NCBI RefSeq assembly: GCF_030811715.1
Contig: NZ_JAUSRH010000001.1
Coordinates: 124,001-188,000, forward strand
Direction of reading: 5' to 3'
DNA: 64,000 nucleotides
Origin: Sinomonas atrocyanea
GTDB lineage: Bacteria; Actinomycetota; Actinomycetes; Actinomycetales; Micrococcaceae
The notes below the pieces were generated by a model. That model searched no databases and had not been told where the DNA came from. It saw nothing but the letters and a program-made list of their open reading frames with translations. Shown piece after piece: positions 1 to 64,000 of the stretch; the first letter of the stretch is position 1, and each line of letters opens with the position of its first letter. The translations under genes were made by a program, and so were the position numbers.

Positions 1-1
1 T

Positions 2-775
2 CGCCCGCTGGCCTGGCGCCGTCCCGTGGATGTGGCCGTCAACCTGCACGGCAATGGCCCCGAGAGCAGGGGCCGGCTCGAGGCGCTGAAGCCCACCTAC
101 CGGATCGGCCACGCGGCACCGGGCTGGGCCGGGCCCGAATGGGACGACTTCCTCCATGAGCGTGACCGCTGGGTGCGCCTGCTGACATGGAACGGCATCG
201 TGGCCGACTCCTCCGACTTCCGCCTCTGCCCGCCCGAGACGCCGGCGCCGGTGGACCGCGCGACGATCCTCCACGTCGGCGCCGCGTACGGCAGCCGGCG
301 CTGGCCCATCGAGCGGTTCGCGGACGTCGCAGCCGTGCTCGCCCTCCGCGGCCATCAGGTGATGGTCACCGGCGGGCCGGACGACGTCTTCCGCGCCTCC
401 GCAGTGGTCAAGGCCGCCGGGCTGCATGCCTCGGCCTGCGTGGCCGGACGCTGGGAGCTCGACCAGTTCGCCGCCGCGATCGCTGCGGCGCGGGCCGTGG
501 TCACCGCCGACACGTCGGCGGCCCATCTGGCCACGGCCTACGGCACGCCGTCGGTGGTCATCTTCGGGCCCGCGGCCCCAGAGCAGTGGGGGCCTCCCGC
601 CGAGGGACCGCACGTGGTCCTCACGGACCCTCTCGTACGCCTGGGCGACCCGTTCGCCGAAGACCCCGACCCGGCGCTGCTCGCCGTCCTGCCTGGCCAC
701 GTCCTCGACGCGTTGGACGGGCTGGAGGAGGACGACGCCGCCGGCCGGGAGGGCGGCGAGGTCGCCTTCACGTAG
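2..775 (+). CDS. Glycosyltransferase family 9 protein, 5'-truncated by the window edge
   Basis: C-terminal portion of a GT9 (ADP-heptose:LPS heptosyltransferase-like) glycosyltransferase. The frame is already open at base 2, before the first possible start (GTG at 26), so the gene almost certainly begins upstream. The visible part has the family's nucleotide-sugar Rossmann domain: a strand ending ILHVGAAYGSRRW near residue 85, then the hallmark TADTSAAHLATAYGTP followed by FGP near residue 167. In actinobacteria, which lack LPS, GT9 enzymes act on surface glycans or teichoic-acid-type polymers, so the substrate cannot be named. The last 30 residues are an acidic tail. A strong terminator follows 38 bases after the stop. 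Family call is firm; function is open. Confidence 0.85.
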   Translation, partial: RPLAWRRPVDVAVNLHGNGPESRGRLEALKPTYRIGHAAPGWAGPEWDDFLHERDRWVRLLTWNGIVADSSDFRLCPPETPAPVDRATILHVGAAYGSRRWPIERFADVAAVLALRGHQVMVTGGPDDVFRASAVVKAAGLHASACVAGRWELDQFAAAIAAARAVVTADTSAAHLATAYGTPSVVIFGPAAPEQWGPPAEGPHVVLTDPLVRLGDPFAEDPDPALLAVLPGHVLDALDGLEEDDAAGREGGEVAFT

Positions 776-813
776 GGCCTGCCGAGCTGGTCCGGGCGGC
801 GGGACGCCCGGGC

Positions 814-853
814 ACGCAGGAGGGCGCGGTGCACGCACCGCGCCCTCCTGCGT
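814..853. terminator. Bidirectional terminator hairpin, 19-bp perfect stem
   Basis: Perfect inverted repeat: arms 814-832 and 835-853 with a 2-base loop. It lies between the convergent glycosyltransferase (stop 775) and the sigma factor gene (stop 914). There is no long T run, as is usual for high-GC actinobacterial terminators. Confidence 0.8.
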
Positions 854-913
854 TCCCCGTCCGGACCTCATGCCGCCCCCCTTGCTCCGGCATGAGTCCC
901 GGACGGACGGGTC

Positions 914-1747
914 TCAGGCCGCCATCCTCCTCCGGAGCCTGTCGAGCAGGCGCTTGAGGAGCCGCGAGACCTGCATCTGGCTCACGCCGAGCTCCTTGGC
1001 GATCTCGTCCTGGGTCATCTCCTGGACGAACCGGAGGTCGAGGAGCTGCTTGTCGTTGTCCGTCGCGTCGGACATCGCCCCCGCGAGGGCGTGCATCTGC
1101 TCGACGTGCTCGTAGCCGGGGTCCTCAGCACCGAGGACGACGTTCAGCCGGCGTTCCTCCGGGTCCTCGGATGAGTCCCCGTGCTCGACCGGCTGGCCGA
1201 CCATGGCCGAGTCCGCGATCTGCGCCTCCGCGATGTCCGAGGCGGGGACTCCGGCTGCCTTGCTCAGCTCGGCCGTGGTCGGGTCGTGGCCCAGCTCCTG
1301 GGCGAGCCCCGGGCGCAGGCCGTTGACCTTGAGCCGGAGTTCCTGGAGCGCACGGGGCGGGCGGACCACCCAGGACTGGTCGCGGAGGTAGCGCTTGAGT
1401 TCCCCGGTGATGGTGGGCACCGCGTAGGGCACGAACCCGTGGCCGAGGGGCTCCCGGTAGCGGTGGGCCGCCTTCAGGAGGCCCAGGCGCGCCACCTGGC
1501 GCAGGTCGTCCGCATCATGCCCCGCGCAGCGGAACCTGCGGGCGAGGGCGTCGGCAACGCCGAGGTACTCGACGGCGAGCTGGCCCGCTGCCGCTGCCTC
1601 AGTGCCGGCAGTTGGAGGCTCGCTGCGGCGTGCCGGGCCTTCGGGCGCGGCTCCCAGGACGACGCCGTTGACGCTGTCTGGAGCGCCGGCAAGGTCTGGA
1701 TCGTTGGGCACTGGGAGCAGATGGTTCTGCCGTGGAGCTTCCTGCAT
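914..1747 (-). CDS. RNA polymerase sigma factor, SigB/SigF/SigG type (group 3)
   Basis: Alternative sigma factor of 277 residues. A variable 55-residue head precedes region 2 (DDLRQVARLGLLKAAHRY, then TITGELKRYLRD, the SigB/F signature), a short region 3, and a region 4 helix-turn-helix near residues 247-270 (MTQDEIAKELGVSQMQVSRL). Group 3 sigma factors of this class direct general stress, stationary-phase or sporulation-type regulons in actinobacteria. The start is supported by an AGGAGG-type RBS about 8 bases upstream. No anti-sigma or anti-anti-sigma gene lies beside it. Five sites resembling the SigB/F promoter consensus lie within the next 11 kb, so this protein is the natural candidate to read them; that link is inference. 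Confidence 0.9.
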   Translation of the reverse strand: MQEAPRQNHLLPVPNDPDLAGAPDSVNGVVLGAAPEGPARRSEPPTAGTEAAAAGQLAVEYLGVADALARRFRCAGHDADDLRQVARLGLLKAAHRYREPLGHGFVPYAVPTITGELKRYLRDQSWVVRPPRALQELRLKVNGLRPGLAQELGHDPTTAELSKAAGVPASDIAEAQIADSAMVGQPVEHGDSSEDPEERRLNVVLGAEDPGYEHVEQMHALAGAMSDATDNDKQLLDLRFVQEMTQDEIAKELGVSQMQVSRLLKRLLDRLRRRMAA

Positions 1748-2298
1748 GGCGAGTTGCCTCCTCGCTGGGATTGGAAAGATTGTGGGGCGTCAGTGACTGC
1801 CGGGCGCCTCCTGAGACGAATGGTCCGCGGCGTGCGCGGGGAATTGTGCGGGCCAGGTCCCGGTGTCTCGAGTCCTGGTATCGGGGTTGTCTGCGTCGCC
1901 TCGAGCGGAAGAGGGACACCGGCTGGCCACGGCGGCTGGAGCGTGCCTTGTTTCGCGCCCTGAGGTTTCGCACGCCAAGGCGCGACGGGCGTCTTCGGTG
2001 ATGCGCTCGCGGCGACCGGTGGGTCGCGACGCTTGGGTCATAGTGACGATGAGTCTCCAGTCAACTGGCCACGCGCTTTGGTGGTACGGGCGTGGTGATC
2101 CGGGCCAGCTGCTTGACTCCGGCTTCCACCGTAGGCACGGCTGTCCTTCAGATACAACAGCTCGAGAAGGAGCAATGCTGTCTCTTGGCATCTGGGGTGC
2201 AGATTATCTGGCGCGCTTAGCGATCGGCACGCTCCCGGTTGGGCCGACAATCCGAGGAAAGGCGGCCGTGCCGCGCCGCCGGTCTCCTCGATGGCGGC
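1748..2298. other. Gene-poor intergenic stretch
   Basis: About 550 bases with no credible gene. The open frames crossing it on both strands encode Arg/Pro-rich or low-complexity peptides with no family resemblance. The composition looks slightly less GC-rich than the flanks, notably around 2030-2200. I see no tRNA-like fold, no long inverted repeat and no IS end. It may hold the sigma gene promoter, an unrecognised small RNA, or a decayed gene. Confidence 0.5.
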
Positions 2299-2299
2299 G

Positions 2300-2326
2300 G
2301 TTTTGACGCGGAGCCGAGGCGGGTAT
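2300..2326 (+). promoter_or_regulatory. SigB/SigF-like promoter upstream of the acidic protein gene
   Basis: GTTT at 2300-2303, a 17-base spacer, then GGGTAT at 2321-2326, ending 49 bases before the start codon at 2376. The pattern matches the actinobacterial SigB/F consensus (GNNT/GTTT, 14-17 bases, GGGTAN). Confidence 0.55.
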
Positions 2327-2375
2327 GAACACGTGAGCGGACCACCCCCGCCTTCCACCGATTCGAGAGGACGCC

Positions 2376-2786
2376 ATGGACCAGCGGAATCTTCCTGACG
2401 AGCCCGAGCGCCGGGAGGGCACGCCCCTCGAGGGCGGCGAGGCCACCCACGCAGACCGGGAGGCCGGCGAGGACCGCCCGGCGGAGGGCTCCGGCCCGCA
2501 CCCGGGCACCCCGGTCCCGCGGCACGGGGTCGACGACACCGTGGCCGACGGCCCCACCGACGTCACTCCGTCGTCCCAGGGCGTCGGAGCGGTCTGGGGC
2601 GATGCCGAGCGGACCCCCAACCCCGGCCCTGTCCGCCCGCCCGGGCCCGACGACCAGGCGCGCATCGATGCGGTCGCCGAGGAGTACGAGATCGCGACCA
2701 CCGAGGAGGGCGAGCACTACCTCACGCCTCGGGAGGACGCAGAGACGTCCTCGCAGCCGGCGCGCGACGACTTCCCGGACCACTGA
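2376..2786 (+). CDS. Disordered acidic hypothetical protein
   Basis: Protein of 136 residues rich in Pro, Gly, Glu and Asp, with no hydrophobic segment and little predicted fold apart from a short region near residues 92-115 (DDQARIDAVAEEYEIATTEEGEHYL). ATG start with a GAGAGGA-type RBS 6-7 bases upstream. I do not recognise a family. The composition resembles small hydrophilic stress or desiccation proteins, and a SigB-like promoter lies 49 bases upstream, so a stress role is possible but unproven. It converges on the topoisomerase IB gene (38-base gap). Confidence 0.7.
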   Translation: MDQRNLPDEPERREGTPLEGGEATHADREAGEDRPAEGSGPHPGTPVPRHGVDDTVADGPTDVTPSSQGVGAVWGDAERTPNPGPVRPPGPDDQARIDAVAEEYEIATTEEGEHYLTPREDAETSSQPARDDFPDH

Positions 2787-2824
2787 TCCGGGAATGCAGC
2801 GCCCGTGTGGGCCCGGGTCGCGCC

Positions 2825-3808
2825 CTACGTGCCCGGACCGGTCCGCGGCGTCGAGTCGAGCAGCTCGGCGAGGGCGGCGTCGGAGACCTTGCCACCCGGC
2901 GTCGTGAGCTTCCTGCCCTCGTGGTAGGCGAGGAGGAGCCGCGGGTCCACATAGGATCCGCGGGCCACGGCGATCGTGTTGTGGAGCCAGTCGGCGGCGT
3001 CCGCGATGGCGCGGCGCCACGCCTCCTCGGCGTCGAAGCCCTGCTCGCCGCTGCGGGCGAGGGATTCGGCGGCGATCACGGTGCCGCGCCACGTCCGCAG
3101 GTCCTTGGCGCTCGCACCCATCCCGGCCCTCACGCGCAGGTACCCGTTGAGGGACTCGGATCCGATCCGCTGGAACCCCGTGCCGGACTCGTAGCCGAGG
3201 GCAGCCCGGGACTTCCCGCCCTTCGGCAGGCTGCGGAGGTATTCGGCCAGATCGTGGTCGTGCAGCTGCACCGACCACTGCATCCCGGACTTGCCCGGGA
3301 ACTCCAACGAGATCGTGTCGCCGTCGAGGCGCAGGTGCCGGCGCTGGATCGTCGTGACGCCGAAGGAGCCGTGCTGGCGGGCGTACCTGCGGTTTCCCAC
3401 CCGTACCCCGAGCCTGTCCACGATGCGCAGCGCCGCCGCGAGGGCCTGGTCCTTCGGGCCGTGCTTGCCGCGGAGGTCTTCTGTGACCGCCCGGCGGATG
3501 GCGGGGAGCCGCCGGGCCAGAGCGACCGCGCGGTCGAACTTGCGGGCTTCCTGCCGCTCGCGCCACGTGCTGTGGTACAGGTACTGCTTCCGGCCGGCGG
3601 AGTCGATGCCGGTGGCCTGGACCCGGGCACGCTGAGATGCCGCGATCCGCACGTTCCGCCACGCCGGCGGTATGGCGAGCGCGTCGATCCGCGCGAGGAC
3701 CTCGGGCGAGTCGACCCGCTGGCCGTCCGCGTCCCGGTAGCTGAACCCTTTGCCCGCGCGGCGCCGGGTGATCGTCCCGTGCGCCGTCCGCCTGCTGCGC
3801 GTCTTCAT
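2825..3808 (-). CDS. DNA topoisomerase IB (poxvirus/bacterial type)
   Basis: Type IB topoisomerase of 327 residues, the usual bacterial length. It relaxes supercoils by transient 3'-phosphotyrosyl nicking without ATP. The N-terminal domain includes the motif YLYHSTWRERQEARKFDR. The catalytic domain has RRYARQHGSFGVTTIQRRH, the KDLRTW motif carrying an active-site arginine, and SYVDP with the presumed nucleophile Tyr286 (equivalent to SYIHP in relatives). ATG at 3808. There is little room for a leader if transcription starts from the GGGTAA box just upstream, so the mRNA may be leaderless. The gene is divergent from an SDR gene; both look stress-associated. Confidence 0.92.
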   Translation of the reverse strand: MKTRSRRTAHGTITRRRAGKGFSYRDADGQRVDSPEVLARIDALAIPPAWRNVRIAASQRARVQATGIDSAGRKQYLYHSTWRERQEARKFDRAVALARRLPAIRRAVTEDLRGKHGPKDQALAAALRIVDRLGVRVGNRRYARQHGSFGVTTIQRRHLRLDGDTISLEFPGKSGMQWSVQLHDHDLAEYLRSLPKGGKSRAALGYESGTGFQRIGSESLNGYLRVRAGMGASAKDLRTWRGTVIAAESLARSGEQGFDAEEAWRRAIADAADWLHNTIAVARGSYVDPRLLLAYHEGRKLTTPGGKVSDAALAELLDSTPRTGPGT

Positions 3809-3818
3809 CGGCAGCTAC

Positions 3819-3843
3819 TTACCCACAGCCCCACGGATGGAAT
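3819..3843 (-). promoter_or_regulatory. SigB/SigF-like promoter for topoisomerase IB
   Basis: On the minus strand, GATT (3843-3840), a 15-base spacer, then GGGTAA (3824-3819). The box ends 10 bases before the ATG, which would give a leaderless or near-leaderless transcript. It fits GNNT-N14-16-GGGTAN. Confidence 0.45.
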
Positions 3844-3846
3844 CAG

Positions 3847-3867
3847 CCCGGTCGGCCGCCGACCGGG
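3847..3867. promoter_or_regulatory. 21-bp palindrome in the topIB-SDR divergent region
   Basis: Arms 3847-3855 and 3859-3867 (9 bp, perfect) with a 3-base centre, 21 bases before the SDR start. It could be an operator or a structure in the SDR mRNA leader. No regulator can be assigned. Confidence 0.4.
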
Positions 3868-3888
3868 CCGTCACGGAAGGAGTCACAC

Positions 3889-4773
3889 ATGAACGCATCA
3901 CAACCCCAGGACCCGCGCAGCGCCCGGGTGACGGGCACCATCCCTCCCCAGGACCTCGAGGCGCCGGGGACCACCGGGGCGACCGAGCCGCGCCCGGACC
4001 ACGGTGAGAGCACCTACGAGGGCCATGGGCGCCTCACCGGGCGCGCCGCCCTCATCACGGGCGGGGACTCGGGGATCGGCCGTGCCGTCGCCCTCGCCTT
4101 CGCCAGGGAAGGGGCAGACGTCGCCATCACCGCCATGCCCGAGGAAGCCCAGGACGCGGCCGAGGCCACCGCTGCCATCTCCGACGCCGGGACGCGCGCA
4201 GCGCACTTCGAGGGCGACCTGCGCGACGAGGACTTCGCCTCCTCCCTGCCCGGGCGCACGCTGGAGGAATTCGGGAAGCTGGACATCCTCGTCCTCAACG
4301 CGGCCTACCAGCAGGCCCGGGACGGCATCGACACGGTCTCCACCGAGGAGTTCGACCGGGTGATGCGCACCAACCTCTACAGCCAGTTCTGGCTGCTCCG
4401 CGCAGCGATCCCCCATCTCCAGCCGGGCGCATCCATCATCATCACGAGCTCGGTGCAGGCGGCGGAGCCCTCGGCCGGGCTCTTCGACTACGCGATGACC
4501 AAGGCCGCCCAGGCCGCCCTCGTCAAGGCCCTGGCCCCCGAACTCGGCAAGAAGGGCATCCGCATCAACGCGGTCGCGCCCGGGCCGGTCTGGACGCCGC
4601 TCATCCCCTCGACAGGCTGGCCCGAGCACGTCCCGGAGTTCGGCAAGGACTCGCCCCTCGGACGCCCCGCCCAGCCCGCCGAGCTGGCGCCGGCGTACGT
4701 GCTGCTCGCCTCGGACGAGGCCTCCTACATCTCCGGAGCGGTGGTCCCCGTCACCGGCGGGAAGCCCTTCTAG
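3889..4773 (+). CDS. SDR family oxidoreductase, general-stress (GSP39/YdaD-like) subfamily
   Basis: Classical short-chain dehydrogenase of 294 residues with the extended N-terminus (about 50 residues, Pro-rich) typical of the GSP39/YdaD group, whose Bacillus members belong to the SigB general stress regulon. Visible motifs are TGGDSGIG (57-64, NAD(P) binding), NAAY near 139, the catalytic pair Tyr201/Lys205 (YAMTK), and VAPGPVWTPL after the active site. The substrate is unknown. Strong RBS (GGAAGGAG) before ATG. It is divergent from topoisomerase IB and followed by a 15-bp terminator hairpin. Confidence 0.9.
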   Translation: MNASQPQDPRSARVTGTIPPQDLEAPGTTGATEPRPDHGESTYEGHGRLTGRAALITGGDSGIGRAVALAFAREGADVAITAMPEEAQDAAEATAAISDAGTRAAHFEGDLRDEDFASSLPGRTLEEFGKLDILVLNAAYQQARDGIDTVSTEEFDRVMRTNLYSQFWLLRAAIPHLQPGASIIITSSVQAAEPSAGLFDYAMTKAAQAALVKALAPELGKKGIRINAVAPGPVWTPLIPSTGWPEHVPEFGKDSPLGRPAQPAELAPAYVLLASDEASYISGAVVPVTGGKPF

Positions 4774-4803
4774 GCCAGATCACCCGAAGCCAGTCACGGC
4801 GAA

Positions 4804-4837
4804 GAGGAGCGCCGGTCCATCAGGACCGGCGCTCCTC
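4804..4837. terminator. Bidirectional terminator hairpin
   Basis: Perfect 15-bp arms (4804-4818 and 4823-4837) around the loop atca, between the convergent SDR and DUF2795 genes. Confidence 0.8.
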
Positions 4838-4862
4838 CCCTCTGCTGCGGTGCTCCCGCAGG

Positions 4863-5144
4863 TCACCCCGCGTCGAAGCGGTCGCCGCCGCGCTCGTCGT
4901 CGTCATCCTCTACCCCGGCGTCACCGGCGCCCGCCCGTTCAGGGTGGTTGCCCACCTCCGAGATCGCCTGGCTCACCTCGGTGGGCTTCGCGTAGGAGCG
5001 GTCCGGGATGGCTTCCAGCGAGCGGAGCACGTTGCTGTCGGCGCCCTCCTGCTTGGCCCGGGCAACGAGCGCGCCCTTCTCGGCCGGGTAGTCGACGCCC
5101 TCGAGGAACTTCTGGATCTGGATGGGGTTCGCGGAATCGGTCAT
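4863..5144 (-). CDS. DUF2795 domain protein
   Basis: Small soluble protein of 93 residues. Residues 5-65 match the DUF2795 pattern (NPIQIQKFLEGVDYPA, then LEAIPDRSYAKPTEVSQAI), which resembles a small helical DNA-associated fold. The last 25 residues are an acidic tail (EDDDDERGGDRFDAG). Function is not established for the family. The start has a GAGAGGAG RBS. It lies 24 bases downstream of the membrane coiled-coil gene and probably shares its transcript. Confidence 0.85.
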   Translation of the reverse strand: MTDSANPIQIQKFLEGVDYPAEKGALVARAKQEGADSNVLRSLEAIPDRSYAKPTEVSQAISEVGNHPERAGAGDAGVEDDDDERGGDRFDAG

Positions 5145-5168
5145 GGCTCTCCTCTCATGAGAACCCGC

Positions 5169-5792
5169 TCAGCGGGTTCCCTCGGTCGGTGTGGTGGTCC
5201 CGGTCGCACCGCCGCGCTCGGCGCCGGGCGGCAGGGTTCCGTCGGTGCGGTCGGTGCGGTCGGTGCGGAGGCCTTCCTGCGCCGTCCCGTGGCCGCCGTG
5301 CCGGCCCGGAGCGGTCTCATCGAGCACCGCCTCCTGGCGGGCAACTCCCTCGCGGGCGGCCTCCTCGCGGCGCTCGGCCACGGCCTCCTCGCGGCGCTCC
5401 TGGTGGACCTCCTGGCGGGGGGCCGCCTGCTCGCGGGCGGCGTCGGTTCCTCCGCGGCGGTCCGGATCGAGCTCGTCCGCCTTCCGGCGCTGCTCCTCGA
5501 TCCGCTCGCGGTCCTCGCGGGTGCTCTCGCTGTGTCCCTGGGCCTCGTGGCGGAGGCGGGCGGCCTCCACCTCCGCGCGCTCGGCGCGCACCTGCGCCTC
5601 GCGGGCCTTGACCTCCCGGTCGCGGACGTCGATCTCGCGGCGCGCTGCCTCGGCACGCAGCTCCTCGGCGTGCTCGCGCTGGCGCTGTTTGCGGGCCTCT
5701 CCCCGCTTCCGGGACACCGCGATGGCCACGATGATCGCAATGACGACGATCACTGCAATGACAATGACCGCCGTGAGCTGGGTCGGATCCAT
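5169..5792 (-). CDS. Membrane-anchored coiled-coil hypothetical protein
   Basis: Protein of 207 residues with one N-terminal transmembrane helix (about residues 7-27, nearly all Ile/Val/Ala) followed by a basic stop-transfer and a long Arg/Glu/Ala-rich coiled coil to about residue 165. The tail contains a short tandem RTD repeat (three copies, DNA near 5243-5270). I recognise no enzyme domain. It may be a scaffold or envelope-stress protein. RBS AGGAGG lies 6 bases before ATG, and a SigB-like promoter lies about 35 bases upstream. The gene end overlaps a small stem-loop at 5160-5179. Confidence 0.7.
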   Translation of the reverse strand: MDPTQLTAVIVIAVIVVIAIIVAIAVSRKRGEARKQRQREHAEELRAEAARREIDVRDREVKAREAQVRAERAEVEAARLRHEAQGHSESTREDRERIEEQRRKADELDPDRRGGTDAAREQAAPRQEVHQERREEAVAERREEAAREGVARQEAVLDETAPGRHGGHGTAQEGLRTDRTDRTDGTLPPGAERGGATGTTTPTEGTR

Positions 5793-5825
5793 GGGTCAAC
5801 CTCCTGAGGTCAGGTTTCCCTCCCA

Positions 5826-5851
5826 GTACCCATCAGGCTGTGGATCCAATC
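5826..5851 (-). promoter_or_regulatory. SigB/SigF-like promoter for the coiled-coil / DUF2795 pair
   Basis: On the minus strand, GATT (5851-5848), a 16-base spacer, then GGGTAC (5831-5826), ending 33 bases before the ATG at 5792. Confidence 0.5.
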
Positions 5852-5875
5852 ACTCCGGGCCCAGTCGGCCGCGCC

Positions 5876-6442
5876 TTAGTCCGCTCCCGCGGCGCCGGGC
5901 CCCGCTGCGCCGGTCCCCGCCGGGCGCACCGCCGCCGCGATCGCCGAGGCCACCAGGGCGGGGTCCTCGTGGCTCCAGAACCGCAGGACCTGCCACCCGG
6001 CCGCGCTGAGCGCGGCGGTCGTCTCGGCGTCCCGCTCGCGGTTGCGGGCGATCTTGGGCCGCCAGTAGTCCACGTTGCTCGCCGGCTCGATGTAGTGCTC
6101 GGGGCACCCGTGCCAGTAGCAGCCGTCGATGAACACCGCCACGCGCGCCCGCGTGAACACGAGGTCCGCGGTGCGCCGGAGGGCGGGCACCGGGCGGAAG
6201 GCCACCCGGTAGCGCAGGCCCATCGCGTGGACCGCCCGGCGCACCTTGAGCTCGGGCGCGGTGTCCCGCGAACGGTTCCCGAGCATGGTGCGGCGGATCG
6301 CCGGCGTCGTGGCCCAGGACGGCTCGCCCTTCCGGCTCCGCCGCGTCCGGTCTCCGTCGCGGACGGACGACGCCGGTGACTCGCCCGCCGCCGGTGCGTC
6401 ACCGGCGTCGTGCGTGTCCTCGGGGACCCCGGCCTGGCTCAT
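5876..6442 (-). CDS. vsr: Very short patch repair (Vsr) endonuclease
   Basis: DNA mismatch endonuclease of 188 residues that nicks 5' of the T in T:G mismatches arising by deamination of 5-methylcytosine. Core: GNRSRDT near 55-61, Asp93 in TADLVF, and GCYWHGC at 107-113 with His111. The Asp-His spacing of 18 equals that of E. coli Vsr (Asp51/His69). The frame stays open further upstream, but that part lies antisense to the next operon; ATG at 6442 starts the credible protein with a 50-residue hydrophilic head. No cytosine methyltransferase lies beside it, which is unusual since vsr normally travels with dcm-type genes. Confidence 0.9.
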   Translation of the reverse strand: MSQAGVPEDTHDAGDAPAAGESPASSVRDGDRTRRSRKGEPSWATTPAIRRTMLGNRSRDTAPELKVRRAVHAMGLRYRVAFRPVPALRRTADLVFTRARVAVFIDGCYWHGCPEHYIEPASNVDYWRPKIARNRERDAETTAALSAAGWQVLRFWSHEDPALVASAIAAAVRPAGTGAAGPGAAGAD

Positions 6443-6484
6443 GCGGCCAGCGTACGCCGGCGGCTGGGAAGGTGCTGGAAGCGC

Positions 6485-6509
6485 GTTTTGCCCGCTCGGC
6501 CGCGGGTAG
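6485..6509 (+). promoter_or_regulatory. SigB/SigF-like promoter of the oxidoreductase operon
   Basis: GTTT at 6485-6488, a 15-base spacer, then GGGTAG at 6504-6509, ending 53 bases before the first start codon at 6563. The geometry is nearly the same as at 2300 and 12368. Confidence 0.55.
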
Positions 6510-6562
6510 CGCTGAGGAAGGAGGGCTGGACACCGCCCGGTCCGAGCACGGAAGGAACCCCG

Positions 6563-7072
6563 ATGGGAACACTGGCATTCCTCGCCGCGAAGCGCCCGGG
6601 GCGCGGGCCCCTGAACCGCGGCGGTCCGCTCAGCGTGGTGGAGCCCCGGGGAATCCAGAGGCTCGTCCGCAACGTCGAGACGGGCCGGTTCGAGCGCACC
6701 CTCTCGGGCCTCACCGCCGCCGGGGCGCTCGTGACCGCCGCCGAGATCTACCTCGAGCACGACAAGGCAAGCTTCGGCAATCCCTGGATGTGGGCCCCGG
6801 TGGCCCTCGGGCCGATCGGCGCCGCAGCGGGGATCGGCGGGGTGTTCAGTGCGAGGCTCGCCCACACCGCCCTGCCGATCGCGAGCGCGGCGATCATCGC
6901 GAACGGGCTCCAGGGGACCTACCTCCACCTGCGCGGGATCGCACAGCGCCCCGGCGGCTTCAAGGAACTGCGCTACAACGTCGAGATGGGCCCGCCGCTG
7001 CTGGCCCCGCTGCTCGTGACCCTGGTCGGGGGGATGGGGATCCTCGCTTCGATCCTGAGGAGGGAGCCGTGA
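6563..7072 (+). CDS. Four-TM hypothetical membrane protein, first gene of the oxidoreductase operon
   Basis: Protein of 169 residues. The start at 6563 is chosen because GAAGG lies 7 bases upstream and a promoter lies between 6485 and 6509; a longer open frame from 6410 would precede that promoter. After a 40-residue basic head there are four hydrophobic segments, about 45-62, 70-95, 100-120 and 143-166. I do not recognise a family. It overlaps the next gene by 4 bases (GTGA) and may anchor or serve as electron acceptor partner for the GMC oxidoreductase complex encoded downstream. Confidence 0.75.
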   Translation: MGTLAFLAAKRPGRGPLNRGGPLSVVEPRGIQRLVRNVETGRFERTLSGLTAAGALVTAAEIYLEHDKASFGNPWMWAPVALGPIGAAAGIGGVFSARLAHTALPIASAAIIANGLQGTYLHLRGIAQRPGGFKELRYNVEMGPPLLAPLLVTLVGGMGILASILRREP

Positions 7073-7692
7073 CGCTGCCGCTGCCCGCCGAGGACGGCGG
7101 CGGACGCTTCCCCGGCCAGCACGCGCTCGACGAGCGCGGGCACTGGGACGAGGCCACGGAGGCGCTGGTCCTCTCCCGGACGCAGCGGCCGCCGGACATC
7201 AGCTTCTTCACGGCCCAGGAGCAGGCCATCGCCGCCGCCCTGCTCGACCGGCTCGTGGGCCAGGAGACGGACGCGCAGCCCCGCATCCCCCTCGTGAACT
7301 TCGTCGACGCCCGCCTCGCGGCGGGTGAAACGGACGGCTGGCACTACGCGGACCTGCCCGAGGACGGCGAGGTGTGGCGCCAGGGCCTGCGCTTCCTCGA
7401 CCAGGACGCCCGCGAGCGCTGCGGCACCGGGTTCGCGACCGCGGGACGGGAGCAGCAGGAGGCCATCCTGACCCACCTGCGCTCGACGGACGGCCCTTGG
7501 CACGGCTTCCCGGCCGGTCACGTGTGGAACCTGTGGCTGCGGTACGCGTGCACGGCGTTCTACTCCCACCCGTGGGCGTGGGACGAGATCGGGTTCCCCG
7601 GCCCCGCCTACCCGCGCGGGTACGCGAACCTCGGGATGGGCCGCCGGGAGCACTTCGAGGTCCGGGACGCGCATCCGGGTGAGAGCGCATGA
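7069..7692 (+). CDS. Gluconate 2-dehydrogenase subunit 3-like protein
   Basis: Protein of 207 residues, GTG start overlapping the previous stop. The central part (PDISFFTAQEQAIAAALLDRL, about 43-63) and the Trp/His-rich C-terminus (WHGFPAGHVWNLW ... YSHPWAWDEIGFPGPAYPRGY) match the gamma subunit of membrane gluconate/sugar dehydrogenases. That subunit pairs with a GMC flavoprotein, which is encoded by the next gene with another 4-base overlap. Unlike many relatives it shows no Tat or Sec signal, so the complex may be cytoplasmic or held by the 4-TM protein. No cytochrome subunit is present. Confidence 0.8.
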   Translation: MTLPLPAEDGGGRFPGQHALDERGHWDEATEALVLSRTQRPPDISFFTAQEQAIAAALLDRLVGQETDAQPRIPLVNFVDARLAAGETDGWHYADLPEDGEVWRQGLRFLDQDARERCGTGFATAGREQQEAILTHLRSTDGPWHGFPAGHVWNLWLRYACTAFYSHPWAWDEIGFPGPAYPRGYANLGMGRREHFEVRDAHPGESA

Positions 7693-9389
7693 GCGCCGCC
7701 CGCGGACTGCGCGGGGTCCGGGCACGCAACGAGTCGGCCTGGCTCCTGCCCCTCGCCGACCCGGACGTCAGCACCACCATGCGCCGCTTCGCGGACGACG
7801 ACGAGGTTGACCTCGTGATCGTCGGCTGCGGTGCCGGCGGATCGACCATGGCGCAGCGGCTCGCGCGCGCCGGCTGGAGCATCGTGGTCCTCGAGGCGGG
7901 GCCATTCTGGGAGCCGGACCGCGACTGGGTGAGCGACGAGGCCGGGTCCCACCGGCTGTACTGGACGGAGCCGCGGGTGATCGACGGCGACGACCCGGTG
8001 CCGCTCGGCTCGAACAACTCCGGTCGCGGGGTGGGCGGCTCGATGGTGCACTTCGCCGGCTACACCCCCCGCTTCCATCCGAGCGACTTCCAGACCGAGA
8101 CCCTCGACGGCGTGGGCGCCGACTGGCCCCTGCGCTACGAGGACCTCAAGCCGTACTACGAGGACATCGAGGAGGAACTGCCGGTGGCCGGGCAGGACTG
8201 GCCCTGGGGCGACCCGCACAGCTATCCGCACACCCCGCATCCGGTGGGCGGCAACGGCCAGGCGTTCCTGCGGGGGGCGCTGGCCTGCGGGATCGAGGCC
8301 CGCGTGGGGCCGGTGGCGATCTCCAACGGCCGCTTCGGCCACCGCCGGCACTGCATCTACCGCGGCTTCTGCCTCCAGGGCTGCAAGGTGGACGCGAAGG
8401 CCTCCCCCCTCATCACGCACGTGCCCGACGCGATGGCGCACGGGGCGGAGATCCGGGCTGACTCGATGGTCACCCGCGTTGCCGTGGATCCCCGCACCGG
8501 TCTCGCCACCGGTGTGCACTACGAGCACGGCGGCGTCGAGCATTTCCAGCGCGCGCGGAACGTCGCGGTGGCGGCCTATTCGATCGAGACCCCGCGGCTG
8601 CTGCTCAACTCGGCCTCGCCGCAGTTCCCGGACGGGCTGTGCAACGACCACGACCTCGTGGGCCGCTACCTCATGGTGCAGGGCGCCCCGCAGACCGGCG
8701 GCCGGTTCGAGGAGGAGGTGCGCATGTACAAGGCGCCTCCGCCGGAGGTCAGCAGCGAGGCCTTCTACGAGACGGATCCCACCAAGCCGTACAAGCGCGG
8801 CTACTCGATCCAGACCGTCTCCCCGCTGCCGATCACGTGGGCCGAGCACATTGCCGCGCAGGGACACTGGGGCACCGAGCTGCGCCGCCGGATGACCGAC
8901 TTTGTCCACTGGGCCTGCCTCGGGGCGCTTTGCGAGTTCCTCCCCCAGCCGGAGAACCGCGTCACGCTCGATTCCGAGACGGACCGCCGCGGCCTGCCCG
9001 TGGCGCGCTTCACCTACAGCCGCTGCGGCAACGACCGCCGGCTGATGGCGGCCGCCGCCTCGACGATGGAGCAGATCCTCACGGCCGCGGGGGCGAGCGA
9101 GGTCATGACCATCGAGCGCTACGCCCACCTCGTGGGCGGGGCCCGGATGGCGGCGGACGAGCGGCACGGCGTGGTCGACGGCGACTGCCGCACCTTCGCC
9201 GTGCCGAACCTCCTCATCACCGACGGCAGCGTGCTGCCCACCCAGGGCAGCGCCAACCCAGCACTGACCATCATGTCCCTCGCCGCGCGCACCGCGTCCC
9301 GCCTGGCCGCGGGCGCGCGCGGGGGGATGCGCCAACCACAGCGCGAAACAGCACGCGAACCAGCACGCGAACCAGCAAAGGAGAGCTGA
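7689..9389 (+). CDS. GMC family FAD-dependent oxidoreductase
   Basis: Glucose-methanol-choline oxidoreductase of 566 residues, closest in style to the large subunit of gluconate/sugar dehydrogenases. FAD-binding GCGAGG sits at 46-51, a second GMC block lies near 115 (NNSGRGVGGSMVHFAG), a Cys-rich CIYRGFCLQGC segment near 221-231, and the C-terminal motif TDGSVLPTQGSANPALTIMS near 520. It likely oxidises a sugar or sugar acid. There is no N-terminal signal. The last 20 residues are an odd tandem-repeat tail (AREP repeats; DNA about 9340-9378) immediately before the next gene's RBS. Confidence 0.9.
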   Translation: MSAARGLRGVRARNESAWLLPLADPDVSTTMRRFADDDEVDLVIVGCGAGGSTMAQRLARAGWSIVVLEAGPFWEPDRDWVSDEAGSHRLYWTEPRVIDGDDPVPLGSNNSGRGVGGSMVHFAGYTPRFHPSDFQTETLDGVGADWPLRYEDLKPYYEDIEEELPVAGQDWPWGDPHSYPHTPHPVGGNGQAFLRGALACGIEARVGPVAISNGRFGHRRHCIYRGFCLQGCKVDAKASPLITHVPDAMAHGAEIRADSMVTRVAVDPRTGLATGVHYEHGGVEHFQRARNVAVAAYSIETPRLLLNSASPQFPDGLCNDHDLVGRYLMVQGAPQTGGRFEEEVRMYKAPPPEVSSEAFYETDPTKPYKRGYSIQTVSPLPITWAEHIAAQGHWGTELRRRMTDFVHWACLGALCEFLPQPENRVTLDSETDRRGLPVARFTYSRCGNDRRLMAAAASTMEQILTAAGASEVMTIERYAHLVGGARMAADERHGVVDGDCRTFAVPNLLITDGSVLPTQGSANPALTIMSLAARTASRLAAGARGGMRQPQRETAREPAREPAKES

Positions 9390-9390
9390 C

Positions 9391-11181
9391 ATGGCCGAGA
9401 AGAATGTGGCCGAATTCCTGCTCGAAAGGCTCAAGGCCTGGGACATCAGCACCGTGTTCGGCTACCCCGGGGACGGCATCAACGGCATCGTCACCGCCCT
9501 CGGGAAGGGCGAGGGCCCCCGGTTCGTGCAGGCGCGGCACGAGGAGATGGCCGCCTTCGAAGCGGTGGGCTACGCGAAATTCACGGGCAAGGTCGGAGTG
9601 TGCATGGCCACCTCCGGCCCCGGGGCGGTCCATCTCCTCAACGGCCTCTACGACGCCAAGCTCGACCACGTCCCGGTGGTCGCGATCGTGGGCCAGGCCG
9701 CGCGCACCTCGATCGGCGGCTCCTACCAGCAGGAGATCGACCTGCCCTCGCTGTTCAAGGACGTCGCCTCGGACTACGTCCAGCTCGTCACTGTCCCCGA
9801 GCAGCTGCCCAATGTGATCGACCGCGCCATCAAGGTCGCCTGCGCGCGGCGGGCGCCGACCGCCGTCATCATCCCCTCCGACGTCCAGGAGCTCGAGTAC
9901 TCGGCGCCTGCGCACGAGATGAAGATGGTGCCCTCGAGCCTCGGCATCGAGTGGCCGGAGCTGGCCCCGGACACCGAGGGACTCCGCAGGGCCGCCGCGG
10001 TGCTCAACGAGGGCAAGAAGGTCGCGATCCTCATCGGCCAGGGCGCGCGCAACGCGGCCGCGGAGGTCCAGCAGGTGGCCGAGCTCCTCGGCGCCGGCGT
10101 GGCCAAGGCGCTCCTCGGGAAGGACTCGCTGCCGGACACCCTCCCCTTCGTCACCGGCTCGATCGGGCTTCTGGGGACGAGGCCGAGCTACGAGATGATG
10201 CGCGACTGCGACACCCTGCTCACGATCGGCTCGAGCTTCCCGTACCTGCAGTACATGCCGGAGCCCAAGAAGACCCGGGGAGTGCAGATCGACGTCGACG
10301 CCACCATGATCGGCATGCGCTACCCCTACGAGGTCAACCTCGTGGCCGACGCCGCCGCGGGGCTGCGCGCGCTCATCCCGCTCCTGAACCGCAAGGAGGA
10401 CCGTGGGTGGCGCGAGGACATCGAGGACAAGGTCTCCAAGTGGTGGTCGGACATGCGGGACGAGGCCCTCGTCGAGGCCGATCCGGTCAACCCGCTGCGG
10501 GTGTTCTCGGAGTTCTCCGAGCGCATCCCGGCTTCGGCGATCGTCACCTCGGACTCGGGCAGCGCCGCCAACTGGTACGCGCGGCAGATCCGTTTCCCCG
10601 CCGGAGTGCGCGGGAGCCTGTCCGGGAACCTGGCCACGATGGGACCTGCCGTGCCGTATGCGATCGGCGCCAAGGTGGCCCACCCGGACCGCCCGGTCAT
10701 CGCGTTCGAGGGGGACGGCGCGATGCAGATGAACGGCCTCGCCGAACTCATCACCATCGCCCGCTACTGGAAGGACTGGTCCGATCCCCGGCTCGTCGTC
10801 GTCGTGCTCCACAACAACGACCTGAACCAGGTCACGTGGGAGCTGAGGGCGTTCAGCGGCTCACCCACCGTGCCGATGACGCAGGAGCTGCCGGACGTGG
10901 ACTACGCCGGCTTCGCCGCAAGCCTGGGCCTCGGGGCGATCTCCGTGGAAACCCCGGACGCGCTGGGGGCCGCATGGGACAAGGCGCTCACCGCCACCCG
11001 TCCCACGCTGCTCGACGTGCGCACCGACCCCAACGTGCCGCCCATCCCGCCGCATGCCACGCTCAAGCAGGCCCTGAACACGGCCAAGAGCGCCGCCAAG
11101 GGGGATGAGAACGCGTGGCAGTTCATCAAGGAGGGCCTCAAGGTCAAGGCCCAGGAGCTCCTCCCGGGACACCGGGAATGA
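9391..11181 (+). CDS. Thiamine pyrophosphate-dependent enzyme, pyruvate-oxidase/YdaP-like
   Basis: TPP enzyme of 596 residues with the three-domain acetolactate synthase/pyruvate oxidase layout: PYR domain with the catalytic-Glu block VQARHEEMAAFE near 50, central domain, and PP domain with the Mg-TPP motif GDG at 441 and NN near 475. The GSYQQEIDLPSLFKDVASDYV block fits the pyruvate oxidase side. YdaP of Bacillus subtilis, a general stress protein, is a plausible relative. It starts one base after the GMC stop with AAAGGAG upstream. In this operon it may act on a 2-keto acid made by the neighbouring oxidoreductase and dehydratase-like enzymes. This is one of three TPP paralogues in the window. 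Confidence 0.88.
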   Translation: MAEKNVAEFLLERLKAWDISTVFGYPGDGINGIVTALGKGEGPRFVQARHEEMAAFEAVGYAKFTGKVGVCMATSGPGAVHLLNGLYDAKLDHVPVVAIVGQAARTSIGGSYQQEIDLPSLFKDVASDYVQLVTVPEQLPNVIDRAIKVACARRAPTAVIIPSDVQELEYSAPAHEMKMVPSSLGIEWPELAPDTEGLRRAAAVLNEGKKVAILIGQGARNAAAEVQQVAELLGAGVAKALLGKDSLPDTLPFVTGSIGLLGTRPSYEMMRDCDTLLTIGSSFPYLQYMPEPKKTRGVQIDVDATMIGMRYPYEVNLVADAAAGLRALIPLLNRKEDRGWREDIEDKVSKWWSDMRDEALVEADPVNPLRVFSEFSERIPASAIVTSDSGSAANWYARQIRFPAGVRGSLSGNLATMGPAVPYAIGAKVAHPDRPVIAFEGDGAMQMNGLAELITIARYWKDWSDPRLVVVVLHNNDLNQVTWELRAFSGSPTVPMTQELPDVDYAGFAASLGLGAISVETPDALGAAWDKALTATRPTLLDVRTDPNVPPIPPHATLKQALNTAKSAAKGDENAWQFIKEGLKVKAQELLPGHRE

Positions 11182-12314
11182 ACGCGCCGGCGGGCGCCCC
11201 GATGCACGACGTCGGATCGGGCGCCACGGTCTCGGCCGTCACCGCTGCCGCGTACACCGTCCCGACGGACGAGCCCGAGGCCGATGGGACCTTCGCGTGG
11301 GACTCCACGACCATCGTGGTGGTGCGGGTGGAGGCGGGCGGCACGCACGGGACCGGGTACACGTACGGCCCGGCGGCCCTCGTGGGCGTGGTGCAGGAGC
11401 TCCTCGCGCCGGCGGTCATGGGCGCGGACGTCTTCTCCGTCCCGGCCTGCTCCGAGGCCATGGCCCGGGCCCTGCGCAACGCCGGCCAGTCCGGCGCCGG
11501 CGCGTACGCGGCGTCGGCCCTCGACTGCGCGCTGTGGGACGCCGCCGCGCGGCACGCCGAGCTGCCCCTGCACCAGTTGCTCGGTGCCGCCCGCGCCGAG
11601 GTGCCCGTCTACGGCAGCGGCGGATTCACCACGTACAGCGACGCCCGCATGGCCGAGCAGCTGACCGGCTGGACGGCCCGGGGCATCCCCCGGGTGAAGA
11701 TCAAGATCGGGCAGGACCGCGGCGCGTCGGAGTCCCGCGACATCGCACGCATGCTCGCCGCGCGGGAGGCCATCGGCGGTGACCCCGACCTGTTCGTCGA
11801 CGCCAACGGGGCGTACACCCCGAAGCAGGCCGTGCGCGTGGCGGACGCCGCCGCGGAGGCCAGGATCACGTGGTTCGAGGAGCCCGTCTCGAGCGAGGAC
11901 CTCGACGGGCTGCGGTTCGTCCGCGAGCGCACCTCCCCCGACGTCGCAGCGGGCGAGTACCTCACCCGGCTCAAGGACGCCGAGCGGATGTGCGCCGCCG
12001 GCGCGGTCGACTGCCTGCAGGCCGACGTGACGCGCTGCGGCGGGATCACCGTCTGGCTGCGCATCGCCGCGGTCGCTGCGGCGCACGGCGTGGGCTTCTC
12101 CGGCCACTGCGCCCCGGCGATCTCGACGGCCCCGGCCGCCGCCGCACCGGGGCTGCGCCACCTCGAGTGGTTCCACGACCACGTCCGCCTCGAGTCGATG
12201 CTCTTCGACGGCGTCCCGGACCCGGAGGGCGGGGCCATCGCCCCGGATCCCTCCCTGCTCGGCAACGGGCTGGTGCTCCGCTCGGCCGACGCCGAGCAGT
12301 ACCGGGTCGCCTGA
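11178..12314 (+). CDS. Enolase-superfamily enzyme (mandelate racemase / muconate lactonizing type)
   Basis: Protein of 378 residues, ATG overlapping the TPP gene stop by 4 bases. Active-site residues of the superfamily are all visible: Lys174/Lys176 (KIK), metal ligands Asp208 (VDANG), Glu234 (FEEP) and Glu260 (AGEY), and His310 (GHCAP). Members abstract an alpha proton from a carboxylate and carry out racemisation, cycloisomerisation or acid-sugar dehydration. The context (GMC dehydrogenase, TPP enzyme, MFS transporter) favours an acid-sugar dehydratase; the substrate is unknown. Confidence 0.88.
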   Translation: MNAPAGAPMHDVGSGATVSAVTAAAYTVPTDEPEADGTFAWDSTTIVVVRVEAGGTHGTGYTYGPAALVGVVQELLAPAVMGADVFSVPACSEAMARALRNAGQSGAGAYAASALDCALWDAAARHAELPLHQLLGAARAEVPVYGSGGFTTYSDARMAEQLTGWTARGIPRVKIKIGQDRGASESRDIARMLAAREAIGGDPDLFVDANGAYTPKQAVRVADAAAEARITWFEEPVSSEDLDGLRFVRERTSPDVAAGEYLTRLKDAERMCAAGAVDCLQADVTRCGGITVWLRIAAVAAAHGVGFSGHCAPAISTAPAAAAPGLRHLEWFHDHVRLESMLFDGVPDPEGGAIAPDPSLLGNGLVLRSADAEQYRVA

Positions 12315-12367
12315 TGAATCCCGGCGCCGGACCGCTGCGGGCCGCCACGGCCCCGGGGCCGCGCGCC

Positions 12368-12393
12368 GTTTCGCGCCGCGGGCGTGCGGGTAA
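12368..12393 (+). promoter_or_regulatory. SigB/SigF-like promoter of the MFS transporter gene
   Basis: GTTT at 12368-12371, a 16-base spacer, then GGGTAA at 12388-12393, ending 54 bases before the start at 12448. Best match to the consensus in the window. Confidence 0.6.
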
Positions 12394-12447
12394 GAACGGC
12401 GCGCCTGTTGGCGGGGAGCGCCGGGAGGGTTTCGTTCAGGAGGGACC

Positions 12448-13896
12448 ATGAGTCAGAGCACGCTCGGCACCATCCGCACCAGCATCCCGGGCAGGCTCGA
12501 CCGCCTGCCCTGGGCCAGATGGCACTGGATGGTGGTGATCGGCCTCGGCACAGTCTGGATCCTCGACGGGCTCGAGGTCACGATCGTCGGATCGATCAGC
12601 GACCGGCTGACCCAGCCCTCCGCGGGGCTGGGCCTCTCCCCCGCCGGGATCGGCCTCGCAGCCGCGATCTACGTGGCGGGCGCCTGCGTGGGCTCCCTCG
12701 TCTTCGGCTACCTCACGGACCGGTTCGGCCGGAAGCGGCTGTTCATCATCACCCTCGGCCTGTACCTGCTGGCCACGGTCGCCACCGCGTTCTCCTTCAA
12801 CCCGGTCTACTTCTACATCTGCCGGTTCTTCACCGGCGCCGGGATCGGCGGCGAGTACTCCGCGATCAACTCGGCGATCGACGAGCTCATCCCCGCCCGT
12901 CGCCGCGGGCTCGTTGACCTCGCCATCAACGGCTCCTACTGGCTCGGCACCGCCTTCGGGGCCATGCTCTCGGTGGTCCTGCTGAACACCGCGCTGTTCC
13001 CCGCCGAGCTGGGGTGGCGGCTCGCTTTCGGGCTCGGCGCCGTCCTGGGCCTCCTCATCCTGCTCGTGCGGCGCAACGTGCCCGAATCGCCGCGGTGGAT
13101 GTTCATCCACGGCCACGAGGATGCGGCGGAGAAGACGGTCGAGGACATCGAGTCGGAGATCGAGAAGGAGACCGGACGCCGGCTCAGCGACGTCGACGAC
13201 TCCATCACGATCAAGCAGCGCCGCTCGATCGGGTTCGGCGAGATCATCCGTGTCTCCCTCGAGCGGTACCCCAAGCGCGTGGTCCTGGGCCTGTCGCTCT
13301 TCATCGGCCAGGCCTTCCTCTACAACGCGGTCTTCTTCACCTACGCGCTCGTCCTGACCAAGCTCATGCACGTTCCCGAGGACGTGGCGCCGTGGGCCCT
13401 CGTGGCCATCGCGGTGGGCAACTTCGCCGGTCCGCTCACGCTCGGCCACCTGTTCGACTCCGTGGGCCGCAAGGTCATGATCTCGGTGACCTACATCGGC
13501 TCCGGCGTCCTCCTCGCCGTCGTGGGCGCCCTGTTCCGGGCGGGCGCCCTGGACGGGTTCTGGCTCACCGCCTGCTGGACCATCGTGTTCTTCGTGGCCT
13601 CGTGCGGCGCGAGCAGCGCCTACCTCACCGTGAGCGAGGTCTTCCCGCTCGAGACCCGGGCGCTCGCCATCGCGTTCTTCTACGCGGTGGGCACCGGCCT
13701 CGGCGGCATCATCGGCCCGCTCCTCTTCGGCAGCCTCATCGGTCAGGGAGTCGGCGCCGTGGCCGTGGGCTACTTCATCGGCGCGGGGCTGATGGTCGCC
13801 GCAGGCCTCGTCGAGGTGTTCCTCGGCGTCGAGGCCGCCCGCACCTCGCTCGAGGAGGTTGCGCGGCCCATCACGGCACAGCAGGAGGCGGTGTGA
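12448..13896 (+). CDS. MFS transporter, metabolite:H+ symporter / sugar porter type
   Basis: Twelve-helix major facilitator of 482 residues. The loop 2-3 signature [13 protein letters not shown] lies near residues 88-100, the sugar-porter-like [17 protein letters not shown] near 130, a long charged central loop at about 220-265, and a second DSVGRK loop near 345. The N-terminus resembles sugar-acid and aromatic-acid importers. Strong RBS (AGGAGG) before ATG. It has its own SigB-like promoter but follows the oxidoreductase operon by 133 bases, so it is a good candidate importer of that pathway's substrate. Its stop overlaps the mrpE start. Confidence 0.88.
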
Positions 13897-14417
13897 ACCG
13901 GCAGGCGGCCGGCGGGGCGGACCAGCCGGCGTCCCGCGCCGCCCCCGCCCGCGCCGCTGGAGAGTACGCGGCGTGGACGGCCGCGGGAACCCTCTTCTGG
14001 CTCGCGACGGCCTCGACCGTCACGGCCGTGGAGACCGTGGCGGCAGCTGCAGTCTCCTTGGTCTGCGCGGTGCTCGCGAGGCTGGCCCGCCGGGCCCTGC
14101 CATTCCGGGCACGCCCCGTCCGCGGGTGGCTGCGGTGGGCCGCCGTGGTGCCGGTGGCAGCGGTGGCGGACATGGTCCGCCTGCCGCGCTGGCTGCGTGC
14201 GGGGCAGCCGGAAGAGCTGCGCGAGGCCACCATGCCCGCGGGCGGCCCCCGGCAGACCGGCTGGCGTGCCGGCGGCATCGTCGCCCTCTCCGCGACGCCG
14301 GGCTCGGTCGTCGTCGCGTCCGACCCTGACTCCGGAGCGGTGACGGTCCACTCGGTCACCTCCGGCTGGCCCCGGCTGGACGAGCAGGTTCTGAAGGAGC
14401 AGGAGCCTGAGCGATGA
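13893..14417 (+). CDS. mrpE: Na+/H+ antiporter subunit E (MrpE/MbhA-like)
   Basis: Protein of 174 residues, GTG start overlapping the MFS stop (GTGTGA). After a 25-residue hydrophilic head there are hydrophobic segments at about 27-60, then the MrpE-style domain ([19 protein letters not shown] ... [10 protein letters not shown] ... VHSVTSGWP). It is the membrane-peripheral small subunit of an Mrp-type cation/proton antiporter and opens a seven-gene run whose stops and starts overlap or nearly so. Confidence 0.85.
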
Positions 14418-14743
14418 CGTCCGCATCCCTGTGGGCGGCCGCCGCCCTCGCGCTCCTCATCGTCGGCGTGGCCCCGGGCCTGCTGCTGTGCGCCCGCGGG
14501 ACCGCGATCGGGCGCCTCATCGGGCTCGAACTGCTGGGCGCCTCCGCGATCATGGCGATGGTCGCGCTCTCGGTGGCCGTCAACCAGTCCTCGTACCTCA
14601 TCGTCCCGCTCGTCCTCGCCGTGCTGACGGCGACCGGCACCCTCGTCTACACGCGCCTGCTTACCCCGGAGACTCCCACCACGGGGAACGCCTCCGCGGG
14701 AAGTGCGGGCGCGGAGAACGCCGGCGCGGGAGGTGGCACCTGA
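14414..14743 (+). CDS. mrpF: Na+/H+ antiporter subunit F (MrpF/MbhB-like)
   Basis: Small membrane protein of 109 residues with three helices (about 5-26, 36-54 and 61-80) and the MrpF-like RLIGLELLGASAIMAM segment. It overlaps mrpE by 4 bases (ATGA). The C-terminal 25 residues are an Ala/Gly/Asn-rich low-complexity tail not seen in short homologues. Confidence 0.82.
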   Translation: MTSASLWAAAALALLIVGVAPGLLLCARGTAIGRLIGLELLGASAIMAMVALSVAVNQSSYLIVPLVLAVLTATGTLVYTRLLTPETPTTGNASAGSAGAENAGAGGGT

Positions 14744-15042
14744 TGCTCGCCGCGCAGACCGTGTTCGCCGCCCTCGCCATCCTCGTCGTGGCCTACGCCG
14801 CCGGCGGGGCCCTGCTCGCCCGCACGCCGTTGGGCCGGCTGCATTTCCTGGCCCCGGTCACGACCCTCGCGGTGCCGCTCCTCGCTGTGGCGGCCGTGCT
14901 CGCCCTCGGAGTCTCCTTGGGGAGCGCCTCGGTGCTGGTCACCGCGGCGGCCATCGCCCTGAGCGGGCCGGCGCTCACCGCCGCCGTGGGGCGGGCGCTG
15001 GCGGCCGAGGCGGGGGCGGATGTCGGGAAGGAGCCGGAATGA
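14743..15042 (+). CDS. mrpG: Na+/H+ antiporter subunit G (MrpG/MbhC-like)
   Basis: Membrane protein of 99 residues, three helices, with RTPLGRLHFLAPVTTLAVPLL in the position of the MrpG family motif. The start overlaps the mrpF stop by one base (TGATG) and the stop overlaps the next start by 4. Confidence 0.8.
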   Translation: MLAAQTVFAALAILVVAYAAGGALLARTPLGRLHFLAPVTTLAVPLLAVAAVLALGVSLGSASVLVTAAAIALSGPALTAAVGRALAAEAGADVGKEPE

Positions 15043-15332
15043 GCAGCTCCCCCATCACCGACCTCCTCGTGGCCGTGAGCCTCACGCTCGTGCTCGCCGG
15101 CGCCGTGGCCGTAGTGCTCACGCGCCGGCCCGCGCGCCAGGCCGTGGTGCTCTCCGCCTACGGCCTCGTGCTGTCGCTGATGTTCATGGTGCTGCAGGCG
15201 CCGGACGTGGCGCTGAGCCAGGTGGCGATCGGGACCGCCGTCGTGCCCCTCATCGTCGTGCTCGCCATCCGGAAGATCGAGAGCGTCCGCTCGGAGCAGG
15301 CCGAGTCGCGCGGCGCGGAGGGCGAGCCGTGA
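15039..15332 (+). CDS. DUF4040 subunit (MbhD-like; equals part of the MrpA C-terminus)
   Basis: Protein of 97 residues with three helices and the conserved stretch SAYGLVLSLMFMVLQAPDVALSQ (about 39-61), characteristic of DUF4040/MbhD and of the C-terminal region of MrpA. In canonical Mrp this segment is fused to the large MrpA antiporter subunit; here it is free-standing, as in archaeal membrane-bound hydrogenases. ATGA overlaps on both sides. Confidence 0.82.
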   Translation: MSSSPITDLLVAVSLTLVLAGAVAVVLTRRPARQAVVLSAYGLVLSLMFMVLQAPDVALSQVAIGTAVVPLIVVLAIRKIESVRSEQAESRGAEGEP

Positions 15333-16108
15333 GCCGCCGCGTGCGCCTGGGCTTCCTGGCCGTGGCACTCGTGGCCTTCGGCACGATGCTGTGGGCTGCC
15401 TTCGCGCAGCTTCCCGGGTTCGGCGGCGCGAGCCACCCCTACCGGGACCTCTCCGTCGCCGCGACCTTCGCCCACGCGACGGCGAACGCGGTCTCGAGCG
15501 TCAACTTCGACCAGCGGGGCTTCGACACGTTCGGGGAGGAGACGATCCTCTTCTGCGCCGTCGCGGGCGTGGTGGCCCTCCTGCGCCCGGTCCACCGCGA
15601 GCGCCGGCGCGAGGTGGGCAGTGGCGGCCGGACCCTCGAGTCCACAACCCTCGTGGTCTACGTCCTGTTCCCGCTCACGCTCGTGCTCGGCGTCGATGTG
15701 GTGGCCCACGGCGCGATCACCCCGGGCGGCGGCTTCCAGGGCGGCGTGGTCCTGGCCACGGGCATACACCTGCTGTACGTCGGCGGCCACTACCGGCTCC
15801 TGGAGCGGCTGCGCCCGCTCGACTGGTTCGCCCAGGGGGAAGCGCTCGGGGTGATCCTGTTCGGCGCGCTCGGCCTCGCGGGCGCGGCCCTCGGGGCGGA
15901 CCTGTTCGCCAACGCCATCCCGCAGGGCCAGCTCGGGGACCTCGTGTCCTCGGGCACGGTGCCCCTGTTCAACATCGCCGTGGGCATGACGGTGGCGAGC
16001 AGCGTCGTCATCCTCCTGTCCGGGTTCCTCGACCAGACGCTCGCGATCCGCGCGGCGCCCGGGGAGGATCCCGCGCAGCCGGACAAGGACGAGGAGGGAG
16101 CGGCATGA
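15329..16108 (+). CDS. mrpB: MnhB-domain protein fused to an MrpA C-terminal tail (MbhE-MbhF-like fusion)
   Basis: Protein of 259 residues, GTG start. The first about 95 residues end in NFDQRGFDTFGEETILFCAV, the typical C-terminal block of MrpA (MbhE). From about 105 the protein is a complete MrpB/MnhB domain (STTLVVYVLFPLTLVLGVDVVAHGAITPGGGFQGGVVLA). Subunits that are separate in archaeal Mbh are thus one polypeptide. The last 20 residues are charged and acidic. Confidence 0.85.
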   Translation: MSRRVRLGFLAVALVAFGTMLWAAFAQLPGFGGASHPYRDLSVAATFAHATANAVSSVNFDQRGFDTFGEETILFCAVAGVVALLRPVHRERRREVGSGGRTLESTTLVVYVLFPLTLVLGVDVVAHGAITPGGGFQGGVVLATGIHLLYVGGHYRLLERLRPLDWFAQGEALGVILFGALGLAGAALGADLFANAIPQGQLGDLVSSGTVPLFNIAVGMTVASSVVILLSGFLDQTLAIRAAPGEDPAQPDKDEEGAA

Positions 16109-16452
16109 CCGTCTACGCCTACATCGTGGCCGGGGCCGTCCTGCTCGTCGGCATCGCGGGGATCGCCACGAGCCGGAACCTCGTGCACGCCGTCGTCTCG
16201 CTGTCCGTGGCCCAGTCCGCCACCTATATCCTGCTCATCGCGGTCGGCTACCAGAACGGTGGCCTCGCGCCCATCTTCGGCTCGCAGGTGGGCCGGGACA
16301 CGCCCGTAGTCGACCCCGTCGTGCAGGCGCTGACCCTGACCGACATCGTGGTCTCGGCAGCCGTGACCTCCATGCTCCTGGCCCTCGTGATCCAGATGGC
16401 CAAGCGGCGGCGCGCCGTCGACCCCGACGACCTCGGCCCGTTGAAGGGCTGA
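16105..16452 (+). CDS. mrpC: Na+/H+ antiporter subunit C (MrpC/NuoK-like)
   Basis: Membrane protein of 115 residues with three helices, homologous to NuoK of complex I. It shows the family pattern SRNLVHAVVSLSVAQSATYILLIAVGY and DPVVQALTLTDIVVSAAVTSMLLAL. ATGA overlap with the preceding gene; the next gene begins 3 bases after the stop. Confidence 0.9.
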   Translation: MTVYAYIVAGAVLLVGIAGIATSRNLVHAVVSLSVAQSATYILLIAVGYQNGGLAPIFGSQVGRDTPVVDPVVQALTLTDIVVSAAVTSMLLALVIQMAKRRRAVDPDDLGPLKG

Positions 16453-16455
16453 GCC

Positions 16456-18273
16456 GTGCAGACCGGGATGGCCGCGCTCATGCCGGCCCTTGTCGTGGGG
16501 CTCGTGCTCTCCGCGGGCGTGCTCATGGCGGTCGGGAGGTACGTCCGCCGGCCCTTCGCGGACTTCCTCGCCATCGCCGCAGCCGCTGCCGCGGTCTGCG
16601 TGGACGGCGCGCTGCTCGCGGGCGCCGCGTCGTCCCGGCACGTCTACTGGATGGGGGGCTGGTCCGCGCGCGACGGGCGGACCGTGGGCATCGCGCTCGT
16701 GGGCGACGGTGTGGGGGTCGGGCTGGCCCTGCTCGCCGCCGCCCTCATGGTCGCCGCCCTCGTCTTCTCCTGGCGGTACTTCGAATCGGACAGCTCCCAC
16801 TACCACGGCCTCATGCTGCTGTTCCTCGCCGGCATGACCGGGTTCGCGTTCGCCGGGGACGTCTTCACCATGTTCGTGTTCTTCGAGCTCATGGGCGTTG
16901 CCGCCTACGCGCTCACCGGGCTCAAGAGCGAGGACCCCTCCGCGGTCCACGGCGCCATCAACTTCGGCATCATCAACTCGCTCGCCGCCTACGTGTCGCT
17001 GACCGGCGTCGGGCTCGTCTACGCGCACACCGGAAGCCTCAACCTCGCCGCCCTCTCCCACCAGCTCGAGGGCGACCATAGCCTCCTCATGCCCCTCGCA
17101 TTCGTCCTGCTGTGCACGGGCTTCCTGGTCAAGGGCGCGGTGGCCCCGTTCCACTTCTGGCTCGACGACGCGCACGCCGTGGCGCCCTCCCCCGTGTGCG
17201 TCCTCTTCTCGGGGGTGATGGTCGAGCTCGGGCTGTACGGGGTGGCGCGGGTCTACTGGGCGGTGTTCAGCGGCACCCCGGCGGCCGCGGGCATCCAAGC
17301 CCTGTTCCTGGTCCTCGGCGTCCTCACCGCCGTGGTCGCGACGCTCATGTGCTTCATCCAGCGCCATCTCAAGCGCCTCCTGGCCTACTCGACCATCGCC
17401 CACATGGGCGTCTTCCTCGTGGCCCTCGGCTCGGCCTCGGAGTCGGCGCTCGCCGGCCTCGCGGTCTACGTCCTCGGGCACGCCGCGGTGAAGGGCTCGC
17501 TGTTCCTGCTCAGCGGCGTGGTCCTCGACCGGTACGGCAGCGTGGACGAGTACACCCTTCAGGGCCGGGGACGGGACGCCCCGGTGCTCGGCGGGGCCTT
17601 CCTGGTGACCGCGGCGGCCCTCGCCGGGGCTCCCCCGTTCGCCACCGGCCTCGGCAAGGCCGTCACCGAACATGCCCTCACCGAGTCGGGCCGCGTGTGG
17701 GGGATGGCGCTCATGATCGCCGTCTCCGCCCTCACGGCCGGTGCGGTGCTGCGCGTGGGCCTGCGGATCTTCCTCGGGCTCGGCTCCCCGCCGGAGGGCA
17801 TCGAGGCCGAGGGCATGAGCGGAGACGAGGAGATGATCGAGGTGCGGATCGGCCGGGAACGGGTCCCGCTGTCGATGAGCCTGCCGGTGGCCGCGCTCCT
17901 CGGCGCCGGCGCCCTGCTCGGCTTCGTGCCCGGGATCGCGGACGCGGCCGCAGCGGCGGCGCGGCAGTTCATGGACCGGGCCGGGTACGTCGCGGCCGCC
18001 CTCGGCGGCGCGGCCGGCGCGGTGCCGGGAGGCCCATCGTCCGAGTGGGACGCCGCCGGGATCCTCTGGGGGTGCGTCACCACGCTCGCGGCGCTCGGGG
18101 TGGCCGCCGCGGACCTCTACCGGCATCGCCTGCCGGGGGCAGCCGGCCGCCCCCTTGCGGTGCTCGACCCGCCCCTGCGCCTCCTGCGGAGCCTGCACTC
18201 AGGGCGCGTGGGCGACTACACGGTCTGGCTCGTGCTCGGCGTCGCGGCCTCCGGCGCGATCGTGCTCTTCTAG
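16456..18273 (+). CDS. mrpD: Proton-translocating antiporter subunit D (MrpD/NuoM-like)
   Basis: Large polytopic protein of 605 residues (GTG start), homologous to NuoL/M/N. Conserved features: [13 protein letters not shown] near 145 with the key Glu of helix 5, the Lys region [25 protein letters not shown] near 225, and [11 protein letters not shown]-type block ([18 protein letters not shown]) near 312. It is the only antiporter-fold subunit in the cluster, since no full MrpA is present. A loop of about 50 residues near 450 is acidic. It converges on the rhodanese gene 16 bases away. Confidence 0.92.
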
Positions 18274-18289
18274 CACTCGGCAGCAGCGG

Positions 18290-18748
18290 TCAGCGCTGGG
18301 CCTGCTTCCGGAACGCGGCCCAGGCCTGGAAACCGCCCACGAGGTCGGTCGCCCTGCTCAGGCCGAGCCGCTGCAGGGTGTGGGCAGCGAGGCTCGAGCT
18401 GTACCCCTCGTTGCAGACGATCACGATCCGACGGCTGGGATCATCCGAGATCGGCAGCCGGAAGGGGCAGGTCGGATCGAGGCGCCATTCGAGGACATTG
18501 CGGTCGATCACCATCGCCCCGGGGAGGGCGCCGTCGCGGTCGCGCTGGTCGACCGGGCGCGTGTCGACGACAAGGGCACCGGCGGACATCTCGCGGTCCA
18601 GGTCCTCGGGATGGACACGCTCCAGTCCCGCGCGGCTCTCGGCGAGCAGGAGATCGATCGCCGCCCTCCCCTCGTCCACGCCGCCCTCGTCCACGCCGAA
18701 GGACGCCACGCCGACGGACGCCACGGACGCGATGCTCTGCTGTTCCAC
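18290..18748 (-). CDS. Rhodanese-like domain protein
   Basis: Single rhodanese domain of 152 residues. The Cdc25-like loop VCNEGYSSS near 112-120 keeps the catalytic Cys, so it could carry a persulfide in sulfur transfer. The N-terminal 45 residues are acidic and contain short Val-Asp-Glu-Gly repeats. Start is GTG with GAGGAG 5 bases upstream. It lies below the aldo/keto reductase terminator, so it probably has its own promoter. Confidence 0.87.
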   Translation of the reverse strand: MEQQSIASVASVGVASFGVDEGGVDEGRAAIDLLLAESRAGLERVHPEDLDREMSAGALVVDTRPVDQRDRDGALPGAMVIDRNVLEWRLDPTCPFRLPISDDPSRRIVIVCNEGYSSSLAAHTLQRLGLSRATDLVGGFQAWAAFRKQAQR

Positions 18749-18770
18749 CGTCTCCTCGATTCTTCCGGGC

Positions 18771-18821
18771 GCACGACGGAAGGTGACCCGCCTCGTGAGA
18801 GCGGGTCACCTTCCGTCGTGC
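18771..18821. terminator. Terminator hairpin, 21-bp perfect stem
   Basis: Arms 18771-18791 and 18801-18821 (21 bp, perfect) with a 9-base loop, just after the aldo/keto reductase stop. The stem base GCACGACGG recurs in the hairpin at 41584. Confidence 0.8.
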
Positions 18822-18835
18822 TTCTGATGCGGGGA

Positions 18836-19690
18836 TCAGGCGAAGTCGGCCTCGGCGGGGTCGGCGCCGATGCGGCCGGCCGCGCCCTTGTCGAGGCCGT
18901 TGATGGCCTCGATCTCGGCTGGCTCGAGGGTGAGGGCGAGGGCCGTCCAGTTCTGGGCGATGCGCTCGGGCGTGACGGACTTCGGGATCACCACGTTGCC
19001 GAGGGCGAGGTGCCAGCCGAGGACCACGTTCGGAACGCTCACGCCGTGGTTCTCGGCGATCTCGCGCAGCACGGAATCCTCGAGGAGGTCCTTGCCCTGG
19101 CCGAGCGGCGACCAGGACTCGTGCAGGATGCCCTTGGACTCCTCGTAGGCGCGCAGCTCGGACTGCGGGAAGTACGGGTGCGTCTCGACCTGGTTGATCA
19201 CGGGGACCACGCCGGTCTCGCGCTCGATTTCCTCGAGCGCTTCGACGGTGAAGTTGGAGACGCCGATCGAGCGGACCCGGCCGGACTCCTTCAGCTTCGC
19301 GAACTCCTCCCACGTCTCGAGGTAGAGGCCACGCTTGGGCTGGAGCCAGTGGATGAGGTACAGGTCCACGTAGTCGAGGCCGAGCTTGTCCAGGGAGGTC
19401 TGGAACGCGGGGGCGACCTTGTCGCGGCCCTGGTCTGCGTTCCAGAGCTTCGTGGTGATGAAGAGGTCTTCGCGGTCCAGCCCCGAGGAGGCGATGGCGC
19501 GGCCCACGCCGGCCTCGTTGCCGTAGATCGCGGCGGTGTCGATGTGGCGGTAGCCCACGTTGAACGCCTCGCCGACCACGCGCTCGGCGACGTCATCCTC
19601 GACCTGCCACACCCCGTACCCAAGCTGCGGGATGGTGCGGCCATCGTGGAAGGAGAGGACAGGGGAAGTCAGGGTCTCAGCAGAAGTCAT
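18836..19690 (-). CDS. Aldo/keto reductase
   Basis: NADPH-dependent aldo/keto reductase of 284 residues (2,5-diketo-gluconate reductase-like AKR). It has the full catalytic tetrad: Asp in HIDTA, Tyr in AAIYGNE, Lys in ITTKLWN and His in LIHW, and the cofactor motif VIPKSVTPERIAQN near 240. I chose the ATG at 19690 over an in-frame ATG three codons earlier; the frame remains open upstream only as antisense. A perfect terminator hairpin follows. Physiological substrate is unknown. Confidence 0.92.
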   Translation of the reverse strand: MTSAETLTSPVLSFHDGRTIPQLGYGVWQVEDDVAERVVGEAFNVGYRHIDTAAIYGNEAGVGRAIASSGLDREDLFITTKLWNADQGRDKVAPAFQTSLDKLGLDYVDLYLIHWLQPKRGLYLETWEEFAKLKESGRVRSIGVSNFTVEALEEIERETGVVPVINQVETHPYFPQSELRAYEESKGILHESWSPLGQGKDLLEDSVLREIAENHGVSVPNVVLGWHLALGNVVIPKSVTPERIAQNWTALALTLEPAEIEAINGLDKGAAGRIGADPAEADFA

Positions 19691-19797
19691 GCTGCCCATC
19701 CTGCCACCGCATGCTGCCCAGGCCACGGGTTCTGCACGATTTTCCGCGGCACTTCGCGGACCGCGAACCGCGGAATAGATCCGGGTGGCGGCACGGC

Positions 19798-20238
19798 TCA
19801 GCGGCGCATGAGCTCCTCGGCCTCCTGGACGTGCTCGAGCACGGTCGCGGCGCGGCGCTGCACCGAGAGCGCACCCACGGGCACGGGGCCGACGGCGAGG
19901 CGCAGCATCGCGGCGGCCTCGGCCGTGGTGGCGAGGGCATTGCCGGCACGGGACAGGGCCCGGTGCACGGCGGCGTAGTCGCCCGGAACGTCGAGCCCCT
20001 CGCTCGGGGAGCGCCGCTGCGCCTCGACGCAGACCGCCCGCACCCGGGGAAGGAGCCCCGCGAGGCCGTCGGCGATGACCACGAGTTCGCTGTAGAGCGC
20101 GTCGTCGTCGATCCCCTCGAGGACCTGGTGGTACCGGTCGAGGCCCCTGCGGAAGCGGTCGTGCGCGCGGCGCCACAGGCCCTTGCCGAGCTCGGCGTCG
20201 TCGCGCCGGCCGGTGAGGGCGGACTTGATGAATCCCAC
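19798..20238 (-). CDS. Conserved-looking hypothetical protein downstream of bpa
   Basis: Soluble, mostly alpha-helical protein of 146 residues with no signal or membrane segment and no motif I recognise. It begins 8 bases after the bpa stop, so the two are almost certainly co-transcribed. The N-terminal half is basic and charged (RRAHDRFRRGLDRYHQVL), the C-terminal half alanine-rich helices. A role around proteasome activation is a context guess only. Confidence 0.7.
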   Translation of the reverse strand: MGFIKSALTGRRDDAELGKGLWRRAHDRFRRGLDRYHQVLEGIDDDALYSELVVIADGLAGLLPRVRAVCVEAQRRSPSEGLDVPGDYAAVHRALSRAGNALATTAEAAAMLRLAVGPVPVGALSVQRRAATVLEHVQEAEELMRR

Positions 20239-20246
20239 GGAGGCGC

Positions 20247-20894
20247 TCAGAGGTACTGGCCCGGGCCGTGGTCCGGGTCCCGGGGAACGCCCTGCCGCTG
20301 GCCGGGCACCTGCCCGGGGCCCTGGGCCGCGCGCTGGGGCTCGCCGTTCGGGCCGATCACCACGCCCGGCGCGATCATCGTCCCGGGCGGGAGCTGGCGC
20401 AGCTGCACCTGGGCCGCCGCGAGCTGGTGGGCCGCCTGCTGCGCGGCGATGGCCGTCTGGATGCCGTGGAAGAGGCCCTCAAGCCAGCCCACGAGCTGGG
20501 CCTGCGCGACGCGGAGCTCGGACTCCGAGGGCACCGACTCGTCCGAGAACGGCAGCGAGATGCGGTGGAGCTCGTCGACGAGCTCGGGTGCGAGGCCGTC
20601 CTCGAGCTCGCGGATCGAACGCTCGTGGATCTCGGCGAGGCGCTCGCGGGCGGCCTCGTCGAGCGGGGCGCCCTTCACTTCCTCGAGGAGCTGGCGGATC
20701 ATCGTGCCGATCCGCATGACCTTCGCCGGCTCGTCCACGAGCTCCTGCAGGCTCGCCCGCCTCGGCTGCTGCGCGGGCGACGCCGCGTGGCCGGCCTCCG
20801 CGGCCGCGTCGCCGTCGATGGCGGTCCCCTCGACCGGATCCTCCGCGTGGCCCGGTCCCATCCCGTCCGTGTGCTCGTTCCCCGCTGACGTCAT
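20247..20894 (-). CDS. bpa: Bacterial proteasome activator Bpa (DUF2587)
   Basis: Ring-forming, ATP-independent activator of the actinobacterial 20S proteasome (Rv3780/PafE family), 215 residues. A disordered 45-residue head leads into the four-helix core (about 48-165), and the protein ends in the proteasome-docking motif GQYL, preceded by a Pro/Gly/Gln-rich flexible linker. The exact GQYL end identifies it with confidence and implies the host encodes a 20S proteasome elsewhere. It forms an operon with the 146-residue gene downstream. Confidence 0.93.
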   Translation of the reverse strand: MTSAGNEHTDGMGPGHAEDPVEGTAIDGDAAAEAGHAASPAQQPRRASLQELVDEPAKVMRIGTMIRQLLEEVKGAPLDEAARERLAEIHERSIRELEDGLAPELVDELHRISLPFSDESVPSESELRVAQAQLVGWLEGLFHGIQTAIAAQQAAHQLAAAQVQLRQLPPGTMIAPGVVIGPNGEPQRAAQGPGQVPGQRQGVPRDPDHGPGQYL

Positions 20895-21003
20895 AGCGCC
20901 ATCCTCTCACGCGGCCGGTGCCGGGCCATGGGCCGGACGGCCGGGTGGCGACGGCCTCGCCCGACGCCGCTCAGCTCGTGCCGCCGCTCAGCAGGACCGG
21001 CAC

Positions 21004-21255
21004 TCAGCAGCACCGGCCCTGGGGATTGGCGTCCTGGCGGTCGGCGTGGTCGCGCCAGAATTCCCGCTCGGTCATCGCGGGCGCCGCACACCGGCCCGCG
21101 GCCTCCTCGGAGCGGTGGTGCTCGAGATACCTCTCGTACGCGTCGGCGCCCATGACCCCGCGCGCGTAGGCCCGCGCCCCGGCGAGGACCGAGCGCACGG
21201 CGGCGATCGCCGTCGTGCGCCCGGCGCCGCCGGAACTCCCGGGTGAGGGGGACAT
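21004..21255 (-). CDS. YbdD/YjiX family protein (DUF466)
   Basis: Protein of 83 residues; the start ATG overlaps the cstA stop by one base. The core GADAYERYLEHHR ... PAMTEREFWRDHADRQDANPQGRCC is the YbdD/YjiX signature. Members are encoded next to CstA or BtsT and are thought to assist pyruvate/peptide uptake. It ends with a CC doublet. Confidence 0.9.
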   Translation of the reverse strand: MSPSPGSSGGAGRTTAIAAVRSVLAGARAYARGVMGADAYERYLEHHRSEEAAGRCAAPAMTEREFWRDHADRQDANPQGRCC

Positions 21256-23573
21256 CAGCGGTGACCGGCCGGCGTCGTGGTCATCCCGGCGTCCCTCCAC
21301 TCGGCCAGGATCGCGCGCTCGGCCGCGGTCGGCACCAGGCCGGCGGGCGCGAAGACGCGCGAGGGCACGGCCGGGTCCTCGTTGTCGGCCACGGCGGCGC
21401 TGCCGGCCGGGGTCCCGCCGACCGCAGCTCGGAAGGCGCGGACGGTGGCGACGAGGCCCGCCACGATCACGATGATCGAGAGCACCACGAAGACCACGCT
21501 CAGGACGCCCTGGACCATGGTGTTGCGGACCACGGCCTCCATGGCGGCGACGGTCTTGGCGGTGCCGAAGGAGGTCTTCCCGTCCGCGAGGGCCTTGGCG
21601 AACTGCGCGTTCTGCGCGAAGTAGCCCACGGCGGGGACCGGCGAGAAGATCTTGTAGGCGCTCGCCGTGATGGTCACGACGGCCGCGAACGCGAGCGGCA
21701 CGGCCACGACCCACAGGTGCCGGAACGAGCGGCGCTTCGCCGCGATCGCGAGGCACACCGCGAGCGCGATCGCCGCCAGGAGCTGGTTCGCGATGCCGAA
21801 CAGCGGGAAGAACGTGTTGATGCCGCCGAGGGGATCGGTCACGCCGAGGATCAGGATGTAGCCCCAGCCCAGCACCATGACCGCGGTGCACAGCCAGGCG
21901 CCCGGGCGCCACGAGGTGTCCTTGAACTTCGGGACGAAGTTCCCGATCGAGTCCTGCAGCATGAACCGGGCCACGCGGGTGCCGGCGTCCACGGCGGTGA
22001 GGATGAACAGGGCCTCGAACATGATGGCGAAGTGGTACCAGAAGGCCGCGAGGCCGGCGCCGCCGATGAACTGGGCCATGATGTGGCTGAGTCCGACGGC
22101 GAGGGTCGGGGCGCCACCCGTGCGGGAGACGATCGAGGCCTCGCCGACGCCCTGGGCGGTGGCGGCGAGCTCGCCCGGGGCCACGTTGACCCCGGCCAGG
22201 CCGAGGCCGTTGACCCACGCGGCGGCCGACTCGACCGTGCCGCCGGTGAGGCTCGCCGGGGAGTTCATGACGAAGTAGAGGCCGCGGTCAATCGAGACGG
22301 CGGCGACGAGGGCCATGATCGCCACGAAGGACTCCATGAGCATGCCGCCGTAGCCGATGAAGCGCGTCTGCCGCTCCTTCTCGATCAGCTTCGGGGTGGT
22401 GCCCGAGGAGATGAGGGCGTGGAAGCCGGAGAGGGCGCCGCACGCGATGGTGACGAACAGGAACGGGAAGAGGCCACCGGCGAAGACGGGGCCGTTGTCC
22501 TTGAACGCGTACTCGCTGAACGCCGGGGCGCTGATCTCCGGGCGCACCACGATGATCGCGACCGCGAGGAGCGCGATGACGCCGACCTTCATGAAGGTCG
22601 AGAGGTAGTCGCGCGGGGCGAGCAGGAGCCATACGGGCAGGACCGCCGCCACGAAGCCGTAGACGATGATGCCCCACGCGATCGGGAGCCGGTCGAGGTG
22701 GAAGATCGCCTGGCCCCAGTCGGTGTGCGAGACCCAGCCGCCGCCGATGATCGCGGCCATGAGGAGCACGAACCCGATGACCGAGACCTCCATGACCTTC
22801 CCCGGGCGGATGAACCGCAGGTAGACGCCCATGAAGAGTGCGATCGGGATGGTCATGGCCACGGAGAAGACGCCCCACGGGCTCTCGCCGAGCGCGTTGA
22901 CCACCACGAGGGCGAGGATGGCCACGATGATGATCATGATGAGCAGGGTCGCAAGCAGCGCGGCCGTCCCGCCGACCACGCCGAGTTCCTCGCGGGCCAT
23001 CTGGCCGAGCGAGCGGCCGCCTCGGCGCATCGAGAAGAACATCACGAGGTAGTCCTGCACCGCCCCGGCGAGCACGACGCCCACGATGATCCAGATCGTG
23101 CCGGGCAGGTAGCCCATCTGGGCGGCGAGGATCGGTCCCACGAGCGGTCCGGCGCCGGCGATCGCGGCGAAGTGGTGCCCGAAGAGGACGTTGCGGTCGG
23201 TGCGGACGAAGTCCTTGCCGTCGGCGTTGTACTCCGCCGGCGTCGCGCGGACGTCGTTGGGCTTGAGCAGGTGCTTCTCGATGTACTTGGAGTAGAACCG
23301 GTAGCCGATGAGGTACGTGCAGACGGCCGCGAAGACGAACCAGATCGCGTTCACCGTCTCGCCGCGGACCAGCGCGAGCATGACCCACGCGAGCCCTCCG
23401 AGGAGGGCGATGGCGGCCCAGAGGGCGATCTTGGCCGGGGTCCAGCGCTTCTCCTCCGCCTCACGCTTCGCGGGGTCGACGGCGACCGGCGGCAGTGCCG
23501 GGTCCTGGACGAGCTCGGCCTCGGCTGGGTCGGTCCCGCGCGCTCCCCCAGCGCCGCGTGCGACGGTACTCAT
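21255..23573 (-). CDS. cstA: Carbon starvation protein CstA (pyruvate/peptide transporter)
   Basis: Polytopic membrane protein of 772 residues. After a 50-residue cytoplasmic head there are about 16-18 helices with the conserved CstA blocks FGHHFAAIAGAGPLVGPILAAQ, DYLVMFFSMRRGGRSLGQM, and later CGALSGFHALISSGTTPKLI. CstA/BtsT proteins import pyruvate and possibly peptides under carbon limitation. ATG at 23573 has GAGGAG 4 bases upstream; the longer open frame is not supported. Pyruvate uptake would fit the several pyruvate-node enzymes in the window. Confidence 0.93.
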   Translation of the reverse strand: MSTVARGAGGARGTDPAEAELVQDPALPPVAVDPAKREAEEKRWTPAKIALWAAIALLGGLAWVMLALVRGETVNAIWFVFAAVCTYLIGYRFYSKYIEKHLLKPNDVRATPAEYNADGKDFVRTDRNVLFGHHFAAIAGAGPLVGPILAAQMGYLPGTIWIIVGVVLAGAVQDYLVMFFSMRRGGRSLGQMAREELGVVGGTAALLATLLIMIIIVAILALVVVNALGESPWGVFSVAMTIPIALFMGVYLRFIRPGKVMEVSVIGFVLLMAAIIGGGWVSHTDWGQAIFHLDRLPIAWGIIVYGFVAAVLPVWLLLAPRDYLSTFMKVGVIALLAVAIIVVRPEISAPAFSEYAFKDNGPVFAGGLFPFLFVTIACGALSGFHALISSGTTPKLIEKERQTRFIGYGGMLMESFVAIMALVAAVSIDRGLYFVMNSPASLTGGTVESAAAWVNGLGLAGVNVAPGELAATAQGVGEASIVSRTGGAPTLAVGLSHIMAQFIGGAGLAAFWYHFAIMFEALFILTAVDAGTRVARFMLQDSIGNFVPKFKDTSWRPGAWLCTAVMVLGWGYILILGVTDPLGGINTFFPLFGIANQLLAAIALAVCLAIAAKRRSFRHLWVVAVPLAFAAVVTITASAYKIFSPVPAVGYFAQNAQFAKALADGKTSFGTAKTVAAMEAVVRNTMVQGVLSVVFVVLSIIVIVAGLVATVRAFRAAVGGTPAGSAAVADNEDPAVPSRVFAPAGLVPTAAERAILAEWRDAGMTTTPAGHR

Positions 23574-23774
23574 GGTGCTCCTCCTCGAGCGAGAGTGATG
23601 GATACTCCCGACCCTAGCCAGAGGGCGTGGCCGCCAGCCGCCCTCGGGTCCGGCCCGCGGGGGCGCTGCGGTGAGCGGTAGGGACCGCGCGGTGAGCGGC
23701 TCGAAGGCGAGCACGACGGCGGGGGCGCACCCGCGCGAGACGGGTGGCCGGCGTCGTGCGGGCCGGTGCTCCGG

Positions 23775-24758
23775 CTACATCGTGAGGAGGATCTTGCCCA
23801 CGTGCTCGCCCGAGTCGAAGTACTCGTGCGCGGCGGACACCTGGGCGAGCGGGAAGGCCTTGTCGACGAGCGGCTTGATGCGGCCGTCCGTGACGAGCGG
23901 CCACACGTGGTCCTTGACGGCGGCCATGATGGCGCCCTTCTCCGCCACCGGCCGAGGCCGGAGCGCCGTGGCGATCACGGCGGCGCGCTTGCTCAGGAGC
24001 GTGCCCAGGTTGAGCTCGGCCTTCGCTCCGCCCTGGAGCCCGATGACCACGAGCCTGCCGTAGGGGGCGAGCGCCTCGACGTTGCGCTCGAGGTACTTCG
24101 CGCCCACGACGTCGAGGATCACGTCCGCGCCGCGGCCGCCGCTGGCCTCGCGCACCGCCTCCACGAAGTCCTGCTCGCGGTAGTTGATGGCGACGTCGAC
24201 CCCGAGGAACGCGCGCGCCGTCGAGACCTTCTCCTCCGTCCCCGCAGTCGCCGCGACGCGGGCGCCGAAGGCCTTGGCCATCTGGACGGCCATCGTGCCG
24301 ATCCCGCCGGTGGCCCCGTGGATCAGCAGAAGCTCACCGGGCTGGAGCTGGGCGGTCATGAAGAGGTTCGAGTAGACGGTCGCCGCCGTCTCGGGCAGCG
24401 CGGCGGCGGTCACGAGGTCCACACCCTCGGGGATGCGGACCACCTGCTCGGCCGGGACCGCGACCTTCTCGGCGTAGCCGCCTCCGGCCAGGAGGGCCAC
24501 GACCCTGTCCCCCACGGCGAAGGGCCGGGTGACCTCGGGCCCGAACCCTGCGATGCGGCCGGAGACCTCGAGGCCGGGGATCTCCGAGGCGCCCGGAGGA
24601 GGCGGGTAGAAGCCGCGGCGCTGCTGGACGTCCGCGCGGTTGACCCCCGCGGCCACGACGTCGATGAGCAGCTCGCCCGGGCCGGGCTCCGGCGCGTCGA
24701 CCTCGCGCACCTGCAGTACCTCCGGCCCTCCGGGCTCGGTGATGAACACGGCCTTCAT
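23775..24758 (-). CDS. NAD(P)H:quinone oxidoreductase (zinc-independent MDR family)
   Basis: Medium-chain dehydrogenase/reductase of 327 residues, quinone oxidoreductase/PIG3 type. N-terminal GroES-like domain with GVNRADVQQRRGFYPPPPG near 38-56; no zinc-ligand cysteines; Rossmann motif HGATGGIGTMAVQMAK near 145. It reduces quinones or enones using NADPH. ATG at 24758 has GGAGGAGG in front. Two near-identical 17-bp direct repeats lie 33-67 bases upstream and look like operator sites. Confidence 0.9.
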   Translation of the reverse strand: MKAVFITEPGGPEVLQVREVDAPEPGPGELLIDVVAAGVNRADVQQRRGFYPPPPGASEIPGLEVSGRIAGFGPEVTRPFAVGDRVVALLAGGGYAEKVAVPAEQVVRIPEGVDLVTAAALPETAATVYSNLFMTAQLQPGELLLIHGATGGIGTMAVQMAKAFGARVAATAGTEEKVSTARAFLGVDVAINYREQDFVEAVREASGGRGADVILDVVGAKYLERNVEALAPYGRLVVIGLQGGAKAELNLGTLLSKRAAVIATALRPRPVAEKGAIMAAVKDHVWPLVTDGRIKPLVDKAFPLAQVSAAHEYFDSGEHVGKILLTM

Positions 24759-24790
24759 GTCGGTGCTCCTCCTCCCCCGGGGGGCGTGAA

Positions 24791-24825
24791 GTTTTCACAA
24801 GATCACTGGTTTTCACGAGATCACT
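24791..24825. repeat. Tandem direct repeat, likely operator of the quinone oxidoreductase gene
   Basis: Copies at 24791-24807 and 24809-24825, 17 bp each with one mismatch (gttttcac[a/g]agatcact), period 18. They sit between the quinone oxidoreductase start and tRNA-Ser, in a distinctly AT-richer patch. No regulator is adjacent. Confidence 0.6.
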
Positions 24826-24850
24826 CGCCTATGAAACACTACTAGGACAC

Positions 24851-24938
24851 GGAAGGTTGTCCGAGCGGCCTATGGAGCTGGTCTTGAAAACCAGTGTGCG
24901 GTCACCCCGTACCAAGGGTTCAAATCCCTTACCTTCCG
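24851..24938 (+). tRNA. tRNA-Ser (anticodon TGA)
   Basis: 88 nt. The acceptor stem ggaaggt pairs with accttcc (discriminator G). Anticodon stem ctggt/accag holds loop cttgaaa with TGA at 24885-24887. There is a long variable arm as expected for a class II serine tRNA, and T-arm aaggg-ttcaaat-ccctt. CCA is not encoded. Confidence 0.97.
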
Positions 24939-25005
24939 CCTCAGGTGCAGCGCCCCCGGTCCACGCGGCCGGGGGCGCTGCCGTCTTCCGGGGTTCCGAG
25001 GGCGT

Positions 25006-25041
25006 GGGCAGCGGGGCGGGGCAGCGGGGCGGGGCAGCGGG
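25006..25041. repeat. 13-bp G-rich tandem repeat, about 2.8 copies
   Basis: Unit gggcagcggggcg at 25006-25018 and 25019-25031, with a partial third copy. It lies between tRNA-Ser and the DUF559 gene terminator. It is G-rich on the plus strand and might form G-quadruplex-like structures; no function is visible. Confidence 0.7.
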
Positions 25042-25049
25042 CGGCAGCG

Positions 25050-25106
25050 CGAGTGTGCGGTAGTTGTGGGTCCCGCGCTCGCGCACCCACAACTACCGCA
25101 CACTCG
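25050..25106. terminator. Terminator hairpin, 22-bp perfect stem
   Basis: Arms 25050-25071 and 25085-25106 match perfectly around a 13-base loop. It begins 1 base beyond the stop of the DUF559 gene on the minus strand. Confidence 0.8.
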
Positions 25107-25107
25107 T

Positions 25108-26049
25108 TCAGGGCCGGGTGTCCTCCCAGCCTTGGCGCCGCAGCACTTCTGCCACCCGCGCCGCGACCCAGGCATCGCCCCGCCGCACGTCGCCCTTCGT
25201 GATGACCACAAGCCGCCATCCGGCATCGGCGATCTCCTGTGCGCGCAGGGCGTCGCGGGTCTGCTGCGCGGGCGTGAGGTGGTGGGAACCGTCGTAGTCC
25301 ACGGCCAGGCGGAACCTCGGGAATCCGAGGTCCGCGTACGTGTGCCGGCCTGACTCGCCCTCGATGAGACACCCCACCACGGGCTCGGGCAGCCCGGCCC
25401 GTGCGAGGGCAAGGCGGAGCCGCGTCTCCATCGGGGAGTCGACGCCCACCCGCACCAGCGCGAGCACCTCGCGGGCCTTGGCGCTCCCCCGGCGCCCCGA
25501 CGCAGCCTCCACGGCGGCGCGGAGGCCGGGCAAGCGGACCACGGCCGCCGTGCCGTACACCGACCGCCGGTGCTCGCTGACCAGGGCATCGCCCAGGACG
25601 ACAAGGTCTTCGGTCGTGACGCCGGGCAGCGCGGCGATGTCGAGGAAGGTGCGTGCGGGCGAGGTGACCGGAACGCCGTCGACCGTCTCCGTGTCCTCCG
25701 GCCCCAAGGCAGCCCGGTGCCCCGCGACGCCGCGGCGGCGGAACTGCACGCCGCCCGGCGGGACGGTGAGATGGAGGCGCACATCGTGCCTGAGCGCCTC
25801 CGGGAGCGGCAACCCCCGCAGCGCGAGCGCGCTGAGGTGCGAGAGCACGGCCTCAGGCGCCAGGACGAGGTAGGGCGCCGCCCGGCGCGCGAGGCCTTGC
25901 TCGGCGGCGCGCGGCACTCTGATTCCGCGGCTTGGCAGCGCCAGATCGAGGGCGCGCAGTCGTGAGGCCGAGATCCCCGCGGCCCTGGCGTCCCGCACGG
26001 TGAACGAACCGGCCGCCAGATGGGCGGGGAGCTCGGATCGACGTGTCAT
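25108..26049 (-). CDS. DUF559-like nuclease-fold protein with AbiEi-type N-terminus
   Basis: Protein of 313 residues. The first about 90 residues resemble the winged-helix head of AbiEi-like proteins (FTVRDARAAGISASRLRAL). The C-terminal third (METRLRLALARAGLP ... DLGFPRFRLAVDYDGSHH ... IADAGWRLVVITKGDVR) has the shape of the DUF559/Vsr-like PD-(D/E)XK nuclease fold: Glu in METRL, Asp in ADLGF, Asp-Tyr-Asp-Gly before HH. Such proteins are common singletons in actinobacterial genomes, sometimes linked to defence or toxin-antitoxin systems; no partner gene is adjacent here. Activity is not established. Confidence 0.72.
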   Translation of the reverse strand: MTRRSELPAHLAAGSFTVRDARAAGISASRLRALDLALPSRGIRVPRAAEQGLARRAAPYLVLAPEAVLSHLSALALRGLPLPEALRHDVRLHLTVPPGGVQFRRRGVAGHRAALGPEDTETVDGVPVTSPARTFLDIAALPGVTTEDLVVLGDALVSEHRRSVYGTAAVVRLPGLRAAVEAASGRRGSAKAREVLALVRVGVDSPMETRLRLALARAGLPEPVVGCLIEGESGRHTYADLGFPRFRLAVDYDGSHHLTPAQQTRDALRAQEIADAGWRLVVITKGDVRRGDAWVAARVAEVLRRQGWEDTRP

Positions 26050-26150
26050 CGACCCATTGAGCCATAGCTGGCCCCGGCGGCGCCGGAGTTATCCACAGCT
26101 CCCGGTCCTCCGGACCAGCACGCTGAGCCTGGGACGGACCCTGCGGATCC

Positions 26151-26180
26151 TTGAAAAATGTCGGATGCGCCACATAGCGT
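26151..26180 (+). promoter_or_regulatory. Candidate vegetative promoter for the VOC gene
   Basis: TTGAAA at 26151-26156, an 18-base spacer, then TAGCGT at 26175-26180. An 8-bp inverted repeat (26179-26186 with 26212-26219) lies in the resulting leader. Confidence 0.4.
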
Positions 26181-26237
26181 CTGTCTCGTTCGGCTAGTTC
26201 GGCAATCATCCAGACAGACCGACCCAAGGAGCTCCCA

Positions 26238-27029
26238 TTGCCCACCCCCCACTTCGTCGCCGGTGCGCCCTGCTGGGCCGACCTCATGACGAGCGATGTC
26301 GACAAGGCGAAGGCGTTCTACGCCGACCTGTTCGGCTGGACCTATGAGACCGGTGACCAGGAAAAGTACGGCGGCTACATCACGGCCTTCAAGGACGGCG
26401 CCATGGTGGCCGGCATGATGGGCAAGATGGAGGAGCAGGCCTCCATGCCGGACGTGTGGACCGTGTACTTCAAGACGGACGACATCGCCGCCACCGCGGA
26501 CGCGGTCTCCGCGGCGGGCGGGCAGGTGTGGTTGCCGCCGATGGAGGTCCCCGAGCAGGGCCACATGGCAGTGTTCGGCGACACCGGCGGGGCCGCCTTC
26601 GGCTCGTGGCAGACCACGGGCCACACGGGCTTCGGCACCCTCGCCGAGCCGGGGGCTCCCGCATGGTTCGAGCTCCACGCGCGGGACTACGACGGCGCCG
26701 TGGAGTTCTACCCGAAGGCCCTGGGCTGGGACCTGACGGTCATGAGCGACACCCCGGACTTCCGCTACTCCACCTACGGTGACGGCCCGGAGTCCAAGGC
26801 CGGGATCTTCGACGCCGTCCGCGACCTTCCCGAAGGCGTCCCCGCCCACTGGGTCGTCTACTGGGCGGTCGAGAACGCGGACGAGGTCATCGACAGGGCC
26901 ACCGCCCACGGGGCGACCGTGCTCATGCCCGCCGCCGACACCCCGTTCGGCCGCATGGCGGCGCTCGCCGACCCGTTCGGGGCCGTCTTCCGCATCACGC
27001 AGGACCTCGGACAGGCGAGCCAGGGCTAG
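26238..27029 (+). CDS. VOC (glyoxalase/bleomycin-resistance) family protein, two-domain
   Basis: Protein of 263 residues made of two tandem VOC halves (about 8-125 and 135-258), each opening with a PAWFEL/APCWADL-type strand. The two halves together could form one paired beta-alpha-beta-beta-beta metal site. Relatives are often annotated as hydroxylase or antibiotic-resistance-like VOC proteins without proven substrate. The start is TTG at 26238, supported by AAGGAG 6 bases upstream and by immediate alignment of the first VOC strand. Confidence 0.88.
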   Translation: MPTPHFVAGAPCWADLMTSDVDKAKAFYADLFGWTYETGDQEKYGGYITAFKDGAMVAGMMGKMEEQASMPDVWTVYFKTDDIAATADAVSAAGGQVWLPPMEVPEQGHMAVFGDTGGAAFGSWQTTGHTGFGTLAEPGAPAWFELHARDYDGAVEFYPKALGWDLTVMSDTPDFRYSTYGDGPESKAGIFDAVRDLPEGVPAHWVVYWAVENADEVIDRATAHGATVLMPAADTPFGRMAALADPFGAVFRITQDLGQASQG

Positions 27030-27227
27030 GCCCACGCGCCCGCGGGCGCCCAGCGGCTAGGGGGCCGCGGCGCCCGCCCCACTCAGACTCCGCCACCCGC
27101 GGGCTCCCGGTGTCACGCCGCGGCCCGGAGTGCGAAACCTTCCGTTCACATCCCGCTGCTTGGATCCAGCCTGTTCCACCTCGCTCCAAGCACCTCACTC
27201 ACCCACCCTGTGAAAGAGAAACCGAAT

Positions 27228-30200
27228 ATGGGGAATCCCTCGTGGAGAGCGGCAATCGCCCTCTCTGCGGTGGCCGTCGTGTCACCGCTGGTCTCCGCCG
27301 TGCCCGCCACGGCCGCCGAGCAGCCGCCCGGCATCGTCATCAATGAGGCGTACCTCTCCGGCGGCAGCGCCGGAGCCGCCTTCAAGAACAAGTTCGTCGA
27401 ACTCCGCAACACCTCCACCCAGGACGTCGATCTGAGCACGTGGTCGCTCCAGTACCGGTCGGGGACCGGCACTGGAGCAGCGAACACCACCGTGAGCCTC
27501 GCCGGCAAGAGCATCAAAGCCGGCGGCTACCTGCTCGTGTCTGGCGGCTCGAACGGCACCGCAGGGGCCGACCTCCCTGCCGCGGACGTCACGTCCGGCC
27601 TCAACCCGTCCGCAACCACCGGCACCCTCATCCTCGCCCGCACGACGACGGCACTCAGCCTGCCGACCGGCAGCCTCACGGGCAGCCCAGATGTCGCCGA
27701 CCTCCTCGGCTACGGCACATCGAACACGTTCGAGACCAAGGCCGCCGCCGCCCCGTCCAGCACCACCGATGTCCGGAGCCTCAACCGCACCGGTGGGAAG
27801 GACAGCGACGACAACTCGGCCGACTTCACGCTCAGCGCCGAGATCACCCCGCAGGGCTCCCGGTCCGCCGGCGGCGGCACAGACCCCGGCACCGGCCCGG
27901 GGACGGGCCCCGACCCAGCCGGGGTGACCGCAATCGCCGACATCCAGGGCACCGGGCCCGCGAGCCCCCTCGTGGGCACCACCGTCACGACCCGGGGCAA
28001 GGTCACCGCCGTGTACGCCACGGGCGGCTTCAACGGGTACTACATCCAGACCCCCGGTTCCGGTGGCACGGCCGGCGAGCGCGCGTCGTCGGACGCGATC
28101 TTCGTCTACTCCCCCGCCACGGCGGGCAGCGTCCACCGCGGCGACTACGTCGAGGTCACCGGGCCCGTCAGCGAGTACTACAACCTGACCCAGCTCTCGG
28201 TCCCCTCCGCGGCGGGGCTCAAGGTCCTCACGGACGCGGCGCCCGAGGTCAAGCCGACGTCGTTCACCCTCCCGCTCTCCGACACCGCCAAGGAGGCCCT
28301 CGAGGGGATGCTCGTCGCTCCCGAGGGGCCCTTCACGGTGACCGACAACTACTCGCTCAACCAGTACGGGGAGATCGGCCTCGCCGCCGGCAGCTCCGCG
28401 CTCGTGCAGCCCACCGCGGTCGCCCCATACGGCTCAGACGACTACACCGCGGCCGTCGCCGACAACGCGGCCCGCAGGGTCACGCTCGACGACGGCGCCA
28501 CGACGAACTTCCTCTCGGGGGCCAACAAGTCCCTGCCGCTGCCGTACCTCACCACGGCGGATCCGGTGCGGGTCGGCTCCCCGGCGACCTTCACGGGCGA
28601 GACGATCTTCGACTGGCGCAACAGCGCCTGGAAGCTCCAGCCGCTCGAGCAGCTCACGCCCTCGAACGCGGCCGTGGTCCAGCCGGCCCACTTCGGCAGC
28701 ACCCGCCAGGCCGCTCCCGCTCCCGTGGGCGGCAGCCTCAAGCTCGCCACCTTCAACGTGCTGAACTACTTCACGACCACCGGCGACCAGCTCACCGGCT
28801 GCACGTACTACACCGACCGGGCCGGCACCCCGATCACGGTCAGCGGCGGCTGCGACGCCCGCGGCGCGGCCAACCAGGCCAGCCTGCAGCGCCAGCAGGC
28901 CAAGATCGTCGCGGCGATCAACGCCTCCGGCGCGGACGTGGTCTCCCTCGAGGAGATCGAGAACTCCGTCAAGTTCGCCAAGGACCGCGACGCCGCACTG
29001 TCCACGCTCGTCGACGCGCTCAACGCGGCGGCAGCGGACACGTGGGCCTTCGTCCCGAGCCCGGCCGTGGTGCCCGCCCAAGAGGACGTGATCCGCACGG
29101 CCTTCATCTACCGGAAGGCCGCTGCGGTACCGGTCGGCGGGTCCACGATCTTCGACGACGCGGCGTTCACGGGGCTTGCCCGCCAGCCGCTCGCCCAGGC
29201 GTTCAAGCCCGTCGGCGGGGGCAAGGACTCCGTGTTCCTCGCGATCGTCAACCACTTCAAGTCCAAGGGCTCCGCGGCCACCCCGGAGGACACGGACAAG
29301 GGCCAGGGCGCTTCCAACCTCGCGCGCACGGCCCAGGCCAAGGCCCTCGTGGGCTTCGCGGACAGCATGAAGTCCTCGGCGAAGACGGACAAGGTGTTCC
29401 TCCTCGGCGACTTCAACGCCTACAGGTACGAGGACCCGATGCTGGTCCTCGCCCAGGCCGGGTACATCGAGCAGTCCTCGCGCACCCGCGGCAAGCACTC
29501 CTACGCGTTCGGGGGCATGGTCGGTTCGCTGGACCACGTCCTGGCGTCCCCGGCCGCTGACGCCACGGTGACGGGCGCCGACATCTGGAACATCAACTCC
29601 GTCGAGTCGGTCGCCCTCGAGTACAGCCGCTACAACTACAACGTCACGGACTACTACGCGGCGGACCAGTACCGCGCCTCCGACCATGACCCGTTCGTGA
29701 TCGGGATGGACCCGGCCCCGGCCTCCTCCCAAGCGGACCTGCGGCTCATCAACATCAACGACTTCCACGGACGGATCGACGCGAACACGGTCAAATTCGC
29801 GGGCACCGTGGAGAAGCTCAAGGCCGAGGCACCGGGCGGCAACGCCCTGTTCCTCTCCGCGGGCGACAACATCGGCGCCTCCCTGTTTGCCTCGGCGAGC
29901 CAGGGCGACCAGCCCACGATCGACGTCCTCAATGCGCTCGATCTCAAGGCCAGCGCGGTGGGGAACCATGAGTTCGACAAGGGCTTCGCCGACCTGAACG
30001 ACCGGGTCGTCAGCAACGGCTCCAACGCGAAGTTCCCCTACCTGGGCGCCAACGTCTATCAGAAGGGCACGACGACGCCGGCGCTCCCTGAGTACCAGGT
30101 CGTCACCGCGGGTGGGCTCAAGGTGGCGGTCATCGGGGTCGTGACGCAGGAGACCCCGACCCTTGTCTCGCCGGGCGGGATCTCCGGGCTCGACTTCGGC

Positions 30201-31709
30201 GACCCGACGGACGCCGTCAACCGCGTGGCCGCGAAGATCAAGTCCGAGAACCTGGCCGACGTCATCGTGGCCGAGTACCACGAGGGTGCGGGGGCCGGAA
30301 CGCCGGACGGCGCGACCCTCGAGCAGGAGGTCGCAGCCGGCGGCCCGTTCTCGAAGCTCGTCACGCAGACCTCCGCGGACGTCGCGGCGATCTTCACCGG
30401 CCACACCCACAAGGAGTACGCGTGGGAGGGCCCCGTCCCCGGCCAGCCCGGCCAGACCCGCCCCGTGCTCGAGACCGGGAACTACGGTGAGAACGTGGGC
30501 CTTATCGACCTCACGGTGGACCTGGAGACCAAGCAGGTGGTCAAGCACTCGCAGTCCAACGTCAAGCGGTCCACCGTCGCGGACGCAGACCTCGTCGCGG
30601 CATTCCCGCGGGTGGCCGCGGTCAAGGGCATCGTGGACGGCGCGCTCGCCAAGGCCGACGAGATCGGCAGCCAGCCGATCGGCAAGGTCACCGGAGATGT
30701 CACGACCGCGTTCTCCGGCGGCAAGCGGGACGACCGCTCGTCCTCGTCCACCCTCGGCGCGCTCGTTGCCGATTCGCTCCTCGACTCGCTCAAGGACCCG
30801 TCCCTCGGCGGTGCCGAGATCGCCGTCGTGAACCCGGGCGGGCTCCGCAGCGAGCTGTACTACGCCCCGGACGGCGTGGTGACGTACGCCGAGGCGAACG
30901 CGGTCCTGCCGTTCGTGAACAACCTCTGGACCACCTCGCTCACGGGCGCGCAGGTCAAGACGATGCTCGAGCAGCAGTGGCAGCGCGACGCGGCGGGCGC
31001 GGTCCCGAGCCGGCCGTACCTGCAGCTGGGCACGAGCAAGAACCTCACCTACACGTTCGACTCGACCCGGGCGGAGGGCGACCGGATCACCTCGGTCCGG
31101 GTCAACGGCGAGGCGGTCGACCCGCAGCGCTCCTACCGCGTGGGCACGTTCAGCTTCCTGGCTCAGGGTGGGGACAACTTCCACGTCTTCGCCCAGGGGA
31201 AGGACGCCCGTGACTCGGGCCTGATCGACCGCGACGCATGGATCGGCTACCTCACGGCCCACAGCCCGGTGTCCCCCGACTTCGCCAAGCGCAGCGCCGA
31301 GGTGACCGGAGCGCCGTCGTCCGTGACAGCCCGCCAGACGCTCTCCGTCACGGTGGGCCAGCTCGACCTGACCTCGCTCGGCAGCCCGGCGAACACCCAG
31401 GTCTCGCTGACGTACCGCCCGGCCCAGGGCGATCCGGTGCTCGTAGGGACCTACGGGGTGACCGGAGGCAGGGCCGTCCTGGACTTCACGGTCCCGGACT
31501 ACCCGCAGGGTGGCAGGTATGTCGTCTCGGCGCTCGAGTCGGGCACGACCCTCACACTGCCCCTCTCGGTGCCGGTCGCCGACCGACCGGCACCGGTGCC
31601 GGCGTCGGCCCAGTGCGCGGCGCTCAAGAAGAACCTCGACGATCCGGGCAACCGCTCCGCGAGGGCCATCGAGGCGCTGACGAGGAACTACGCGAGGCTC
31701 TGCCTCTGA
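27228..31709 (+). CDS. Secreted ExeM/NucH-type nuclease fused to a 5'-nucleotidase
   Basis: Secreted 1,493-residue multidomain enzyme. A Sec signal peptide (about 1-30, ending near ATAA) is followed by a lamin-tail-like domain (about 35-190), an OB-like region (about 230-400), an endonuclease/exonuclease/phosphatase domain from about 504 (LKLATFNVLNY, later VFLLGDFNAYR and SDHDPF), then a complete 5'-nucleotidase: metallophosphatase from about 838 (ININDFHGRID, GDN, GNHEF near 912, TGHTH) and the nucleotide-binding C-domain from about 1150 (NPGGLRSE near 1203). It should degrade extracellular DNA and dephosphorylate the nucleotides. No LPXTG anchor is seen. Start ATG 27228 follows AGAGAA; GTG at 27210 is an alternative. 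Confidence 0.92.
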   Translation: MGNPSWRAAIALSAVAVVSPLVSAVPATAAEQPPGIVINEAYLSGGSAGAAFKNKFVELRNTSTQDVDLSTWSLQYRSGTGTGAANTTVSLAGKSIKAGGYLLVSGGSNGTAGADLPAADVTSGLNPSATTGTLILARTTTALSLPTGSLTGSPDVADLLGYGTSNTFETKAAAAPSSTTDVRSLNRTGGKDSDDNSADFTLSAEITPQGSRSAGGGTDPGTGPGTGPDPAGVTAIADIQGTGPASPLVGTTVTTRGKVTAVYATGGFNGYYIQTPGSGGTAGERASSDAIFVYSPATAGSVHRGDYVEVTGPVSEYYNLTQLSVPSAAGLKVLTDAAPEVKPTSFTLPLSDTAKEALEGMLVAPEGPFTVTDNYSLNQYGEIGLAAGSSALVQPTAVAPYGSDDYTAAVADNAARRVTLDDGATTNFLSGANKSLPLPYLTTADPVRVGSPATFTGETIFDWRNSAWKLQPLEQLTPSNAAVVQPAHFGSTRQAAPAPVGGSLKLATFNVLNYFTTTGDQLTGCTYYTDRAGTPITVSGGCDARGAANQASLQRQQAKIVAAINASGADVVSLEEIENSVKFAKDRDAALSTLVDALNAAAADTWAFVPSPAVVPAQEDVIRTAFIYRKAAAVPVGGSTIFDDAAFTGLARQPLAQAFKPVGGGKDSVFLAIVNHFKSKGSAATPEDTDKGQGASNLARTAQAKALVGFADSMKSSAKTDKVFLLGDFNAYRYEDPMLVLAQAGYIEQSSRTRGKHSYAFGGMVGSLDHVLASPAADATVTGADIWNINSVESVALEYSRYNYNVTDYYAADQYRASDHDPFVIGMDPAPASSQADLRLININDFHGRIDANTVKFAGTVEKLKAEAPGGNALFLSAGDNIGASLFASASQGDQPTIDVLNALDLKASAVGNHEFDKGFADLNDRVVSNGSNAKFPYLGANVYQKGTTTPALPEYQVVTAGGLKVAVIGVVTQETPTLVSPGGISGLDFGDPTDAVNRVAAKIKSENLADVIVAEYHEGAGAGTPDGATLEQEVAAGGPFSKLVTQTSADVAAIFTGHTHKEYAWEGPVPGQPGQTRPVLETGNYGENVGLIDLTVDLETKQVVKHSQSNVKRSTVADADLVAAFPRVAAVKGIVDGALAKADEIGSQPIGKVTGDVTTAFSGGKRDDRSSSSTLGALVADSLLDSLKDPSLGGAEIAVVNPGGLRSELYYAPDGVVTYAEANAVLPFVNNLWTTSLTGAQVKTMLEQQWQRDAAGAVPSRPYLQLGTSKNLTYTFDSTRAEGDRITSVRVNGEAVDPQRSYRVGTFSFLAQGGDNFHVFAQGKDARDSGLIDRDAWIGYLTAHSPVSPDFAKRSAEVTGAPSSVTARQTLSVTVGQLDLTSLGSPANTQVSLTYRPAQGDPVLVGTYGVTGGRAVLDFTVPDYPQGGRYVVSALESGTTLTLPLSVPVADRPAPVPASAQCAALKKNLDDPGNRSARAIEALTRNYARLCL

Positions 31710-31718
31710 CCCCGGTTG

Positions 31719-31791
31719 CGGGTACGCATCTCGTCGCCCGTGACCCGTTTCGGGTACGCATCTCGACGCGCTTTCCGCGTTCCGGGTACGC
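31719..31791. repeat. Interspersed short repeat cgggtacgcatctcg, two copies plus a partial
   Basis: Exact 15-base copies at 31719-31733 and 31751-31765 and a 9-base remnant (cgggtacgc) at 31783-31791. A further copy with one mismatch occurs far away at 57643-57657, also directly after a gene end. Confidence 0.7.
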
Positions 31792-31805
31792 GGCAGGGTG
31801 ACGGG

Positions 31806-31852
31806 CGACGGCGGCCGGCGGCATCCCCAGTGGAGGTCGCCGGCCGCTGTCG
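31806..31852. terminator. Imperfect terminator-like hairpin
   Basis: Arms 31806-31820 and 31838-31852 (15 bp, one mismatch), loop 17, in the gap between the convergent nuclease and FAD-binding protein genes. Confidence 0.55.
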
Positions 31853-31889
31853 TGCTGTCCCGGGCCACCTCTGGGAGCCACCTCCCAGA

Positions 31890-31928
31890 AGGTGACCTTC
31901 AGGGGTGTCCTCAGGAGGTGACCTTCAG
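31890..31928. repeat. 13-bp direct repeat aggtgaccttcag at the end of the FAD-protein gene
   Basis: Copies at 31890-31902 and 31916-31928; the second lies inside the last codons of the gene ending at 31911. Each copy contains the small palindrome aaggtgacctt or its close variant. Function unknown. Confidence 0.55.
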
Positions 31929-33908
31929 AATGTGCCGCGCGATGGCGTCCGCGTCGCGGAGGGTGCGCTGCCCGCTCGGGTAGGGCGCGCCGTCGTGCGC
32001 CTCGCCGGGCGCCGCGAACGGATGGGCCTCCGCGGCGATCGCGGTGCCCCACTGCACCGCGGAGAGCTGGAGGCCCAGCACGTAGAGGCCCTCGACCGGC
32101 AGGCCGTTGACGTCGAGTGCCCGGTACGGCGGCGCGGTCACGTCCAGCCCGGTGGCCGGCTGAGGCACCCCGTCCGCGCCGGCGAGGAAGCGAGGCCGCA
32201 CCAGCCCGTCGGCCAGGAGCCCGGACAGCAGCGGCGAGTCGGCCCGCGCCACGGCGTTCGCCGGAGCGAGCGCCTCGACGAGCCAGCGCGAGCGTACCGC
32301 GGGACCGCCCACCCAGGGCGAGGCGGCGGTGAACGTGCGCGCGGAGCGGTCCACGGAGAAGCGGGGCTCGGGACCCACGGTGCTCACGATCCCGGCGCGC
32401 AGGAGCGCTGCCAGCTGGCGGATCCTCTGGGCTGGCGGCCCGCTCGCGAGCCCCTCGGCGAGCCCCTCGAACCAGCCGCGCAGGCCCGAGATCCATGAGG
32501 CCTCGGTGATCCCCCCGTCCGCGACGGCCTCCTTGAGCACGGCCCGGCCCCGGTGGAGGGCGGCGATGGCCATCTTGACCGGATCGTCCTCGCCGCGGGC
32601 GGATCCGGCGGCGTCCTCGTCGAGGTAGGCCAGGACCCGGGCGTCCAGCTCGGCACGGTCGGCGGCGTGCCAGCCGGCCAGCGGCGCGCCCAGCGCGCGG
32701 AGGTCGAGCCGCCGGGCCGGGACCACGCCGTCGTGCACCACCTCCGAGGCGCGCGGCTCCCAGCCGGGCCCCTCCACGGCCAGCGCCGCCGAGAGCTCCG
32801 CGAGGAAGCCCTCGGACACGGCCGCGGGCTCCACCCGGGCGAGCGTCGAGTAGTACGCCCACAGGGTGTCGCGGTGCAGGAGGGGCCACAGGTCCTGGTC
32901 GAAGGAGGGCTGGATCCCGGCACGCCGCGGAGCGAGGGCGGCGGCGCGGGTGAGCCAGCGCAGCTCGACGGAGGGTGCGTAGTACGCGTCCAGCTCGGCC
33001 TTGCCCCGGTAGGGCACCCCACGCCGCGAGGCGGCGACGATGGAGGGCTCGCGCCCGGACGGTGTGTACACGAGCCGGCCGTCGTGGCCCTCGGCGAACC
33101 GGCCGCCGCGGCCCTCGGTGAGCGAAGCCATCACGTCGAAGAAGTTCAGCCCCATGCCCCGCACCAGCACGGTCTCGCCCGCGGGCAGCCGGTCCCAGTC
33201 CACGTCGGCGGGCGCGGCCGGCGGCAGGTAGTGCAGGCCCAGGTGGGCCGCGGCGTCGGCGAGCGCCGCCTGCTCCGGGCTCGGCTGGGCCGGCACGTGG
33301 CCGAGGGCGAGCACGACGGCGTCCGCCTCCTGCGCGCGCCCGTTGGCGCAGGTGACGGCGAACCCGTGGGGGGTCCGCCCCACCCGGGCGACCTCGGCCG
33401 GCACGTGCCGCACCGTCGTGCCGGGTGGGGCCGCGGCGAGGACCGCGTCCCACGTCTGGGCGAGGTAGCGCCCGTAGAGCGCGCGCGGCGGGAAGTCGCT
33501 CGACTCGAGGCCCTTGAGCTCGGCCTGCTCCTCGGCCGCGAGGGTGCATGTGCCGGCCTCGATCGCCTCGCGCTGGGCCGCGCGCCACGCGTCGAAGCTG
33601 CCGCCCGCGAGCGGGGTCGCGAGGCCGGGCTCGCTCGGGATGAGCGTGGGATAGAAGGACTGGGTGTTCATGAGGAACAGGCGCGGCTGCCCGGTGCGCC
33701 AGACCTTGCCGGGGCCGGGGCTGAACGGGTCGTACACGGTGATCTCGAGGCGCGCGGCGCGGACGGCGGGACGGCCGCCCGGGGAGGCGTCGGCGTCGGG
33801 CGCGGGCCCGGCCTGCTGGGCGCGCACGGCGAGGAGCCGCTCGACCGCGGAGGCGCCGCGGGGGCCGCCGCCCACCACCGCCACACGCAGAATCCCGCCC
33901 CGAACCAT
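31911..33908 (-). CDS. FAD/NAD(P)-binding protein (HpyO-like)
   Basis: Protein of 665 residues with an N-terminal dinucleotide-binding motif (RVAVVGGGPRGASAVERLL, 8-26) and a second FAD-related block (DAVVLALGHVPAQPSPE near 210). It fits the large FAD/NAD(P)-binding proteins whose C-terminal two thirds are poorly characterised and that sit near N-hydroxylating or peptide-modifying enzymes in some actinobacteria. Here no siderophore genes are adjacent. ATG at 33908 is 7 bases from a TAAGCT box on the minus strand, suggesting a leaderless transcript. It diverges from the prolyl oligopeptidase. Confidence 0.82.
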   Translation of the reverse strand: MVRGGILRVAVVGGGPRGASAVERLLAVRAQQAGPAPDADASPGGRPAVRAARLEITVYDPFSPGPGKVWRTGQPRLFLMNTQSFYPTLIPSEPGLATPLAGGSFDAWRAAQREAIEAGTCTLAAEEQAELKGLESSDFPPRALYGRYLAQTWDAVLAAAPPGTTVRHVPAEVARVGRTPHGFAVTCANGRAQEADAVVLALGHVPAQPSPEQAALADAAAHLGLHYLPPAAPADVDWDRLPAGETVLVRGMGLNFFDVMASLTEGRGGRFAEGHDGRLVYTPSGREPSIVAASRRGVPYRGKAELDAYYAPSVELRWLTRAAALAPRRAGIQPSFDQDLWPLLHRDTLWAYYSTLARVEPAAVSEGFLAELSAALAVEGPGWEPRASEVVHDGVVPARRLDLRALGAPLAGWHAADRAELDARVLAYLDEDAAGSARGEDDPVKMAIAALHRGRAVLKEAVADGGITEASWISGLRGWFEGLAEGLASGPPAQRIRQLAALLRAGIVSTVGPEPRFSVDRSARTFTAASPWVGGPAVRSRWLVEALAPANAVARADSPLLSGLLADGLVRPRFLAGADGVPQPATGLDVTAPPYRALDVNGLPVEGLYVLGLQLSAVQWGTAIAAEAHPFAAPGEAHDGAPYPSGQRTLRDADAIARHILKVTS

Positions 33909-33946
33909 AGGGTTGAGCTTAACCTGCGGCGTGGAAGGATGGCCCC

Positions 33947-36127
33947 ATGACTGCCCAGCCGCCAGAGTCCGCCGCGGACACCGCCACCCTCGCCCCGGCC
34001 GCCCCCGTCCCCGCAGACCAGCCCGTCGACGAGAACCTGTGGCTCGAGGACATCCACGGCGAGGACCAGCTCGCGTGGGTGCGCGAGCAGAACGCCCGCA
34101 CGGAGGAGCTGCTCGAGACGGGCGACTACCCCGAGCTCGAGGCGCGGATCCTCGAGGTCATGGACTCGACGGACCGGATCCCGATGGTGGCCAAGCGTGG
34201 GGACTGGTACTACAACTTCTGGCGCGACGCCGAGCACCCCAAGGGCCTGTGGCGCCGGGCCCGCTGGGAGTCCTACGTGACCCAGGCGCCGGAGTGGGAG
34301 ACGGTGCTCGACATCGATGCGCTCGCTGCCGCGGACGGGGTCGAATGGGTGTGGGGTGGGGCGAACTTCCTGCGCCCGGCCGACGGCGTCTCGTGGCGCC
34401 GCTGCATGGTCCGGCTCTCCCCCGACGGCGGGGATGCCGCGGCCGTGCGGGAGTACGACGTCGAGGACCGGGCCTTCATCGACCCTGCCGAGGGCGGCTT
34501 CGCCCTCCCGGCCGCGAAGGGCGGGGTGGACTGGCTGGACGCGGACACGCTCCTGGTCTCCTCGACGCTCGGTGAGGACGCGGTCACCACCTCCTCCTAC
34601 CCGCGGATCGTGCGCAGGCTGCCCCGCGGCACGGACCTCGCCGACGCCGAGGTGATCTTCGAGGTCCCCGCAGAGCACATGATGGCCGGTGCCGGGTTCG
34701 ACGACACCCCCGGCTTCGAGCGCCTCATCGCGAGCGACCGGATCAGCTTCTTCGACGTCGAGCACTCGATCTGGTGGGACGGCGCCTGGCAGCGGATTCC
34801 CGTGCCGACTGACGTGGACGTGGACCTGCACCGGGAGTGGATCCTGTTCCGGCCCCAGCGCGACTGGCACCTCGAGGGGCGCACGCACCCCGGCGGCTCG
34901 CTGCTCGCCGCCGACTTCGAGGCGTTCATGGCCGGCGCGCGGGACATCACGGTGCTGTTCGCCCCGGACGCCCACACCTCGCTGCAGTCCTGGTCGTGGA
35001 CCAAGGGCCACCTGCTGCTCAACCTGCTCCGCGACGTCTCCTCCGAGATCCGCGTCCTCACTCCGCCCGCACGGGGGGGGGGCGGCGCGGGGACGGCTGC
35101 TGTGGAGTCCGCGGACGACGCCGGGTGGTCGCCCCGGGTGCTCGACGCGTGCCCCCCGCTGCACCTCGTCGAGTCGTACGCGGTGGATGACGAAGACCCC
35201 GAGGCCGGGGACGACTACTGGCTCGTGGCCACGGGCTTCCTGACCCCGACCACCCTGCTGCGCGGCACCCTAGGCGGGGAGCACGCCGAAGTGAAGCGCG
35301 CGCCGTCGTTCTTCGACGAGTCGCAGTTCGAAGTCGAGCAGCACTTCGCCGTCTCGGCAGACGGCACCGAGGTCCCCTACTTCCAGGTCGGCCCCAAGGG
35401 GCTCGTCCTGGACGGGGTCGCCCCGACCCAGCTGTCCGGGTACGGCGGGTTCGAGATCTCCCGCACCCCGGCGTATTCGGGCACCGTGGGGCGCGCGTGG
35501 CTCGAGAAGGGCGGCGTGTACGTCGTGGCGAACATCCGCGGCGGCGGCGAGTACGGGCCGGCGTGGCACCAGGCCGCGCTCAAGGAGAACCGGCACCGCG
35601 CCTATGAGGACTTCGCGGCGGTTGCGCGGGACCTCGTCCGCCGCGGGGTCACCTCGCCCGAGCACCTGGGCTGCGCGGGCGGCTCCAATGGCGGCCTGCT
35701 CGTGGGGAACATGCTGGTGGGCTACCCCCAGCTGTTCGGGGCCATCTCGTGCGGGGTGCCTCTGCTGGACATGCGGCGGTACACGAAGCTCTCCGCCGGC
35801 TACTCGTGGATCGCCGAGTACGGCGACCCGGACAACCCGGACGAGTGGGAGTCCATCCGGACCTTCTCCCCGTACCACCTGCTGCGGGACGGCGTGGACT
35901 ACCCGGACACCTTCATCTGGACCGCGACCTCGGACGACCGGGTGGGGCCCGTCCAGGCGCGCAAGATGGCCGCCCGCATGGAGGCGATGGGCATCCCGAA
36001 CGTGTGGTTCCACGAGGCCCTCGAGGGCGGGCACGCCGGTGCCTCCGACAACCGGCAGGCCGCTGCCCTGCAGGCCCGCAGCCAGACGTTCCTGTGGCGC
36101 GCCCTGACGGGGACCCTCAGGAGGTGA
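33947..36127 (+). CDS. Prolyl oligopeptidase family serine peptidase (S9A)
   Basis: Cytoplasmic-looking peptidase of 726 residues. An N-terminal beta-propeller (about 75-430) opens with ENLWLEDIHGEDQLAWV. The alpha/beta-hydrolase domain has the nucleophile Ser near 580 in GGSNGG, Asp near 664 in TSDDRVGP and His near 695 in EGGHAG. It cleaves short peptides, classically after proline. RBS GGAAGGA 7 bases before ATG. A run of ten G at 35073-35082 encodes a Gly-rich insert near residue 376 in a propeller loop, a spot prone to slippage. Confidence 0.92.
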   Translation: MTAQPPESAADTATLAPAAPVPADQPVDENLWLEDIHGEDQLAWVREQNARTEELLETGDYPELEARILEVMDSTDRIPMVAKRGDWYYNFWRDAEHPKGLWRRARWESYVTQAPEWETVLDIDALAAADGVEWVWGGANFLRPADGVSWRRCMVRLSPDGGDAAAVREYDVEDRAFIDPAEGGFALPAAKGGVDWLDADTLLVSSTLGEDAVTTSSYPRIVRRLPRGTDLADAEVIFEVPAEHMMAGAGFDDTPGFERLIASDRISFFDVEHSIWWDGAWQRIPVPTDVDVDLHREWILFRPQRDWHLEGRTHPGGSLLAADFEAFMAGARDITVLFAPDAHTSLQSWSWTKGHLLLNLLRDVSSEIRVLTPPARGGGGAGTAAVESADDAGWSPRVLDACPPLHLVESYAVDDEDPEAGDDYWLVATGFLTPTTLLRGTLGGEHAEVKRAPSFFDESQFEVEQHFAVSADGTEVPYFQVGPKGLVLDGVAPTQLSGYGGFEISRTPAYSGTVGRAWLEKGGVYVVANIRGGGEYGPAWHQAALKENRHRAYEDFAAVARDLVRRGVTSPEHLGCAGGSNGGLLVGNMLVGYPQLFGAISCGVPLLDMRRYTKLSAGYSWIAEYGDPDNPDEWESIRTFSPYHLLRDGVDYPDTFIWTATSDDRVGPVQARKMAARMEAMGIPNVWFHEALEGGHAGASDNRQAAALQARSQTFLWRALTGTLRR
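35073..35082 (+). repeat. G10 homopolymer inside the peptidase gene
   Basis: Ten consecutive G bases within the coding sequence (residues about 376-379, Gly-rich loop). A change of one or two bases would shift the frame and truncate the enzyme before its catalytic domain. Confidence 0.9.
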
Positions 36128-36155
36128 GCCTCGGACTCGATGCGGCGAGGGATTT

Positions 36156-36184
36156 TTGCTCTCGCCGCACGGGTTGGGTACGCT
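36156..36184 (+). promoter_or_regulatory. Promoter of tRNA-Ser(GCT)
   Basis: TTGCTC at 36156-36161, a 17-base spacer, TACGCT at 36179-36184. The tRNA begins 20 bases after the -10 box. Confidence 0.6.
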
Positions 36185-36204
36185 TGTCAGGCTGGCGACA
36201 GCAA

Positions 36205-36293
36205 GGAGACGTGCCAGAGCGGCCGAATGGACTTCACTGCTAATGAAGGGTCCGGGGAAACTTGGACCGGGGGTTCAAATCCCCCCGTCTCCG
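36205..36293 (+). tRNA. tRNA-Ser (anticodon GCT)
   Basis: 89 nt. Acceptor ggagacg pairs with cgtctcc, discriminator G. Anticodon stem cttca/tgaag with GCT at 36239-36241. Long variable arm (gggtccggggaaacttggacc) and T-arm with ttcaaat. CCA not encoded. Confidence 0.97.
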
Positions 36294-36303
36294 CCGAATG
36301 ATG

Positions 36304-36338
36304 GAAAGGCCCCCGGTTCATGGAACCGGGGGCCTTTC
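36304..36338. terminator. Terminator after tRNA-Ser(GCT)
   Basis: Perfect 16-bp arms (36304-36319 and 36323-36338) around loop atg. It may serve both the tRNA and, from the other side, the surface protein gene. Confidence 0.85.
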
Positions 36339-36411
36339 TGTGTGCTCCGACCACCGCCGGCCGCACCGTGAGGCGGGGAATCGGTGCGGCTGGGGGTCAG
36401 TGCAGCTGGGG

Positions 36412-37392
36412 TCAGTGGCGCGTCTTGAGCCAGAAGGCGATGCCGCCGGCCAGCGCGATCGCGATCATGATGCTCCACTCGAGGGGGCCGGGGCCGCCCA
36501 CCGACGCCTGCATGGCGGGTTGGGCGGCCGAACGTGGGGCGGAGTCGTTGGGCTCGGGCTCGGGTGTGGGAGCGGGAGCCGACGGGGCGGCCAGCGCCGC
36601 GGACGGGCCCGCCTGGGAGGTGCCGGGAGCGGGACCCGCCGGCGGGGCGGCAGGGGGCGGCGCAGCGGCCGCAGCATCCCCCTGCGGAGCAGGCGACGAC
36701 TGGGCGGAGGCTGCGCAAGGCTCGGCCGAGAACGTGTGGGTCCACTGCGAGGGCCCCTTGAGGACATAGCCCGGCCGGGCGCTCGCCTCGACCGTCACCA
36801 TCCCCACGGCGGAGTTGGCCCCGGGCGCGAGGACCGTGCCGCCTACGCGGTAGTCCACTCCGATGATCGTGGGCGCCACGACCGCGTCGGCCTGGGTGCC
36901 GCAGGGGTCATCGAACCCGGGGGCGTCGGCGGTGACGGAGACTGGGCAGGCCTCTCGCAGGCTGGCGGGCGAGGAGGTCGCGAGCGGAGCGGCGCCCGCC
37001 GGCCCGACAGCTGCGGTGTAGTCGTGGCCGGTCGAGAGGGAGAGGACCCGGTCCACTGATCCGGAGAAGGTGCCGGTCGCGACGACGTTTCCGGCCTCGT
37101 CGGCCACGCGATAGGTCAGGGGCGCGGTGTTATCTGTCCGGGCCGTGAGCCGCACCGAGTCGCAGGCCGAGCGCGCCAGGGCCACCTGGGCAGACGGCGG
37201 GGGCGGAGTCGGGGTGGCGGGAGTGGTCGAGGGGGACGGGGTCGGGTCCGGGACGCTCGGCGACGCGGGCACGCGCCCCTCCACCGCGGAGGCCCCGGGA
37301 GCCAGTGCCACGGGGAGCAGGATGGCAAGGGCACCCAGAAGCACGGCAAGGAAGGCCAGACGCCGGGCGATCGGCGGGGCCGGGTGGCTCAC
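36412..37392 (-). CDS. Membrane-anchored Pro/Ala-rich surface protein
   Basis: Protein of 326 residues. An N-terminal signal/membrane segment (about 12-36) precedes a Pro/Ser/Thr-rich stretch (42-66), a central beta-rich region of about 170 residues with paired cysteines (ACDSV, EACPV, DDPCG, EPCAA), a long Ala/Pro-rich spacer (230-300) and a C-terminal helix (about 304-321) ending WLKTRH. The layout is that of a wall-spanning protein anchored by its C-terminal helix, though without an LPXTG motif. Family and role unknown. Confidence 0.72.
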   Translation of the reverse strand: MSHPAPPIARRLAFLAVLLGALAILLPVALAPGASAVEGRVPASPSVPDPTPSPSTTPATPTPPPPSAQVALARSACDSVRLTARTDNTAPLTYRVADEAGNVVATGTFSGSVDRVLSLSTGHDYTAAVGPAGAAPLATSSPASLREACPVSVTADAPGFDDPCGTQADAVVAPTIIGVDYRVGGTVLAPGANSAVGMVTVEASARPGYVLKGPSQWTHTFSAEPCAASAQSSPAPQGDAAAAAPPPAAPPAGPAPGTSQAGPSAALAAPSAPAPTPEPEPNDSAPRSAAQPAMQASVGGPGPLEWSIMIAIALAGGIAFWLKTRH

Positions 37393-37517
37393 GAGGGCCC
37401 TTTCGTCTAAGTCACAGATGTTCTCTTGCGACCTAGCCTACCGAACCGTGATCAATCCGTGATCATCCTGTGACGTGGGGCGTGTCACATTGGTCGGCTG
37501 CCGGCCGCATCGCGCGC

Positions 37518-39764
37518 CTACCCCGCCTGGGCGAGCGCGAGGGGCAGCACGGCTCCGACCCCTTGCTGACGCAGCAGGCGGCCGGCCACCGTGACCGTCC
37601 ACCGGCTGTCCACCAGATCGTCCACGAGGAGCACCGGCTGCCCCGCGATCCCGACGAGCTCCTGGCGCAGAGCGGGACCGACGGCGAACGCCTCCCAGAC
37701 CCCGGCGAGGCGGAACGCGCTGTTCCCCCCGCCCTGGCCGGCTCGAGCGGCGTCCGTGCGCTCGAGCGCGCCCAGATACGGCAGGCGCCCCACCTGGGCG
37801 ATCCCGCGCGCGAGCGAGTCGACGAGACGCGGACGTGTCGCCGAGGGCACGCTCACGACGGCGGCGGGCCGCCCGGCGCCGCTCCATGGCCCCGCCGCGG
37901 ACTCGCCGCGGGCCCACGCCGAGAGGAGCTCTACGCAGGCCCGGGCCAGCGCCGGCGGGACCTCGGCGTCCGGCGCTCCCGCGGCGAAGAGCTCCCTGAG
38001 CGGGCCCCCGTAGCCGAGGTCGGTGAGGCGGGCGAGCGCCCGCCCCTCGGTGAGCTGCTCCGCCGCCGCGATCCTGCCCTTGACGCCCACGCCGAGTTTG
38101 TCCATGCCCGAGGGCCACTGCGCGCGCGGCTCGATCGGGATGCCCGCATGGCGCAGCTGGGTTCCGGCGCGCTCGAGGAGGGAGGGGTCGACGTCGTCCG
38201 GGAACCACCGCCCGGCGCACGTGTCGCAGCGGCCGCAGGGGGCGGCGGTGTCGTCGTCGAGCACGCTCGTGAGGTACTCCATGCGGCACCCGGCGGTCTG
38301 CTCGTAGACCACCATCGAGTCCTGCTCCGCGACCCGCGCCTCGGCGATGCGCGCATACCGCTCGGCGTCGTACTCCCACGGCAGACCGGTGGCCTGCCAG
38401 CCGCCCCCGACCCGCTCGACCGCCCCGTCCACGGCGAGGACCTTCAGGAGCAGCTCGAGCTGGGTGCGGCGCAACTCGACTGCAGATTCCAGGGCCACCG
38501 TCGAGAGGGGGCGGCCGGCCTCGGCCAGCACTGCGATCACGGCCTGCGCCTTGTCCTGGTCCGGCATCGACGCGGTCGCGAAGTAGCGCCAGATGTCGCG
38601 GTCCTCCGGGCCGGGCAGGAGGAGGACGTCCGCGTTCGCGGCGCCTCGCCCCGCACGGCCCACCTGCTGGTAGTACGCGACGGGACTCGACGGCGCCCCC
38701 AGGTGCACGACGAACCCGAGGTCCGGCTTGTCGAAGCCCATGCCGAGCGCGCTCGTGGCCACGAGCGCCTTGACCTCGTTGTCCTTGAGCAGCTGCTCGG
38801 CCCGCTCGCGGTCCTCGGTGTCGGTCTTGCCGGTGTAGGCCAGCACCCGGTGGCCGGCCTCGGAGAGGATGCGGGCGGTGTCCTCGGCGGCGGAGACCGT
38901 GAGCGTGTAGATGATCCCGCTGCCCGGCAGCCCCTCGAGGTGGGCCAGGAGCCACGCGAGGCGATGGCCGGCGTCCGGCAGCGCCAGCACGCCGAGCCGC
39001 AGGGACTCGCGCCCCAGCGGGCCGCGGAGCGTGAGGACATCGGAGCCGAGCTGCTCCTCGATGTCGTGGACCACGCGGGCGTTGGCGGTGGCCGTCGTGG
39101 CGAGGACCGGCACCGAGCCCGGCAGCTCGTCGATGAGGGCCGCGATGCGCCGGTAGTCGGGCCGGAAGTCGTGCCCCCAGTCCGAGATGCAGTGTGCCTC
39201 GTCCACGACGAGCAGCCCGGTCCGCGCCATCAGCTCGGGCAGGTGCTGCTCACGGAACGAGGGGTTGGTGAGCCGCTCCGGCGAGATGAGCACCACGTCC
39301 GCCGCGTCCGCCTCGAGCGCCGCGTGGACCTCGTCCCACTCGAGCCGGTTGGCGGAGTTGATGGCGACGGCGCGCACTCCCGCCCGCGCCGCCGCCGCCA
39401 CCTGGTCCCGCATGAGGGCCAGGAGCGGGGAGACGATGAGCGTGGGCCCGGCGCCGCGGGCGCGCAGGAGCAGGGACGCGACGAAGTACACGGCGGACTT
39501 CCCCCAGCCCGTGCGCTGCACCACGAGGCTGCGCCGGTGATGGGCCACGAGCGCCTCGATCGCCTCGAACTGCCCCGGGTGGAAGTCCGCCGCCTCGGTG
39601 CCCACGAGGCTGCGCAGCACCGCGAGCGCCTCCGCCCGCAGCTGCTGATCCCCGATCCCCGCGCCTCCGGGCGGAACGTCACGGTCCGTCACACTTTCCG
39701 CTGAATGGACACTTTCACGCGCGCTGCCTGCCATGCCTTCCAGTATGGCCGTGACCTCCGACAC
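37518..39764 (-). CDS. RecQ-type ATP-dependent DNA helicase with a C-terminal phosphoribosyltransferase-like domain
   Basis: 3'-5' superfamily 2 helicase of 748 residues. Motifs: Walker A TGWGKS (85-90), DEAH (188-191) followed by the RecQ hallmark CISDWGHDFRPDY, motif VI YYQQVGRAGRG near 375, and the zinc cluster CRMEYL ... PCGRCDTC near 500-525. There is no HRDC domain. The last about 200 residues form a phosphoribosyltransferase-like domain ending with the PRPP-loop-like VLLVDDLVDSRWT (711-723). The start is uncertain between GTG at 39764 and ATG at 39734, neither with a well-spaced RBS. Divergent from a TPP enzyme. Confidence 0.9.
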   Translation of the reverse strand: MSEVTAILEGMAGSARESVHSAESVTDRDVPPGGAGIGDQQLRAEALAVLRSLVGTEAADFHPGQFEAIEALVAHHRRSLVVQRTGWGKSAVYFVASLLLRARGAGPTLIVSPLLALMRDQVAAAARAGVRAVAINSANRLEWDEVHAALEADAADVVLISPERLTNPSFREQHLPELMARTGLLVVDEAHCISDWGHDFRPDYRRIAALIDELPGSVPVLATTATANARVVHDIEEQLGSDVLTLRGPLGRESLRLGVLALPDAGHRLAWLLAHLEGLPGSGIIYTLTVSAAEDTARILSEAGHRVLAYTGKTDTEDRERAEQLLKDNEVKALVATSALGMGFDKPDLGFVVHLGAPSSPVAYYQQVGRAGRGAANADVLLLPGPEDRDIWRYFATASMPDQDKAQAVIAVLAEAGRPLSTVALESAVELRRTQLELLLKVLAVDGAVERVGGGWQATGLPWEYDAERYARIAEARVAEQDSMVVYEQTAGCRMEYLTSVLDDDTAAPCGRCDTCAGRWFPDDVDPSLLERAGTQLRHAGIPIEPRAQWPSGMDKLGVGVKGRIAAAEQLTEGRALARLTDLGYGGPLRELFAAGAPDAEVPPALARACVELLSAWARGESAAGPWSGAGRPAAVVSVPSATRPRLVDSLARGIAQVGRLPYLGALERTDAARAGQGGGNSAFRLAGVWEAFAVGPALRQELVGIAGQPVLLVDDLVDSRWTVTVAGRLLRQQGVGAVLPLALAQAG

Positions 39765-39835
39765 TTCACGGCCCCGCGGGCCCAGCGGGCCCGATACCGT
39801 AAGGGCATCTCAGTGCCAACGAGAAGGAACGTGAC

Positions 39836-41542
39836 ATGACGGCAACGGTGCCGCCCCTTTCTGATGCCCTCCACCCGGCCGAGTCCGGCCAGTCCGCACC
39901 CACCGCGCCCGCGCGCAAGTCCGCCGGGCACGTGATCGTCGACTCCCTCGCAGCCCACGGCGTCAAGCGCGCGTACGTCGTCCCGGGCGAGTCGTTCCTG
40001 GACGTCCTCGACGGACTGCACGGAGCGGACATCGAGACCATCGTGTGCCGCCACGAGGGCGGCGCCGCCTACATGGCCGAGGCCGATGGCAAGATGAACC
40101 AGCTCCCCGGCGTGGCCATGGTCACCCGCGGCCCCGGCGCCGCGAACGCCCACGTCGGCCTGCACACCGCATGGCAGGACTCGACCCCGATGGTCCTGTT
40201 CGTGGGCCTCATCCCGTTCGCCCACCGCGACCGCGAGGCCTTCCAGGAGTTCGACATCAAGTCCTGGTTCGACACGGGCGCCAAGCGCGTCATGGTCCTC
40301 GACCACGCCGAGCGGGCCTCCGAGATCGTCGCCGAGGCCATGTTCGCCGCGATGAGCGGCCGCCCCGGGCCCGTCGTCGTGGGCCTGCCTGAGGACATCA
40401 TCCAGCAGGAGATCGACGCGACGATCCACCCGGTCATCCCCGTCGCCGAGGGCGGCATGACCGTCAGCGACTGGAAGGCCCTCAAGGCCGCCCTGGCCCA
40501 GGCGGAGAAGCCGCTCTTCGTCGTCGGCGGCAACGACTGGACCCAGGAGGGGGCCACGGCCCTGACCAACTGGCTTGAGGACCACAGCATCCCCGCCGCC
40601 GCGGAATGGCGCTGCGAGGGCACCATCCCGTTCGACTCCCCCTCCTACGTCGGGCCCATCGGCTACGGCCGCCCCAAGCCGACCTACAACCTCCTCGAGG
40701 AGACCGACCTCCTCGTGTTCGTCGGCACCGTGCCCGGGGACGTCATCACCGACGGCTTCCTCGTGCGCCAGGACTGGGCCAAGAAGAACTTCCTCGTCAC
40801 AATCGACCCGTCCCTGCGCGGGCGCTCCGGCCCGGTCTCCCACCAGATCGTGGCCAAGCCCGACTCGTTCGTCCGCGACCTCATCCTCATGAACCTGCCC
40901 GCCCGCGAGCAGTGGAAGGCCTGGACGGAGCGCATGCGCGGCGAGCAGGAGAAGTTCGCCGCGCTCCCCCCGGCTGCCCCGGCGGACGGGCCCGCGCGGA
41001 TGGACACCTTGATGGCCCACCTCGTCCCGTCCCTGCCCGAGGACGCCATGGTCACCCTCGGCGCCGGCGAGCACACCAACTGGGCCCACCGCTATTTCCC
41101 CACCCAGCGGTACGCGTCCATGATCAGCGCCCGCAACGGCTCGATGGGCTACTCCGTGCCCTCTGCGATCGCCGCCTCGCTCGCGCACCCGGGGCGCCGC
41201 GTGGTCACGATCGCCGGCGACGGCGAGTTCCTCATGAACGGCCAGGAGCTCGCGACCGCCGCCCAGTACGGCGCGACCCCGCTCGTGGTCGTCATGGACA
41301 ACCAGGAGTACGGCACCATCCGCTCCCACCAGGAGCGCCACTACCCCCACCGCATCTCCGGCACGCAGCTGAAGAACCCGGACTTCGCCCTCATGGCCCA
41401 GGCCTTCGGCGGCTTCGGCGTGCGCGTCGAGAGGGACGCCGACGTCCCGGCCGCGCTCGACGCCGCCCTGCGCGCGATCGACGAGGAGGGCACCTTCGCC
41501 CTCATCCACCTCATCGTGGAGCAGCGCGTCAAGGCCTACTGA
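39836..41542 (+). CDS. TPP-dependent enzyme, acetolactate-synthase-like
   Basis: Protein of 568 residues with PYR, central and PP domains. The PYR domain has GVKRAYVVPGESFLDVLDGL near 42 and the catalytic-Glu block CRHEGGAAYMAEADGK near 71. The PP domain has GDGEFLMNGQEL near 462 and MDNQEYGTI near 487. It lacks a clear FAD-domain signature of true acetolactate synthase and is a standalone catalytic subunit, so it may be a decarboxylase or other carboligase. AAGGA RBS before ATG; terminated by a 21-bp hairpin. Confidence 0.87.
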   Translation: MTATVPPLSDALHPAESGQSAPTAPARKSAGHVIVDSLAAHGVKRAYVVPGESFLDVLDGLHGADIETIVCRHEGGAAYMAEADGKMNQLPGVAMVTRGPGAANAHVGLHTAWQDSTPMVLFVGLIPFAHRDREAFQEFDIKSWFDTGAKRVMVLDHAERASEIVAEAMFAAMSGRPGPVVVGLPEDIIQQEIDATIHPVIPVAEGGMTVSDWKALKAALAQAEKPLFVVGGNDWTQEGATALTNWLEDHSIPAAAEWRCEGTIPFDSPSYVGPIGYGRPKPTYNLLEETDLLVFVGTVPGDVITDGFLVRQDWAKKNFLVTIDPSLRGRSGPVSHQIVAKPDSFVRDLILMNLPAREQWKAWTERMRGEQEKFAALPPAAPADGPARMDTLMAHLVPSLPEDAMVTLGAGEHTNWAHRYFPTQRYASMISARNGSMGYSVPSAIAASLAHPGRRVVTIAGDGEFLMNGQELATAAQYGATPLVVVMDNQEYGTIRSHQERHYPHRISGTQLKNPDFALMAQAFGGFGVRVERDADVPAALDAALRAIDEEGTFALIHLIVEQRVKAY

Positions 41543-41583
41543 GCCCCCTGCTGAGCCCGCAGGCGGGCCGCAGGCGAGGCGAC

Positions 41584-41629
41584 GCACGACGGCGAGTTCC
41601 CCACTCGGGTGGGGAACTCGCCGTCGTGC
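41584..41629. terminator. Terminator hairpin, 21-bp perfect stem with tcgg loop
   Basis: Arms 41584-41604 and 41609-41629 around a 4-base loop, 41 bases after the TPP enzyme stop. Its inner sequence gacggcgagttccccac recurs almost unchanged in the hairpin at 61277. Confidence 0.85.
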
Positions 41630-41676
41630 TTTCTGGCCGCCCCGCGCCGCGACCCTGCAGTGTCGGAGCCCGCCAG

Positions 41677-41682
41677 TAGAAT
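41677..41682 (+). promoter_or_regulatory. -10 box of a leaderless phosphomannomutase transcript
   Basis: TAGAAT ends 7 bases before the GTG at 41690, so transcription should begin at or next to the start codon; there is no RBS. Confidence 0.55.
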
Positions 41683-41689
41683 CAAGCCC

Positions 41690-43153
41690 GTGACCAGCAA
41701 CGTGAACGCCGCATCCAGCCTGCCCGGCAGCGCCCGGCCCTCCATCGACCTCTCGGCCTCGTTCAAGGCCTATGACGTGCGCGGGATCGTGGGCGAGACC
41801 ATCGACGCGGGCGTCGTTGAGGCCGTCGGGGCGGCGTTCGTGGACGTACTGGGCCTCGCGGGGAAGACCGTGCTCGTGGGCGGCGACATGCGCCCGTCCT
41901 CGCCCGAGTTCATCGCCGCGTTCGCGAAGGGCGCCGCGGCCCGCGGGGGCAACGTCGTGACGCTGGGCCTCATCTCGACCGACGAGCTCTACTACGCGTG
42001 CGGCGCCCTCGGCGCGGCCGGTGCGACGTTCACGGCCAGCCACAACCCCGCACAGTACAACGGGATCAAGATGGCCAAGGCCGGTGCGCAGCCGGTCTCC
42101 TCCGAGACCGGGCTCAAGGAGGTCCAGGCCGCCGCCGAGGCGTACCTCGCGGCCGGCCAGGGCGGCGCCCCCGCTGTGCCCGCGGTCGCCGAGCCGGGGT
42201 CGGTGGCCCAGCGCGACATCCTGGCCGACTACGCCGCATACCTGCGCGGCCTCGTGGACCTGTCCGGGGTCCGGCCGCTCAAGGTGGTCGTGGATGCCGG
42301 CAACGGCATGGCGGGCATGACCACGCCGGCCGTCCTCGGCGACCAGCTCCTGGCCGCCCTGCCCCTTGAGATCGTCCCGCTGTACTTCGAGCTGGACGGG
42401 ACGTTCCCGAACCACCCGGCCAACCCGCTCGAGCCGGAGAACCTGCGCGACCTGCAGAAGGCCGTCGTGGAGCACGGCGCGGACCTGGGGCTCGCGTTCG
42501 ACGGCGACGCGGACCGCTGCTTCGTCATCGACGAGCTGGGCCAGCCGGTCTCCCCGTCGGCCATCACGGGGCTCGTGGCGCGCCGGGAGATCGCCCGGGC
42601 CAAGGCCGCCGGCGAGGCCGAGCCGGTCATCATCCACAACCTGATCACGTCCCGGGCCGTGCCCGAGCTCGTCCAGCACGACGGCGGCCGGCCGGTCCGC
42701 ACGCGCGTGGGGCACTCGTTCATCAAGGCCGTCATGGCCGAGGAGTCCGCGGTGTTCGGCGGGGAGCACTCGGCGCACTACTACTTCCGCGACTTCTGGA
42801 ACGCCGACACCGGGATGCTCGCCGCAATGCATGTCCTCGCAGCTCTCGGCGAGCAGGAGGGCCCGCTCTCCGAGCTCGCGGCCGAGTACGAGCCGTACGT
42901 GGCCTCGGGCGAGATCAACTCCGAGATCGAGGACAAGGCCGCCGCCGTTGCCCGCGTCCGCGAGGAGTACGAGGGCGACGACGTCGCGATCGACGAGCTC
43001 GACGGCACCACCTTCTCCGCCGCGGATGGCTCGTGGTGGTTCAACCTCCGCCCGTCCAACACCGAGCCGTTCCTGCGCTTCAACGGCGAGGCCAAGGACC
43101 GCGAGACCCTCGAATCGATCCAGGACACCGTCCTCGCGATCGTGCGGGCGTGA
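41690..43153 (+). CDS. manB: Phosphomannomutase/phosphoglucomutase
   Basis: Alpha-D-phosphohexomutase of 487 residues that interconverts hexose 1- and 6-phosphates for nucleotide-sugar and cell-envelope synthesis. The phosphoserine loop TASHNPAQYNG has the active Ser near 116, the Mg site is DGDADRC near 270-276, the sugar-binding GEHSAHYYF lies near 358, and the phosphate-binding RPSNTEPFLR near 454. The GTG start at 41690 is preferred because a TAGAAT -10 lies 7 bases upstream (leaderless). The next gene begins 2 bases after the stop. Confidence 0.93.
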   Translation: MTSNVNAASSLPGSARPSIDLSASFKAYDVRGIVGETIDAGVVEAVGAAFVDVLGLAGKTVLVGGDMRPSSPEFIAAFAKGAAARGGNVVTLGLISTDELYYACGALGAAGATFTASHNPAQYNGIKMAKAGAQPVSSETGLKEVQAAAEAYLAAGQGGAPAVPAVAEPGSVAQRDILADYAAYLRGLVDLSGVRPLKVVVDAGNGMAGMTTPAVLGDQLLAALPLEIVPLYFELDGTFPNHPANPLEPENLRDLQKAVVEHGADLGLAFDGDADRCFVIDELGQPVSPSAITGLVARREIARAKAAGEAEPVIIHNLITSRAVPELVQHDGGRPVRTRVGHSFIKAVMAEESAVFGGEHSAHYYFRDFWNADTGMLAAMHVLAALGEQEGPLSELAAEYEPYVASGEINSEIEDKAAAVARVREEYEGDDVAIDELDGTTFSAADGSWWFNLRPSNTEPFLRFNGEAKDRETLESIQDTVLAIVRA

Positions 43154-43155
43154 CC

Positions 43156-43596
43156 ATGCCGGAGGAGATCCCGCTCGAGACCCAGCAGGCCCAGCTGCGC
43201 GAAGTGCTCGGGACCGCGCTGGGCCTGGCCCAGGAGCACCTCGAGCAGAACGGCGGCTTCCTGCCCTTCGGCGTGACCCTCGACCTCGAAGGTGAGCTGC
43301 GGCTCGTCATGGTCACGCCGCCCGAGGCCGGAACGGACGGGGACTACGACGCCGAGACCATGATGGCCGACGTCCTCGAGCTCCTCCGCCAGGGCCGCGA
43401 CGGCTGCCAGGCCGTGGCGTTCGCCTCGGACGTGCACCTCCCCGAGCACGGCCCTGGCGGCTCCGACGGCATCCACGGCGCCGCCGAGCACCGTGGCGGC
43501 GGGGTGATGGCCGCCGTCGTCCCCTACGAGCTGACAGCGGAGGGCTACGCGTTCGGTGCGCTCGAGCCGGACGGCCACGAGGCCACGGTCTTCTGA
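43156..43596 (+). CDS. Hypothetical protein co-transcribed with phosphomannomutase
   Basis: Protein of 146 residues, soluble, acidic, mixed alpha/beta, no signal. It has FLPFGVTLDLEGELRLV near 35-51, consistent with a small actinobacterial family found downstream of manB-type genes. An in-frame GTG at 43150, overlapping the manB stop, is an alternative start. Its last 52 bases overlap the convergent EamA transporter gene. No function assigned. Confidence 0.72.
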   Translation: MPEEIPLETQQAQLREVLGTALGLAQEHLEQNGGFLPFGVTLDLEGELRLVMVTPPEAGTDGDYDAETMMADVLELLRQGRDGCQAVAFASDVHLPEHGPGGSDGIHGAAEHRGGGVMAAVVPYELTAEGYAFGALEPDGHEATVF

Positions 43597-44489
43597 AGGC
43601 CTTCTGAAGGTCCGCCTCTGGGGCTCACCTTCTGAGAGCGGCGGCGGAAGACGGCCGTGGCCACGCCGGCCAGCAGGACGGCGCCGCCCACGAGCTCGAG
43701 CGGCTCGGGCACCTCGCCGAAGGCCAGCCACGCCCCGGCCATCCCGACCGGCGGCACGAGCAGCGTGTACGGGACCACGGCCGCGGCCGGGTACGTCCCG
43801 AGCAGCGTGTTCCACGCCGAGTATCCGACCAGCGAGGCGAGGACCACGGTGAAGAGCGTGCTCAGCCACACGGGCAGCGTGAGGTGGCCGAGCGCGCCGA
43901 GCAGCGCCGCAGGCCCGTCGACGAGGGCGGAGAGCGCGAGCATCGGCACGGGCACCACGAGCGCGGACCAGACGACGAGCCCGAGTCCCGACGTGCCCTT
44001 GGCGGCGCGCGAGATCGTGTTGCCGATGCCCCATGACAGGCCGGCGAGGACCACGAGGAGCAGCGGGCCGAGGGGTGCCACGGCCCCGCGCCCGGCCGCG
44101 ACGAAGCCGAGGCCGACGACGCCGGCCCCCACCCCGGCGAGCTGCGCCGCCGTCGGCCGCTCCCGCAGCACCGCCGCGGCGAGGAGGATCGTGAAGAGCA
44201 TCTGGCTCTGGAGCACGAGCGGCGCGAGTCCGGCGGGCATCCCGAGGTGCATGGCCAGGTAGACGAGGCCGAACTGCCCGGCGCTCATGAAGATCCCGAC
44301 CCCTGCGATCACCCGCCAGGGAAGGTCCGGCTTCTTCACGAAGAAGACGGCGGGGAAGGCCACGAGGGCGAACCGCAGCGCGACGAAGGCGAGCGGCGGG
44401 ACGTCCCGGAGCCCGAGCTCGATCGCGATGAAGTTCAGTCCCCACAGGACGGCGACGAGAACGGCGAGGGCGGCGTGGCGGGGCTTCAC
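43545..44489 (-). CDS. EamA family drug/metabolite transporter
   Basis: Ten-helix DMT exporter of 314 residues made of two EamA halves (about 8-135 and 147-280), with the typical VLWGLNFIAIELGL start and ETLLGTYPAAAVVPYTLLVPPVG-like second-half block (here NTLLGTYPAAAVVPY). Start is GTG at 44489. The C-terminal about 30 residues are hydrophilic and their DNA overlaps the end of the convergent hypothetical gene by 52 bases. Divergent from a LysR regulator with a shared operator-like palindrome, so probably LysR-regulated. Confidence 0.88.
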   Translation of the reverse strand: MKPRHAALAVLVAVLWGLNFIAIELGLRDVPPLAFVALRFALVAFPAVFFVKKPDLPWRVIAGVGIFMSAGQFGLVYLAMHLGMPAGLAPLVLQSQMLFTILLAAAVLRERPTAAQLAGVGAGVVGLGFVAAGRGAVAPLGPLLLVVLAGLSWGIGNTISRAAKGTSGLGLVVWSALVVPVPMLALSALVDGPAALLGALGHLTLPVWLSTLFTVVLASLVGYSAWNTLLGTYPAAAVVPYTLLVPPVGMAGAWLAFGEVPEPLELVGGAVLLAGVATAVFRRRSQKVSPRGGPSEGLQKTVASWPSGSSAPNA

Positions 44490-44528
44490 CCCTCCATCAT
44501 CCGGGCCGCGACCATGCAGTACCAGCGT

Positions 44529-44555
44529 TGATTCCTGCATGAAATCATCTACGCT
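44529..44555 (+). promoter_or_regulatory. LysR-type operator palindrome and -10 box between eamA and lysR
   Basis: Imperfect palindrome TGATT-N9-AATCA at 44529-44547 (a T-N11-A style LysR box) followed by TACGCT at 44550-44555, which ends 6 bases before the LysR start codon, implying a leaderless mRNA and autoregulation. Confidence 0.5.
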
Positions 44556-44561
44556 TTCTTC

Positions 44562-45497
44562 ATGATCGACCTCCAGGCGCTTCGGTCGCTCGCCGCCGTC
44601 GAGCGGCACGGCTCGGTCGTTGCCGCGGCGGACGCTCTCGGCTTCAGCCCGAGCGCGGTGTCGCAGCAGATCAAGAAGCTCGAGCGGCAGTCGCGGGCGG
44701 CGCTCCTCGAGCGGCAGGGCCGCGGCGTCCTGCTGACGGAGCGCGGACGGACCCTCGTGGAGCACGGCTCGCGGCTGCTGGCCGATCTCGAGCGGGTCGA
44801 GGCGATGCTCACGGCCGGCGACGCGCCGCAGGGGACGCTCTCGGTCGCCTCGTTCTCGACGGCAACCCGCGCGCTGTTCGGGCATGTGGCGCGCAGGCTC
44901 GGCGACGAGGCCCCACGGGCGCGCCTCGACGTCACGAGCGTCGACCCGGTCGACGCCGTCGCCCTCGTGGCGCACGGAGAGGCGGACATCGCGGTCGTGC
45001 ACAACTGGAACTCCGTCCCGCTGGAGATCCCGGCGCAGGTGAGGGTCGAACAGCTGTGCGAGGACGAGGCCGACGTGGTGCTCCCCCGTGAGCACAGGCT
45101 CGCCGACCGGCCCGCGCTCGACCGCCGAGACCTGCTCGATGAGACCTGGTGCGCCACCCCGAAGGGTGCGATCTGCCACGAGGCCCTCATGCGCCTGTTC
45201 CAGGCCGAGGGCGCGGTGCCGCGCATCGCCTTCACCGATCCCGACTTCGCAACCCACGTGGCCCTCGCGGGCGAGGGCGTGGCGCTGGCCCTGGTTCCGA
45301 GGCTCGGCCGGCCCCCGCTTCCGAGCACCGTCGTGGCACGGCCCGTGACGGGCGAGCGGCCACGCCGCGTGATCTCTGCGGCGTACCGGCGGACCATGGC
45401 CGCGAGTCCCGGCGTGCAACTGCTCGTGCGGCTGCTCCACGAGGCGGCTGCCGCCGCCGTTCCGACCGGCTCGGCGCCGGGGGAAACCGGCGCGTAG
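44562..45497 (+). CDS. LysR family transcriptional regulator
   Basis: Regulator of 311 residues with an N-terminal winged helix-turn-helix (2-60; AAADALGFSPSAVSQQIKKLER) and a substrate-binding domain (about 90-295). Divergently transcribed from the EamA exporter, the usual arrangement for a LysR protein and its target. Effector unknown; exporters of this pairing often handle amino acids or purines. No RBS is visible; a -10 box 6 bases upstream suggests leaderless translation. Confidence 0.9.
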   Translation: MIDLQALRSLAAVERHGSVVAAADALGFSPSAVSQQIKKLERQSRAALLERQGRGVLLTERGRTLVEHGSRLLADLERVEAMLTAGDAPQGTLSVASFSTATRALFGHVARRLGDEAPRARLDVTSVDPVDAVALVAHGEADIAVVHNWNSVPLEIPAQVRVEQLCEDEADVVLPREHRLADRPALDRRDLLDETWCATPKGAICHEALMRLFQAEGAVPRIAFTDPDFATHVALAGEGVALALVPRLGRPPLPSTVVARPVTGERPRRVISAAYRRTMAASPGVQLLVRLLHEAAAAAVPTGSAPGETGA

Positions 45498-45500
45498 ACT
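45495..45500 (+). promoter_or_regulatory. -10 box of a leaderless nsrR transcript
   Basis: TAGACT ends 7 bases before the ATG at 45508. It lies just 10 bases before the end-to-start junction with lysR, so nsrR need not depend on readthrough. Confidence 0.5.
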
Positions 45501-45507
45501 ATCCGCC

Positions 45508-45960
45508 ATGCGCATGACGGCCTTCGAGGATGTGAGCCTGCGCGCCCTCATGCTCCTGGCCGCCAATGACTCGGGCCTCCCGCTCGCCACGCGCACCATC
45601 GCCGAGGGAGTCGGGACCCCCTACAACCACGTCAGCAAGGCGGTCCTCCGGCTCCGCGAGCTCGGCTACCTCGAGGCGACCCGCGGGCGCGCGGGCGGCG
45701 TCCAGCTCAGCGCCAAGGGGCGCACCGCCACCGTGGGCGGCGTCCTGCGCGACCTCGACACCCGTGCAGACCTCGCAGACTGCGAGACCCCCAACGGCAC
45801 CTGCCCACTGAACTTCCAGTGCGGGCTGCGCGGCGCCCTCCGCCGGGCCCGAGAGGCCTTCTACCGCGAGCTCGACGGCGTCGTGGTCGCCTCCCTGCCG
45901 CACGAGCGCCAGATGGACCCCGTGCTCGTGCAGATCGGGCTGCGGCCCCCCGCGGCCTGA
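45508..45960 (+). CDS. nsrR: Rrf2 family iron-sulfur regulator NsrR
   Basis: Nitric-oxide sensing repressor of 150 residues. The winged helix-turn-helix spans about 1-75 (TPYNHVSKAVLRLRELGYLEATRGRAGGV), followed by three cysteines spaced C-X6-C-X5-C (CETPNGTCPLNFQC, about 91-104), which ligate the Fe-S cluster that reacts with NO. The neighbouring flavohemoglobin gene and the palindrome between them support the NsrR name over other Rrf2 members. An in-frame ATG two codons later is an alternative start. Confidence 0.92.
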   Translation: MRMTAFEDVSLRALMLLAANDSGLPLATRTIAEGVGTPYNHVSKAVLRLRELGYLEATRGRAGGVQLSAKGRTATVGGVLRDLDTRADLADCETPNGTCPLNFQCGLRGALRRAREAFYRELDGVVVASLPHERQMDPVLVQIGLRPPAA

Positions 45961-46037
45961 CCGTCCGCAGACCACCTCTAACACCGAATCCGGCCGCAGG
46001 ATTCGTGTGACCACCCCCACACTCCGTCGAATTGCCA

Positions 46038-46058
46038 TTTTCTACGCGACGTAGAAAA
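46038..46058 (+). promoter_or_regulatory. Candidate NsrR operator upstream of hmp
   Basis: Perfect palindrome TTTTCTACG-CGA-CGTAGAAAA (9-bp arms, 3-bp centre), AT-rich in an otherwise GC-rich region, 79 bases before hmp. A smaller palindrome GCATC-ACA-GATGC lies at 46073-46085. Confidence 0.65.
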
Positions 46059-46137
46059 CTGGAGTTAATTCAGCATCACAGATGCCGAATAACCAAGTCC
46101 CCGCCGCGGGGACCAGCCCCACGCTTGAGGAGTCGCA

Positions 46138-47358
46138 ATGCTCTCGGATACCGCGCGCCCCGTCATCGAAGCCACCCTGCCCCTGGTCGGCAGCCGCATC
46201 GGCGAGATCACGCCGCTGTTCTACCAGAAGATGTTCGCCGCGCATCCGGAGCTCCTCAACGGGACCTTCTCCCGGGCCAACCAGGCCAACGGCACCCAGC
46301 GCCAGGCACTCGCCGGCGCCATCGCGGCGTTCGCGAGCCACCTCCTCACCAACCCGGACACCCTGCCCGAGGCGGTCCTGAGCCGCATCGCCCACAAGCA
46401 CACCTCCCTCGGCATCACCGAGGACCAGTACCAGATCGTCTACAAGTACCTCTTCGAGGCCATCGCCGAGGACCTCGGCGAGGCCGTCACCGACGAGGTC
46501 GCCGCCGCCTGGACCGAGGTCTACTGGCTCATGGCGGATGCCCTCGTCAAGATCGAGAAGGGCCTCTACGCCAAGCAGGCCAACACCAAGATGTGGATGC
46601 CGTGGCGGGTCGTGGAGAAGACGCCGGCGAGTCCGACCACCATGACGTTCGTGTTCGAGCCCGCCGACGAAACCCCGGTCACCCCGGGCGAGCCCGGCCA
46701 GTTCGTCTCGGTGCGCGTCCCGGTCGCGGACGGCCTCCTCCAGGCCCGCCAGTACACGCTCTCCGCCGACGCCGAGTCGACCGAGCGCCGCGTCATCACC
46801 ACGAAGTTCAACGACGGCGGCGAGGTCTCCCCGGTCATGCACGAGAAGATCCAGGTGGGCGACGTCGTCGAGCTCTCCAACCCGTACGGAGATGTGACGC
46901 TGGACGACGGCGACGGCCCCCTCGTGCTCGCGACCGCCGGCATCGGCTGCACCCCGGCCGCCTCGATCCTGCGGGCCCTGGCCACCAACGGCTCGGGCCG
47001 CGAGGTCATCGCCCTCCATGCCGACCGCAGCCTCGACACGTGGGCGCTCTCCGACCAGATGCTCCGGGACGTGGAGAAGATCGACGGGGCGCACCTGGCG
47101 GTCTGGCTCGAGCAGGCCCAGCCGGAGCTGACCGCTGTCGGCGCGGGATCCGTGGGCGCGTCGCCGCGGCTCGACACGCACGAGGGCTTCATGAACCTCG
47201 CGGAGATCGACCTGCCCGAGGACGCGAGCGTCTACCTGTGCGGCCCGCTGCCCTTCATGCAGAAGGTCCGCTCCCAGGCCATCGCCAAGGGCATCCCGGC
47301 CACGAACATCCACTACGAGGTCTTCGGCCCCGACCTCTGGCTCGCCTCGGCGAACTGA
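46138..47358 (+). CDS. hmp: Flavohemoprotein (nitric oxide dioxygenase)
   Basis: Flavohemoglobin of 406 residues that converts NO and O2 to nitrate. The globin domain (1-140) has the distal Tyr of FYQKMF near 29 and the proximal His88 in HKHTSLGI. The reductase part has the FAD motif ARQYTLS near 202 and the NAD motif GIGCTPAASIL near 267, and ends YLCGPLPFMQ ... HYEVFGPD. Strong RBS (GAGGAG). It follows nsrR by 177 bases with a palindromic operator in between, a standard NO detoxification pair. Confidence 0.95.
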   Translation: MLSDTARPVIEATLPLVGSRIGEITPLFYQKMFAAHPELLNGTFSRANQANGTQRQALAGAIAAFASHLLTNPDTLPEAVLSRIAHKHTSLGITEDQYQIVYKYLFEAIAEDLGEAVTDEVAAAWTEVYWLMADALVKIEKGLYAKQANTKMWMPWRVVEKTPASPTTMTFVFEPADETPVTPGEPGQFVSVRVPVADGLLQARQYTLSADAESTERRVITTKFNDGGEVSPVMHEKIQVGDVVELSNPYGDVTLDDGDGPLVLATAGIGCTPAASILRALATNGSGREVIALHADRSLDTWALSDQMLRDVEKIDGAHLAVWLEQAQPELTAVGAGSVGASPRLDTHEGFMNLAEIDLPEDASVYLCGPLPFMQKVRSQAIAKGIPATNIHYEVFGPDLWLASAN

Positions 47359-47383
47359 GCCCCGGCACAGACTTCCCAAGACG

Positions 47384-47436
47384 GCGTCGAGCCGCCACCC
47401 TGCGCTCTGGAAGGCATCTGGGTGGCGGCTCGACGC
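47384..47436. terminator. Terminator hairpin between hmp and the NAD(P)-binding protein gene
   Basis: Perfect 17-bp arms (47384-47400 and 47420-47436) with a 19-base loop; genes on both sides converge on it. Confidence 0.75.
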
Positions 47437-47452
47437 GCAGGTGCGGCCAGCG

Positions 47453-48061
47453 TCAGTTGGCGGCGGTGAAGAACTTCCCGCGGAACTGGGGCTGCTCGAG
47501 CTCGTCCAGCGCCGCGACGGCGAAGTCCTGTGACGAGATCGTCTCGCCCGCGGCCGGCACGCCGACCGCGGTGACGTACGCGCCCGTGCGCTCCCCCGGG
47601 GCGATGACCGCCGCGGGGGCCTGGGCGGTGAGGTCGGTGCCGGCGTCGCGCAGGGCCTCGTAGGCGGCGAAGGCCGCGTCCGATTCGCCCTTGTACTCGG
47701 CAGGGAAGCCCGGGGTGTCCTTGATGCGGGTGCCGTCCGGGGTCGAGAGCCCGCCGAAGCCGCCTACCAGGTAGAGCCGGGCGGTGGTCGGCACCGCCGC
47801 GATGGCGCGGTGCGCGTCGACGTACGGCTCCCGCGGGCCGCCGGTGCGGTCGGGCGCCGTCGCCAGCACCACGGCGTCGTTCGCGTCCGCGATCTCGCGG
47901 AACGCGGCGGTGTCGGCGAGCTCGGCGGCGCGCACGACGGCGGCCCCCTCCACCGGGGTCCCCTTGCGGCTGATGGCGGTCACCTCGTGGCCGCGGCGCA
48001 CGGCCTCGGCGACGATCTGGGTCCCTACCATTCCGGTGGCTCCGTAGACGGCAATCTTCAT
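47453..48061 (-). CDS. NAD(P)H-binding oxidoreductase (atypical SDR)
   Basis: Protein of 202 residues with the N-terminal Rossmann motif KIAVYGATGMVG (2-13) and the family GGFGGL / TAQAPAAVIAPGERTG segments. It belongs to the NAD(P)-dependent epimerase-like or NmrA-like small oxidoreductases, related to YwnB-type proteins. No catalytic Tyr-X3-Lys is evident, so it may act as a redox sensor or simple reductase. ATG at 48061 has AGGAG in front; the frame's upstream extension lacks an RBS. Confidence 0.85.
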   Translation of the reverse strand: MKIAVYGATGMVGTQIVAEAVRRGHEVTAISRKGTPVEGAAVVRAAELADTAAFREIADANDAVVLATAPDRTGGPREPYVDAHRAIAAVPTTARLYLVGGFGGLSTPDGTRIKDTPGFPAEYKGESDAAFAAYEALRDAGTDLTAQAPAAVIAPGERTGAYVTAVGVPAAGETISSQDFAVAALDELEQPQFRGKFFTAAN

Positions 48062-48137
48062 GAGGGCTCCTAAAACTTGACGGTACAACCGTCCCAACGC
48101 CCCCGGTGCCCGGCCCTATTCCGCCGGCAGGGCCGCC

Positions 48138-49862
48138 CTAGAGCACGCGCCGCCAGTTCGCCTTGGCGAGGTCGAGCACCTCGTCTCCGCGGCCGGAGAG
48201 CACGGTCCTCAGCGCGTACAGCGTGAAGCCGCCGGCCTGCTGCGCGGTGATGGTCGGCGGCATCGCGAGCTCCTCGCGCATCGTGGCCACGTCCACGAGC
48301 GCCGGCCCGTCGTGCGCGAGCGCCTCGGCGAGGCCTGCCTCGAGCTGGGAGGAGTCGTCCACCCGCACACCCTTGATGCCCATCGCCTGGGCCACCGCCG
48401 CGAAGTTCGGGTTGTCCAGGCCCGTGCCGAAGTTCACGAACCCGACGGACTTCATCTCGAGCTCGATGAAGTTCAGGGAGGCGTTGTTGAACACCACGAG
48501 CTTCACCGGCAGCCGGTTCTGCACGATGGTCAGGAGCTCCCCGAGGAGCATCGAGAGGCCGCCGTCGCCCGCGAGCGCCACGACCTGCCGCCCCGGGAAC
48601 GCGGCCTGGGCGCCCATCGCGTGGGGCAGGGCGTTCGCCATGGAGCCGTGCGTGAACGAGCCGACCAGCCGGCGTCGGCCGTTCATGGTCAGGTAGCGGG
48701 CCGCCCAGATGACGGGCGTGCCCACGTCCGCCGTGAAGACCGCGTCGTCGGCGGCGAGCCGGTCGAGGGTGCGGGTGACGAACTGCGGGTGCAGCGGCTG
48801 CCCCTTCTTGGTGGGGGTTGCGAGGTCGTCGAGCTTGGACCGGGCCTTCGCGTAGTGCTTGAGCGAGGACTCGAGGTGGGTGCGGCGCTTCTTGCGCGGC
48901 ACGAGCGGGAGGAGCGCCGCCGCGGTGTCCCGCACGTCCCCGACGAGGCCGAGGTCCAGCGGCACGCGCCGGCCCAGCTGCTCGCCGCGGAGGTCGACCT
49001 GGATGACCTTGGCCTTCGACGGGAAGAACTGCTGGTAGGGGAAGTCGGTGCCGAGCATGAGGAGCGCGTCGCAGTCCTCCATGGCGCGGTAGCCCGAGGA
49101 GAAGCCGAGCAGGCCGGTCATGCCGACGTCGAACGGGTTGTCGTACTCGATGAACTCCTTGCCGCGCATGGCGTGGACGATCGGCGCGGCGAGCGCGTCC
49201 GCGAGCGCCACGACCTCGTCGTGGGCGCCCTCCACTCCGGCGCCGGCGAGGATCGTGACCTTGCCGGCGGCGTTGAGGATCGCGGCCGCCTCGCGGAGCT
49301 CGGCGTCGTTGGGCACTACCCGCGGCCGGGCCCGGCGCACCACGGTGACCCGGTCCGAGCTCATGGAGGTCAGCCCCACGTCGCCGGACAGGACCACCAC
49401 CGCGACGCCCCGCTTCTCGACCGCCGTGCGCATGGCGATCTCGAGGATGCGCGGCATCTGCGCGGGGTCGGTGACCTGCTCGGCGTAGACGCTGCACTCG
49501 CGGAAGACCTCCTGCGGGTGCGTCTCCTGGAAGTAGTTCGAGCCGATCTCGGTGCTGGGGATGTGGGCGGCGATCGCGAGGACGGGCACGCGGGAGCGGT
49601 TGGCGTCGTAGAGGCCGTTGATGAGGTGGAGGTTCCCCGGGCCCGCGGAGCCGGCGCAGACGGCGATCTCCCCCGTGAGTGCGGCCTCGGCCGCAGCGGC
49701 GAACGCCCCAGCCTCCTCGTGCCGCACGTGGACCCACTCGATGCTCGGGGTGGCCCGGAGTGCGTCGGTGAAGCCGTTGAGCGAGTCGCCCGGGAGGCCG
49801 TAGACACGGCGGACGCCGTTGGCTGCGAGGGTCTCGACGATGTTCTGCGCGATGGTCGTCAT
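48138..49862 (-). CDS. poxB: Pyruvate dehydrogenase (quinone) PoxB / pyruvate oxidase-like
   Basis: TPP- and FAD-dependent enzyme of 574 residues that decarboxylates pyruvate to acetate, passing electrons to menaquinone. PYR domain: GLPGDSLNGFTDAL near 22-35 and HVRHEEAGAFAAAAEA near 45 with catalytic Glu50. PP domain: GDGGLSMLLGEL near 433 and FNNASLNFIELEM near 459. The C-terminal about 30 residues (VLDLAKANWRRVL) resemble the PoxB membrane-association helix. ATG at 49862 is preferred over the longer frame because it fits the family N-terminus. Confidence 0.9.
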   Translation of the reverse strand: MTTIAQNIVETLAANGVRRVYGLPGDSLNGFTDALRATPSIEWVHVRHEEAGAFAAAAEAALTGEIAVCAGSAGPGNLHLINGLYDANRSRVPVLAIAAHIPSTEIGSNYFQETHPQEVFRECSVYAEQVTDPAQMPRILEIAMRTAVEKRGVAVVVLSGDVGLTSMSSDRVTVVRRARPRVVPNDAELREAAAILNAAGKVTILAGAGVEGAHDEVVALADALAAPIVHAMRGKEFIEYDNPFDVGMTGLLGFSSGYRAMEDCDALLMLGTDFPYQQFFPSKAKVIQVDLRGEQLGRRVPLDLGLVGDVRDTAAALLPLVPRKKRRTHLESSLKHYAKARSKLDDLATPTKKGQPLHPQFVTRTLDRLAADDAVFTADVGTPVIWAARYLTMNGRRRLVGSFTHGSMANALPHAMGAQAAFPGRQVVALAGDGGLSMLLGELLTIVQNRLPVKLVVFNNASLNFIELEMKSVGFVNFGTGLDNPNFAAVAQAMGIKGVRVDDSSQLEAGLAEALAHDGPALVDVATMREELAMPPTITAQQAGGFTLYALRTVLSGRGDEVLDLAKANWRRVL

Positions 49863-49934
49863 GGTCCTCAACCTACTGGCGTGGCGCAGAGCGCGGATAC
49901 CCCTCGGGAATATCTCGTGGGCCACAGTGTTGAA

Positions 49935-49955
49935 CTTGAGCGTAAGTCACTCAAC
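49935..49955 (+). promoter_or_regulatory. HAIR element (HspR operator) upstream of the Clp ATPase gene
   Basis: CTTGAGC-N7-ACTCAAC, differing from the HspR consensus (CTTGAGT-N7-ACTCAAG) only at the last base of each arm. It lies 62 bases before the start codon at 50018. Confidence 0.8.
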
Positions 49956-50017
49956 TTCTACCGTTGTAGCCCGACCGGCTCCGACGCCACCACCAGATCT
50001 CCCTCGGAGGACAACTG

Positions 50018-52705
<2,688 letters not shown>

Positions 52706-52708
52706 CGG

Positions 52709-52806
52709 TGAGGGGTCATGTCCCCGCGTTGAGGGGTCAGGTCTCAAGAGGACCTGACCCCTCATCGCTGTGTTCTGACCCCTCAAGGCAGGGACATGAC
52801 CCCTCA
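52709..52806. terminator. Nested double inverted repeat between clp and PEP-synthase genes
   Basis: Outer arms 52709-52724 and 52791-52806 (16 bp, perfect) enclose inner arms 52730-52743 and 52751-52764 (14 bp, perfect). The 10-mer tgaggggtca occurs five times in 98 bases (twice direct, three times inverted; the extra copy at 52776-52785). It fills the gap between convergent genes and probably acts as a bidirectional terminator, though the design is more elaborate than needed. Confidence 0.75.
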
Positions 52807-52810
52807 ACTG

Positions 52811-55258
52811 TCACAGGGGGTCGACGCGGCCCCGGGTGCCGTCGACCCTGACCCGCTGCCCGTCCTGCAGCACGGACGTGCCGTGCCCCGTCGCCATGAC
52901 CGCCGGCACCCCGTACTCCCGCGCGACGATCGCGGCGTGGGACCCGAGGCCGCCAGTGTCCACGACCACGGCCACCGCCCGGGCGAACAGCGGCGTCCAC
53001 GAGGGGTTCGTGCTGGGGCAGACCAGCACCTCGCCGGCCCGCAGCGAAGCGAAGGCCTCGGGCCCGGGCACCACCCGCACCGGGCCCTCCGCGACCCCGC
53101 CGCTCGCTGGCGTCCCCGTGAGCAGGGCACCGCCCGTGGCGGCGCCACCGGCCGGGGCGAAGAGGCCCGGGTCGAGCATCGGCACGCCCCCGTACTCCCG
53201 CCTCAGCCGCGCCCTGCGGGCGGCGAGGCCGCGCACCCGGGCGGCCTCGGCGTCGTCCATCACCACCGGATCCGTGAGGGCTTCCAGCTCCTCGAAGCGG
53301 AGGTGGAAGACGTCCTCAGGAGCGGCGAGGGCGCCCACCTCGGTGAGGCGGCGGCCCAGCTCGAGGAACGTGTGGCGCAGCGGGGGCAGCACCCGGCAGG
53401 CCTGGAAGTGGGTGTCCTCGCGGAACGCGATCCCACGGCGGCAGGCCCCGACCACCGCCCGCGCAGCCTCCGCAGCGCGCCGCGGCCGCAGGAGCGGGTG
53501 CGCGAGGAGCTCCGCGAGGGCCCCCGCGGCTCGGTCCGGCGGCGGGGCACCCGGCGGCGCCGCCGCAAGGGAGAGCAGGATCGCGGCGACGGGAGTGGGG
53601 TCGTCGCGCCAGGTGGGCGCCGTCGCCAGGAGCACGCTGACGGACTCGCGGTGCCCGTACTCGGCGAGGAAAGCGTCCAGCTCCGCCGCGAAGCCGGCGA
53701 ACTCCGGGCGGTCCCGGACGGCGCGGAGGAACCCGGCGGCGCCGAGCACGGCCGCCGCGTGGGCCAGTTCCGGATCGGCGCGGACGACGCCGGCGAGCGC
53801 CTCGAGCGCGTCGTTGCCGTCTCGCGTCCGGGTCCTCTCGCCCGCGACGAGCGGCGACGCGAGCTGGCCGAGCCCGAGGGCAGCGAGCAGGAGCCGCAGC
53901 GGGGCGAAGGGGACGAAGGCCGAGGGCAGATAGCGCACCCGGATCCGGGCGATCGGCTCGAGCGCGGCGTTGCAGCGGTCGACGCGCCGCACGAGGGCCG
54001 GCCAGGGCAGCGCCGCGGGGTCCTCGGCCTCGAGTCGGGCGATGGCGGAGTCGAACTCGGCCAGGAGCGGGTCCGAGGTCCACCGCCGGACGTCGTACCG
54101 GCGCATCCTGCGGGCCACGGAGAGCGGCGCGCCGACCATGAGCAGGCTCGGCCTGGGCCGTGGCGGGACGAGCTGGAGCGGAACGCCGTCGCGCTCCCGG
54201 ATCACCTGCCCGAGCGGCGGGAAGCGGACCCCGACGCTGCCGGCCATGAGGTGCAGCATCGGCAGCACGCCGCGTGCGAGCCATCCGGTGACGTCCAGAG
54301 GATGCGGCCGGACGGCGAACATCTCGAGGAAGAAGGGGCCCACCGTCCGCTGGACGCGGTCCAGTTCCGGCGGCTCGGGCGGGAGGGCCGTCATGGGGCG
54401 TGCCTGGACGAGGCTGATCCGCCCCTCTGCGAGCGCCCACTCGATGTCCTGCGGCGTCTCCTCCCCAGCGAGGCCGGTGAAGTGGCGCTCGGCCCTGACT
54501 GCGAGGGCGGCCAGCTGTGCGGCCGCGGCGTCGGAGAGGACGCGGGGCGCGCCCTCGTACCGTGGTGCGACGGAACGCACGGCGCCGTCGCGCCCGAGGA
54601 CCAGGTGCTCTGGGGTGGCCTCGCCCGAGACGACCGCGTCCCCGAGGCCTGGGGCCGCGTCCACCACGAGCTCATCGCGGCGCCCCGTGAGCGGATTGGC
54701 CGTGAACAGCACCCCGGCAGCCTGGGCCGGGACCATGCGCTGGACCACGACGGCGATCGCGACCTCGCGCTCGTCGATGTCCTGGCGCTTCCGGTAGTCC
54801 ACCGCGCGGTCGGTCCAGAGGGAGGCCCAGCAGCGGCGCACCGCGTCGAGTACGTCGTCGGCGCCGGCGATGTCCAAGAAGGTGTCCTGCTGCCCGGCGA
54901 ACGCGGCGCCGGGCAGGTCCTCCGCCGTCGCGCTGGACCGGACGGCCACGCGCGTCCCCTCGGGGCCGAGGTCCGTCAGTGCCGCCGCGATCTCGTGCCG
55001 GGCAGCGGAGTCGAGGGGCGTGCGGGTCAGGAGGTCGCGGGCGCGGGCGGGATCTGCCGCGGCCGCCGCTGGGTCGAGCCCGGCCGCGGCGGCGTGGGCG
55101 CGGTAGGCCTCCGTCGTCACGGCGAAGCCGGCCGGGACCGGGAGCCCGGCGGCCATCAGCTCTCCGAGGTTTGCGCCCTTCCCGCCGACCGCGGGCAGGT
55201 CCCCGGCGCCCACCGAGGCGAGGGGAAGGACCAGAGGTGAGACGGCGCCGTCGTCCAT
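52811..55258 (-). CDS. PEP synthase-like protein (PEP/pyruvate-binding and PEP-utilising domains)
   Basis: Protein of 815 residues. The N-terminal ATP-grasp PPDK domain has VGGKGANLGELMAAGLPVP near 16-34 and VRSSATAEDLPGAAFAGQQDT near 105. The C-terminal phosphohistidine swivel domain has GLGSHAAIVAREYGVPAVMATG near 770 with the catalytic His. The TIM-barrel PEP-binding domain of true PpsA/PPDK is not recognisable in the middle; instead there are about 450 residues of divergent helical sequence, as in rifampicin phosphotransferase (Rph)-like and related proteins. So PEP synthesis is one option, and phosphotransfer to another acceptor is another. ATG at 55258 or 55279 may be the start. Confidence 0.78.
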   Translation of the reverse strand: MDDGAVSPLVLPLASVGAGDLPAVGGKGANLGELMAAGLPVPAGFAVTTEAYRAHAAAAGLDPAAAAADPARARDLLTRTPLDSAARHEIAAALTDLGPEGTRVAVRSSATAEDLPGAAFAGQQDTFLDIAGADDVLDAVRRCWASLWTDRAVDYRKRQDIDEREVAIAVVVQRMVPAQAAGVLFTANPLTGRRDELVVDAAPGLGDAVVSGEATPEHLVLGRDGAVRSVAPRYEGAPRVLSDAAAAQLAALAVRAERHFTGLAGEETPQDIEWALAEGRISLVQARPMTALPPEPPELDRVQRTVGPFFLEMFAVRPHPLDVTGWLARGVLPMLHLMAGSVGVRFPPLGQVIRERDGVPLQLVPPRPRPSLLMVGAPLSVARRMRRYDVRRWTSDPLLAEFDSAIARLEAEDPAALPWPALVRRVDRCNAALEPIARIRVRYLPSAFVPFAPLRLLLAALGLGQLASPLVAGERTRTRDGNDALEALAGVVRADPELAHAAAVLGAAGFLRAVRDRPEFAGFAAELDAFLAEYGHRESVSVLLATAPTWRDDPTPVAAILLSLAAAPPGAPPPDRAAGALAELLAHPLLRPRRAAEAARAVVGACRRGIAFREDTHFQACRVLPPLRHTFLELGRRLTEVGALAAPEDVFHLRFEELEALTDPVVMDDAEAARVRGLAARRARLRREYGGVPMLDPGLFAPAGGAATGGALLTGTPASGGVAEGPVRVVPGPEAFASLRAGEVLVCPSTNPSWTPLFARAVAVVVDTGGLGSHAAIVAREYGVPAVMATGHGTSVLQDGQRVRVDGTRGRVDPL

Positions 55259-55328
55259 CACTTCAACGTACCGCCGCATCCCCCGGACCGGGAGGGCAGC
55301 AGCAGGAGGTGGGCCTCAGAAAAGGGGT

Positions 55329-55365
55329 GGGAGGGCTGCCCCGTGTGCAGCGGGGCAGCCCTCCC
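55329..55365. terminator. Terminator hairpin downstream of pckG
   Basis: Perfect 15-bp arms (55329-55343 and 55351-55365), 7-base loop, 42 bases after the pckG stop on the minus strand. Confidence 0.85.
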
Positions 55366-55406
55366 GAAAGACCGGCGCCGTCTAAACCGCCGGGGTCATG
55401 GCCGTC

Positions 55407-57230
55407 TCAGGCGAGACGGGTCTTGAGGGAGTCGAGCTCGGCCGTGATGCTCTTCGGCAGCGAGCCGCCGAACCGGTCGAACCAGTCCTCGAGGCCGGGG
55501 AGCTCGTTGAGCCACTCGTCGCGGTCGAAGCGGACGGCCTCCTCGACCTCGGCCTCGGTCATGTCGAGGCCGGAGAGGTCCAGGCTGGACGGCGTCGGCA
55601 CGAAGCCGATCGGCGTCTCTTCCGCGTCCGCCGCGCCCTCGATGCGCTCGATGGCCCACTTGAGGACGCGGCTGTTGTCGCCGAATCCGGGCCATGCGAA
55701 GCCGCCGTCCCTCGTGCGGCGGAACCAGTTCACGAGGAAGATCTTGGGCAGCTTCTCGGGGTTGGCCTTGGCGGAGACCCGCACCCAGTGGGCGAGGTAG
55801 TCGCCGGCGTCGTAGCCGATGAACGGCAGCATTGCCATGGGGTCGCGGCGCACGACGCCGACGGCGCCGGCGGCGGCTGCCGTGGTCTCCGAGGAGAGCG
55901 TGGCGCCGTAGAAGATGCCCTGGGCCCAGCTGCGGGACTGCGTCACGAGCGGCACGGTGGTCTTGCGGCGGCCGCCGAACAGGATCGCGTTGACCTCGAC
56001 GCCGTCCGGGGCGAAGTACTCCGGGGCGAGCATGTCGATCTGGTCGATCGGGGTGCAGAACCGGGAGTTCGGGTGCGCGGCCGGCCGGTCGGCGTCCGGG
56101 GTCCAGTCGTTGCCCTGCCAGTCCGTGAGGTGGCGGGGGACCTCCTCGGTCATGCCCTCCCACCACACGCCGCCGTCGTCGGTGAGGGCCACGTTGGTGA
56201 AGATGCTGTTGCCCTTGGCGATGGCGCGCATCGCGTTCGGGTTGGTGCCCCAGCCGGTGCCGGGGGCCACGCCGAACAGGCCGGCCTCGGGGTTGACCGC
56301 GCGGAGCTCGCCGTTCTTGCCGAAGCGCATCCAGGTGATGTCGTCGCCGAGGGTCTCGACCTTCCAGCCCTCGATGGTGGGGTCGAGGAGCGCGAGGTTG
56401 GTCTTGCCGCACGCGGACGGGAACGCCGCGGCGACGTTGTAGACCTTGTTCTCGGGGCTCGTGAGCTTGAGGATGAGCATGTGCTCGGCGAGCCAGCCTT
56501 CGTCGCGCGCCATGACGGAGGCGATGCGCAGGGCGTAGCACTTCTTGCCGAGCAGGGCGTTGCCGCCGTAGCCCGAGCCGTAGGACCAGATGGAGCGCTC
56601 CTCGGGGAAGTGCACGATCCACTTCTCCGGGTTGCACGGCCACGGCACGTCCTCCTGGCCCTCCTCGAGCGGGGCGCCGACGGAGTGCAGGGCCGGCACG
56701 AAGAACGCGCGGGTCTCCTCGATCTTCTGCAGCACGTCGGTGCCGATGCGGGCCATGATGCGCATCGAGGCCACGACGTAGGCGGAGTCGGTGATCTCGA
56801 CGCCGAACTTGGGGTCCTCGGCGTCGAGGTGGCCCATGACGAACGGGATGACGTACATGGTGCGGCCGCGCATGGAGCCGTCGAAGAGGCCCGTGAGCTT
56901 CTCCTTCATGGCGTCCGGGTCCATCCAGTTGTTGGTGAAGCCGGCGTCGCGCTCGTTGCGCGAGCAGATGAAGGTCTGCTCCTCGACGCGGGCCACGTCC
57001 GCGGGGTCGGAGAAGGCCGCGAAGGAGTTGGGGAACAGCTCGGGGTTCAGCCGGGTGAGGGTTCCAGCGGCGACGAGCTCGTCGGTCAGCTGCCGGTACT
57101 CCGCCTCGGAGCCGTCAACCCAGTGGATGCGGTCGGGCCTCGTCAGTTCGGCGATGTCCTCGACCCAGGAGAGCAGGGGCTCGTACGTGGTGGGGGCTTC
57201 CGCGAGCAGCGGCAGACGAGTTTCGCCCAT
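55407..57230 (-). CDS. pckG: Phosphoenolpyruvate carboxykinase (GTP)
   Basis: GTP-dependent PEPCK of 607 residues, converting oxaloacetate and GTP to PEP, GDP and CO2 in gluconeogenesis. The P-loop [11 protein letters not shown] is near 272-282. Other conserved blocks are [18 protein letters not shown], the Mn-site region [10 protein letters not shown], and [19 protein letters not shown]. Full family length. ATG at 57230 has AAGGAG 6 bases upstream, so the longer 12-codon extension is rejected. A palindrome overlaps its predicted promoter, consistent with repressor control. Confidence 0.96.
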
Positions 57231-57265
57231 GTCGGTCTCCTTCGGTGGGGTCGGCGTGTCCTTCA

Positions 57266-57292
57266 ATGCTAGGGAAGGTGGTCTGTACCACC
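57266..57292 (-). promoter_or_regulatory. Candidate pckG promoter with palindromic operator
   Basis: Minus-strand TAGCAT (57271-57266) lies 35 bases before the start. Just upstream, 57277-57292 is the palindrome GGTGGT-CTGT-ACCACC, similar to TGGTN(3-4)ACCA sites bound by FadR-type GntR repressors. Confidence 0.45.
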
Positions 57293-57391
57293 CGGGGCGA
57301 AAGTCCCTGATTTGAGAGCATGGCTTCCGAAAATCGCGTGTTTCCGGGGATAAACAGCGAGATCAATCCCGGTTAAGTGATGAAGGTCACG

Positions 57392-57403
57392 TAGACCGGT
57401 CTA
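57392..57403. promoter_or_regulatory. Perfect 12-bp palindrome TAGACCGGTCTA
   Basis: In the pckG to tRNA-Arg gap, about 160 bases upstream of pckG. It resembles an operator half-site pair for a TetR- or GntR-class repressor; no assignment is possible from the window. The rest of 57231-57524 shows only this, the pckG promoter region and the tRNA promoter. Confidence 0.4.
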
Positions 57404-57450
57404 GCAAATATGGCTTCACGTGGCGGTGGCGACTGCCACACCCGGGCAAT

Positions 57451-57479
57451 TTGGAGTTGGCGGGGTGTTCGCGTAAAGT
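57451..57479 (+). promoter_or_regulatory. Promoter of tRNA-Arg(ACG)
   Basis: TTGGAG at 57451-57456, a 17-base spacer, TAAAGT at 57474-57479; the tRNA begins 45 bases further on. Confidence 0.5.
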
Positions 57480-57524
57480 TATTCGAGGCCGAACGGGGTG
57501 GGAGCACACCGAACGGCAACGCAA

Positions 57525-57598
<74 letters not shown>

Positions 57599-57603
57599 CA
57601 CAC

Positions 57604-57634
57604 GAAGGACCCGGTCATCGCGACCGGGTCCTTC
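57604..57634. terminator. Terminator after tRNA-Arg
   Basis: Perfect 13-bp arms (57604-57616 and 57622-57634), loop of 5. Confidence 0.85.
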
Positions 57635-57642
57635 TTCCGTTT

Positions 57643-57657
57643 CAGGTACGCATCTCG
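57643..57657. repeat. Distant copy of the ggtacgcatctcg repeat
   Basis: caggtacgcatctcg, one mismatch from the copies at 31719 and 31751. All copies sit in a 3' intergenic gap. Confidence 0.6.
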
Positions 57658-57695
57658 CCGGCGCAGCTCCGCCCTCGTTCACTGTCCCAGTGCGT

Positions 57696-58652
57696 TCACT
57701 CCCCCAGTGCGCGGCGCAACGCGCCGTGGAGCCCGTCGGCGGCCCGGCGGGTGATCGCGGCCTCGCGCACCGCGGTGAACCCGTGGAAGGCGCCCGGCCA
57801 GCAGTGCAGTTCGACCGAGACCCCTGCCGCCAGGAGGCCGACCGCGTAGGCGAGCCCCTCGTCCCGCAGCGGATCCAGTTCGTTGACCGTGAGGTACGCG
57901 GGCGGAAGGCCAGCGAAGTCGCGGGCCCGGGCGGGGGCGGCGTACTGGTCCGCAGGGCGTCCCGCGAGATAGTGCTGCCAGCTCCGCCGGGCGTTGTCGT
58001 AGAACCACACGGGCGTGTCCGTGCCCTCGAGCATCGAGCGCGTCTGGAGCCGGTCATCGACGTCCGGCTCGAGAAGGGCCTGGAAGGCCAGCGGGGGCCC
58101 GCCGTGGTCCCGCGCGTGCAGGGCGAGCGCTGCGGCGAGGCCGCCGCCCGCCGAGTCTCCGACCACAGCGAGCCTGCCCGGGTCGGCCCCGAGCCTGCCG
58201 GCCCCCTCGTGCAGCCAGCGCAGCGCGAGGACCACGTCGTCGAGTCCGGCCGGGTACGGGTGCTCGGGCGCCAGCCGGTAGTCCACGCTCGCCACCACGG
58301 CGCCCACGGCGGCCGCCATCTCGGACGCGACGCCGTCGTCATAGCGCGCCGCACCGGTGCAGAATCCCCCGCCGTGGAGGTAGAGCACCCCTGGGAGCGC
58401 GGCGCGGCCGCGCGCGGCGCGCCCGGCCTTACCAAGCCGGGGCGCACCCGGGCCCTGCGTGGGCGTGAAGACGCGGATCTCGAGGCCCGTGCCGTCGGCG
58501 CGCACGGCACGGTGGACAGTCAAGGCCACCCCGTCGGCGAGCACGGGCGGCCGCGCGGCATACTCGCGCTCGGCGGTGCTGCGCGCCCGGGGGAGGTCGG
58601 AGAACCCGTAGACGGGAAGGCCGGGGAGCGCCGCGGCGAGCTCGCGGTCCAT
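57696..58652 (-). CDS. Alpha/beta hydrolase, hormone-sensitive lipase family
   Basis: Carboxylesterase of 318 residues. The oxyanion-hole motif HGGG lies at 93-96 (YLHGGGFCTG), the nucleophile Ser in GDSAGGG near 167, Asp in NELDPLRDEG near 262 and His in GAFHGFT near 292. Hydrolyses short acyl esters; substrate unknown. It starts 16 bases after the FadR-type regulator and is likely in its operon. ATG at 58652 was chosen because upstream codons would overlap the regulator and encode unlikely sequence. Confidence 0.9.
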   Translation of the reverse strand: MDRELAAALPGLPVYGFSDLPRARSTAEREYAARPPVLADGVALTVHRAVRADGTGLEIRVFTPTQGPGAPRLGKAGRAARGRAALPGVLYLHGGGFCTGAARYDDGVASEMAAAVGAVVASVDYRLAPEHPYPAGLDDVVLALRWLHEGAGRLGADPGRLAVVGDSAGGGLAAALALHARDHGGPPLAFQALLEPDVDDRLQTRSMLEGTDTPVWFYDNARRSWQHYLAGRPADQYAAPARARDFAGLPPAYLTVNELDPLRDEGLAYAVGLLAAGVSVELHCWPGAFHGFTAVREAAITRRAADGLHGALRRALGE

Positions 58653-58668
58653 GCCGATGCGGCGCCCG

Positions 58669-59397
58669 CTATGCGTGGCGATACTCGGCGAGCCGGCCGC
58701 GGATCCCGTCGAAGTGCCGGTTGAGCAGCTCCGACGCCGCGGCCTTGTCGCCGTCACGCACGGCCTCGAAGATCGATCGGTGCATCGCGGCCGTCTCGAT
58801 CAGGTTGGCCTTCTCGGGGCCCACCTCGAGGTGGATCTTGCGGTAGACCTTCCAGAAGACGCCCATGAGGTTCAGGAGCAGCTCGTTGTCGAGCGGCTCG
58901 AACAGGCACCGGTGGAACCGTGCGTCGGCGTCCATGAAGCTCTCGCCGCGTGCGGCGGCGGCCTCCATGTCGGACACCGCGGCCTCGATGCGCGCGAGCT
59001 GGGCCTCGGTCATGGCGTCCATCGAGCTGCCGACGAGCCCGGACTCGAGCGCCTGGCGCACGTCGACGAGTTCGAGGGCCTCGTGCCCCTCGTGGCGCAG
59101 CGAGAGCCGCCCGTGGAAGGAGAGGCTGTCGGCGAGCGCATTGAAGCTGCTCGGCGCGACGAACATGCCGAACCCGTGGCGGATCTCTATCACGCCCAGC
59201 GCCTGCAGCACCTTGAGCGACTCCCGCAGGGTGTTGCGGCCCACGCCGAGCGAGGCGGCGAGCTCGCTCTCGGTGGGGAGCGGGTCACCGGCCTCGAGGC
59301 CGCGCTCGAGGATGAGGTCCATGATGTCCGCCTGGAGCGCCCGCAGGCGCGTCTGGGCACTGAATCTGGCCGCCGGTGCGGCGCTGCTCGTGGCCAT
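58669..59397 (-). CDS. FadR/GntR family regulator (FCD domain)
   Basis: Regulator of 242 residues: winged helix-turn-helix at about 20-82 (LPTESELAASLGVGRNTLRESLKVLQALGVIEIRHGFGMFV) and an all-helical FCD ligand domain (about 98-228) whose metal-binding pattern is visible (DADARFH, AMHRSIFEAV, LLNRHFDGI). It is divergent from a peptide-type ABC transporter, with 11-bp inverted repeats in the shared promoter region. Probably controls that transporter and the downstream esterase in response to a carboxylate or similar ligand. Confidence 0.92.
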   Translation of the reverse strand: MATSSAAPAARFSAQTRLRALQADIMDLILERGLEAGDPLPTESELAASLGVGRNTLRESLKVLQALGVIEIRHGFGMFVAPSSFNALADSLSFHGRLSLRHEGHEALELVDVRQALESGLVGSSMDAMTEAQLARIEAAVSDMEAAAARGESFMDADARFHRCLFEPLDNELLLNLMGVFWKVYRKIHLEVGPEKANLIETAAMHRSIFEAVRDGDKAAASELLNRHFDGIRGRLAEYRHA

Positions 59398-59457
59398 GGG
59401 CTTCTCCCCGTAGTGTCAGGTCTGCAGCGGACCGTGTGTCCGTGCTTACGCCTGATG

Positions 59458-59584
59458 ATATCGGATGTCCCACGTCTTGTCGCACACCGCTCCGGGCAGC
59501 GCCGCACGCGGCCGGGGCTTTCTTGACGCCCCCTGTGACCGCCCTTACAGTGGACCCTGACTTCGGACATCCCACATCCGATAT
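59458..59584. promoter_or_regulatory. Paired operator-like sites between the FadR-type regulator and the ABC operon
   Basis: ATATCGGATGT at 59458-59468 and its exact reverse complement ACATCCGATAT at 59574-59584. The second lies within a palindrome TCGGA-N9-TCCGA (59563-59581). They flank the divergent promoters and are good candidates for binding by the FCD regulator, possibly with looping. Confidence 0.6.
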
Positions 59585-59632
59585 TCTCGTGGTCCGGAGT
59601 CCACAGGCATCCGAAACGAACGGTGAGGCACA

Positions 59633-61261
59633 ATGAAGAACCCCATCACGAACCTGCCGCTGGTCAGCGACTCCAGCCGCCGCTCCTTCCTCAAGCTCAG
59701 CGGCGTGCTGGGCACGGCGGCTGCGATCTCGGCGTCGATCGCCGCGTGCTCGCCCGCGAGCCAGACCTCGAGCGGGACCTCGTCCTCGGGCGCCTCGGCG
59801 GACCCCACCAAGGAACTCGTCGCCGGCATCTCGTTCGCGCTCTCCACCGGCTTCGACCCCGGCACTGCCTCCGGCGCGACCCCGGTGGCCGCGAACAACC
59901 ACATCTTCGAAGGCCTCGTGGACCTCCACCCGGCCACCCGGAAGCCGTACCTCGCGCTCGCGGCCTCGGAGCCGAAGAAGGTCAGCGACACCTCGTGGGA
60001 GGTCGAGCTCAAGCAGGGCGCCACCTTCCATGACGGCTCGCCCGTCACCGTGGACGACGCCGTGTGGTCCTTCAAGCGCATCCTCGACCCCGCGCTCAAG
60101 TCGCTCTTCGCGGGCTTCCTGCCGTTCGTCAAGGACGTGGCGAAGAAGGACGACAAGACGGTCGCCTTCACGCTCAAGACGCCCTTTGCCGAGTTCGCCC
60201 AGCGCATCGCCGTGGTCAAGATCGTGCCCAAGGCCCTCACGGACAGCCCGGCCAAGGCCAAGGCCTTCGATGCCAAGCCTGTGGGCTCCGGCCCCTACAA
60301 GTTCGTCTCCGCCACCGCGAGCGACAAGATCGTGTTCGCGAAGTTCGACGGCTACAAGGGCCAGTACCCTGCCCGCGCCAACTCCATGACCTGGCTCCTC
60401 ATCTCCGACGGCACGGCGCGGGTGAACTCGATCCCCTCGCGCACCCAGGCCGTCGAGGACGTGCCCTACCTCGACGTCGACTCGCTCAAGAGCCGCGCGA
60501 CCGTGCAGGCCGTGCAGTCCTTCGGCCAGCTGTTCCTCATGTTCAACTGCGCCAAGGCGCCGTTCTCGGACAAGCGCGTCCGCCAGGCGCTGCACTATGC
60601 GCTGGACACGGAGAGCATCATCAAGAAGGCCCTCCTCGGCAACGCCAAGGCCGCGACCTCCTACTTCCAGGAGGGGCACCCGGACTACACGAAGGCCTCG
60701 ACCCAGTACACCTACGACCCCGGCAAGGCCAAGCAGCTCCTGCAGGAGGCCGGCGTCTCGAACCTCTCCCTGCGCGTGACCTCGACCCAGAACTCGTGGA
60801 TCGACCCGATCATGCCGCTCGTGAAGGAGAACTGGGACGCGGTCGGCGTCACGACGACCCTCGACATCGTCCCCTCCTCGACGGTGTACAGCAACCAGCG
60901 CGCCGACGGCGGCGACTACGACGTGGTGTGCGCCTCCGGCGACCCGAGCGTGTTCGGCAACGACGGGGACCTGCTCCTGAGCTGGTTCTACCGGCCCGGC
61001 ACGTGGATGAAGACCCGCGCGCGCTGGGACGGCGCGCCCGAGTTCGGCCAGGTCCAGACCCTCCTGGACCAGGCAGCGCGGTCCGACGCCGCCAAGGCCA
61101 AGGACCTCCACGCCCAGGTGGTCGACATCATCGCGGAGCAGGCCCCCCTCTACTCGGTCTTCCACCGCCAGCTCCCCACCGCATGGGACGAGAAGCAGCT
61201 GCTCGACTTCCAGCCGCTCCCCACCACCGGCGTCTCCTTCATCGGAGTCGGCCACAAGTAG
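59633..61261 (+). CDS. ABC transporter substrate-binding lipoprotein (family 5, peptide/nickel type)
   Basis: Binding protein of 542 residues. It carries a twin-arginine motif SRRSFLK (15-21) and a lipobox SIAAC with Cys39, so it is exported folded by Tat and lipid-anchored. Family 5 features include a VSDTSWEVELKQGATFHDGSPVTVDDAVWSFKRI-type block near 119-150. Ligand may be a di/oligopeptide, opine or other solute; the regulator and esterase next door hint at a modified or esterified ligand. Followed by a stem-loop and the permease genes. Confidence 0.92.
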   Translation: MKNPITNLPLVSDSSRRSFLKLSGVLGTAAAISASIAACSPASQTSSGTSSSGASADPTKELVAGISFALSTGFDPGTASGATPVAANNHIFEGLVDLHPATRKPYLALAASEPKKVSDTSWEVELKQGATFHDGSPVTVDDAVWSFKRILDPALKSLFAGFLPFVKDVAKKDDKTVAFTLKTPFAEFAQRIAVVKIVPKALTDSPAKAKAFDAKPVGSGPYKFVSATASDKIVFAKFDGYKGQYPARANSMTWLLISDGTARVNSIPSRTQAVEDVPYLDVDSLKSRATVQAVQSFGQLFLMFNCAKAPFSDKRVRQALHYALDTESIIKKALLGNAKAATSYFQEGHPDYTKASTQYTYDPGKAKQLLQEAGVSNLSLRVTSTQNSWIDPIMPLVKENWDAVGVTTTLDIVPSSTVYSNQRADGGDYDVVCASGDPSVFGNDGDLLLSWFYRPGTWMKTRARWDGAPEFGQVQTLLDQAARSDAAKAKDLHAQVVDIIAEQAPLYSVFHRQLPTAWDEKQLLDFQPLPTTGVSFIGVGHK

Positions 61262-61276
61262 CCGAGCGCACGCCGG

Positions 61277-61312
61277 GCGGACGACGGCGGGTTCCCCACC
61301 GCCGTCGTCCGC
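61277..61312. terminator. Intra-operon hairpin after the binding-protein gene
   Basis: Perfect 14-bp arms (61277-61290 and 61299-61312), loop of 8. It probably reduces transcription into the permease genes so that binding protein exceeds membrane subunits. Its core is shared with the hairpin at 41584. Confidence 0.65.
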
Positions 61313-61343
61313 TCCCCCTTCTAGATCTGGAGCCTGAGAAACC

Positions 61344-62303
61344 GTGAGTACGCTGACGCGACTGCTGGGGCGGCGCCTCGCCGCCCTGCCGTTCATGCTG
61401 CTGGGGGTCACCATCCTGGTGTTCCTCGTGCTGCAGGTCGCCCCGGGCGACCGTGCCACCTTTGTCCTCGGACCCGACGCGAGCGAGGCCGCGAAGGCGG
61501 CCTGGCGGCACGACCACGGGCTTGACCAGCCCCTCGTCGTGCAGTTCTTCGCGTATCTGGCCAAGCTTGTGACCTTCGACTTCGGCGTCACGAACCCGCC
61601 CGAGGAGCCCGTCGGGGCGAAGATCGCCGCGGCGTTCCCCATCACCCTCGAGCTGACCTTCCTCGGCGTGCTCATCGCCGTGGCGCTGGCCCTCGTCCTC
61701 GGCATCCTCGGCGCCCTCTACCGCGACCGCTGGCCGGACCAGCTCATCCGCATCTTCTCCATCGCGGCCATCGCGACCCCGTCCTTCTGGCTCGGCATCC
61801 TGCTCATCCAGTGGTTCGCGCTCCCGGCGGGCTCGCTGTTCCCGGTCGGCGGCCTCGCGTGGGCGGACCAGTACGGGTTCGTCGGCTGGCTCTACTCGAT
61901 GGCGCTGCCCTCCCTCGCGCTCGGCCTGCCCGTGGCCGCGTCGCTCATCCGCGTGGTGCGCACCTCGATGGTCGAGGAGCTGGACAAGGACTACGTCCGC
62001 ACCGCGATCGGCAACGGCGTGCCGTACCGGACGGTCGTGGCCAGGAACGTGCTGCGCAACGCCCTCGTGACCCCGGTGACGGTCCTCGGCCTGCGCATCG
62101 GCTACCTGCTCGGCGGCGCGATCGTGATCGAGGCGATCTTCGACCTGCACGGCATGGGCCAGCTCATCATCAGCGGCCTCGCCGGCAAGGACGTCAACCT
62201 CGTGGCCGGCGGCGTGATCACGATCGCCGCGACCTTCGTCCTCGTCAACATCGTGGTCGACCTGCTGTACCTGCTCATCAACCCGCGGATCCGGACGGTC
62301 TGA
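61344..62303 (+). CDS. ABC transporter permease (DppB/OppB type)
   Basis: Six-helix permease of 319 residues, GTG start with GGAG about 10 bases upstream. It has the OppB-like N-terminal helix (LGVTILVFLVLQVAPGD), a periplasmic loop at about 35-95, and the EAA cytoplasmic loop (AIGNGVPYRTVVARNVLRNALVTPV near 222-245) that contacts the ATPase. It forms the first half of the transmembrane pore with the next gene product. Confidence 0.92.
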   Translation: MSTLTRLLGRRLAALPFMLLGVTILVFLVLQVAPGDRATFVLGPDASEAAKAAWRHDHGLDQPLVVQFFAYLAKLVTFDFGVTNPPEEPVGAKIAAAFPITLELTFLGVLIAVALALVLGILGALYRDRWPDQLIRIFSIAAIATPSFWLGILLIQWFALPAGSLFPVGGLAWADQYGFVGWLYSMALPSLALGLPVAASLIRVVRTSMVEELDKDYVRTAIGNGVPYRTVVARNVLRNALVTPVTVLGLRIGYLLGGAIVIEAIFDLHGMGQLIISGLAGKDVNLVAGGVITIAATFVLVNIVVDLLYLLINPRIRTV

Positions 62304-62306
62304 GAC

Positions 62307-64000
62307 ATGAACACTCCACGCACCGCAGCCCTCGGCCCGCGCGCGGGCCTCGCCGAGCGCCTCGCCACCGGTGGCGCCCGCTTCCGGGCCATGCCCCTGG
62401 GCTCCAAGATCTCCCTCGGCTTCCTCGTCCTCATCGTCCTCGTGGCGGCCTTCGGCCCGATGCTCGCCCCCTATGGGGAGAACGAGTCCTTCATCCCGAA
62501 GACGGCGCCGGGCCCCGAGCACTTCTTCGGCACCGACCTCGGCGGCCGCGACGTCTTCACCCGGCTCCTCTACGGCGCGCGCGTCTCGATCATCATCGGC
62601 CTCGGCGCTGTGGCCCTCGCCGTCGTCATCGGCGCGGTCCTCGGCGCGGTCGCGGCCACGAGCCGCAAGTGGGCCGACGAGACGGCCATGCGCATCCTCG
62701 ACGTCGTCATGGCGTTCCCCGGCATCGCGCTCGCCGCGGCGCTCATGTTCGCGCTCTCCGGCGGCGCCCTGGGCCTGTTCGGCTCGACCGTGCCCGTGAT
62801 CATCCTCTCGATCGCGATCGTCTACTCCCCACAGCTGGCCCGCGTCGTCCGCGCCAACGTGCTCGCCCAGTACGGGGAGGACTACGTCCGCGCCGAGCGC
62901 GTGATCGGCGCGGGCCGGTTCTACATCCTCACGAGGCACATCGTCCGCAACACGGCAGCGCCCGTGCTCGTGTTCGCCACCGTCATGGTCGCGGACGCGA
63001 TCATCCTCGAGGCCTCGCTCTCCTTCCTCGGCGCCGGCGTGCAGCAGCCCGCGGCCTCGTGGGGCAACGTCATGAGCGACGGCCGGCAGCTCGTCTTCGC
63101 CGGCGGCTGGTGGCCCACCACCTTCGGCGGCATCACGATCCTGCTCACCGTCCTCGCGCTGAACATCCTCGCCGAGGGCCTCACGGACGCGATGGTGAAT
63201 CCTCGCCTCCGCCGCGCCCCGCGGGTGAAGGACGACGACGGCTCGGCGGCCAGCGTCGCCGGCGCGGCCGTCGAGGGGCTCGCCGCCGGGAGGCCTGCGC
63301 CCGCCGACGCCGCCGGCGAGCTCGGCACGGGGGCGATCGGCGCCGTCGGGCGCCTCGACGCGGACCCGACCGCCCTGCTGGACCTCGAGCTGGCCAAGCT
63401 CGCCGAGGCCGAGGCCGGCCGCACCGACCGCCTCCCGCAGGTCGCCCCGGGCGCGAAGACCGTCCTGACGGTCGAGGACCTCTCCATCCGGTTCCCCTCC
63501 CGCTACGGCGACGTGCCGCTCGTCGACGGGGTCTCGTTCACCGTCCGCGAGGGCGAGACGATGGCGCTCGTCGGCGAGTCCGGCTGCGGCAAGTCGATCA
63601 CCTCGCTCGCCGTCATGGGCCTCCAGGCGCCCACCGCCGTGCTCTCCGGCTCGATCCGCTTCGAGGGCCGGGAGCTGCTGACCAACAGCCCCAAGGAGCG
63701 GAGCAGGCGCTACGAGGGCCTGCGCGGGGAGCAGATCGCCATGATCTACCAGGACTCCCTCAGCGCGCTGAACCCGTCCATGCTCATCAAGGACCAGTTG
63801 GAGCAGCTCACGCGCCGCAACGGCCGCAAGACCCCGCGCGAGCTCCTCGAGCTCGTCAGGCTGAACCCGAACCGCACGCTGCGCTCGTACCCGCACGATC
63901 TCTCCGGCGGCCAGCGGCAGCGCGTCGTGATCGCGATGGCCCTCTCCCGCTCGCCCAAGATCGTGGTCGCGGACGAGCGCTGGACGTCACCGTGCAGAAG
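62307..64000 (+). CDS. ABC permease-ATPase fusion (DppC-DppD type), runs off the window, apparent frameshift at the end
   Basis: Open from ATG 62307 to the window end (564 codons). Residues about 1-300 are a DppC-type permease (EAA loop VIGAGRFYILTRHIVRNTA near 200). A 70-residue linker (about 305-375, Ala/Gly/Glu-rich) leads to a DppD-type ATPase: Walker A GESGCGKS near 422, Q-loop IYQDSLSALNPS, signature LSGGQRQR near 533 and Walker B IVVADE near 552-557. Right after ADE the expected PTTALDVTVQ is broken: ALDVTVQK is encoded in another frame (63977-64000), as if about 10 bases were lost. Either a recent mutation or a sequence error. Confidence 0.85.
   Translation, partial: MNTPRTAALGPRAGLAERLATGGARFRAMPLGSKISLGFLVLIVLVAAFGPMLAPYGENESFIPKTAPGPEHFFGTDLGGRDVFTRLLYGARVSIIIGLGAVALAVVIGAVLGAVAATSRKWADETAMRILDVVMAFPGIALAAALMFALSGGALGLFGSTVPVIILSIAIVYSPQLARVVRANVLAQYGEDYVRAERVIGAGRFYILTRHIVRNTAAPVLVFATVMVADAIILEASLSFLGAGVQQPAASWGNVMSDGRQLVFAGGWWPTTFGGITILLTVLALNILAEGLTDAMVNPRLRRAPRVKDDDGSAASVAGAAVEGLAAGRPAPADAAGELGTGAIGAVGRLDADPTALLDLELAKLAEAEAGRTDRLPQVAPGAKTVLTVEDLSIRFPSRYGDVPLVDGVSFTVREGETMALVGESGCGKSITSLAVMGLQAPTAVLSGSIRFEGRELLTNSPKERSRRYEGLRGEQIAMIYQDSLSALNPSMLIKDQLEQLTRRNGRKTPRELLELVRLNPNRTLRSYPHDLSGGQRQRVVIAMALSRSPKIVVADERWTSPCR

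Follow-up and report, generated by a model that had tools for sequence, protein, structure and literature searches.

A probable cluster of SigB/SigF-type promoters beside a SigB/SigF-like sigma gene in Sinomonas, and its link to topoisomerase IB

Promoters of the GTTT...GGGTA type and a general-stress gene content are characteristic of the Bacillus SigB regulon. Regarding mycobacteria, the consensus given for SigF is GTTT-N14-19-GGGTA, with a gene list similar to the Sinomonas regulon described below (PMC4694148). Among the Mycobacterium smegmatis SigF entries, many carry neighbouring locus tags (MSMEG_1758-1804, ending at sigF), and this tag range holds a 'type I topoisomerase' (MSMEG_1784, with GTGT-N16-GGGTA at 183), RsbW (MSMEG_1787) under a SigF promoter and oxidoreductases; elsewhere in the regulon are listed a Na+/H+ antiporter, a hemerythrin and a starvation-induced DNA-protecting protein, and the distance to the start codon is 8-11 nt for many entries (PMC4694148 Table 1; PMC7693655). 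In PMC8346170, which also quotes the Pctc promoter sequence, Streptomyces coelicolor is described with several SigB-type sigma factors per genome, conserved in regions 2.4 and 4.2, and with GNNT/GTTT...GGGTA promoters. Among the matches listed in a literature search combining Sinomonas, sigma factor and SigB, no paper had all three terms.

The window analyzed here, a 64-kb stretch of a Sinomonas genome, resembles the M. smegmatis cluster in its promoter consensus, the clustering of sites by a sigma gene, its topoisomerase, its oxidoreductases and its short distances to start codons, and it recalls the Bacillus SigB regulon in promoter type and putative general-stress gene content. A scan of both strands for GWTT-N15-17-GGGTA found five copies, all at 2300-12392, and no sixth copy on either strand of the 64 kb. 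The features concerned are the following, the bracketed letter of each promoter being the sixth base of the -10 box, so that the five-base GGGTA ends one base earlier.

26 to 775, plus strand: 3' part of a GT9 (heptosyltransferase-family) gene (Pfam PF01075; whole gene G000:C1:123798-124775)
914 to 1747, minus strand: SigB/SigF-like sigma factor, 277 aa (Pfam sigma70 r2, r3 and r4 above gathering scores)
2300 to 2326, plus strand: putative SigB/F-type promoter GTTT-N17-GGGTA(T), upstream of the acidic protein gene
2376 to 2786, plus strand: acidic protein, 136 aa (D+E 33, K+R 11; no Pfam family)
2825 to 3808, minus strand: DNA topoisomerase IB (TopIB), 327 aa (Pfam PF01028, PF21338)
3819 to 3844, minus strand: putative SigB/F-type promoter GATT-N16-GGGTA(A), before the TopIB gene
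3889 to 4773, plus strand: short-chain dehydrogenase (SDR; Pfam/NCBIfam), under none of the five promoters
4863 to 5144, minus strand: DUF2795 protein (Pfam), second gene of the coiled-coil unit
5169 to 5792, minus strand: coiled-coil protein with N-terminal hydrophobic stretch, first gene of the unit (no Pfam family)
5826 to 5851, minus strand: putative SigB/F-type promoter GATT-N16-GGGTA(C), before the coiled-coil and DUF2795 unit
6485 to 6509, plus strand: putative SigB/F-type promoter GTTT-N15-GGGTA(G), before the oxidoreductase operon
6563 to 12314, plus strand: probable operon of five genes (gene calls, Pfam, NCBIfam), namely a small protein (6563-7072), a gluconate 2-DH subunit 3 family protein (7069-7692), a GMC oxidoreductase (7689-9389), the TPP enzyme PRK08273 (9391-11181) and an enolase-superfamily enzyme (11178-12314)
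12368 to 12393, plus strand: putative SigB/F-type promoter GTTT-N16-GGGTA(A), before the MFS gene
12448 to 16452, plus strand: MFS transporter (12448-13896) and antiporter run

All five sites were thus recovered by pattern where the preliminary description had placed them. From the end of GGGTA, the start codon is 50, 54 and 55 nt away at the three plus-strand sites, or 49, 53 and 54 nt with the sixth -10 base counted, which reproduces the 49-54 bases initially proposed; on the minus strand, the distance is 34 nt for the coiled-coil gene and 11 nt for TopIB. The stop codon of the MFS gene overlaps the first gene of the Na+/H+ (Mrp/Mnh) antiporter run (13893 onward), and overlapping starts are also found in two relatives (L155, L156).

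Genome-wide (4,229,070 bases, 4.23 Mb), the motif occurs 39 times and the reversed pattern, a small control in which four sites are copies of one repeated element, 12 times. According to gene calls by a home-made program that had been trained on the same genome, 34/39 motif sites lie at most 150 nt upstream of a same-strand start, against 2/12 reversed sites (Fisher p 1.2e-5), six of these 12 having no downstream gene called within the fetched stretch. One motif site in 39 falls inside a called gene, so that the equal frequency in coding regions that would have spoken against the preliminary description is not seen. Since the reversed sites are mostly intergenic too (10/12), it is nearness to a start that provides the useful contrast. 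About one quarter of the 39 sites, TopIB included, have GGGTA 10-11 nt from the start codon, from which we predict mRNAs with little or no leader. As a genome-wide -35 variant, GGTT was rejected, this box being barely enriched (26 sites, of which five are GGTTT overlaps with sites counted before, versus 16 reversed); it was accepted in orthologous promoters alone, where it accounts for 6 of the 23 conserved matches described next.

Among Sinomonas relatives, the motif is kept upstream of 23/30 orthologues of the five promoter-bearing genes (17/30 with GWTT), compared with 2/67 for other genes, both of these being first genes of shortened operons, and 0/97 for the reversed pattern. The acidic-protein promoter is kept in L155, L156 and L164, and L040 (= L157) and L042 also have the motif, at a distance of about 10 nt from a start codon; the C-terminal core of the protein itself is conserved in six relatives. 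The TopIB promoter is found in 6/8 relatives (two with GATT, four with GGTT only), the coiled-coil promoter in 7/8 (five with GATT, two with GGTT), the MFS promoter in 2/3 and the oxidoreductase-operon promoter in all five that have the first gene, as well as before the genes that now lead two shortened operons. When the relatives' promoters are compared, the boxes are conserved while the spacers have diverged. In a further genome, whose sigma is 76% identical (G121), 11 genes located at most 250 nt downstream of a site share the motif with this genome (MFS pairs of 28% identity being excluded), and five of them keep a 10-12 nt spacing. Counting against this picture, only 22/40 sites in G121 have a called start at 150 nt or less (two overlapping sites fall in two loci each, giving 42 rows for the 40 sites), and the promoter-bearing genes are apart from the sigma gene in 5/13 Sinomonas loci, one of which is only 12.5 kb long.

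With a GC content of 72%, the genome might have produced such a cluster by chance or through its composition, given that GGGTA and GWTT are short and that the motif-to-reversed ratio is low in some Sinomonas genomes (17:14 in G006) and close to 1 in many other Micrococcaceae. The excess over the reversed pattern, the placement near starts and the conservation speak strongly against this idea, which we find hardly credible, as does a simulation with 39 sites placed at random, where five of them came together within 10,093 bp in 18 of 200,000 runs. The whole-genome ratio was also considered across 197 Micrococcaceae genomes as a test of the reading sigma, but it is confounded by base composition and was not used; several genomes of genus g3 show a high ratio, with a best match to the sigma at an E-value of only about 1e-11. 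It is likewise very unlikely that the boxes belong to another regulator, such as an ECF sigma or a DNA-binding activator, sharing GTTT/GGGTA by coincidence. Indeed, the 15-17 nt between the two boxes and the fixed 10-11 nt class fit a sigma -35/-10 pair, and the sequence is that of the SigF/SigB consensus given in the published material (PMC4694148, PMC8346170, PMC7693655). Based on the 39 sites, their nearness to starts and their conservation, the five sites thus very probably act as SigB/F-type promoters within a regulon that spans the genome and is densest beside the window's sigma gene.

The clustering of such promoters next to a SigB/F-like sigma gene, as first described, is hence borne out by motif, position and conservation across those members of the genus that have the genes. 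The proposal of a local general-stress regulon holds for the clustering and fails for its merely local character, the regulon comprising about 35-39 strict sites over the genome. Of the two enzymes initially adduced in its support, the TPP enzyme lies inside the operon behind the 6485 promoter, and the SDR gene has no such motif upstream, either here or in any of six relatives. The genome-wide genes include a ferritin-like protein, a hemerythrin, a Na+/H+ exchanger, oxidoreductases and an RsbW-like protein, a content that, by analogy with mycobacterial SigF, suggests a general-stress role.

Which sigma factor would read these promoters is a distinct question. The window's sigma can be aligned across regions 2.4 and 4.2 with the sigma chain of a solved structure (8x6g), and it scores 204.4 bits against NCBIfam TIGR02980 (SigBFG; cut-off 234.35) and 194.4 against PRK07122 (SigF; cut-off 372). 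It differs from the SigF of M. smegmatis by these scores below the SigF cut-off, by the existence of several paralogues and by the lack of an adjoining RsbW and of a SigF-type promoter of its own; from Bacillus, the locus differs by lacking an rsbV-rsbW-sigB operon and an autoregulatory promoter. The 628 nt upstream of the gene contain no GGGTA on its strand, and the motif was found within 300 nt upstream of the sigma gene in 0/13 relatives. The low SigBFG/SigF scores, the absence of an adjoining anti-sigma gene and the absence of an own-type promoter are points against the adjacent sigma as reader.

Six SigB/F-like genes, the window's and five paralogues, are present in the genome, as several are in S. 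coelicolor. A genome search with PF13581, considering genes within about 1.5 kb, found no RsbW-type anti-sigma gene adjoining any of the six, a difference from S. coelicolor; paralogue C13:11930 has a PF13581 match some 2.4 kb away, within a long reading frame that is kinase-like. Three Sinomonas SigB/F-like genes are divergent to a TetR-like gene (named by eye). The region 4.2 recognition helix VSQMQVSRLL is common to 5/6 (the window's and four paralogues), and region 2.4 is nearly identical in the window's sigma and three paralogues. For these comparisons, the aligned recognition regions alone were used, the sigma family tree, which included many unresolved forks and a row in the wrong frame (G063), being set aside; the 16 non-Sinomonas sigma loci were hand-picked from lists. 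The promoters, though real, might therefore have their main reader among the five paralogues, or several sigmas of overlapping specificity might share them, the neighbour not being the principal reader. Besides the similarity of the recognition regions, this possibility draws on the nine S. coelicolor SigB homologues, which are described as cross-recognizing promoters (PMC8346170), and on the co-occurrence of the orthologue with at least one paralogue in all 11 Sinomonas genomes of the family sample, so that presence alone cannot separate the readers. Against it, the window's sigma has five sites in 10 kb and the other five genes have none within 13 kb, the nearest site to any of them on its contig being about 13 kb away. 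We consider such a reading by paralogues possible but somewhat doubtful.

We regard as probable, taken as a whole, the explanation that a SigB/F-type RNA polymerase holoenzyme reads the five sites, the likeliest reader being the adjacent sigma as positional counterpart of mycobacterial SigF. It would drive five units, that is the acidic protein, TopIB, the coiled-coil and DUF2795 pair, the oxidoreductase/TPP operon, and the MFS gene with probably the Mrp antiporter, which together would form the densest part of the regulon. As for its control, we infer that the sigma could be activated in trans by partner switching, with an STAS and RsbW pair encoded at a distance, on contig C7, and an RsbW-like protein on contig C19, whose own gene carries the motif, as the partners. 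From its place and composition, one might guess that the acidic protein is a FlgM-like anti-sigma.

To our knowledge, the purpose of bacterial topoisomerase IB is poorly known. With GGGTA 11 nt before its start codon, the Sinomonas TopIB mRNA is predicted to be leaderless or nearly so from a SigB/F-type promoter. The GT9 gene at 26-775 is the edge of a heptose cluster flanking the sigma gene, and the same heptose/GT9 cluster and TopIB are also neighbours at the presumed mycobacterial SigF locus, as judged from family f22, whose sample is mostly one genus (g117) that is probably Mycobacterium. In this family (18 of the 19 genomes with a TopIB match covered, G594 left out), a loose SigF-type motif precedes TopIB in 16/18 genomes, with the strict form in 2/18 and the reversed pattern in 1/18. 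A SigB/F-like sigma lies within about 12 kb of TopIB in 12/18, five of the genomes without one (G639, G693, G630, G536, G792) being viewed no further than about 9.5 kb or the end of the contig, and the full heptose-gene flank is present in 7/18. The opposite strand, which carries the motif in 11/18, was rejected as a control: in L288 and L290 this motif precedes the gene divergent to TopIB, in L288 the rsbW-sigF pair, the shuffles and the reversed pattern being the clean controls. Six heptose-cluster genes, TopIB and the sigma are common to Sinomonas and these two loci at 37-60% identity. In L288, the sigma beside TopIB exceeds both cut-offs (TIGR02980, 308.1; PRK07122, 465.6) and belongs to an rsbW-sigF operon that is absent at the Sinomonas locus.

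This relation does not extend throughout the order Micrococcales. In 28 upstream regions of TopIB outside Sinomonas, GWTT-GGGTA and GNNT-GGGTA were both found in 0/28 (shuffles, 1.40 expected for the latter), the looser GNNT-GGG[TA]A gave 1 versus 6 reversed, and a SigB/F-like sigma lies within about 9.5 kb of TopIB in 0/9 genomes; the 20 other genomes of the class and the nine of the order were hand-picked from lists, and locus L301 covers one side of its TopIB gene. We propose, as a plausible if still tentative view to be taken jointly, that across a broad part of Actinobacteria TopIB may be a dedicated SigF/SigB-type stress enzyme, its gene being placed in the SigF locus and switched on by SigF-type promoters in Sinomonas and probably Mycobacterium, within an old neighbourhood of heptose genes, sigma and TopIB, and that the Sinomonas sigma may have lost its linked anti-sigma, its control perhaps being exerted in trans instead or by the small acidic protein now encoded between sigma and TopIB.

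What began as a reader's guess is now, for Sinomonas, the prediction of a SigB/F regulon that has been put to the test. While the promoter cluster is ordinary in kind, the link to TopIB is its interesting part. Indeed, that in two actinobacterial lineages far apart TopIB lies under SigF-type promoters and close to a SigF-type sigma tells when to look for its function: if TopIB serves the SigF response, a mutant would be expected to be normal until this response is on. Moreover, the heptose/TopIB neighbourhood may serve as a marker for SigF counterparts where sequence scores are too low.

The five SigB/F-type promoter motifs (GWTT-N15-17-GGGTA) that a preliminary description had read as a local general-stress regulon beside a SigB/SigF-like sigma gene (914..1747, minus strand) were all retrieved as described by pattern search, without any further copy in the 64 kb of the window, which spans C1:124001-188000 of the genome. 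Over the 4.23 Mb genome, the strict motif occurs 39 times versus 12 for the reversed pattern used as control. Based on a small codon-based gene caller written for this analysis (19 of the 21 genes called in the first 17 kb match coordinates picked beforehand from an ORF list), 37 sites are located between genes, one overlaps a gene end and, regarding the frequency of the motif in coding regions, only one lies inside a called gene. The nearness of the sites to start codons also held genome-wide: a same-strand start is found at most 150 nt downstream of 34/39 sites versus 2/12 reversed controls, a small set in which four are copies of one repeated element, six have no downstream gene called in the fetched stretch and ten are also intergenic. 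When 39 sites were placed at random, five fell within 10 kb in only 18 of 200,000 trials. The pattern had been read correctly, as supported by these controls and by conservation. Of note, an element ATGGGAATCAGTGC(A/C)GGAGCCTTAG, with four copies in the genome (C3:325844, C12:170, C12:7057 and C22:9350), all outside called genes, is probably the end of a repeated mobile element.

Conservation was assessed in 13 Sinomonas loci that carry the sigma orthologue. The 13 named loci found with the sigma protein are all from Sinomonas, and in Sinomonas atrocyanea DS1015 it has a counterpart of 93% identity, which places the genome in Sinomonas (Micrococcaceae). With G[AGT]TT-N14-18-GGGTA, searched from 300 nt before each start to 45 nt into the gene, the motif was found in 23/30 orthologues of the five promoter-bearing first genes (GWTT form in 17/30), versus 2/67 for eleven other neighbourhood genes and 0/97 for the reversed pattern in the same set. 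Both exceptions are telling: the TPP gene of R1AF57 and the enolase-type gene of S. cellulolyticus now head shortened operons and carry the promoter.

Motif upstream of the five promoter-bearing first genes in Sinomonas relatives
Acidic protein gene: 3 of 6 relatives; two more present but missed by start extrapolation
Topoisomerase IB (TopIB) gene: 6 of 8 relatives, 2 with GATT and 4 with GGTT
Coiled-coil gene: 7 of 8 relatives, 2 with GGTT
Oxidoreductase operon head: 5 of 5 relatives
MFS gene: 2 of 3 relatives

The promoter-bearing genes do not adjoin the sigma gene in 5/13 loci (G175, G150, G135, G186 and ASV322). Between the own genome and G121, whose sigma is 76% identical, the motif is shared by eleven genes lying no more than 250 nt beyond a site. 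A Vsr-family endonuclease gene (5876-6442) sits between two of the five promoters and a Vsr-family gene is near the sigma gene in 9/13 relatives, with a SigF-type promoter upstream in 0/9. The second gene of one predicted SigB/F unit encodes a DUF2795 protein (4863-5144); a gene similar by eye in G121 (L096) has a site 90 nt upstream.

The distance from GGGTA to the start is 10-11 nt for 10/39 sites and 34-75 nt for 18/39, seven others being at 108-177 nt and four farther or without a gene. Judging from sequence, the short class, to which the TopIB promoter of the window belongs, should give leaderless or near-leaderless mRNAs; locus L032, with an in-frame ATG at 11 nt, is an eleventh candidate. 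In G121, where a called start follows within 150 nt for only 22/40 sites, 6/40 show a 10-12 nt spacing, five of these six preceding orthologues of short-class genes of the own genome. Such spacing is not new in kind, since many entries of the M. smegmatis SigF table are 8-11 nt from the start (PMC4694148, Table 1) and leaderless transcripts represent 24% in this species (PMC6448022).

Regarding the sigma factor reading these sites, five paralogues at 53-58% identity to the window's sigma bring the full SigB/F-like genes of the genome to six; two other matches are more distant, and two fragments of 28 codons lie at contig ends. These fragments (C13:129795-129878 and C14:111829-111912, 86% identity) are ends of a further SigB/F-like gene, and at least one more paralogue has probably been lost in assembly gaps. 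Only the window's sigma has sites nearby, the nearest same-contig site of the other paralogues being ~13 kb off. The region 4.2 recognition helix is identical in five of the six sigmas and region 2.4 nearly identical in the window's sigma and three paralogues. Because of these shared recognition regions, and since Streptomyces SigB homologues cross-recognise promoters (PMC8346170), the adjacent sigma is the favoured, not the proven, candidate reader. It scores below the curated SigBFG and SigF cut-offs, and neither an anti-sigma gene beside it nor a SigB/F-type promoter for its own gene was found; a STAS and RsbW pair is on contig C7, which carries none of the six sigmas. It is therefore named a SigB/F-like sigma, the positional counterpart of SigF and not a SigF. 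Three of the five paralogues (C12:5463-6188, C13:104527-105210 and C1:35560-36333; L053-L055) are divergent to a regulator named TetR-like by eye, and four copies of the sigma, all much alike, are present in S. atrocyanea, an apparent recent expansion of a sigma-TetR module in the genus.

Outside the window, sites precede genes for a ferritin-like (Dps-like) protein, hemerythrin, an SRPBCC protein, an SDR, proteasomal ATPase, a RecQ-type helicase, a Na+/H+ exchanger, zinc alcohol dehydrogenase, rhodanese/beta-lactamase-fold enzymes, a protein kinase, CrgA, YceG, glycosidases and an RsbW-like HATPase_c_2 protein, several regulon genes matching no Pfam family. All 3/3 orthologues of the RsbW-like gene that are >80% identical (own, G084, G162) retain its promoter, which is absent upstream of all 11 more distant RsbW-like genes found; 5/15 Sinomonas genomes have no match. 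In M. smegmatis, the RsbW homologue RsbW3 also belongs to the SigF regulon, whose response it boosts (PMC7693655); the Sinomonas protein may act as either a brake or a booster. Within the window, the first Mrp/Mnh antiporter gene begins before the MFS gene has reached its stop codon, so the promoter at 12368 would probably drive the Na+/H+ antiporter too. A sixth site of the locus, outside the window (C1:112651-112674), is upstream of a third heptose-cluster GT9 gene, 137 nt from its called start; in G121, a site is 55 nt before its orthologue (73% identical).

In 16 hand-picked sigma loci of non-Sinomonas Micrococcaceae, several of the same GT9 and HAD genes as in Sinomonas adjoin the SigB/F-like gene in 11, GT9 alone in one and none in four. 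In four Micrococcaceae genomes (L200-L203; genera g22 and g24) the heptose cluster and the SigB/F-like gene are apart, and a small protein with 'KFENKAEELKGK', presumably CsbD-like, is called near the latter in L200, L202 and L203.

Family f22 is represented mostly by a single genus (g117) with genomes of ~5-7 Mb. In this family, GNNT-N14-18-GGGTA is found at most 250 nt upstream of TopIB in 16/18 genomes (shuffles: mean 1.07, maximum 5), versus 8 of 20 hand-picked other class members (mean 1.01, maximum 6) and 0 of 28 other Micrococcales (mean 1.40). The strict form is rare at this position (2/18, 0/20 and 0/28, respectively), and the f22 motif is therefore a variant, mostly GTGT...GGGTA. Over whole loci, strict motifs number 40 versus 2 reversed in 13 f22 loci, 1 versus 0 in 18 other class loci and none in 9 order loci. 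A SigB/F-like sigma is within ~12 kb of TopIB in 12/18 f22 genomes (8/13 whole loci and half-loci G647, G519, G670 and G778; G785 not counted), in 3/20 other class genomes (G749, G484, G529) and in 0/9 order genomes. In locus L288, TopIB is divergent from a HATPase_c_2 (RsbW-type) gene; next comes a sigma passing the SigF cut-off (465.6 vs 372 bits) and, beyond it, STAS, biotin-carboxylase-like, sulfurtransferase-like and Maf genes. We take this order to be that of the mycobacterial sigF locus, which suggests that g117 is Mycobacterium. On the other side of TopIB is a heptose/GT9 cluster, six genes of which also flank sigma and TopIB in the own genome (C1:116.8-127.8 kb), at 42-60% identity, and all six accompany both in 7/18 f22 genomes (G685, G475, G818, G723, G709, G647, G519). 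TopIB and the heptose genes may also be linked where the sigma is missing: in G563 (family f53; L276-L277) the cluster adjoins TopIB with no SigB/F-like sigma found within ~20 kb on either side.

In M. smegmatis, a 'type I topoisomerase', MSMEG_1784, is down 3.5-4.3 log2 units in a ΔsigF study and has GTGT-N16-GGGTA 183 nt upstream (PMC4694148). In two f22 genomes, GTGT-N15-GGGTA stands ~182 nt upstream of the TopIB start as extrapolated. We infer that MSMEG_1784 is the TopIB counterpart. Its early induction in the cold, when the expression of at least 50 genes of the SigF regulon fell (PMC10454040), is at odds with a gene under SigF alone. Beyond table entries on MSMEG_1784, no topoisomerase IB-SigF link was found in the accessible parts of the open-licence literature. 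Compared with the M. smegmatis cluster, the Sinomonas variant has no linked anti-sigma, no autoregulatory motif, several sigma paralogues and a predicted leaderless TopIB. The overall arrangement is that of M. smegmatis, a SigF-type regulon grouped beside its sigma gene.
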